This document shows positions 1 to 21,710 of a stretch of 21,710 bases of DNA, one piece after another. The stretch spans positions 1 through 21,710 of the IMG/VR virus record IMGVR_UViG_3300010211_000003; one strand, 5' to 3'. The translations under genes were made by a program, and so were the position numbers. The notes beneath the pieces were generated by a model. It worked only from the letters and a program-made list of their open reading frames with translations. It made no database searches and was not told where the DNA came from. The DNA is from a virus. How positions within the stretch are numbered: the stretch's first letter is position 1; every line of letters starts with the position of its first letter.

Positions 1-419
1 GACCCCAGGTCGGCAATCACCCGGAACAGGGCCCAGCGGCGGTCCCCGGTCAGGGTCTCCGACCCGTCCAGCAGCCAGGAACCGTCCAGGATCAGCGGGC
101 CCAGCCCCTCCTGGATCTCCACGCCTGCGAGACCAAGGGCCTCCAGGGCGCGGCGCACCGCGTAGGGCGTGCCCTTGTGGGCATGGACGTCGTAACTGGC
201 CAGGATCACCGCGCGCTTGGTGTCCGTGCTCCAGGTGTCGTCCCAGTCGTCCACCGATAGCGACCAGGCCAGCCAGGGCAACAGGTCCTCGGGGCAGGTC
301 TCGGCGTCCCACAGGCTGCGGATCACCTCGGGATCGATGGGGGCGAGCGCGGCGGTGGTGACCCGTTCGAAGGCGCGCTCGAAGCCCGTGGTGTTCGGAG
401 GGAGGAGGCTGGCGACCAT
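1..419 (-). CDS. I: P2 gpI-like tail/baseplate protein (3' end outside window)
   Basis: Reading left from the ATG at 419 gives an open frame to the window edge. It begins MVASLLPPNTTGFERAFERV and continues with LWDAETCPEDLLPWLAWSLSVDDWD, the hallmark N-terminal pattern of phage tail protein I (P2 gpI), a baseplate component joining the tail fibre to gpJ. The ATG lies one base after the TGA of gpJ (TGA-C-ATG), so translation is probably coupled. At least 139 residues are visible of roughly 170-200 expected. The tail fibre genes should follow to the left of the window. Confidence 0.9.
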   Translation of the reverse strand, partial: MVASLLPPNTTGFERAFERVTTAALAPIDPEVIRSLWDAETCPEDLLPWLAWSLSVDDWDDTWSTDTKRAVILASYDVHAHKGTPYAVRRALEALGLAGVEIQEGLGPLILDGSWLLDGSETLTGDRRWALFRVIADLG

Positions 420-420
420 G

Positions 421-1275
421 TCAGCCTCCCCGCGTCACGGACAGGGCCGCGCAGACCGGTGCCTGGTGAGCCTGGGCGACGATGGCCCCGGTCGGCTGGA
501 TCAGATCGACCGAGATCACCCCTTCCACATGCAAGGCGGCATAGAGGGCCGACAGACTGACGGTGCCGCCCAGGACGTGGGCGGCGTCCACGGCGGCGCG
601 CAACCGGGTCGTGGCCTCGGCGATCACCACGGCGGCGTCGGGACCTTCGGCGATGGTCAGCACGGCCTCGACCGAATAGGCCAGGATCTGGGCCGTCTCC
701 ACCACCACGGTGTCGGTCAGGGGGCGCACGGTCTCGGCGGACAAGGCGGCCTCGACGCCGGCGATCAGGTCGTCGGGGGCCGTGCCGTCGCCGTCGGTCG
801 CCAACACCGAGACGACCACGGTGCCCGGCACCGGGCTGGCCACCGAGACGTCCCGAACCCGGGGATCGGCGGACAGGGCGTGATAGACATAGGCGCCCTC
901 GGGACCGGCGGTGCTGAGACCTTCCCAAGCCATTTGGATGCGGACGCGAAAGGCCGCGTCGCTTTCGCCGTCCAGGCGGGCGGTGCCCAACAGGGCGCCG
1001 ATCTGGTCCAGGTCGGGGCCCAAGGCATGGGCCAGCATGGTTGCGTGAGCGGCGTCGTTGGTCTGGGTGCGCAGGCGAATGATCTCTTCCGCCCAGACCT
1101 CCAACTGGATGACGACGGCATCGCTTTCGAGGGTCGGGTCCCAGTTCGGTAACACCTCGGCCAGGGCCGCTTTCATGTCGGTCTTCAGGCCGGCGAGCAC
1201 GGCCTCATAGTCCAGGGGCTGGATGACGTTGGGCGGCGGCAGGGCGGGGAGATCGATATCGGCGAAGCGCGTCAT
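421..1275 (-). CDS. J: Baseplate assembly protein J (P2 gpJ)
   Basis: A 284-residue protein starting MTRFADIDLPALPPPNVIQPLDYE. The N-terminal PPxVIxxLDyE motif, the LPNWDPTLESDAVVIQLE segment and the conserved AFRVRIQ..WEGLSTAGPEGAYVYHALSADPRV region are typical of the baseplate J family. In P2, gpJ forms the edge of the baseplate between gpW and gpI. The length is slightly below that of P2 gpJ. The ATG overlaps the gpW stop as ATGA and was preferred over longer in-frame extensions that would run back through gpW and gpV. Confidence 0.95.
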   Translation of the reverse strand: MTRFADIDLPALPPPNVIQPLDYEAVLAGLKTDMKAALAEVLPNWDPTLESDAVVIQLEVWAEEIIRLRTQTNDAAHATMLAHALGPDLDQIGALLGTARLDGESDAAFRVRIQMAWEGLSTAGPEGAYVYHALSADPRVRDVSVASPVPGTVVVSVLATDGDGTAPDDLIAGVEAALSAETVRPLTDTVVVETAQILAYSVEAVLTIAEGPDAAVVIAEATTRLRAAVDAAHVLGGTVSLSALYAALHVEGVISVDLIQPTGAIVAQAHQAPVCAALSVTRGG

Positions 1276-1625
1276 GGGATCGCCCCCAGCAACGGCACAT
1301 TGACCACCAGCGGCTGGGCGGAGGCACGGACGGCCAGATCCAGGGTCAGGGTGGCGCGCCCGTCGAACCTCGGCACCAACCGGCCGCGCAGGAACAGGAC
1401 GCGCGCCTCCCAGCGTTCGATGGGATCGGCGGCGGCGGCGATCAGGCGCAAGGCACCGGCGGCGTTGCCCGGGCTGTCGATCAGATCGAAGACATGCGAG
1501 CCGAAGCCCCGACGGCGCAGCCGGGTGCCGATGGGCGTGGTGACGATGGTCTGGACCGACTGGGCGATGTCCGCCAGTTCGTCGGACAGCCGGGCCGCGT
1601 CGGCGCGGGAGAGCGAGACCCCCAT
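1272..1625 (-). CDS. W: Baseplate protein W (GPW/gp25 family)
   Basis: A 117-residue protein of the GPW/gp25 family, the T4 gp25-like component that starts sheath polymerisation at the baseplate. Diagnostic features are the segment DIAQSVQTIVTTPIGTRLRRRGFGSHVFDLID, including the conserved TP-G-R-R-FGS pattern, followed by a domain that ends in a beta-rich tail. The size equals that of P2 gpW. It lies 12 bp after gpV and overlaps gpJ by four bases. The next start inside the frame would delete conserved residues. Confidence 0.95.
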   Translation of the reverse strand: MGVSLSRADAARLSDELADIAQSVQTIVTTPIGTRLRRRGFGSHVFDLIDSPGNAAGALRLIAAAADPIERWEARVLFLRGRLVPRFDGRATLTLDLAVRASAQPLVVNVPLLGAIP

Positions 1626-1637
1626 GTGCGTCCCCCC

Positions 1638-2159
1638 TTACCCGCGCGGCGGGCCGGTCAGGGACGGGCCCGACCGGACGGCGGTGTGTTGGTGATCGTC
1701 GCCGATGTCGCGGCCGTTGTGGGTCACGCCGGCGCCGGTGATGACCACGCGACCGTCGATCTCGATGGTCTCGGCCTGCAAGTGGATCGTGGTCGGGCCG
1801 GTTACGCGCAAGGTTCGCGTGGTGCGGTGGTAGGAGACGGCGGTGCCGTCCTCCCACCGGATCAGGTCCAGGTCGGGGTCGCTCGACGGCGCCGGCAGGG
1901 CGTCCGAGTACAGGATCTGGGTGATGAGGGCGTTGGCGATGTCGCCGCCGGGGGCGGCCAGCATCACCTGTTGTCCGGGGCGCAGGGGCCGCCAGCGGAT
2001 GTAGTTGCGGCCGAGGTCGGCGGGCCACCGGAGCCAGTCGGTCAGGCGGCCGTTGACGTCCACCCGCACCCGGGCGCGCGCGTGGTCCACCTCGGCAATG
2101 GTGCCGAGGCAGGAGAGGTTCGCCACGCGGCGATGCAGGTCTGCGGTGGGCTGGTCCAT
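1638..2159 (-). CDS. V: Baseplate spike protein V (P2 gpV)
   Basis: A 173-residue protein starting MDQPTADLHRRVANLSCLGTIAEVDHARARVRV. The N-terminal OB-fold pattern (GTIAEVD...RVRVDVNGRLTDWLRWP) matches gpV of P2, the trimeric membrane-piercing spike. The C-terminal HQH followed by SGPSLTGPPRG resembles the metal-binding tip (HxH) and GP-rich end of these spikes. It is the first gene of the V-W-J-I group. It starts 43 bases after a perfect palindrome at 2203-2228, the position where P2 has its late promoter PV. No strong Shine-Dalgarno sequence is visible before the ATG. Confidence 0.93.
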   Translation of the reverse strand: MDQPTADLHRRVANLSCLGTIAEVDHARARVRVDVNGRLTDWLRWPADLGRNYIRWRPLRPGQQVMLAAPGGDIANALITQILYSDALPAPSSDPDLDLIRWEDGTAVSYHRTTRTLRVTGPTTIHLQAETIEIDGRVVITGAGVTHNGRDIGDDHQHTAVRSGPSLTGPPRG

Positions 2160-2202
2160 GGCCGCAGCATGGGCAGACCGCCGCCCGGACGCGACGGCGC
2201 GC

Positions 2203-2228
2203 GGGTTGGATAGGGGTCTATCCAACCC
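2203..2228. promoter_or_regulatory. Palindromic late-control site, copy 1 (before gpV)
   Basis: Two perfect 11-bp arms, GGGTTGGATAG and its reverse complement, flank the spacer GGGT. An identical 26-bp sequence lies at 7929-7954 and a one-mismatch version at 16475-16500. It ends on the first base of the gpS stop codon and lies 43 bases before the gpV ATG, where P2 has the late promoter PV. No T-run follows on either strand, which argues against a terminator. The role as activator-binding site is inferred from position and repetition. Confidence 0.6.
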
Positions 2229-2692
2229 TATGCCCGCGTGCTGCCGCCGGACAGGTGCTCCAGCAGGCGGGCCCGCACGGCGGCGATGTCGTCGGCCGAC
2301 CAGCCCAGCAGGGGCCGGGCGGGATACTCGGCCTCGATACCGTCCGTGACCGTGTCCCGGCGGCCGAAGTGGTGGACGGCGGCGATGCGGGCGGCTTGCC
2401 CTCTCCAACCGATCTCCTGGTCGTCGGCCGTCTCGGTGATGCGGAGGCGGCGGGCCTGACGCAGCTTGACCATCATCTTGGCCTTGCGGCGGACGGCCCC
2501 ATGGCGGGTCCGTTGCGGCTTGCGCGGCGCCCAGGGGGTGCCGTCGGGGGCGACCTGACGGGTCATACGCGCCTGGTTGCGCTTCCGAACCGCGCGGGCA
2601 ATGTCCCGCAACACTGCGTGCACCCGGTCGTGGTCGAGGGCGCGCAAGGCCTCCATCATCCAGGCGTCGAGGCGGGCCGCGTCGTCAGGCAT
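2228..2692 (-). CDS. S: Tail completion / virion morphogenesis protein (P2 gpS)
   Basis: A 154-residue protein of the phage virion morphogenesis family. It shows the basic stretch RDIARAVRKRNQARMTRQVAPDGTPWAPRKPQ, the conserved DG-PW-PRK pattern of gpS, and ends with HHFGRRDTV...YPARPLLGWSADD, which matches the family's PaR-LLG motif. In P2, gpR and gpS complete the tail tube so that it can join the head. The start overlaps the gpR stop by eight bases. The TAG stop begins at the last base of the upstream palindrome of gpV. Confidence 0.93.
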   Translation of the reverse strand: MPDDAARLDAWMMEALRALDHDRVHAVLRDIARAVRKRNQARMTRQVAPDGTPWAPRKPQRTRHGAVRRKAKMMVKLRQARRLRITETADDQEIGWRGQAARIAAVHHFGRRDTVTDGIEAEYPARPLLGWSADDIAAVRARLLEHLSGGSTRA

Positions 2693-3122
2693 CTAACGGA
2701 CCTTGGGGCATGTCCGGGAACAGGGCGCCCATGTCGATGGCCAGGGCGTCGGGATCGGCGACCGTGGTCAGGGTGACGCCGCCGGCGCCGTCCGTGGCCG
2801 TCACGGTCTCGGTCAGGGGCAAGCGGAGCGAAACGTCCACGCGGCGATGATCGATGACGTCCACGTGGAAGGCCACGGCGTCCGGCTTGGCCGCCGGTTC
2901 CTCGCGGTGCAGCCAGCCGAGCACCAGGAACAGCAACGCGCGCGGATCGCCGCGGAAGTCGGTGACGATCAGGTGGGCGTCGTAGGCCACGGAGAAGGTG
3001 CGGTTGCGATCCCCGCGCCAGGCGGTGACGTGACCTTGTTCGGCAAAGGTCAACAGGTGCTCCGGCGACAGCCGAAGGTCGGACGCCAGCAGGGCGGCGC
3101 GGACGGCGGCAAGCTTCTGCAT
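2685..3122 (-). CDS. R: Tail completion protein R (P2 gpR)
   Basis: A 145-residue protein starting MQKLAAVRAALLASDLRLSPEHLLTFAEQG. The pattern of an N-terminal helix, a LxxFAExG motif and then AYDAHLIVTDFRGDPRALLFLVLGWL is typical of P2 gpR, which pairs with gpS in completing the tail. It lies between the spanin genes and gpS, as in P2, and overlaps gpS by eight bases. Length is close to that of P2 gpR. Confidence 0.92.
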   Translation of the reverse strand: MQKLAAVRAALLASDLRLSPEHLLTFAEQGHVTAWRGDRNRTFSVAYDAHLIVTDFRGDPRALLFLVLGWLHREEPAAKPDAVAFHVDVIDHRRVDVSLRLPLTETVTATDGAGGVTLTTVADPDALAIDMGALFPDMPQGPLDA

Positions 3123-3131
3123 GGGATTAGA

Positions 3132-3389
3132 TTACTCCGTTCCCTCGGCGCACGCCCGCGCCTGGGCGCGCATCACCGCATAGTCGGACAACATCCGCGC
3201 CACGGCGGCGTCGGCCGGCAAGGTCTCCAGCTCATCGGCGGCGCGATCCAGGATAGCTTGGTCGTAGGGCACCACGGGCGGGCAGACCACGGCGGGAGCC
3301 TCAGAACCGGCCGTCGCGCAGGCGGTCAACAAGGGCATCGCGATCACCAGGGCGATCGCGCGCGGCGTCCAACATGCGGGATTGCACAT
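3132..3389 (-). CDS. Rz1-like outer-membrane spanin lipoprotein
   Basis: An 85-residue protein with a hydrophobic signal segment IALVIAMPLLTACATAG that ends in a lipobox (LLTAC), so Cys is the likely lipidated residue. After it comes APAVVCPPVVPYDQAILDRAADEL, the short Pro-rich region typical of o-spanins. With the overlapping upstream gene it would form the spanin complex that fuses inner and outer membranes in the last step of lysis. It overlaps the Rz-like gene by 89 bases in a different frame, the classical overlapped Rz/Rz1 layout, and stops ten bases before gpR. Confidence 0.82.
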   Translation of the reverse strand: MCNPACWTPRAIALVIAMPLLTACATAGSEAPAVVCPPVVPYDQAILDRAADELETLPADAAVARMLSDYAVMRAQARACAEGTE

Positions 3390-3528
3390 CGGCCAGGGTC
3401 TCCAGAGAGTCAGCGCGGGCTTGGGCCCGACCGCTTCGGCGCGCCTGCCACAGGGCGATCAGGGCGGCGCCGGCGGCCAGGGCGATCCGCCCCAACCAGC
3501 CGGCCAACGACATCACCCACCCAGGCAT
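3301..3528 (-). CDS. Rz-like inner-membrane spanin (LysB type)
   Basis: A 75-residue protein with an N-terminal membrane anchor (WLGRIALAAGAALIALWQA) followed by a polar, probably coiled-coil stretch rich in Arg, Ala and Asp (ARADSLETLADVQSRMLDAARDR). This is the make-up of an i-spanin. The ATG at 3528 overlaps the endolysin stop as TGATG; a GTG directly before it would add one residue. It is short for Rz, but its position between endolysin and Rz1 and the frame-shifted overlap with the lipoprotein gene support the call. Confidence 0.75.
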   Translation of the reverse strand: MPGWVMSLAGWLGRIALAAGAALIALWQARRSGRAQARADSLETLADVQSRMLDAARDRPGDRDALVDRLRDGRF

Positions 3529-4229
3529 CACGCCCGCTCCAGGCGATGCTTGCGCGCCAACATCAAGACGATGGCCACCACGGCCAGCAGCGCCAGCACG
3601 CTCCCCACCCAGGGCGCCGTGTCCACCAGGGTCCGAACGGCCGGAGTGGTGGCCGCGTCCAACACCGCATCGGCGTTGTCGGCGGCCACGGTCAGGGCGG
3701 TTCCGGCGGCGGCCGCGATCCCGGCCGCGCCGGTCTTGCCCGTGCTGGTCTTGCGAAGTGGGCGCGGCACCAGCTTGGGAGACGTGACCATCAATACCGG
3801 CGGTTCAATCCCGGCCAGGGCAAGCCCCTTGTCAATCATGGCGTCGGAGTAAGGTTGCCGGCCGTTCTCATGGCGAATGATGGCTTCGACCAGGACGCGC
3901 GCGACGGCGTAGGTGTGGACGTCGACCGCCGTGTCGGCGGCCACCCCCAAGCGATCGGCCACCGCGCGAACATAGGCGTCGGTGTCGTTCTCGGCGGCCG
4001 GCGCCCAGCGGCCGATCATGCCGCGCACGCTGCGAATGTCGTGCTTGTCCTGGTAGGTGATCAGGATCCGGGCGATGGCGCGGATGCCCCATTCCGGCGC
4101 CCGGAACACGCAGAACCGGGTTTCGGCGCGCTGCGCCGGGGTCATCTCGTTGGGATCGGCGAGGCCCTGCCAAGGCTGGCCGCGTTCGATGTTGCCGGGG
4201 TTGTGGTTGCGGATGCCACGGGCGGACAT
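3528..4229 (-). CDS. Putative endolysin with C-terminal membrane anchor
   Basis: A 233-residue protein starting MSARGIRNHNPGNIERG. The RGIRN-NPGNI opening, EWGIRAIARILITYQDKHD and the later GRWAPAAENDTDAYV motif define a phage family usually annotated as structural protein P5 or lysozyme-like; a peptidoglycan-degrading role is inferred from family and position. Residues about 203-225 (GSVLALLAVVAIVLMLA) form one strong transmembrane segment near the C-terminus, after an Ala-rich linker, so the enzyme may stay in the inner membrane until holin triggering. The start was chosen for its perfect AAGGAGG seven bases upstream, two bases after the holin stop. Confidence 0.75.
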   Translation of the reverse strand: MSARGIRNHNPGNIERGQPWQGLADPNEMTPAQRAETRFCVFRAPEWGIRAIARILITYQDKHDIRSVRGMIGRWAPAAENDTDAYVRAVADRLGVAADTAVDVHTYAVARVLVEAIIRHENGRQPYSDAMIDKGLALAGIEPPVLMVTSPKLVPRPLRKTSTGKTGAAGIAAAAGTALTVAADNADAVLDAATTPAVRTLVDTAPWVGSVLALLAVVAIVLMLARKHRLERA

Positions 4230-4231
4230 GG

Positions 4232-4414
4232 TCAATCCTCCTTTTGCGTAACGGATCGGAGACGGGCCAGCCACACGCGCAGTTGCACCCAGGCGAGCAC
4301 AATCGCGAGCAGCAGGGACAGGGTGGCGAGGCCGTCGTTCAGGACGCCGATCCAGGTGGACAGACCGGCGGCGGCCGACCCGCCGATGGCCAGGACGTCT
4401 TTCGTCCGCTCCAA
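4232..4414 (-). CDS. Putative small holin (TTG start)
   Basis: A 60-residue protein read from a TTG at 4414, eight bases after AAGGAGG and in frame with the TGA at 4232. Two hydrophobic stretches, VLAIGGSAAAGLSTWIGVL and LATLSLLLAIVLAWVQL, are followed by a basic and charged tail (RLRSVTQKED), consistent with a two-transmembrane holin. Reading from further upstream would add a Pro/Gly-rich stretch that is the gpX region in another frame, so it was rejected. It lies between gpX and the endolysin, where P2 has its holin gene Y. Function is inferred from topology and position. Confidence 0.72.
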   Translation of the reverse strand: MERTKDVLAIGGSAAAGLSTWIGVLNDGLATLSLLLAIVLAWVQLRVWLARLRSVTQKED

Positions 4415-4428
4415 GACGAGGGCCTCCT

Positions 4429-4638
4429 TCACCACAGGGTGGTTTGCGGGGTTGGGATCGGCGTTTCCCGGGGCGGGAGGATCACCAGGGTTCCCTGGGG
4501 CAGCACCCGGCCTTGGCGGGCAAGACCCGGATTGGCTTCCCACAGGCGATCGGTCATGTCGGAGCCGCCGTAAACCCGGTGGGCGATGGCATCCAGGGTG
4601 TCCCCCTGACGGGCGCGGGCGGTGCCGGTGCCGGACAT
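4429..4638 (-). CDS. X: Tail protein X (LysM-like)
   Basis: A 69-residue protein with the pattern ARQGDTLDAIAHRVYG...DRLWEANPGLARQGRVLPQGTLVILPP, a LysM-like fold typical of tail protein X (P2 gpX). The size equals that of P2 gpX. The ATG has a good Shine-Dalgarno sequence (CGGAGGA) and lies 26 bases after gpL. The gene stops with TGA just before the AAGGAGG that serves the holin, so the two are probably translated in sequence. Confidence 0.93.
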   Translation of the reverse strand: MSGTGTARARQGDTLDAIAHRVYGGSDMTDRLWEANPGLARQGRVLPQGTLVILPPRETPIPTPQTTLW

Positions 4639-4664
4639 GGCGGTTCCTCCGGGGTGGCGTTCCC

Positions 4665-5144
4665 CTAGATCAGTTCGACGACGGTGCGCGGCCGGCCCAT
4701 CAGGCGGGACAGGGCCTCGTGCCCGCGCGTCAGCCAGTCGTCGGCGGTGGCCTCCAGGGCGTCGGCGCGGTCGTGGCCCGACTTAGTGGAATCGAAGTCC
4801 CGGGTGGCCAGGATCACGGCGGCGCGCACCCGGCAATCCAGGGCCGCCTGCCAGCGCAACACCGCGATCGGGGTGCCGGTGAGAGCGTCCGCCGGGGTCA
4901 CCGCCGCGAGAGACGCGGCCCCCTCGGCCTCCCGGGCGGCGCGCCAATCGGCCAGCACGCCGGCGATGGCGTCGGCGGCCTCGCGCACCATGGGGATCAA
5001 CAGGGCGTCGTCCCAGGTGCCGTCATCCAGCCGGGTTCGCCGTCGCAGGGCGGTGAGGTCGACCTCGGGATACCAGCCGTCGGCGCAGACGGGCACCGGC
5101 ACCGGATCGGTGGGCGCGGGAGAGGTGGCGATAAAACCGGACAT
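4665..5144 (-). CDS. L: Head completion/stabilisation protein (P2 gpL)
   Basis: A 159-residue protein of the phage head completion family. Diagnostic are DGWYPEVDLTALRRRTRLDDGTWDDALLIPMVREAADAI, where the family shows fwP-id...r...R-dgtvt...l...l..A...vn, and the end RDFDSTKSGHDRADALEATADDWLTRGHEALSRLMGRPR, which matches the conserved R-yDtT-sG..ra-...w.R....ai..l.g. In P2, gpL fills the head after packaging. A GGAGG precedes the ATG. Confidence 0.93.
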   Translation of the reverse strand: MSGFIATSPAPTDPVPVPVCADGWYPEVDLTALRRRTRLDDGTWDDALLIPMVREAADAIAGVLADWRAAREAEGAASLAAVTPADALTGTPIAVLRWQAALDCRVRAAVILATRDFDSTKSGHDRADALEATADDWLTRGHEALSRLMGRPRTVVELI

Positions 5145-5164
5145 GGGGGATCCTCCGGGGGGCC

Positions 5165-5827
5165 TCAGGGCGCGTCGTCATCTGGGGGCGGGCTGGCCTC
5201 GGCGCGTGTCTTGCGCAGGCGGTCGAGGGCCTTTTTCACCCCCACGCCCCGGTCGAGGGCGTAGGCGCGCTCCAATCGCTCCAGGGCCAAGGCGGGATCC
5301 GTGCCTTCGACGGCCAAGCCCAACACCTTGAGGGCCTTGGCGCGTACCGGGTCGTGCATGTCGCGGCCCTGGGTCAGGCGCAAGGCGCTGTCCAGGGCGG
5401 GCAGTGCGGTCGGATCGACTTCGCCGGCGCGGGACAGTTCCTCCACCAGCCAGGTTGCGGCGTCGCGGTCGAAGCCGTCCGGCATGGCCAGGTCGTGCCC
5501 GACCACATAGGCCGCCAGGCGCAAGGCGCCGTCCCAGTCCCCCACGTCGACGGACCAGATCATCATCATGACCACCACCGGGTCCTGACGGCCGCTGTCG
5601 GCGGCGAGAACCTCGTCCACATAGGGGCGGTAGTCGGGCAACAGGGCGCGCTTCATCTCAGCGCGCGTCTCCAGGGACTTCACGGCGCGGAGTTGATCCA
5701 GGTGGCCCTTCAGGCCGCGCAGCATGCGGGTGAGGCCGGGCGCGGTGTCCGGGCCGGCCGTTTGCGTCGGGGTGGCGGCGTCGGCCCGGGCCAGGGCGGC
5801 GGCGCGCGCGCGTTGCGCCGGCGTCAT
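5165..5827 (-). CDS. M: Terminase small subunit (P2 gpM)
   Basis: A 220-residue protein beginning MTPAQRARAAALARADA, the usual gpM opening (spaqrh...), with the conserved FDRDAATWLVEELSRAG segment and a C-terminal helical part LERAYALDRGVGVKKALDRLRKT. Terminase small subunits recognise the packaging site and, with gpP, cut and package DNA. The ATG overlaps the gpN stop as TGATG. P2 gpM is slightly longer. Extending the frame upstream would run into gpN coding sequence. Confidence 0.92.
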   Translation of the reverse strand: MTPAQRARAAALARADAATPTQTAGPDTAPGLTRMLRGLKGHLDQLRAVKSLETRAEMKRALLPDYRPYVDEVLAADSGRQDPVVVMMMIWSVDVGDWDGALRLAAYVVGHDLAMPDGFDRDAATWLVEELSRAGEVDPTALPALDSALRLTQGRDMHDPVRAKALKVLGLAVEGTDPALALERLERAYALDRGVGVKKALDRLRKTRAEASPPPDDDAP

Positions 5828-6837
5828 CACGTCCACCCGCCCTGACCGTCGGGCTGCAGGATGCCCTCGATCAGGCAACAGGCGCCGGTGTCCTCGATCA
5901 CGTAGCACTCGTTGACCGACTGGAAGTCGACGATGCGATCCCAGGCCGGTTGATCTTCGACGCGGCGGCGCCGGGTGCCGGTCTGCCAGTAGATGGACAG
6001 GTTTTTGGGGTTGCCGATGAACAGGGTCGAAGCCGGGAAGAACGGCACCACCTGGGCCTTCTTGCCGCCGATTTGACGGCCGACCATCAGGGTCCGCAGC
6101 GCGACCGCTTCCGTGGGCGTGCCCACGTTATCCTCGATCAGGTCCAGATAGCGTTCGGTCAGCAGGTTGCGGCCGACGATACAGACGATCTCGGCGTCGT
6201 CCTTGTACCAGTCGTCGAGGTAGGTGTTGACGGCGTCGAAGACCAAGCCATCCAGGGTTTTGTAGTCTCCGCCGTTGCCGACCTTGGGACCGGTGTAGAC
6301 GCGGGCCGGGTCGGCGGTGCGCAGGTGCTGCAGCCAGCCGATGTTGACGTCCTGCAGCAAGGGGTTCGCCACCAGATCCGTGGTGGCCGCCGCCGTGGTG
6401 CCGTTCCAGCCGATCATCAGGCGGTCGCGGGCGATCTGTTCGGTGACCTTGCCCCGCACCCGGGTTTGGAAGTCCGGGAACTTGGCCCAGGCGTCCAGGG
6501 TGTCGTAGCGGATGAAGCTGTCGAAGTTGGTCTGGCGGGTCAGGTAGTCCCGCTTGCCCAGGCCGTGGATGTCGCGGGGCTGACGCGGGGTGGTGGTGGT
6601 GTCGGTGCGGCTGGCGATGGGGCTGGTGGTGCCCAGGCCCAGTGCCTGGCCCGAGGGCTGAGAGACGCCCATGACGTTGACGCGCTTGAGGAAGTCGGCG
6701 GATTGCTGGATGCGGTTTTCGAGCCGCTGTTCGACGGTCGGATCCACGGCGAACTGCTGGGTGGCGTCCGGTACCCCGTTGAGCCGCGCGAGGTCCGCGC
6801 AGTAGGTGTTGAAGACGACGCGGGTATCGTTGCGCAT
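5827..6837 (-). CDS. N: Major capsid protein precursor (P2 gpN)
   Basis: A 336-residue P2-family capsid protein. It has the typical N-terminus TRVVFNTYCADLARLNGV, where family members show ...f..y...va..ngv, then RVNVMGVSQPSGQALGLGTTSPIASRTDTT, DWYKDDAEIVCIVGRNLLTERY and the C-terminal IVDFQSVNECYVIEDTGACCLIEGI. gpN is assembled with the scaffold/protease gpO and cleaved near its N-terminus during maturation. It lies two bases downstream of gpO. Confidence 0.96.
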   Translation of the reverse strand: MRNDTRVVFNTYCADLARLNGVPDATQQFAVDPTVEQRLENRIQQSADFLKRVNVMGVSQPSGQALGLGTTSPIASRTDTTTTPRQPRDIHGLGKRDYLTRQTNFDSFIRYDTLDAWAKFPDFQTRVRGKVTEQIARDRLMIGWNGTTAAATTDLVANPLLQDVNIGWLQHLRTADPARVYTGPKVGNGGDYKTLDGLVFDAVNTYLDDWYKDDAEIVCIVGRNLLTERYLDLIEDNVGTPTEAVALRTLMVGRQIGGKKAQVVPFFPASTLFIGNPKNLSIYWQTGTRRRRVEDQPAWDRIVDFQSVNECYVIEDTGACCLIEGILQPDGQGGWT

Positions 6838-6839
6838 GC

Positions 6840-7703
6840 CTAGCAGTCCGTCTTGAGGGGGGTGGTCGAGGTGCCGCCGGCGGACAGCGGCCGGCCGGCG
6901 GTGGCGGGGGTGCTCGATAGCACCTGAAGGAGCTGATCGAAGCGGCCGGTCAGGGCGGCCAAGCCGTCGTTGGTGGGGGTGGAAAGCGGAGCGGCGGGCG
7001 CTGGCCGTGACGATGCGGGGGACGCGCCCGCCGCCGTCGCCGGCGGCTGCGAGGGGGGATCGGCAGCCGGGGCCGGCGATGGGGAAAGGCGGCTGAAGGC
7101 GGTGGCGAACTCGACCAAGGCGGTTTCGATGCCGGACAGGCGGGCCTCGGTCTTGCGGCTTTCGCCGCTGAGAAGCTGACGGACCCGGTCCACCAGCCCG
7201 GCGGTGCCGTCACCGGTGGACAGCTCCGCCAGCGGCGCGGCCTCCAGGGGTTCGGAGAACAGGTGGTCGCGCACCTCCGCCGGCATGGTGCCGGCGCGGG
7301 CGCTGAGGCGAATGTACTCGGTGCCCAGGCTGGCCGGGCGGTCGGTGACGGCCAGGCCCATCAGGTAGGGCTTGCCGGCCGGCGGCATGGCCGGATGCAC
7401 CTCCGCCGACCAGTAGACCTTGTCGCGGTTGCGGGCCAGTTGGATCAGTTCCGGCTTGGCGTCGACCTGGGCATAGAGGGCGCGGGTGCCGTCGGTCTCG
7501 GTGCGGGCCTCGACCGCCACCACATCGCCCAGGGCGGCCAGCGGCGAGCCGGGCATGATGGACGACAGATGTTCGACGTTGATCCGGGCGCCGTACAGCA
7601 TCGGGTCATAGTTGGCGGCCATGGCGTCGATCTGCTCGGGGGTGACCTCCCGGCCATCGACGGTCTTGCCGGAGCGGCAGATTCGGAACCACTTGGTGCG
7701 CAC
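6840..7703 (-). CDS. O: Capsid scaffolding protease (P2 gpO)
   Basis: A 287-residue protein read from a GTG at 7703 that is preceded by GGAGAGAG. It starts VRTKWFRICRSGKTVDGREV and aligns with P2 gpO. Asp16, His45 (INVEHLSS) and Ser99 (VYWSAEV) occupy the positions of the P2 catalytic residues Asp19, His48 and Ser107, followed by the family signature LMGLAVTDRPASLGTEY. The C-terminal third is rich in Ala, Pro and Ser and has helical segments fit for scaffolding. Longer in-frame starts upstream give low-complexity Arg-rich sequence without family similarity, so the GTG was preferred. Confidence 0.93.
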   Translation of the reverse strand: MRTKWFRICRSGKTVDGREVTPEQIDAMAANYDPMLYGARINVEHLSSIMPGSPLAALGDVVAVEARTETDGTRALYAQVDAKPELIQLARNRDKVYWSAEVHPAMPPAGKPYLMGLAVTDRPASLGTEYIRLSARAGTMPAEVRDHLFSEPLEAAPLAELSTGDGTAGLVDRVRQLLSGESRKTEARLSGIETALVEFATAFSRLSPSPAPAADPPSQPPATAAGASPASSRPAPAAPLSTPTNDGLAALTGRFDQLLQVLSSTPATAGRPLSAGGTSTTPLKTDC

Positions 7704-7928
7704 GCGCTCTCTCCGTTCGATCTTGGACAGGTCCGGTCGGCCATGGGGCGACCGGCCGGCGCGACTGCGCCGGCGCCGCCCCGGCGCCCACAGGGCGTCA
7801 ATTCTGTGAAACAGCGCCCTAAGGGCGCTGAGGGCGGCGGAGCCGCGTGAAGCCCAAGGGGCTGAGCTGCGGCGATCAAAAACAAAAAGGAGGGTGCGCG
7901 TTGCCAACGGCCGGGGACCAGACCGCGA
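7704..7928. other. O-P divergent intergenic region with 8-bp inverted repeat
   Basis: No convincing gene is seen here. An inverted repeat, CAGCGCCC-TAA-GGGCGCTG, lies at 7812-7830 within the presumed leader of gpO. A stretch CAAAAAGGAGGG at about 7888-7899 looks like a ribosome binding site but opens only onto a 12-codon frame. The region leads into the palindrome at 7929 and should hold the divergent late promoters that P2 calls PO and PP. No clear sigma70 -10 or -35 boxes are visible. Confidence 0.4.
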
Positions 7929-7954
7929 GGGTTGGATAGGGGTCTATCCAACCC
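7929..7954. promoter_or_regulatory. Palindromic late-control site, copy 2 (between gpO and gpP)
   Basis: This is identical over all 26 bases to the copy at 2203-2228: arm GGGTTGGATAG, spacer GGGT, then the reverse-complement arm. It stands between the leftward head genes and the rightward P-Q pair. Its right edge is 43 bases from the gpP ATG, the same distance as copy 1 has from the gpV ATG. Being symmetric, it could serve both directions. Confidence 0.6.
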
Positions 7955-7997
7955 GAGAGAGGGTGCGCGACGGCGCCGGGCGCGGCCCCATGGCGGC

Positions 7998-9800
7998 ATG
8001 ATCGACCCGCCCGATACCTCCTGGCCCCGACCGCCCCGGCGTGAGGACGCGCGCGCCCTGTACTGGCAGGGCTATGCCGTCGCCGAGATCGCCCGGCGGC
8101 TGGGGATGAAGTACGCCACGGTGGATAGCTGGAAGCGGCGCGGCCGCTGGGACGAGGCCCCGCGCGCGGCCCGGATCGAGGACGCGGCCGAACGGCGCCT
8201 GGCGATCCTGATCGCCAAGCCGGACAAGACCGACCGCGACCTGAGCGAGATCGACCACCTGGGGCGCCTGATCGAACGCACGGCCCGGGTGCAAAAGTAC
8301 GACGATACGGGCCGCGAGAGCGACCTGAACCCCAAGGTTCACAACCGGGCCGAAGGCCGCGCCAAGGCAAAACAGAAGAAGAACACCCTGAGCGAGGACC
8401 AGGTCGACGCCCTGCGGGCCGACTTCTTCAAACGCTTCTGGCGCTACCAACTGCGCTGGTACGAGGCCAAGGCCAGGCACCGCCGGCGGCTGATCATCAA
8501 GTCGCGCCAGATCGGCGCCACCTATTACTTCGCCCTTGAAGCGGCGTTGGACGCCATCGAGACCGGCGACAACCAGATCTTCCTCTCCGCCTCCAAGTCC
8601 CAGGCACACGTCTTCAAGTCCTACATTGTCCGGTGGGTGTACGACGTCACCGGCGCGGAGTTGCAGGGCACCCCCATCAAGCTGTGGAACGGGGCCGAAC
8701 TGTACTTCCTGGGCACCAACAGCCGCACCGCGCAGAGCTACCACGGGCATGTTTACCTGGACGAGTTCGCCTGGATCGGCCGCTTCGCCGAGTTCAAGAA
8801 GGTCGCCGGCGCCATGGCGACCCATAAGACATGGCGCACCACCTACTTCTCGACCCCCAGCACCATCGGCCACGAAGCGGCGGCCTTCTGGGACGGCCGC
8901 GAGTTCAACCGCGACCAGCCGCGTGGGGAGCAGGCCGAGTTCCTGACCTCCCATGAGGCGCTGAAAGACGGCTTGGTCGGGCCGGACGGCACCTGGCGGC
9001 AGATGGTCACGGTCGACGATGCCATCGCCCAGGGCTGCGACCTGTTCGACCTGGAGGACGAACGCCGCAAGTACAACGAACGGGACTTCGCCAACCTGTT
9101 CCTGTGCCAATGGGTGGACGACGCGGCGTCGTTCTTTACCTTCGCCGAGCTGCAGAAGTGCGGCGTGGACACCTGGGACGCCTGGCCGGACGTGCCGCCC
9201 TTGGAGGACCCGGGCACCGGGAACCGGCATAACTTGGGGCCCGTGTGGATCGGCTACGACCCCTCGCGGTCGCGCGACGATGCCTCCGTGGCGGTGATCG
9301 CGCCGCCGGCGGCCGAGGGCGGCGCCTATCGGGTGGTGGAGCGCCAGACCTTCAACGGCGTGGACTTCCAGGCCCAGGCCGAGGCCATCCGCCGCCTGAC
9401 CGAGCGCTACCAGGTGGAACGCATCGCCGTGGACGTCTCCGGCATCGGTCAGGGCGTGTTCGAGATGGTGCAAGGCTTCTGGCCGGCGGCCGTGGCCATC
9501 ACCTACAGCGTCGAGACCAAGGCCCGCATGGTCCTGAAGGCCAAGCACCTCATCAGCCGCCGCCGCGTCGAATGGGACGCCAGCCAGACCGACATTCCGC
9601 TCGCCTTCCTGGCCATCCGCCAGACCATGACGCCCACCGGGCGCCAGATGACCTTCCAGGCCAGCCGATCCGACACCACCGGGCACGCCGACGTGGCCTG
9701 GGCGATCATGCACTCCCTGGATCGCGTCGCGTTCCGCGACTTCGACCAGCCCGAGGGCGGCCATGCGGCCAGCCGGCGCGGTTTTATGGAGATCTTTTGA
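7998..9800 (+). CDS. P: Terminase large subunit (P2 gpP)
   Basis: A 600-residue packaging ATPase/nuclease. An N-terminal helix-turn-helix (ALYWQGYAVAEIARRLGMKYATVDSWKRR, residues about 20-48) is typical of P2 gpP. The ATPase domain shows IIKSRQIGATYYFALEA (about 166-182) in the Walker A position and VYLDEFAW (252-259) as Walker B. The nuclease domain begins near 416 with VWIGYDPSRSRDDASVAV, with Asp421 as a probable metal ligand. The ATG at 7998 gives the family length; an in-frame TTG at 7932 lies inside the palindrome and was rejected. The stop overlaps the gpQ start (TGATG). Confidence 0.96.
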   Translation: MIDPPDTSWPRPPRREDARALYWQGYAVAEIARRLGMKYATVDSWKRRGRWDEAPRAARIEDAAERRLAILIAKPDKTDRDLSEIDHLGRLIERTARVQKYDDTGRESDLNPKVHNRAEGRAKAKQKKNTLSEDQVDALRADFFKRFWRYQLRWYEAKARHRRRLIIKSRQIGATYYFALEAALDAIETGDNQIFLSASKSQAHVFKSYIVRWVYDVTGAELQGTPIKLWNGAELYFLGTNSRTAQSYHGHVYLDEFAWIGRFAEFKKVAGAMATHKTWRTTYFSTPSTIGHEAAAFWDGREFNRDQPRGEQAEFLTSHEALKDGLVGPDGTWRQMVTVDDAIAQGCDLFDLEDERRKYNERDFANLFLCQWVDDAASFFTFAELQKCGVDTWDAWPDVPPLEDPGTGNRHNLGPVWIGYDPSRSRDDASVAVIAPPAAEGGAYRVVERQTFNGVDFQAQAEAIRRLTERYQVERIAVDVSGIGQGVFEMVQGFWPAAVAITYSVETKARMVLKAKHLISRRRVEWDASQTDIPLAFLAIRQTMTPTGRQMTFQASRSDTTGHADVAWAIMHSLDRVAFRDFDQPEGGHAASRRGFMEIF

Positions 9801-10792
9801 TGAACGAGACCGGTCCCAAGACCACGCCCGCCGAACCCCGCGTGGAATGCTTCACCTTCGGCGATCCCGAGCCGGTGTTGGATCAGCGCGAGATCCTGGG
9901 CTACTTCGAAAGTGCGTGGAACGGGTCGTATTACGAGCCGCCCTTGTCCTTCGACGGCCTGGTGCGCGCCCTGCGGTCCAACCCACACCACGAAAGCGCC
10001 GTCGGCCTGAAGGTGCAGATGCTGTCCAGCCTGTACCGGCCGACACCCTTGCTGTCGCGCCGGGACATGACTCGCATCCTGCAAGATCGCATCGTGTTGG
10101 GGAACGCCTGGATCCAGCGGGTGGACAACGTGCTGGGCCAGCCCTTGCGGCTCAAGCCCACCCTGGGGCGCTTCACCCGGGTCCGCCGCGACGGTCGGGT
10201 GTTGATGCTGATCGACGGCCGCGAGGTCGATCTGGAGGGCGAGGTCCTGCAGATTGCCCAGCCCGACGCCAGCCAGGAGATCTACGGCCGCCCCTCTTAC
10301 GAGGGGTGCCTGCAGAGCGCCCTGTTGAACGAGGCCGCGACCCTGTTCCGCCGCAAATACTACGTCAACGGCTCCCACGCCGGGTTCATCCTCTACATGA
10401 CCGACGCGGCCCAAGATCAGCGCGACGTCGACGCCATGCGCCAAGCCTTGAAGGACAGCAAGGGGCCGGGGAACTTCCGCAACCTGTTCATGTTCGCGCC
10501 CAACGGCAAGCCGGACGGCCTCAAGGTGATCCCCATCGCCGAGGTCGCGGCCAAGGATAACTTCATGGACATGAAGACCGTGACGCGCGACGACGTCCTC
10601 GCCGCGCACCGCGTGCCGCCCCACCTGCTGGGCATCGTGCCCCAGAACGCCGGAGGGTTCGGCGACGTCTCCAAGGCCGCCCCCGTGTTCTGGTATCTGG
10701 AACTCCGCCCCCTCGCCATGGAGATCGAATCTGCCATCAACGCATGGATGGGGGAGGACGTGGTGGGGTTCGATGCGTTCAAACCAATCTAA
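9800..10792 (+). CDS. Q: Portal protein (P2 gpQ)
   Basis: A 330-residue portal of the PBSX/P2 gpQ type. It contains FTFGDPEPVLDQREILGYFES near the N-terminus, YYEPPLSFDGLVRALRSNPHHESAV, GRPSYEGCLQSALLNEAATLFRRKYYVNGSHAGFILYMTD, and the C-terminal VAAKDNFMDMKTVTRDDVLAAHRVPPHLLGI, all hallmark motifs. Twelve portal subunits form the DNA entry vertex. It is translationally coupled to gpP through the TGATG overlap. The sequence turns AT-rich shortly after its stop, marking the start of cargo genes. Confidence 0.96.
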   Translation: MNETGPKTTPAEPRVECFTFGDPEPVLDQREILGYFESAWNGSYYEPPLSFDGLVRALRSNPHHESAVGLKVQMLSSLYRPTPLLSRRDMTRILQDRIVLGNAWIQRVDNVLGQPLRLKPTLGRFTRVRRDGRVLMLIDGREVDLEGEVLQIAQPDASQEIYGRPSYEGCLQSALLNEAATLFRRKYYVNGSHAGFILYMTDAAQDQRDVDAMRQALKDSKGPGNFRNLFMFAPNGKPDGLKVIPIAEVAAKDNFMDMKTVTRDDVLAAHRVPPHLLGIVPQNAGGFGDVSKAAPVFWYLELRPLAMEIESAINAWMGEDVVGFDAFKPI

Positions 10793-10970
10793 GGGTTTGG
10801 AAGCTAAGCATTCCGATCCCGCGTACGCTTTGGCATTTGCACATCCGCCCAATTTTGATGATCATATCGATTCGAGCCTTGCCATCGGCCGCAAGGCGGG
10901 AATCCCTGGCGACGAGTCTGAAAAGACGAGCACAGGAAGCGGCCTTGAGTAACTTGGCAGGGCAGTCGAA

Positions 10971-11921
10971 ATGGACACGTACTTGGAAATTGCGCAGAAG
11001 GTGCTTCGGGCAGCCCGCCGTCCAATGACGGCTGAAGCAATACTTAATGCGGCGTATCGCGCAAAAATCGTTCCCCATCACCTTTATGGAAAAACACAAC
11101 ACAAAACACTGCAAGCGCGCCTAAGTGAATACATTCTGGAAAATAACATAGATGGTGTGTTTTATAGGACAGACCCAGGATATTTCTTCCTATCCGAATT
11201 CATGTCAGACCAGTCAATACCGAATAAGTATAAGGACCCTTTTTACGCGCGAAGACGAGTGCGAGACATTCCAAATTCGATGACATTGTCCTTTGATTCG
11301 GGATTTGTTGAAAATTATTTGGAAAGAGAAAGCCGTGACTGGCAAACTCTCATCGCTGCAGCATCTTCTGCGGGGGCAATTCGCTACGTCCACCCAAAAG
11401 AAGTATCAGAACGAGACGCTTTAGTCTGGTCATTTTCCGTAGTAAAAAAGGGAGATATGATTCTTAGCTATCGCATTGGAAAGTATAGAGACCAAACGAA
11501 AGTTTTTAAAAACAAAAGAACGGTTGGTTTTGCTGATCGGGTTTCTTATTGTGATCGAACCCTATTTTCAGGCTCGGATATGGGTATTGTTGACCGTGGA
11601 CAAAAAACCATATTTTCTGATCTAGGTATATCTAAGGGTGCATTTTATGGCAGTCGCGACATTGAGTCGCCGTCGATATCGTTTGTATTCTCAAGCAAGA
11701 ACGAGCGCATAGCGCAAAATGTATTGTTTGTTACGGAATGGAATTGCCCGAATTGGTTCGAGCCAACAATCCGGCGCTTATCTTTGAATGATATTCAATG
11801 GCTAGATGGCAAAAGATGCCCAAATGATCTGGAGCACTTTGATCCTTGGTCAGTAAAATACTTCAGCTTCACTCTGCAGCAACTTCAAGTATTTAGTGAT
11901 GAGGTGGGGTGTCTACGATAG
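10971..11921 (+). CDS. HARE-HTH domain protein with unassigned C-terminal domain (putative defence gene)
   Basis: A 316-residue protein. Residues about 3-74 (YLEIAQKVLRAARRPMTAEAILN...KTLQARLSEYILEN...FYRTDPGYFFL) match the HARE-HTH winged-helix domain found in restriction and chromatin proteins. The remainder, about 130-300, has LVWSFSVVKKGDMILSYRIG and KNKRTVGFADRVSYCDRTLF, which faintly recalls the NUDIX-like fold seen in conflict systems, but the NUDIX box is absent and the assignment is uncertain. An in-frame stop at 10950 limits the start; the ATG follows a weak CAGGG. Base composition is much more AT-rich than the prophage. The CHAT gene begins 75 bases downstream in the same direction, suggesting an operon. 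Confidence 0.8.
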   Translation: MDTYLEIAQKVLRAARRPMTAEAILNAAYRAKIVPHHLYGKTQHKTLQARLSEYILENNIDGVFYRTDPGYFFLSEFMSDQSIPNKYKDPFYARRRVRDIPNSMTLSFDSGFVENYLERESRDWQTLIAAASSAGAIRYVHPKEVSERDALVWSFSVVKKGDMILSYRIGKYRDQTKVFKNKRTVGFADRVSYCDRTLFSGSDMGIVDRGQKTIFSDLGISKGAFYGSRDIESPSISFVFSSKNERIAQNVLFVTEWNCPNWFEPTIRRLSLNDIQWLDGKRCPNDLEHFDPWSVKYFSFTLQQLQVFSDEVGCLR

Positions 11922-11996
11922 ATATTAAGGGCATCCCAAGAAAGTGTCAAAAAAATAGACGCATAGATAATGTTAATTTATGTGGAGGGCGTTTTT

Positions 11997-13706
11997 TTGA
12001 AGTTAATTGGAAAAGAAAGAGCAGCATTTATAAAATTTGAAATCGAAAATGGGGATTCTTCTCGCGCTAAAAAAGCCCTTCAAGAACTATCTTTTTTATA
12101 TAGAAAAGGGCATGCCCTCTCCGGAAGCGATCTGCATTCTTTCCAAATTGCCATCAATGGAATCATTTTAAAACAGGGTCAAGATATTAAAGTTGTCAGA
12201 TGGGGCCTAAATGCGCTCGCAAGATTTGGCTCAATTTGCGTTTGTGGTGATTATGTCAACGCCGCACTTAGAAAGTTTGAAGGAATCCCGGAAATTCAAG
12301 CGTCTGGTGTTGCGTGTCTTGTCAAGATGCATCGAGGCATTACCGATAGGATCGGAATTTTAAATAATATAGAGCCCAAAATCTGGAAACTTGCTGCCTT
12401 ACAGGTGACGGAGCCAAAATATTTAGATTTTGAAGGACTTCGGATAAATATTGATAACGAGGGAATTGACGTTTTAAAATTGGCGCTTATTACTGTTGGC
12501 CTAAATCGTTGCTTTGAAAATCTATTTGATCCTAAATACAGAAACGGAGAAATTGTAAGGCATTTGTGTTTGCATGATGATGTTATTGTTCAGCAATATA
12601 GCGTATGGGCTATTATTGAGAACAAGAGTTTGAGTATAGATCACCTTGGTATCGACGTTGAGAAAATAGACGACTTAGCGGAAAACGTTCAAGCTAAAGC
12701 ATACCAGTTAATTGCAGAATCTGACCCTGATTTACATCGCCGTCTGCGCATAACAAGTGACTGTTCCGTATACGGTGGTGCCGAAGCGCGAGAAGGATTA
12801 GCTCGCGGAGTTCTCTCCAACTACTATGATGGACTTCAAGACATCACTATAAGCTGGTTCGACCAGGAGTCGAATCACTCTGTTAGAGAAATATTGGCGC
12901 AGCACTTTGCGAAAAACGCTTTTCATTGTCCAGTATATTGGAGTAAATCTGAGGAAATATATGATCAATTCGAAGAGTTTCGTAAAATTATTTTAGTGGG
13001 TTCTGAGGGGACCAATCTTTATTCGACATTAAAAGGAAAGCAGACTGCAGATTTATTTACAGATTACACACCTCGCGGTGACTTAGTTTCTACTCTTTCA
13101 CAAAGCAGTCTTCTGGAGGGAAAGATGACAAAGAAGGTTCTTTTTATGGCGGTTTCTCCATTAAACGAAGAGCCGCTTCGATTAGATCAAGAATATAGAG
13201 ATGTAAAAGATCACATAAACCGCCTAAATAATAAAGCGGTAAATATAGAAATTATTTATGAGACAGCTGTTAGGTTGGATGATATACAAACTCATTTACT
13301 TAATTCAAATCCAGATATATTACACTTCTCCGGTCACGGGGACCAAGGGGCCCTGATTTTTGAAAAATTGGATGGTACAGCCGGCGTGGTGCGCGGCGAC
13401 ATCATAGCGGAATATATTAAGATGCTTCCCTCTATAAGGTGCGTTGTGTTGAACGCTTGCTATTCCGAGACTATAGTCGAATCTATTGCCTCGAATATTG
13501 ACGCTGTTATAGGTTGCGAAGGGCCTATCGCAGACGAAGCTAGTGTGGTTTTCTCAAAATCATTCTATCAGGCTCTTAGTTCTGGGCGCTCTTACGAAGA
13601 TTCATTTAATTTTGGCGTCATTGGGGTTCGCAATCAAGTCACTGATGAAGAGGCGCTGAAATATAAATTGGTGTCTGGAAATACAGGGTTTCCCAGGCTT
13701 GGGTAA
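11997..13706 (+). CDS. Helical-repeat protein with C-terminal CHAT (caspase-like) protease domain
   Basis: The C-terminal 190 residues are a CHAT protease. KKVLFMAVSPLNEEPLRLDQEYRDV opens the domain, HFSGHGDQGAL holds the catalytic His447 and VVLNACYSE the catalytic Cys488. About 380 preceding residues look like HEAT-type helical repeats, a likely sensor or partner-binding part. I chose a TTG start at 11997 because GGAGGG lies seven bases upstream; an in-frame ATG at 11970 has no ribosome site and would give 578 residues. An internal GGAGGG-AAAG-ATG at 13115-13127 could yield the protease domain alone. Codon use is AT-rich, unlike the phage. In defence systems CHAT proteins act as effectors that cleave cellular or partner proteins; that role is inferred here. 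Confidence 0.85.
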   Translation: MKLIGKERAAFIKFEIENGDSSRAKKALQELSFLYRKGHALSGSDLHSFQIAINGIILKQGQDIKVVRWGLNALARFGSICVCGDYVNAALRKFEGIPEIQASGVACLVKMHRGITDRIGILNNIEPKIWKLAALQVTEPKYLDFEGLRINIDNEGIDVLKLALITVGLNRCFENLFDPKYRNGEIVRHLCLHDDVIVQQYSVWAIIENKSLSIDHLGIDVEKIDDLAENVQAKAYQLIAESDPDLHRRLRITSDCSVYGGAEAREGLARGVLSNYYDGLQDITISWFDQESNHSVREILAQHFAKNAFHCPVYWSKSEEIYDQFEEFRKIILVGSEGTNLYSTLKGKQTADLFTDYTPRGDLVSTLSQSSLLEGKMTKKVLFMAVSPLNEEPLRLDQEYRDVKDHINRLNNKAVNIEIIYETAVRLDDIQTHLLNSNPDILHFSGHGDQGALIFEKLDGTAGVVRGDIIAEYIKMLPSIRCVVLNACYSETIVESIASNIDAVIGCEGPIADEASVVFSKSFYQALSSGRSYEDSFNFGVIGVRNQVTDEEALKYKLVSGNTGFPRLG

Positions 13707-13881
13707 TTTTGTCCGCATTTGGGAACCGGACGGGCGGCCGTGGTGCCGTTGCATTACCAAAGGACCAAAGCGGGCAGTTCCTGGATTTATTCGAACACCT
13801 CAAAAAAACCTATTAAGGTCGGGTAGGCTATCATGTTGTTAAACGGGTTACGGATCATAAGAAGGGACGTTTTCGAAGTTT
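13707..13881. other. Convergent intergenic region with weak terminator-like sequence
   Basis: No gene is seen between the rightward CHAT gene and the leftward modification genes. On the minus strand ACCT-TAAT-AGGT (13819-13808) is followed by seven T, a weak hairpin that may end leftward transcription of the modification operon. The packaging site (cos) of a P2-like phage would be expected near here, but I cannot recognise one. Confidence 0.3.
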
Positions 13882-14247
13882 TTAAGGTGTCCAAAAAAGA
13901 ATCAGTCTGAAGTGGTTGACGATCGCCGCATTGCTGACCGACGTCCATCCAGAGATCAAAAACACCGTTCGCCGGGCCCCGGCGCCGCCGATGGAATAGG
14001 CTACGTCCAGGGTCTTGATGTCGGCTCCGGTCTCGGACAAGGACCGGTTCTCGGGGCAGTCTTTGTAGCTCAATACCCACCGGCCCTGAGGCCGCAGGGT
14101 GTCGGCCAGCCGGGCGTGGTCGTTGTGGCCGAAGATCCTGGGACCATAGCGCCTCTCATAGACGTGATAGGGCGGGTCCAGATAGACTAGGGCATCCGGC
14201 CAGTCATGCCGGCGCAGGGGCTCGTTCCACGGCAGGCACTCGATCAC
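13882..14247 (-). pseudogene. DNA adenine methylase (Dam-like), N-terminal half missing
   Basis: From a GTG at 14247 the frame gives 121 residues containing DALVYLDPPYHVYERRYGP, where DPPY is the catalytic motif of N6-adenine methylases, then HARLADTLRPQGRWVLSYKDCPENRSL and a C-terminus like that of Dam enzymes. The AdoMet-binding motif and about 150-180 N-terminal residues of a normal Dam protein are absent; upstream in this frame only the formyltransferase gene in another register is found. It overlaps that gene by 44 bases. It is probably the 3' remnant of a dam gene, though a small expressed product cannot be excluded. Confidence 0.6.
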
Positions 14248-14845
14248 GGTGGCCCGCCGACGCCGGCGGTTCCAGGGTGCCCAGGGGGCGACCGAGGTTG
14301 GGTTGGGGCGTCTCGGGTAGCGTCTCGGCCTCTGCGAGCCGCGCCACACAAGCCACCAACAGCCGCCGGCCAATAGGCGCCAAGTCCCGGCGCCACAGGC
14401 TGGCCGGGGTGTCGTCGGCCCGGACAAAACACCAGTCCTGAGCCAGTATAGGGCCGGTGTCGTAGCCGTCATCCATGCGGTAGACCGTGCCGCCGGTGAC
14501 CGGGTCGCCGTTGCGGAGGGTCGAACACACCGCGTCCCGGCCCCGATGCAGCGGCAACAGGCTGGGGTGGTAGCCGATCACCCCATAACGCGCCGCCGCG
14601 CGCGCCTCGGCCGGCAGGAAGACATGACAGTGCGCGGCCACGGCCAAGTCACACGGTGGTATCGCGGCTCCTTCTAGACGACGGCCGGGGCCGTGCAGGC
14701 TCAAGGGCAGGCCCAGGGAGCGGGCGGCGACCGCCAAACGGTCTTCCGCGTTGGGCGCGATGATGTGCAGATCATGCCCCGCCCCCGCCAGATCGGCGGC
14801 GACGGCGGCGGCCAGCCACTTCTGGCCGATCACGACGATCCTCAT
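14204..14845 (-). CDS. Formyltransferase-fold protein of a putative DNA-modification operon
   Basis: A 213-residue protein with the formyltransferase fold of methionyl-tRNA and GAR formyltransferases. It has an N-terminal MRIVVIGQKWLAAAVA, the loop YHPSLLPLHRGRDAV (His93), TGGTVYRMDDGYDTGPIL (Asp129) and no C-terminal tRNA-binding domain. The usual catalytic Asn two residues before His is Gly91 here. The ATG overlaps the stop of the ABC/GNAT gene (ATGA), showing translational coupling. It cannot be the housekeeping fmt gene given its size and context. Transfer of a formyl group to a modified base or to a precursor is an inference. The last 15-20 residues may come from a recombination joint with the dam remnant. 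Confidence 0.8.
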   Translation of the reverse strand: MRIVVIGQKWLAAAVAADLAGAGHDLHIIAPNAEDRLAVAARSLGLPLSLHGPGRRLEGAAIPPCDLAVAAHCHVFLPAEARAAARYGVIGYHPSLLPLHRGRDAVCSTLRNGDPVTGGTVYRMDDGYDTGPILAQDWCFVRADDTPASLWRRDLAPIGRRLLVACVARLAEAETLPETPQPNLGRPLGTLEPPASAGHRDRVPAVERAPAPA

Positions 14846-15954
14846 GATGCCCCCAGATACCGGAAACCCTGAACGGCACGCAGGTGCCCGCCGTAGCCGG
14901 TTCCATGGCCCGACTTGCCAAGGCTCGCAGCCGATCGCCCCTTGTTGGCACCGGTCAGGGTCGCGGAGACTTGCGTCCAGCCGGGATGCTTGCGCAGGGC
15001 GGCGGCAAGGCCGGGGTGGGAGGTGTGGAACAGGGTCCGCAAGGGACGGCGGAAGGGATTGTCCCCCTCCGCCCAGGCGGCGCAGATGGTATTCAGGAAG
15101 GCCATGCCGACCCCGATACCCTGCCACTCCGGCATGACCACCAACCGGCAGGCCCGGGCCTCCACGACACCGGGCTGGGTCGTAACGCCCAGGTGCGCGA
15201 CCGGGGCGCCGTCCACGGTGCCGACGTAGCACCGGGCGGCGATCATGTTCGGCAGCTTCAGATAATGATGCGGCTCGAAAAGCGGCCAGTTGGCCCAGCC
15301 GGTTTCCACGATCTCAAGGGGGAGCGGCGGTCGCCGTCGGCCCCTCCCCACGGTCACCGCGCCGGTGGCCGTGTCACAGCTCCAATCCGGATCCAACCAA
15401 TCCAGGATGTCCTCGTGCGGGGTCAACAGGATCAGGCGGTCCTCGGGCACCGACCGGCGCCACGCCTTGGCGAAGGCGGCGGCGCCCACCCGGGCGATCT
15501 GACGGTCGAGGACGCTGGTGAACTCGTCCACGATCACCGGGCGGTCGGGCCGCGACAGGACAAGGCGCGCCATGTCGGCCCGGAAGCGTTCGCCGTTCGA
15601 CAACACATCATAAGGCCGCAGCCAGGCCGGGACGGAGCCCAGCCCGACAGCGGTCAGGACCTGGGTCACGCGATCAAACGGAAGGTCCGGCCCCAGGGCC
15701 TCGATCAGCGGCGTTCCGGCCGGCCACTCAGGCGCCCAGAAGGCGGCGCCGATCCGGTCGACCAGGGCGCGGCCCAAGGAGGTCTTGCCGGACCCGGACG
15801 GGCCGTGGATGACGCCGATCCCGGTCCAGGTGTCCGGCAGATCGACCGCGAGGGAGAAGCCCTCGGCCTCGCCCTCGCAGTTGAACAGGGACCGCACGCG
15901 GGCCGCGCGATAGCCCGTGCCGGCGGTCGGCCCCTTTTGAACGGTGATCCTCAT
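14842..15954 (-). CDS. ABC-type ATPase fused to GNAT acyltransferase (Mom-like modification enzyme)
   Basis: A 370-residue two-domain protein of the type grouped in COG2401. The ABC ATPase part (about 1-205) has Walker A GPSGSGKT (51-58), a signature-like LSNGE (118-122), Walker B VIVDE (140-144) with SVLD D-loop, and H-loop His180. No transmembrane segment is present, so it is not a transporter. The second part (about 215-335) has EPHHYLKLPN and the GNAT motif A LVVMPEWQGIGVGMAFLN (271-288), resembling the GNAT fold of phage Mu Mom, which adds an acyl-derived group to adenine. It overlaps both neighbours as ATGA. Its position downstream of a Com-like gene supports a DNA-modification role. 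Confidence 0.8.
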   Translation of the reverse strand: MRITVQKGPTAGTGYRAARVRSLFNCEGEAEGFSLAVDLPDTWTGIGVIHGPSGSGKTSLGRALVDRIGAAFWAPEWPAGTPLIEALGPDLPFDRVTQVLTAVGLGSVPAWLRPYDVLSNGERFRADMARLVLSRPDRPVIVDEFTSVLDRQIARVGAAAFAKAWRRSVPEDRLILLTPHEDILDWLDPDWSCDTATGAVTVGRGRRRPPLPLEIVETGWANWPLFEPHHYLKLPNMIAARCYVGTVDGAPVAHLGVTTQPGVVEARACRLVVMPEWQGIGVGMAFLNTICAAWAEGDNPFRRPLRTLFHTSHPGLAAALRKHPGWTQVSATLTGANKGRSAASLGKSGHGTGYGGHLRAVQGFRYLGAS

Positions 15955-16100
15955 ACCGCCACCACCCGGAGCCGCAGCCCCATGGCCTGCAGGGTCTCGT
16001 AGGTGGTGCGCTGGTGATCTTCGTCATCGCAGACGACGATCACCGCCCATTGCGGCCGATACTTGAAGCCGTTTCGGCCCGGCGGTGGCTTTGGCGCCAT
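15951..16100 (-). CDS. 49-residue protein between Com-like and ABC/GNAT genes
   Basis: From the ATG at 16100 the frame encodes MAPKPPPGRNGFKYRPQWAV followed by IVVCDDEDHQRTTYETLQAMGLRLRVVAV, a compact alternating strand-helix-strand pattern (VIVVC, a central helix, LRLRVVAV). The TGA overlaps the ABC/GNAT start as ATGA. The first 77 bases overlap the 3' end of the com-like gene in another frame, recalling the overlap of com and mom in phage Mu. A GGGAG lies nine bases upstream. I have no family name for it; its place in the operon and protein-like pattern argue that it is real. Confidence 0.65.
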   Translation of the reverse strand: MAPKPPPGRNGFKYRPQWAVIVVCDDEDHQRTTYETLQAMGLRLRVVAV

Positions 16101-16290
16101 CGAGCGTTTCTCCCGTGACCGGCGCTCTGTGGCGCTCGGGTGAGGGGCTCAAGGCAGATGGAGTCGGGGCCCTCCGGACAGTGATTTCCCCGCAGCGGGG
16201 GCATTTGATGCTGACTTGGCCGGCCTTTAGGTCTTGGATTTCAGCCAGTTTTCTACAGCAAGCGTGGCAGCGGATTGACTCCGGGCGCAT
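16024..16290 (-). CDS. com: Mu Com-like zinc-finger translational regulator
   Basis: An 88-residue protein starting MRPESIRCHACCRKLAEIQD. Cys8-x2-Cys11 and Cys30-x2-Cys33 (IKCPRCGEIT) form the zinc finger of the Com family. Com of phage Mu binds the com-mom mRNA and opens the mom ribosome site. Here the 3' end overlaps the next small gene by 77 bases, so the same control is plausible. The start was chosen for AGGGGA upstream and because the family begins just before the first Cys. The C-terminal 50 residues are low-complexity. A late-type palindrome lies 184 bases upstream. Confidence 0.8.
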   Translation of the reverse strand: MRPESIRCHACCRKLAEIQDLKAGQVSIKCPRCGEITVRRAPTPSALSPSPERHRAPVTGETLDGAKATAGPKRLQVSAAMGGDRRLR

Positions 16291-16474
16291 GGTGCTTCCC
16301 CTTTCGTCGCCTCGCGCGTGCGTGCGAGGGCGGGCCGTGTTCATGGCGGCCGACATGGACGTGGGGGAGTTCGTAGGGCTCCCGGCTTGGGGCGTTGGCG
16401 CGCCCCGGCCCCCGCCGCACGGGCGAGGACAGCGCCCACAATGCCTTGGCAACGTCGAAAGCAGGCGAACCATT
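16291..16474. other. Leader between palindrome and com-like gene
   Basis: This stretch holds no convincing separate gene. An in-frame ATG at 16359 would extend Com by 23 residues without a good ribosome site. It probably is the untranslated leader of the modification operon if transcription starts near the palindrome. Confidence 0.35.
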
Positions 16475-16500
16475 GAGTTGGATAGGGACCTATCCAACCC
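16475..16500. promoter_or_regulatory. Palindromic late-control site, copy 3 (upstream of com operon)
   Basis: Arms GAGTTGGATAG and CTATCCAACCC flank the spacer GGAC. Compared with copies 1 and 2 there is one arm mismatch and a different spacer. It is the only such element near the leftward modification operon and lies upstream of its first gene, suggesting that this operon is expressed with the late genes. Confidence 0.5.
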
Positions 16501-16781
16501 TGGCGTACCCTGTGTGTGTCTGGGCAAGCGGCCCCGCCTCCCCTGCCCTCCCCATTGTGCCCTGCCCATTGCCCCACCCCCTCCTCCGTCGTCCACGGGG
16601 GGGAGGGGAGGCTTCTTTTTCAGGCGCGTTTCTTTGCACCGCAGAGACGCCGGAGATCGGCGCAGACTGCGGGCTTCATTGTCCGCCGACAGACCCCGCC
16701 AGTTCTGCTAATCTCTGCAGGTCTTCGCATCATCAGGGGAGCCCGGAATAAGCTCACAGTTTCGAAAGTCCGACGGGAAAA
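16501..16781. other. Non-coding stretch, low-complexity
   Basis: C-rich low-complexity sequence (CCCACCCCCTCCTCC near 16573) and then ordinary sequence. I see no gene with a family match or convincing ribosome site on either strand, and no clear promoter. Confidence 0.4.
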
Positions 16782-17056
16782 GGTAACATCGGTCACCTAC
16801 CCGCAAAATAGACATTAACGCCCTGTTTTTGCTTGCGAAAAAAGTTACCTTTGAAAAGTAATCAGGGGTAACCAAAAAGGTAACCTCAACCTAACGCATT
16901 GATTTTCGGTCTGATTTTTTCGGGCAGAGGTGACCCTTGAATTTGGTAATGGGGTTACTCTTTGGTCACCAAATTATTACTTTATGCAGTTTATTGAAAA
17001 ACGCTTTTCCTTCAATTCGTTAGAAGCTGTTTTCGGAGGCGGTGACCAACATTACC
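16782..17056. repeat. Cluster of GGTNACC heptamers near the attachment site
   Basis: Six exact GGTNACC heptamers occur at 16791, 16867, 16879, 16929, 16964 and 17041. Five one- or two-mismatch versions occur at 16782 (GGTAACA), 16843 (AGTTACC), 16945 (GGTAATG), 16953 (GGTTACT) and 17050 (CATTACC). The stretch is AT-rich relative to the phage and non-coding. Such density of a palindromic heptamer suggests a protein-binding array. The distance to the tRNA att site (about 250-520 bp) would fit attP-arm binding sites for integrase or excisionase; a repressor operator array is the alternative. Confidence 0.6.
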
Positions 17057-17301
17057 TTTTCCCGAGGGCCAAAGATTGGGGGAAGCCTCGCGCGCATGAC
17101 TAGGTACGCGCTTGCTTACCCTCCCCTCCCCCATATCTCTTCCGGCTGCACCAACACCACGGCCCCCACGATGGGGCAAAGCGAACGCTTACCGGCCGCT
17201 CAACCCGCTAGGCACCCGCCCCGTAAGGCATTGATTTAAAAGACCAAGAACATCGGGCGAACACTGCCTAACGCCCTTGAAATAGCAGAAGAACCGCTGG
17301 C

Positions 17302-17346
17302 CTCTTAATCAGCGGGTCCAAGGTTCGAGTCCTTGTGCGCCCACCA
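17302..17346 (+). other. 3' half of tRNA-Lys(CTT): proposed prophage attachment site
   Basis: The sequence begins at the anticodon loop CTCTTAA (anticodon CTT) and includes the T-arm CAAGG-TTCGAGT-CCTTG, acceptor strand TGCGCCC, discriminator A and CCA. The expected 5' acceptor strand GGGCGCA, a D-arm and a proper 5' anticodon stem are absent upstream, so this is not a complete tRNA gene. Partial tRNA 3' ends are the usual footprint of integration into a tRNA gene. The full gene should lie at the other end of the prophage. Confidence 0.75.
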
Positions 17347-17364
17347 ATTTTATCAAGGGATTAT

Positions 17365-17398
17365 GGGGTAGATAGGAAAGCCTATCTGCCCCATTTTT
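17365..17398 (+). terminator. Rho-independent terminator after the tRNA-Lys segment
   Basis: GGGGTAGATAGG (17365-17376) pairs with CCTATCTGCCCC (17381-17392) over 12 base pairs, including one G-T pair, around the loop AAAG. ATTTTT follows. It stands 19 bases after the tRNA CCA end, so it is probably the native terminator of the host tRNA gene. Confidence 0.85.
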
Positions 17399-17440
17399 CC
17401 ATGTGCGATCCTGGCGTTTGCCAAAAATCGGCCGGTTCGG

Positions 17441-18069
17441 TCAGTCCGGTTCCCCATCCGTCCCGCCATTCTTCTCCCCTTCCAGCAGGTCTATCCCGGC
17501 CCGCGCCCGGCGCCGACGATCGGCCGATCGGGTGTATCGCTGCACCATGGCCACCTGCTTGTGTCCCGTGATGGCCGCAATAGTGCGGTCATCGGCGCCG
17601 GCATCGGCCAGGCGCGTGGCCAGCCCGTGACGCAAGCCATGGAAGGTCAGGCGGGGCCCCCACCTTGCCGTCCGCTTCCAGATGACCAGATGACGCACAA
17701 GGCGGAAGAACAGAGCCCGGAAGCCGTCGCCGCTGTAGGGCCGACGGTCGCGGGACCCGGCCACGATGGCTTCGGCTCCCCCAGGTAGTCCAGGATCGCG
17801 CGATATCCCTGTCGGGTTTTGGGGGCAAGTTCGGCGTATTTGGGACTGGCCAGATACAGTTCGCGCAGCCACCCCCAGGTCCCCTTTTCGGAACGGGGTT
17901 CCATGGCCTGGGTTGCCGCGTCCTGGTCGAGGGCCGCAACCTCGGCAATGAACGCGGCGGTGCCTTCCGGGTGCCGCAGGCGCTTTCCCGTGCCCCTGTG
18001 GTACAGGTAAAGAGCACCGGTCTTCGGATTCCGAACGCGCTTGATGCCTTTGATGCGATAGACGGGCAT
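17441..18069 (-). pseudogene. Tyrosine integrase with internal deletion
   Basis: The N-terminal part from the ATG at 18069 begins MPVYRIKGIKRVRNPKTGAL and runs to the SAM-like domain YLASPKYAELAPKTRQGYRAILDYLGE. The C-terminal part in another frame begins around AGSRDRRPYSGDGFRALFFRLVRHL and has the catalytic LTFHGLRHGLATRLADAGADDRT, TGHKQVAMVQRYTR and the TGA at 17441. About 150 residues between them, including the first catalytic Arg, are missing, with a frame change near 17770-17790. A tandem duplication of TCATCTGG (minus strand, 17678-17693) plus an extra G in the G-run at 17657-17661 cancel each other in frame. The protein must be inactive. Confidence 0.85.
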
Positions 18070-18075
18070 GGCGGA

Positions 18076-18327
18076 CTACCCGAAGACCTCGTCCGCCCAC
18101 GTCCCGGTAGCTTGCGCCGAGGTGTGGGCAGCGCCCGGGCCATCCACGTAGGCATCCAGCTTGACGCGGTCATAGCGGACACAGCCCCCGATCCGAACCG
18201 GCTTGACGGGGACATGGGTGCGCAGTGTGCCCGGACTGACCGACAGGTAGGCGGCGGCCTCTTCCACGGCCATCAACCGGGGCCAGCCTGGCAGACGGGA
18301 CAGGTCGCGGGGAGAGCGATGGGTCAT
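18076..18327 (-). CDS. Excisionase-like helix-turn-helix protein
   Basis: An 83-residue protein with MAVEEAAAYLSVSPGTLRTHVPVKPVRIGGCVRYDRVKLDAYVDG, a winged-helix/MerR-type HTH pattern of phage excisionases and AlpA-like regulators found next to integrases. It lies six bases upstream of the integrase remnant on the same strand and has a strong GGAGGG before the ATG. It is the directionality factor or a regulator of the decayed element. Confidence 0.8.
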   Translation of the reverse strand: MTHRSPRDLSRLPGWPRLMAVEEAAAYLSVSPGTLRTHVPVKPVRIGGCVRYDRVKLDAYVDGPGAAHTSAQATGTWADEVFG

Positions 18328-18428
18328 CCTTGCCCTCCCCCCTCAAACCCCACGTACGGCTTTCGGCTAGTCCTTCGCGGTGGATCTCGCCATAGTTTCA
18401 CCGGGCAGAGCACACCAGCGAGGAAGCC
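18328..18428. other. Divergent intergenic region
   Basis: This short gap between the leftward excisionase-like gene and the rightward pentapeptide-repeat gene must hold both promoters. No clear -35/-10 pair stands out. GCGAGGAAGCC before 18429 serves as the ribosome site of the rightward gene. Confidence 0.3.
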
Positions 18429-19835
18429 ATGGACGCCCCGGAGAAACAAGACAGTCTGGAACGGTGGTGGCAGGAGGCCGATGCCTGGATCACCAGACGC
18501 GCGAAGCACTTGCACCTGCCCCAGGAATTGATCCAGGTAATCCAAATCCTCGCCCGGCTGATTGCCGTTACCCTGGTCATCCTTACTCTGGGATTGGCGG
18601 TTCGGGTCCTGATCCCGATGTACGACTGCGTGATCGTTGGATCTTGTGGTAGCGAAACCCTTTCCGGTGGCGCTTTCGAGCTTCTGAAAACCATCCTGCT
18701 GGGCATCGGTGGCGTGGCAACGCTGCATTTCCTCGCCAAGCGATCCAAGGCGTTGGAACGCACCGCCGAGGCCAATACCAATACGGTGGACAAGCGCACC
18801 GAGGAACTGGCCATGACCCGCCGCGACCACCTGAGCCGGCGCTTCTCGGACTCCGTCAAACAGCTTGGTGACAAACAAGCCATAGAGACCCGCCTGGGCG
18901 GCATCGCCGGTCTCCTGGCGGTTGCCCAGGAAAGCACCCAGGACGCCGAAATGAGGCGAGCCAGAGACACGGACAGCGATGAGCATCAAGACCGTGACGG
19001 CGACGCCGACAGGCAGATGGTGCTGAATGTGCTCTGCGCCTTCCTGCGCACCGGTGGACGGAAATCCAAGGAAGACCGCCCCGACCCGGCGGCCTGGGAA
19101 GACGTGCGGAGCGCCATCAAAGGGATCAAGCCCCTCGCGGTGCCAGGAGAAACATTGGACCTCAGGGGCGCCCAACTGAGCAATGGCCAGTTGATGGGTG
19201 TGGACTTCACCGGACTCGACTTGAGTGGCGCCGACCTGACCGGCGCCACCCTGATTGGCGCCGTGATCACGCCGGAGCAATTGCGATCCGCGAAATCCGT
19301 TACAAGTGTCAACCTGTCGGGTGTCGATCTGTCCGGCGCAGACCTGTCTGGGCTCAATTTGTACGGCGCCATCCTGATCGGCGCCGACCTGACCGGTGCC
19401 ATCCTGACTGATGCCGACCTGACCAACGCCAACCTGACCAAGGCCACGATTACGGTCGAGCAACTGCGATCCGCGAAATCCCTGATTGGCATCCATCTCA
19501 ACCGCGTGAAACTGTCCGGCCTCGACCTGTCCGGCCTCGACTTGACCAATGCCATTCTGGACGAAGCCATCCTGGCCTGCTGTAAAATCACGTCGGAGCA
19601 ACTGCGATCCGCGAAATCCCTGATTGGCATCCATCTCAACGAAGTGAACCTGTCCGGCTTCGACCTGTCCGGTCTCGACCTGACTCGCGCTAACCTCAAC
19701 GGCACCATTTTGACCGGGGCCATCCTGGACAATGTCAACCTGACCGGTGTCCTGCATATTACGCCGGAGCAACTGCGGTCGGCAAAATCCTTGGAGGGGG
19801 TAAAGGGCCTGCCGTGGGGATTGGCCCAGGGCTAA
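18429..19835 (+). CDS. Membrane-anchored pentapeptide-repeat protein
   Basis: A 468-residue protein. Two transmembrane segments are predicted by eye, about 38-63 (VIQILARLIAVTLVILTLGLAVRVLI) and 83-103 (FELLKTILLGIGGVATLHFLA). A polar linker then carries RFSDSVKQLGDKQAIETRLGGIAGLLAVAQES, common in this class. From about residue 243 to 460 come pentapeptide repeats of the A(D/N)LxG type forming a right-handed beta-helix, broken by four inserts ending EQLRSAKS. An ATG with GAGG upstream supports the start. Substrate or partner is unknown. It lies beyond the proposed att site, so it belongs to the older element or the host. Confidence 0.88.
   Translation: MDAPEKQDSLERWWQEADAWITRRAKHLHLPQELIQVIQILARLIAVTLVILTLGLAVRVLIPMYDCVIVGSCGSETLSGGAFELLKTILLGIGGVATLHFLAKRSKALERTAEANTNTVDKRTEELAMTRRDHLSRRFSDSVKQLGDKQAIETRLGGIAGLLAVAQESTQDAEMRRARDTDSDEHQDRDGDADRQMVLNVLCAFLRTGGRKSKEDRPDPAAWEDVRSAIKGIKPLAVPGETLDLRGAQLSNGQLMGVDFTGLDLSGADLTGATLIGAVITPEQLRSAKSVTSVNLSGVDLSGADLSGLNLYGAILIGADLTGAILTDADLTNANLTKATITVEQLRSAKSLIGIHLNRVKLSGLDLSGLDLTNAILDEAILACCKITSEQLRSAKSLIGIHLNEVNLSGFDLSGLDLTRANLNGTILTGAILDNVNLTGVLHITPEQLRSAKSLEGVKGLPWGLAQG
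19458..19640 (+). repeat. Direct repeats inside the pentapeptide gene
   Basis: A 45-base segment encoding EQLRSAKSLIGIHLN occurs twice without change, at 19458-19502 and 19596-19640, 138 bases (46 codons) apart. Diverged copies of the same module (EQLRSAKS) lie near 19276 and 19767. Recent in-frame duplication is the likely origin. Confidence 0.9.
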
Positions 19836-19912
19836 AGCGAAGCCCCTCGCCCAGGCCGAGACGGCCAAACCGTCCGCGTGCGTGCATGCCTCAATGGTCA
19901 TCATCCTCCCCC

Positions 19913-20038
19913 TCACACGGGGACCGGGGCGTCACCCGGGATCAGGGTGCGCAGCATCGTCAACCAGCGGTCGGCGGCCTGGTGCCAGGGGTCGGGGCGG
20001 AGGACGGTGGTGCGGTCCGGGGGCGGAAGGTCCTCGCC
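19913..20038 (-). pseudogene. 3' remnant of an unidentified gene
   Basis: The minus-strand frame ending at the TGA at 19913 reads GEDLPPPDRTTVLRPDPWHQ then AADRWLTMLRTLIPGDAPVPV, a protein-like sequence without a start codon. It abuts the transposase fragment in a different frame, so it may be the tail of a gene cut by the insertion element. I do not recognise the family. Confidence 0.35.
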
Positions 20039-20175
20039 CCGAACGTCTCGTCGAAAAACGCCCAGTCCATCCGGCCGGCCAGCCGGACCAGGGCATGATC
20101 CATATTGATGATCTGCTCCAACCGTGCCCGGAACAGATCATCCTGGGCCTCGGGCTCGCGCGTGCGTAGCTTCAT
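20036..20175 (-). pseudogene. N-terminal fragment of an IS5-family transposase
   Basis: From the ATG at 20175 the frame reads MKLRTREPEAQDDLFRARLE, then QIINMDHALVRLAGRMDWAFFDETFGA, the conserved opening of IS5-group transposases (DLFR..L..iin..H.LvrLa..idW..f...fg). After about 47 residues the similarity ends abruptly. The catalytic DDE domain is missing, so this is a dead fragment. Confidence 0.75.
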
Positions 20176-20183
20176 CGACACAC

Positions 20184-20205
20184 TTCCCTGACGGTGGTCA
20201 GGGAA
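20184..20205. repeat. Perfect 9-bp inverted repeat in IS leader
   Basis: TTCCCTGAC and its reverse complement GTCAGGGAA are separated by GGTG. It lies eight bases before the start codon of the transposase fragment. As RNA it would form a stable hairpin near the ribosome site, a common way to limit transposase synthesis; that role is inferred. Confidence 0.6.
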
Positions 20206-20369
20206 GGGAATCACAGCCGAACGCGCGAGACCAGTCCGAACCGAAATCGCAAGGTTTCGAGCCTCCCGGAGTGGAAGCTTACAAAATCGAATATTGCCGA
20301 TAGGCCCGCCCCCCCCACCCGTCTCCCCGTTCTTCACGGGCGACTGGGTACGCGTCGGATCGGCAGTGT
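20206..20369. other. Non-coding stretch between IS remnants
   Basis: No gene is recognised. It includes a run of nine C near 20310 and should contain the outer end of the IS5-type fragment, but I cannot define the terminal repeat. Confidence 0.3.
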
Positions 20370-20469
20370 TGGCGGCGATGCGCCCTGAAGGCTGCCCGCG
20401 GCTCTCCATTAGCGCCGCCGATTCTTTCTTGAGCTCCTCCGTGAAGGATCGTCAGGTCTTAGTATTCAT
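20370..20469 (-). pseudogene. IS3-family OrfA remnant with nonsense codon
   Basis: The ATG at 20469, after GAGAGG, reads MNTKT, then a TGA at 20454-20452, then RSFTEELKKESAALMESRGQ PSGRIAAN. This matches the start of IS3-group OrfA (rRsFt.EfK.eaValles.g.pi..iA..lg). Changing TGA to CGA would restore the expected RRSFTEE. Similarity stops after about 33 codons, so it is a small fragment. Confidence 0.6.
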
Positions 20470-20609
20470 CGCCCACCTCTCGGCTCTCGGGGAAGCTCAA
20501 CGGAGGTATCCGTCATTCTGGAGCGGGATCATATCCCTCGCGTCTCAAAACGATCACTCCCCCAAAACTACGCCGCCATGCTCCCCCCGAGGTCCATGTC
20601 GGCCCCCGG
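20470..20609. other. Non-coding stretch upstream of IS3 remnant
   Basis: No gene is seen between the IS3 OrfA remnant and the stop of the surface protein. It probably contains the outer end of the IS3-type element. Confidence 0.3.
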
Positions 20610-21710
20610 TCATTCTCCGAATTTGGTCGTGTCGAGGCACGATGCCGCGCCGCCGGACATGCCGCATGACGCCTGTCGAGGGATGCGGAAGGTGTGCCAG
20701 GCCCGGTCTTCTGAAACAGGAGGCCGTGGGTTGTCCGGGGTATCCGGGTCGTCCGGGTTCGGGGCGTCCGGGTTCGGGGCGTCCGGGTTCGGGGCGTCCG
20801 GGTTCGGGGCGTTCGGGTTCGGGGCGTCCGGGTTCGGGCCGTCCGGAGTGTCCGGGGTGTCCGGGGTGTCCGGGGTGTCCGGGTCGTCCGGAGCGTCCGG
20901 GTTCGGGTCGGGGTCATCTGGGTTCGGGTTATCCGGGTCGGGACCTGGCCCCGGACCTGGCCCCGGACCCGGACCTGGACCAGGACCAGGACCAGGCCCC
21001 GGCTTTGCCGTCACCGTGAGGTCGCCGTTTTCGCGGGTGAGGGTTACGCCGCTCCAGGTCGTGTAGTCGACCTCCAGACCGTCCACCCAGGTGCCGACGG
21101 CCGCCGTGCCGCCGACCCCCGTGGTGACGGAGCCGGCCAGCACCACCTCGGCGGCTGACGTGTCGATCCCGAAGGCGTTCGCATCCACAGCGATGCCGTC
21201 CACCGTCAGGTCAGAGATGGTCAGGGCGGTGTCATCCGGGCTGTCGCCCTCGTCGATAGTCTGATCGGCCGCCGTGATGCTGATGACCGGCGTCACGCCG
21301 TAGATCAGCCCGCTCCCGGACGCCAGCGACGACGGCACGGGATCATTCGGATCGAACGTCAGGCTGTAGCGCAGAAAATCCCGGTTCGTGATCTCGATGT
21401 CGGCGCGGTTGCTGTCCGGACGCTCGGAATAGACCAGCCAGCGGCCCGTGCCGACCGAAATGGGCGTGGTCGAGCCGCTGTCGTTGTGGAAATTTCCGCC
21501 CGCCGCCAGCACCATGGTGCCGCTTCCCGTGGAGCTGATCGACGATCCGGAAGTCAGCGTGATGTCGTGGGCGGCGATCAGCGTCAGGTCGTGGTCGCTG
21601 GTCTGACTGACGGTGCCGTCCAGGGATAGCCCGGTGTCGGTGACCGTGATCGACACATCCCCCCCGGTCAAAGCGTTGCCCAGGATATCGGCGCTGATCA
21701 CCCCATCGGC
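20610..21710 (-). CDS. Filamentous-haemagglutinin-like surface protein, C-terminal part (start outside window)
   Basis: The frame is open through the right edge and ends with TAA/TGA-type stop at 20610; about 366 residues are visible. The first part has beta-helix-like repeats (DLTLIAAHDITLTSGSSISS, MVLAAGGNFHNDSG) and GRWLVYSERPDSN, typical of large haemagglutinin/adhesin proteins, then one MBG-like module (ISITAADQTIDEGDSPDDTA). Next come (GP)n, an Asp/Pro-rich region and PNPDA and PDT repeats. The last 35 residues carry two Cys. It is probably a secreted or surface adhesin exported by a two-partner system; the partner is not visible. There is no membrane anchor at the end. Confidence 0.78.
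   Translation of the reverse strand, partial: ADGVISADILGNALTGGDVSITVTDTGLSLDGTVSQTSDHDLTLIAAHDITLTSGSSISSTGSGTMVLAAGGNFHNDSGSTTPISVGTGRWLVYSERPDSNRADIEITNRDFLRYSLTFDPNDPVPSSLASGSGLIYGVTPVISITAADQTIDEGDSPDDTALTISDLTVDGIAVDANAFGIDTSAAEVVLAGSVTTGVGGTAAVGTWVDGLEVDYTTWSGVTLTRENGDLTVTAKPGPGPGPGPGPGPGPGPGPGPDPDNPNPDDPDPNPDAPDDPDTPDTPDTPDTPDGPNPDAPNPNAPNPDAPNPDAPNPDAPNPDDPDTPDNPRPPVSEDRAWHTFRIPRQASCGMSGGAASCLDTTKFGE
20751..20894 (-). repeat. In-frame minisatellite in the surface protein gene
   Basis: Six 15-bp units (GTCCGGGTTCGGGGC on the plus strand) at 20751-20840 encode PNPDA, with single changes in copies five and six. They adjoin six 9-bp units related to GTCCGGGGT (20841-20894), which encode PDT. 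Both unit lengths are multiples of three, so copy-number changes would alter length without breaking the frame. Confidence 0.9.

Follow-up and report, generated by a model that had tools for sequence, protein, structure and literature searches.

Palindromes at the late promoter positions of a P2-like phage as probable operators of an Ogr-type activator with changed specificity

The late genes of phage P2 depend on the activator Ogr, whose kin are 186 B and P4 delta. Such Ogr/Delta-dependent late promoters of P2 have as operator a dyad whose centre lies some 55 bp before the transcript start; they contain a -10 element and do not need a sigma70 -35. In the P2 record, a single activator site at 3057-3087 is annotated for the divergent pO and pP, whose transcript starts are 3127 and 3016, and the pV activator site (10239-10266) goes with a transcript start at 10308, the A of the gpV ATG. 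Counted from the centre of a 22-bp frame, the V start and ATG are base 57 and the P start is base 56. The annotated sites read GTTGTGTCAGTGATAAGCCATC (O/P), GTTGTCTGGTAGTTCTACAAAT (V) and GTTGTGCTGTCGATTAGCCAAC (F); they are imperfect themselves, and the right arms of PF and PO/PP read CCA. The literature found gives Ogr sites as TGT-N12-ACA, the published consensus, accompanied by the zinc motif CX2CX22CX4C (available part of PMC3931495), or as TGT-N13-ACA in Ralstonia phages. The same part of PMC3931495 describes TGT-N12-ACA-like sites and a CX2CX22CX4C protein in the Stenotrophomonas phage Smp131, while the Ralstonia phages phiRSA1 and phiRSY1 carry TGTTGT-N13-ACAACA ahead of four late operons (PMC5694545).

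The DNA analyzed here (hereafter, the window) comprises the 21,710 nucleotides of the viral record IMGVR_UViG_3300010211_000003. A 26-bp palindrome, GGGTTGGATAGGGGTCTATCCAACCC, is found at 2203-2228 and 7929-7954, with 26 of 26 bases identical between the copies, which can be read as arm GGGTTGGATAG, spacer GGGT and arm CTATCCAACCC, the arms having 11 bp. There are 43 bases between the first copy and the gpV ATG (A at 2159, minus strand) and 43 between the second and the gpP ATG (A at 7998, plus strand). Coordinates and sequence thus confirm the original prediction, which had described two identical palindromes 43 bases from both start codons, but it missed a third copy at 16477-16498. This one, GTTGGATAGGGACCTATCCAAC, reads GTTGGATAG-GGAC-CTATCCAAC, so that the 9-bp core arms are identical and the spacer differs. 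Allowing up to 3 mismatches, the pattern TTGGATAG-N4-CTATCCAA has 3 matches in the window against 0.01 expected from shuffled windows, and since the best remaining 22-mer fits just 12 of 18 arm bases, the window contains exactly three copies. The features around the first two are:

1638..2159, minus strand: gpV, baseplate spike (Pfam Phage_base_V); its ATG is base 57 from the operator centre
2166..2171, minus strand: -10-like CATGCT of gpV, bases 45-50 from the centre of operator 1
2203..2228, minus strand: putative operator 1, 11-bp arms, spacer GGGT/ACCC, predicted to drive gpV leftwards; same site in 10 other phages
2228..2692, minus strand: gpS, tail completion (Phage_tail_S), upstream neighbour of the V operator
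6840..7709, minus strand: gpO, capsid scaffold/protease (Phage_GPO)
7891..7896, minus strand: -10-like CACCCT of gpO, bases 46-51 from the centre of operator 2
7929..7954, no strand assigned: putative operator 2, common to the divergent gpP (rightward) and gpO (leftward)
7988..7994, plus strand: weak -10-like CCATGGC of gpP, conserved as GGCGCGGCCCCAT in relatives
7998..9800, plus strand: gpP, terminase (Terminase_5/6); its ATG is base 57 from the operator centre

Both the position and the geometry of these sites are those of P2 late operators. They lie before V and between the divergent O and P, with a single site for the latter two, in the same 22-bp GTT-N16-AAC frame, and their centre is as far from the gpV ATG as in P2, where this puts it about 56 nt from the annotated transcript start. 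The ATGs of gpV and gpP are at base 57 from the centre in the window and at base 57-59 in nearly all relatives, that of gpV being at the distance where the annotated V transcript start of P2 coincides with the ATG. Candidate -10 elements, YANNCT-like, are found at bases 44-51 in most sites and in both directions, comparable to TAGCCT in P2 P. At the place of the gpV element the relatives carry CATCGT, CATGAT or CATCCT, and at that of gpO they show CACCCT, CACGCT, CACCTT or CAGCCT; the match of gpP (CATGGC) is weak and lies about 3 bases further out than the V position. The letters of the window site are different. It reads TGG-N12-CCA within GTTG-N14-CAAC, keeping the spacing and the outer GTT/AAC of the published consensus but departing from strict TGT-N12-ACA, with the inner half-site GGATAG instead of the TGT-class letters of P2 and with perfect symmetry where that of P2 is imperfect. 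The sites of phiRSA1/phiRSY1 are likewise symmetric, of Ogr type, with GTT/AAC outer letters and placed ahead of late operons, although they belong to the TGT class and are one base wider than the N12 of the window, which is of the TGG class. Smp131 shares the P2-like gene order and the operator positions, but has TGT/ACA-like letters, according to the available part of its description.

We suggest that, very probably, the palindromes of the window are where a late-gene activator of the phage itself docks, a protein related to P2 Ogr. In the form that we consider best supported, and hold with high though not full confidence, a zinc-finger activator of the Ogr/Delta type, encoded by the phage, would use them as operators, its specificity having moved from TGT-N12-ACA to GTTGGATAG-N4-CTATCCAAC. 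As P2's own sites are imperfect versions of TGT-N12-ACA, two of them with CCA right arms, the non-TGT letters do not bar Ogr. The departure from the strict consensus nevertheless counts against this reading, as do the lack of an Ogr in the window, the displaced gpP -10-like element, the com -10-like element, which is not conserved in relatives, and the missing operator before the F genes of the relatives. Because the strict consensus is absent and the activator of this phage is not seen in the window, we class the sites as a variant expected to work like P2 late operators. The activator would bind symmetrically, with its centre about 56 bp before the transcript start, and would recruit the host RNA polymerase to promoters having only a -10 element. 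Four late transcripts would then depend on three operators: V on one, the divergent P and O on a shared one, and com/mom on the third. The mRNAs of gpV and gpP are predicted to be leaderless, since the gpV ATG sits at the distance of the P2 V start and the gpP ATG at the same distance.

The original prediction had placed late-promoter operators at the PV and PO/PP positions, which finds support in the place and spacing shared with P2, and had proposed that a different late activator and operator may be used, on the grounds that the site is not TGT-N12-ACA. A non-Ogr activator with an unrelated palindrome would agree with the length and perfection of the palindromes, in contrast to the degenerate sites of P2, with their letters, which do not read TGT-N12-ACA, and with the lack of any Ogr in the window, whose contig runs out at gpI on its left side, before the ogr region is reached. 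However, we regard it as improbable. The GTT-N16-AAC frame, the distance from centre to start and the shared O/P site are all those of P2, and two of P2's own right arms read CCA. Furthermore, intermediate classes of sites exist among the relatives (TGG, TGC, TGA, TAG, TAT and TGT), and the closest of these relatives encode Ogr/Delta zinc fingers.

Proteins over the cut-off for PF04606 (Ogr_Delta) were found in Roseospira marina (two), Roseospira visakhapatnamensis and Rhodospira trueperi, those of R. marina and R. trueperi being rechecked, and they retain the four-cysteine motif. In R. trueperi the gene is located about 3 kb downstream of a gpD relative, on a contig with H, FI, FII, E, T, U and D; this corresponds to the position of ogr in P2. 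Returning to the Ogr-type reading, we infer that the phage of the window has its own Ogr, encoded off the contig, which binds the palindromes.

Relatives of gpP were gathered from viral contigs and from genomes, with few additions from the latter, as 4 of 385 further alphaproteobacterial genomes contain one. Upstream of gpP, R. marina and R. visakhapatnamensis have GTTGGAATG-N4-CATTCCAAC, R. trueperi has GTTGGAACG-N4-CGTTCCAAC and the relative L007 has GTTGCGCGT-N4-ACGCGCAAC. At the same place we found GTTGGCG... in L010 and L011, GTTATTTA in L013, GTTAGAACT in a Kordiimonas, and GTTAGTTAC/GTTAGAAAC and GTTGGGAAG in Rhodospirillales MAGs. Novispirillum has GTTGAAA in a site of 21 bp, and a Sphingomonadales MAG has GTTGTAGA in one of 23 bp, with the wider spacing of phiRSA1/phiRSY1. 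P2-like Yersinia prophages show GTTGTGACGGGGCTGGCACAAC in the same 22-bp frame, and betaproteobacterial-looking relatives have weak or TGTA-type sites. Palindromes occupy both places, before V and before P, in Roseospira, Rhodospira, Novispirillum, Kordiimonas and other alphaproteobacterial P2-like prophages. In 11 phages the second copy is readable before gpV, 5.5 to 9 kb from the gpP copy.

In these 11 phages, picked by eye for near-perfect site symmetry (a selection, though one that does not itself force V to equal P), the V and P half-sites have an identity of 0.97 at bases 4-7 within a phage and of 0.41 between phages, and when the V sites were permuted among phages none of 20,000 permutations reached the observed matching. 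The outer three bases, GTT (AAC), are identical in all half-sites compared. When V/P pairs were sought automatically at a lenient threshold of at least 13 of 16 arm bases, 18 of 177 control regions matched as well, about 10% false positives, and the statistic was therefore restricted to the near-perfectly symmetric pairs. What is new here is that the inner half-site varies between phages and yet is the same at V and P of one phage. Only the GTT...AAC and the geometry are constant in these alphaproteobacterial phages, the inner letters changing in step within each phage. This matching points to what one symmetric, trans-acting DNA-binding protein encoded by each phage would produce, and operators and activators appear to have changed specificity together.

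An RNA hairpin before gpV and gpP (terminator, attenuator or mRNA stabiliser) would also accommodate compensatory changes between phages, and with its 11-bp arms and loop of 4 bases it would be able to fold. However, there is no T-run after either copy, site 2 lies between divergent genes, and a stem explains neither why both sites of each phage share their letters while other phages share different ones, nor why the ATG lies at a fixed distance, which makes this possibility very unlikely. Equally hard to credit are repressor operators, of phage or host, silencing the late genes in the lysogen, which a symmetric site near a promoter would suit, given that the centre, with about 56 bp between it and the start codon and about 45 bp between it and the -10, is too distant for a direct block of RNA polymerase, that P2 has an activator at that place, and that three whole genomes have no copies elsewhere.

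This last result also indicates that the sites are not a host regulon. Exact copies in those genomes number 4 in R. marina, 3 in R. trueperi and 2 in R. visakhapatnamensis, all on prophage contigs. The pattern GGTTGGA-N10-TCCAACC occurs in 73 Rhodospira-family genomes at these nine places only, all of them on prophage contigs of three genomes, which excludes, for the relatives, the dispersed chromosomal repeat that the original prediction named as its refuting case. The expectation of a further copy before the F-region tail genes did not hold in Rhodospira and Roseospira. The searches of R. marina (L198, where V to FI is contiguous) and R. trueperi (L195) gave no operator ahead of FI, and therefore the F genes of both may be read through from V. 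Unlike P2, these relatives have no copy before the F genes and carry an extra one before com. In IMG/VR, a scan for the exact pattern returned four matches, none in a GTTGG...CCAAC context, which were taken as chance.

The third copy of the window has the following features around it:

14842..15954, minus strand: P-loop ATPase, Mom-like candidate (AAA_22 above the cut-off; C-terminal GNAT weak, Acetyltransf_7 below the cut-off)
16024..16293, minus strand: Com-like zinc ribbon protein (Zn_ribbon_Com, 23.1 bits, cut-off 22.9)
16438..16443, minus strand: -10-like CATTGT of com, bases 45-50 from the centre of operator 3
16477..16498, minus strand: putative operator 3, same arms, spacer GGAC, preceding the com/mom-like operon

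From 13882 to 16293 on the minus strand, one operon contains the Com-like zinc ribbon, the ATPase with the weak GNAT match, a formyltransferase and a match to D12-type adenine methyltransferases, and we consider it a candidate Mom-like DNA-modification cassette. The centre of operator 3 is 194 nt upstream of the Com-like gene. R. trueperi and R. marina have at least the first three genes of the cassette in common with the window, and Rhodospira and Roseospira each have an operator of their own, which lies 197-198 nt ahead of com; the CATTGT of com shows no conservation in relatives. In phage Mu, the function of Com in com-mom and the action of the late activator C at the mom promoter are described in the available parts of PMC6483171 and PMC4461284, respectively. 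By analogy, operator 3 would place the com/mom-like operon under the late activator, as C does in Mu, and a DNA-modification operon would have been drawn into the late regulon. The window resembles Mu in having a com-like gene at the head of a DNA-modification operon that would be controlled as a late operon; it differs in that its putative late operator belongs to the Ogr type and in the fusion of the Mom-like candidate to an ATPase. The available part of the Smp131 report does not mention a third site ahead of a modification operon.

It is conceivable, although we would put it below an even chance, that the Ogr family has a readable recognition code, in which a fixed GTT/AAC anchor is kept and the inner bases are rewritten together with a few zinc-finger residues, giving each lineage a private password for its late genes. 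The rewritten bases would be, again tentatively, G/A at position 4, G/T/C/A at position 5 and then two to four more. After the second cysteine, Ogrs of the TGT class have R-[TS]-S, whereas those of the TGG, TGA, TAG and TAT classes have K-[TSV], which makes these residues a candidate code position, the correlation of K versus R being confounded by ancestry and a lead only. No solved relative of the Ogr zinc finger was detectable by sequence. If the code is true, selection could have favoured insulation against prophages resident in the same cell or against satellites that exploit the late promoters of their helper. These phages offer natural operator-activator pairs for learning how a small bacterial zinc finger reads DNA, and with the pattern they provide, late promoters outside enterobacteria can be searched for more effectively.

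Some other observations concern the gene content of these prophages. Between gpQ and the com operon, the window encodes a HARE-HTH protein (315 aa) and a CHAT-domain protein (578 aa) at 10974-13703 on the plus strand, cargo genes possibly involved in phage defence. At the same place, R. trueperi (L097, 12095-16444, plus strand) has an unrelated-looking protein of 1449 aa, possibly also for defence, and this interval is a cargo hot spot. Beyond an integrase fragment, a pentapeptide-repeat protein (468 aa) is found at 18429-19835 on the plus strand of the window. A second P2-like prophage of R. marina, in L199 (contig 38), differs from that of L198 at 2046-2940 of L199, where the sequence between an internal point of gpV and the tail-fibre region has been lost; the two prophages are 92-94% identical on either side. 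In L199 the N-terminus of gpV is fused to sequence of the tail-fibre region, and the operator was kept.

Follow-up and report, generated by a model that had tools for sequence, protein, structure and literature searches.

The window, an entire IMG/VR virus record of 21,710 nt, contains the portal, terminase, capsid, scaffold, tail and baseplate genes of a P2-like prophage. On its minus strand, a Com-like zinc-ribbon gene (16024..16290, 88 codons for amino acids) is followed by a gene for a 49-residue protein (15951..16100), an ABC-ATPase/GNAT fusion gene (14842..15954) and a gene for a formyltransferase-fold protein (14204..14845). The Com gene overlaps the 49-residue protein gene by 77 nt. 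ATGA start-stop overlaps connect the 49-residue protein gene to the ABC-GNAT gene and the ABC-GNAT gene to the formyltransferase-fold gene in the window sequence. These overlaps and the order of the four genes agree with an earlier note on this DNA, as does the Com zinc finger in front of the operon, which matches Pfam PF10122 just over the cut-off at 16290-16024. The same note had counted a Dam remnant as a further operon component, and this part of the gene set did not hold. The remnant is an ORF on the minus strand (13882..14472) that contains a C-terminal fragment of a D12 (Dam-type) methyltransferase, with homology from approximately position 14262 downward, limited to positions 158–252 of PF02086; it is a degraded flank. 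The ORF overlaps part of the formyltransferase-fold gene in a different reading frame. A D12 gene is found near the module in only three other loci, and Dam was rejected as an operon component as a mere fragment that is not conserved in related loci.

The co-occurrence of the gene families across genomes, which the earlier note had proposed as a check, revealed a conserved module. Fifty-four phage records and hundreds of contigs of viral or bacterial origin contain relatives of the ABC-GNAT protein, and 177 ABC-GNAT loci, including the window and not dereplicated, were surveyed. The order Com, small protein, ABC-GNAT and formyltransferase-fold protein is observed in 62 of these loci, and a ParB protein precedes ABC-GNAT and the formyltransferase-fold protein in 45 others. 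A further 11 loci, several of them from Streptococcus, Lactococcus, Leptospira and other phages, combine ParB and ABC-GNAT without the formyltransferase-fold gene. Of the 165 loci not truncated downstream, 137 carry the formyltransferase-fold gene after ABC-GNAT, and its start mostly lies within 50 nt of the ABC-GNAT end. It is absent from 28 untruncated loci, 10 of which contain Com; because such loci exist, the formyltransferase-fold gene is common but not obligatory in every system. The gene order, with Com or ParB in front, recurs in more than 130 related loci, far beyond chance. The isolated Mu-like Pseudomonas phage Komp_PAO1_1 displays the same order of Com, 49-residue protein, ABC-GNAT and formyl protein beside a tail-fibre assembly gene. 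Its Com gene (5683-5931 of locus L001) is unannotated, and CDS0028 is annotated there in a different reading frame.

In phage Mu, Com is a small RNA-binding switch protein that turns on the enzyme protecting Mu DNA. The window Com is predicted to be an RNA-binding translational activator of the same kind. It matches the Pfam family Zn_ribbon_Com (PF10122) weakly, with an E value of 4.6e-5 just above the curated cut-off, and phrog_6417 (translational regulator) with an E value of 4e-8. A two-sequence BLASTP comparison with Mu Com yields an E value of 1e-4. The four cysteine residues of the zinc ribbon are invariant in the Com alignment, and the frame relation of Com to the next gene is the same in 72 of 79 Com loci. 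From its sequence, the window Com is predicted to activate translation of the next gene.

A candidate Com-recognition RNA hairpin (GCGCC-ACA-GAGCGC; 16122..16135, minus strand) is located 21 nt before the start codon of the 49-residue protein. The hairpin consists of a four-pair GCGC/GCGC stem and a CACAGA loop and contains CC(N)2-3GAG exactly. In SELEX experiments, Mu Com selected this motif, which it binds within a hairpin close to the structure that inhibits mom translation (PMC6483171). Hairpins of this class occur in 44 of 64 dereplicated Com-ABC-GNAT loci, compared with 1.0 expected from shuffled sequences, and are rare in the absence of Com (2 of 45 ParB loci and 1 of 32 other loci). 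As a positive control, the same definition recovers the Mu hairpin, ATGCCTGCGAGCAT, 16–17 nt before the mom GTG, which was taken as the mom start, while the record annotates an upstream ATG. Even when pairing is not required, these regions hold CC(N)2-3GAG at approximately ten times the density found elsewhere. The three additional flanking pairs all form in 116 of 181 CC(N)2-3GAG cases, compared with 82 of 1414 elsewhere. Two hairpins spaced 22–23 nt apart are found in many Com loci.

The hairpin region shares sequence with the end of the Com reading frame, so that part of its conservation could be at the protein level. However, the stem covaries through several pair types, which goes beyond what protein-level conservation of Com would predict. 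The outer pair is A-U in 57 cases, G-C in 55 and U-A in 6, and the next pair is C-G in 60, G-C in 58, U-A in 9 and A-U in 6. An Rfam scan of the window and six loci returned no match. Single-sequence folding was set aside as proof of a translation-inhibition structure because it was uninformative: the window region is not more stable than shuffled sequences (z = −0.4), and Mu behaves likewise (z of approximately 0).

A separate search of viral contigs for Com extended the association from the ABC-GNAT module to other DNA-modification genes. Among 56 dereplicated census loci, 53 contain the hairpin, compared with 0.85 expected, most often 15–21 nt before the next gene. The gene that follows Com encodes a DNA methyltransferase in 51 loci and belongs to the ABC-GNAT module in 5. 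All 50 methyltransferases that were scanned match Pfam families (33 D12, 14 N6/N4 and 3 C5), and one further follower is D12 by sequence. The viral contigs L192–L270 have a D12, N6/N4 or C5 methyltransferase after Com, and in almost all of them one or two hairpins precede its start codon. In genomes of two bacterial classes, Com is followed by a Mom homologue, three D12-type methyltransferases and one C5-like methyltransferase, the D12-type and C5-like genes being assigned from sequence motifs. No significant Mom match was obtained among the Com-census loci, including those with ABC-GNAT. The census shows that Com and its hairpin constitute a general RNA switch before phage DNA-modification genes, one that fronts at least five sorts of such genes: Mom, the D12, N6/N4 and C5 methyltransferases, and ABC-GNAT. 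Because the genes that follow Com are DNA methyltransferases or the ABC-GNAT module, and because they share the hairpin, the operon probably modifies DNA.

The 49-residue protein occupies the position of mom after com and corresponds by homology to the ParB/Srx C-terminal tail. It matches phrog_28816 (E = 3e-17) and aligns with ParB C-terminal tails in the same sequence pattern, such that one profile covers both. In other phages, a ParB/Srx protein precedes ABC-GNAT. The full ParB protein is present in 56 relatives, while the window retains only the ParB C-terminal tail as a separate protein, and Com and a ParB domain are never found together (0 of 79 Com loci). Because its pattern matches those tails, the most plausible reading of the 49-residue protein is a ParB tail that has become separate from the ParB domain. 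In a quick ABC-GNAT tree of moderate support, the ParB forms are deep and the Com forms cluster within them. One viral contig (L034) carries a ParB-type locus inside the Com-type branch of this tree, which suggests a swap back from Com to ParB.

The ABC-GNAT protein consists of an ABC-ATPase domain (approximately residues 1–205) and a GNAT acyltransferase domain (approximately residues 206–370) and is proposed to be a DNA acyl-modifying enzyme. It matches phrog_11143 with an E value of 2.4e-125. The ATPase domain conserves the Walker A motif, the LSNGE signature, the Walker B DE residues, the D-loop and the H-loop, and the GNAT acyl-CoA loop, PEWQGxGxG, is invariant in the family. The AlphaFold model of the fusion has a pLDDT of 86.9; the alignments behind this model and that of the formyltransferase-fold protein were composed of the window and loci from outside the phage-record collection. 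Because the acyl-CoA loop is retained, the donor is likely an acyl-CoA. It belongs to the same family as the protein of Tenacibaculum phage pT24 (hhalign profile probability of 100 and E = 8.8e-49; tblastn E = 1e-34). This example belongs to an ABC-ATPase/GNAT family that Iyer and colleagues (2013) predicted to acyl-modify DNA (PMC7824862), and the window protein is likewise predicted to acylate a DNA base. ABC-GNAT was also considered as a Mom homologue and rejected, given that a two-sequence BLASTP comparison yields an E value of 0.078 over 28 residues, not a meaningful match. A PADLOC search with ABC-GNAT returned only a weak ABC-signature match to mad3.

The formyltransferase-fold protein matches PF00551 (E = 2e-21) and is most similar to the hydrolase domain of FDH (ALDH1L1) in both sequence and fold. 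The best PDB match of its profile is the FDH hydrolase domain with 166 bits, compared with 107 bits for Fmt, and its AlphaFold model (pLDDT of 90.5) retrieves FDH as the best Foldseek match with 36–37% identity. The catalytic His (134 of 134) and Asp (135 of 135) residues are retained. The Asn residue required by amine formyltransferases is found in none of the 134 aligned members and is replaced by Gly in 110, Ile in 10, Ala in 8, Ser in 4 and Val in 2; the window protein contains Gly before its HxSLLP motif (GYHPSLLP). On account of the missing Asn and the FDH affiliation, a canonical amine N-formyltransferase of the Fmt, GART or ArnA type was rejected. FDH has Ile at the corresponding position, and its Ile104Asn substitution reduces the hydrolase activity to below 10% (PMC4388273). 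Transfer of a formyl group to a pantetheine thiol has been proposed both for FDH, with phosphopantetheine as the acceptor (PMC4388273), and for the HypX N-terminal domain, with formation of formyl-CoA (PMC6802093). The phage protein differs from both in that it is free-standing, comprises approximately 200 residues without a dehydrogenase or decarbonylase domain and is partnered with ABC-GNAT. Because the protein is of the FDH/ALDH1L1 type without the catalytic Asn, direct formylation of an amine is less likely than the making or handling of an activated formyl group. An activated formyl thioester is the preferred model, given the domain type and the FDH and HypX precedents for a thiol; since the case for a thiol acceptor depends on a single residue position and on the closest family, this step is put forward tentatively, as a possibility.

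These features can be combined into a mechanism for the operon. Com would bind the hairpin upstream of the 49-residue protein gene and turn on its translation, as the conservation of the hairpin implies. ATGA coupling at the gene overlaps would then bring about translation of ABC-GNAT and the formyltransferase-fold protein. Late in infection, ABC-GNAT and its 49-residue ParB-tail partner may use ATP and an acyl-CoA-type donor to acylate the exocyclic amine of a DNA base. In the weakest step of the scheme, the FDH-like protein would pass a formyl group from 10-formyl-tetrahydrofolate most likely to a thiol, for example producing formyl-CoA for the GNAT domain, or might otherwise tune the acyl group. 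The likely benefit would be resistance to host restriction.

Com control of a DNA modification is quite probable on the strength of the regulation and the genomic company of the operon, with DNA as the putative substrate in preference to RNA or protein. The overall explanation, a DNA-modification operon in the position of Mu mom with an FDH-type formyl subunit, is also probable. The earlier description of a Com-controlled Mom-like operon is supported at its core by the Com hairpin and the census followers; Mom homology and Dam drop out of it, and direct amine formylation becomes less likely. ABC-GNAT would play the Mom part as the enzyme of a probable Com-controlled DNA-modification operon, but it is a member of the pT24-type family without detectable homology to Mom. 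Similarly, the formyltransferase-fold protein had been suggested to add or prepare a further group, and preparation of an activated formyl group is favoured over direct addition to an amine. A fully formyl-based modification, in which the FDH-like protein makes formyl-CoA and the GNAT domain formylates a DNA amine under Com control (e.g. to N6-formyladenine or N4-formylcytosine), is doubtful, more so than the thioester step alone.

Two other roles of the formyltransferase-fold protein are each unlikely. If it acted after the GNAT domain, ABC-GNAT would add an aminoacyl-type group and the formyl protein would cap the free amine, with DNA modification still correct. The usual formylation of amines by formyltransferase-fold enzymes, the rank of Fmt as the second-nearest family and the location of the gene downstream of ABC-GNAT fit this order of events. 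However, the Asn that Fmt, ArnA and GART require is missing throughout the family, which groups with FDH, and the GNAT domain retains a canonical acyl-CoA loop. Alternatively, the protein could be a hydrolase or regulator that shifts folate or formate pools during infection without supplying any atoms of the modified base. On its own, the FDH hydrolase domain hydrolyses 10-formyl-THF (PMC4388273), and the phage family, in keeping with the loss of activity in the Ile104Asn variant, never contains Asn. A gene for general metabolism would hardly be expected to lie so close to ABC-GNAT in more than 110 loci.

A role of ABC-GNAT in acylating RNA polymerase, a defence protein or another host protein, with Com merely timing late expression, is improbable. 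Such activity has been reported for the phage GNAT Rac, and proteins are the predicted targets of many phage GNATs (PMC7824862), but all other genes found after Com encode DNA methyltransferases or Mom, and the ABC-GNAT family itself is predicted to modify DNA in the same source. Unrelated moron genes brought together by chance in a decaying prophage, a reading to which the Dam fragment, the short integrase ORF and the adjoining AT-rich cargo island might point, can be dismissed, as the census contradicts it: dozens of distant phages and several phyla share the gene order, the overlaps and the hairpin, and the operon is 88–90% identical to the Rhodospira and Roseospira copies.

The probable DNA-modification operon resembles Mu com/mom in its Com zinc finger, in the CC(N)2-3GAG hairpin just upstream of a start codon, in the overlap and relative frame of com and the gene behind it and, in the Mu-like relative Komp_PAO1_1, in its location beyond the tail-fibre genes. 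It differs from Mu in that three genes replace Mom, ABC-GNAT lacks detectable Mom similarity and the window phage is P2-like. Mu-like prophages of the FluMu hin1523 and Hia5 type and their relatives reportedly carry a methyltransferase at the mom position. Another modification gene thus takes the place of mom there too, and the Com-methyltransferase loci of the census share the same hairpins, but that gene is a single methyltransferase, unlike the proposed multi-gene acyl system of the window. The tRNA acetyltransferase TmcA is also an ATPase fused to a GNAT domain and acylates a base amine; its ATPase is a helicase, in contrast to the ABC ATPase of the window protein, and its substrate is RNA. 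The pT24-type systems share the protein family and the predicted acyl modification of a DNA base (PMC7824862), whereas the window has Com and a freed ParB tail in front instead of a ParB protein and an FDH-type formyl protein behind.

The role of ABC-GNAT as a DNA acyl-modifier had already been predicted by Iyer and colleagues, as cited in that source. What seems to be new is the broad occurrence of the Com hairpin, together with the derivation of the 49-residue protein and the type of the formyl subunit. The combination of GNAT, formyltransferase and Mom was not found described in the literature covered, the Iyer 2013 paper lying outside that coverage. A poorly characterised but widespread ABC-GNAT family is tied to DNA modification through its regulation, beyond its gene neighbourhood, and the operon suggests a DNA modification whose chemistry is not yet described. 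The presence of the same operon in Komp_PAO1_1, an isolated phage of PAO1, makes this chemistry directly testable.

In Rhodospira trueperi, Roseospira marina and a viral contig (L018), the operon block recurs at 88–90% identity with portal and terminase matches close by, and a second viral contig (L019) matches it at 83%. Between the portal gene and the operon, the plus strand of the window (10971-13706) encodes a HARE-HTH protein and a CHAT-domain protein, possibly a defence pair. This island, with approximately 40% GC inside a prophage of approximately 70% GC, adjoins the operon and is likely acquired cargo. A sequence at approximately 17276-17347 resembles the 3′ part of a tRNA-Lys gene and adjoins a short tyrosine integrase ORF (17441-18215). 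ARAGORN called no tRNA across the window, and the tRNA-Lys-like sequence beside the integrase is a probable attachment-site remnant. On the far side of the integrase, the plus strand encodes a pentapeptide-repeat protein (18429-19835).
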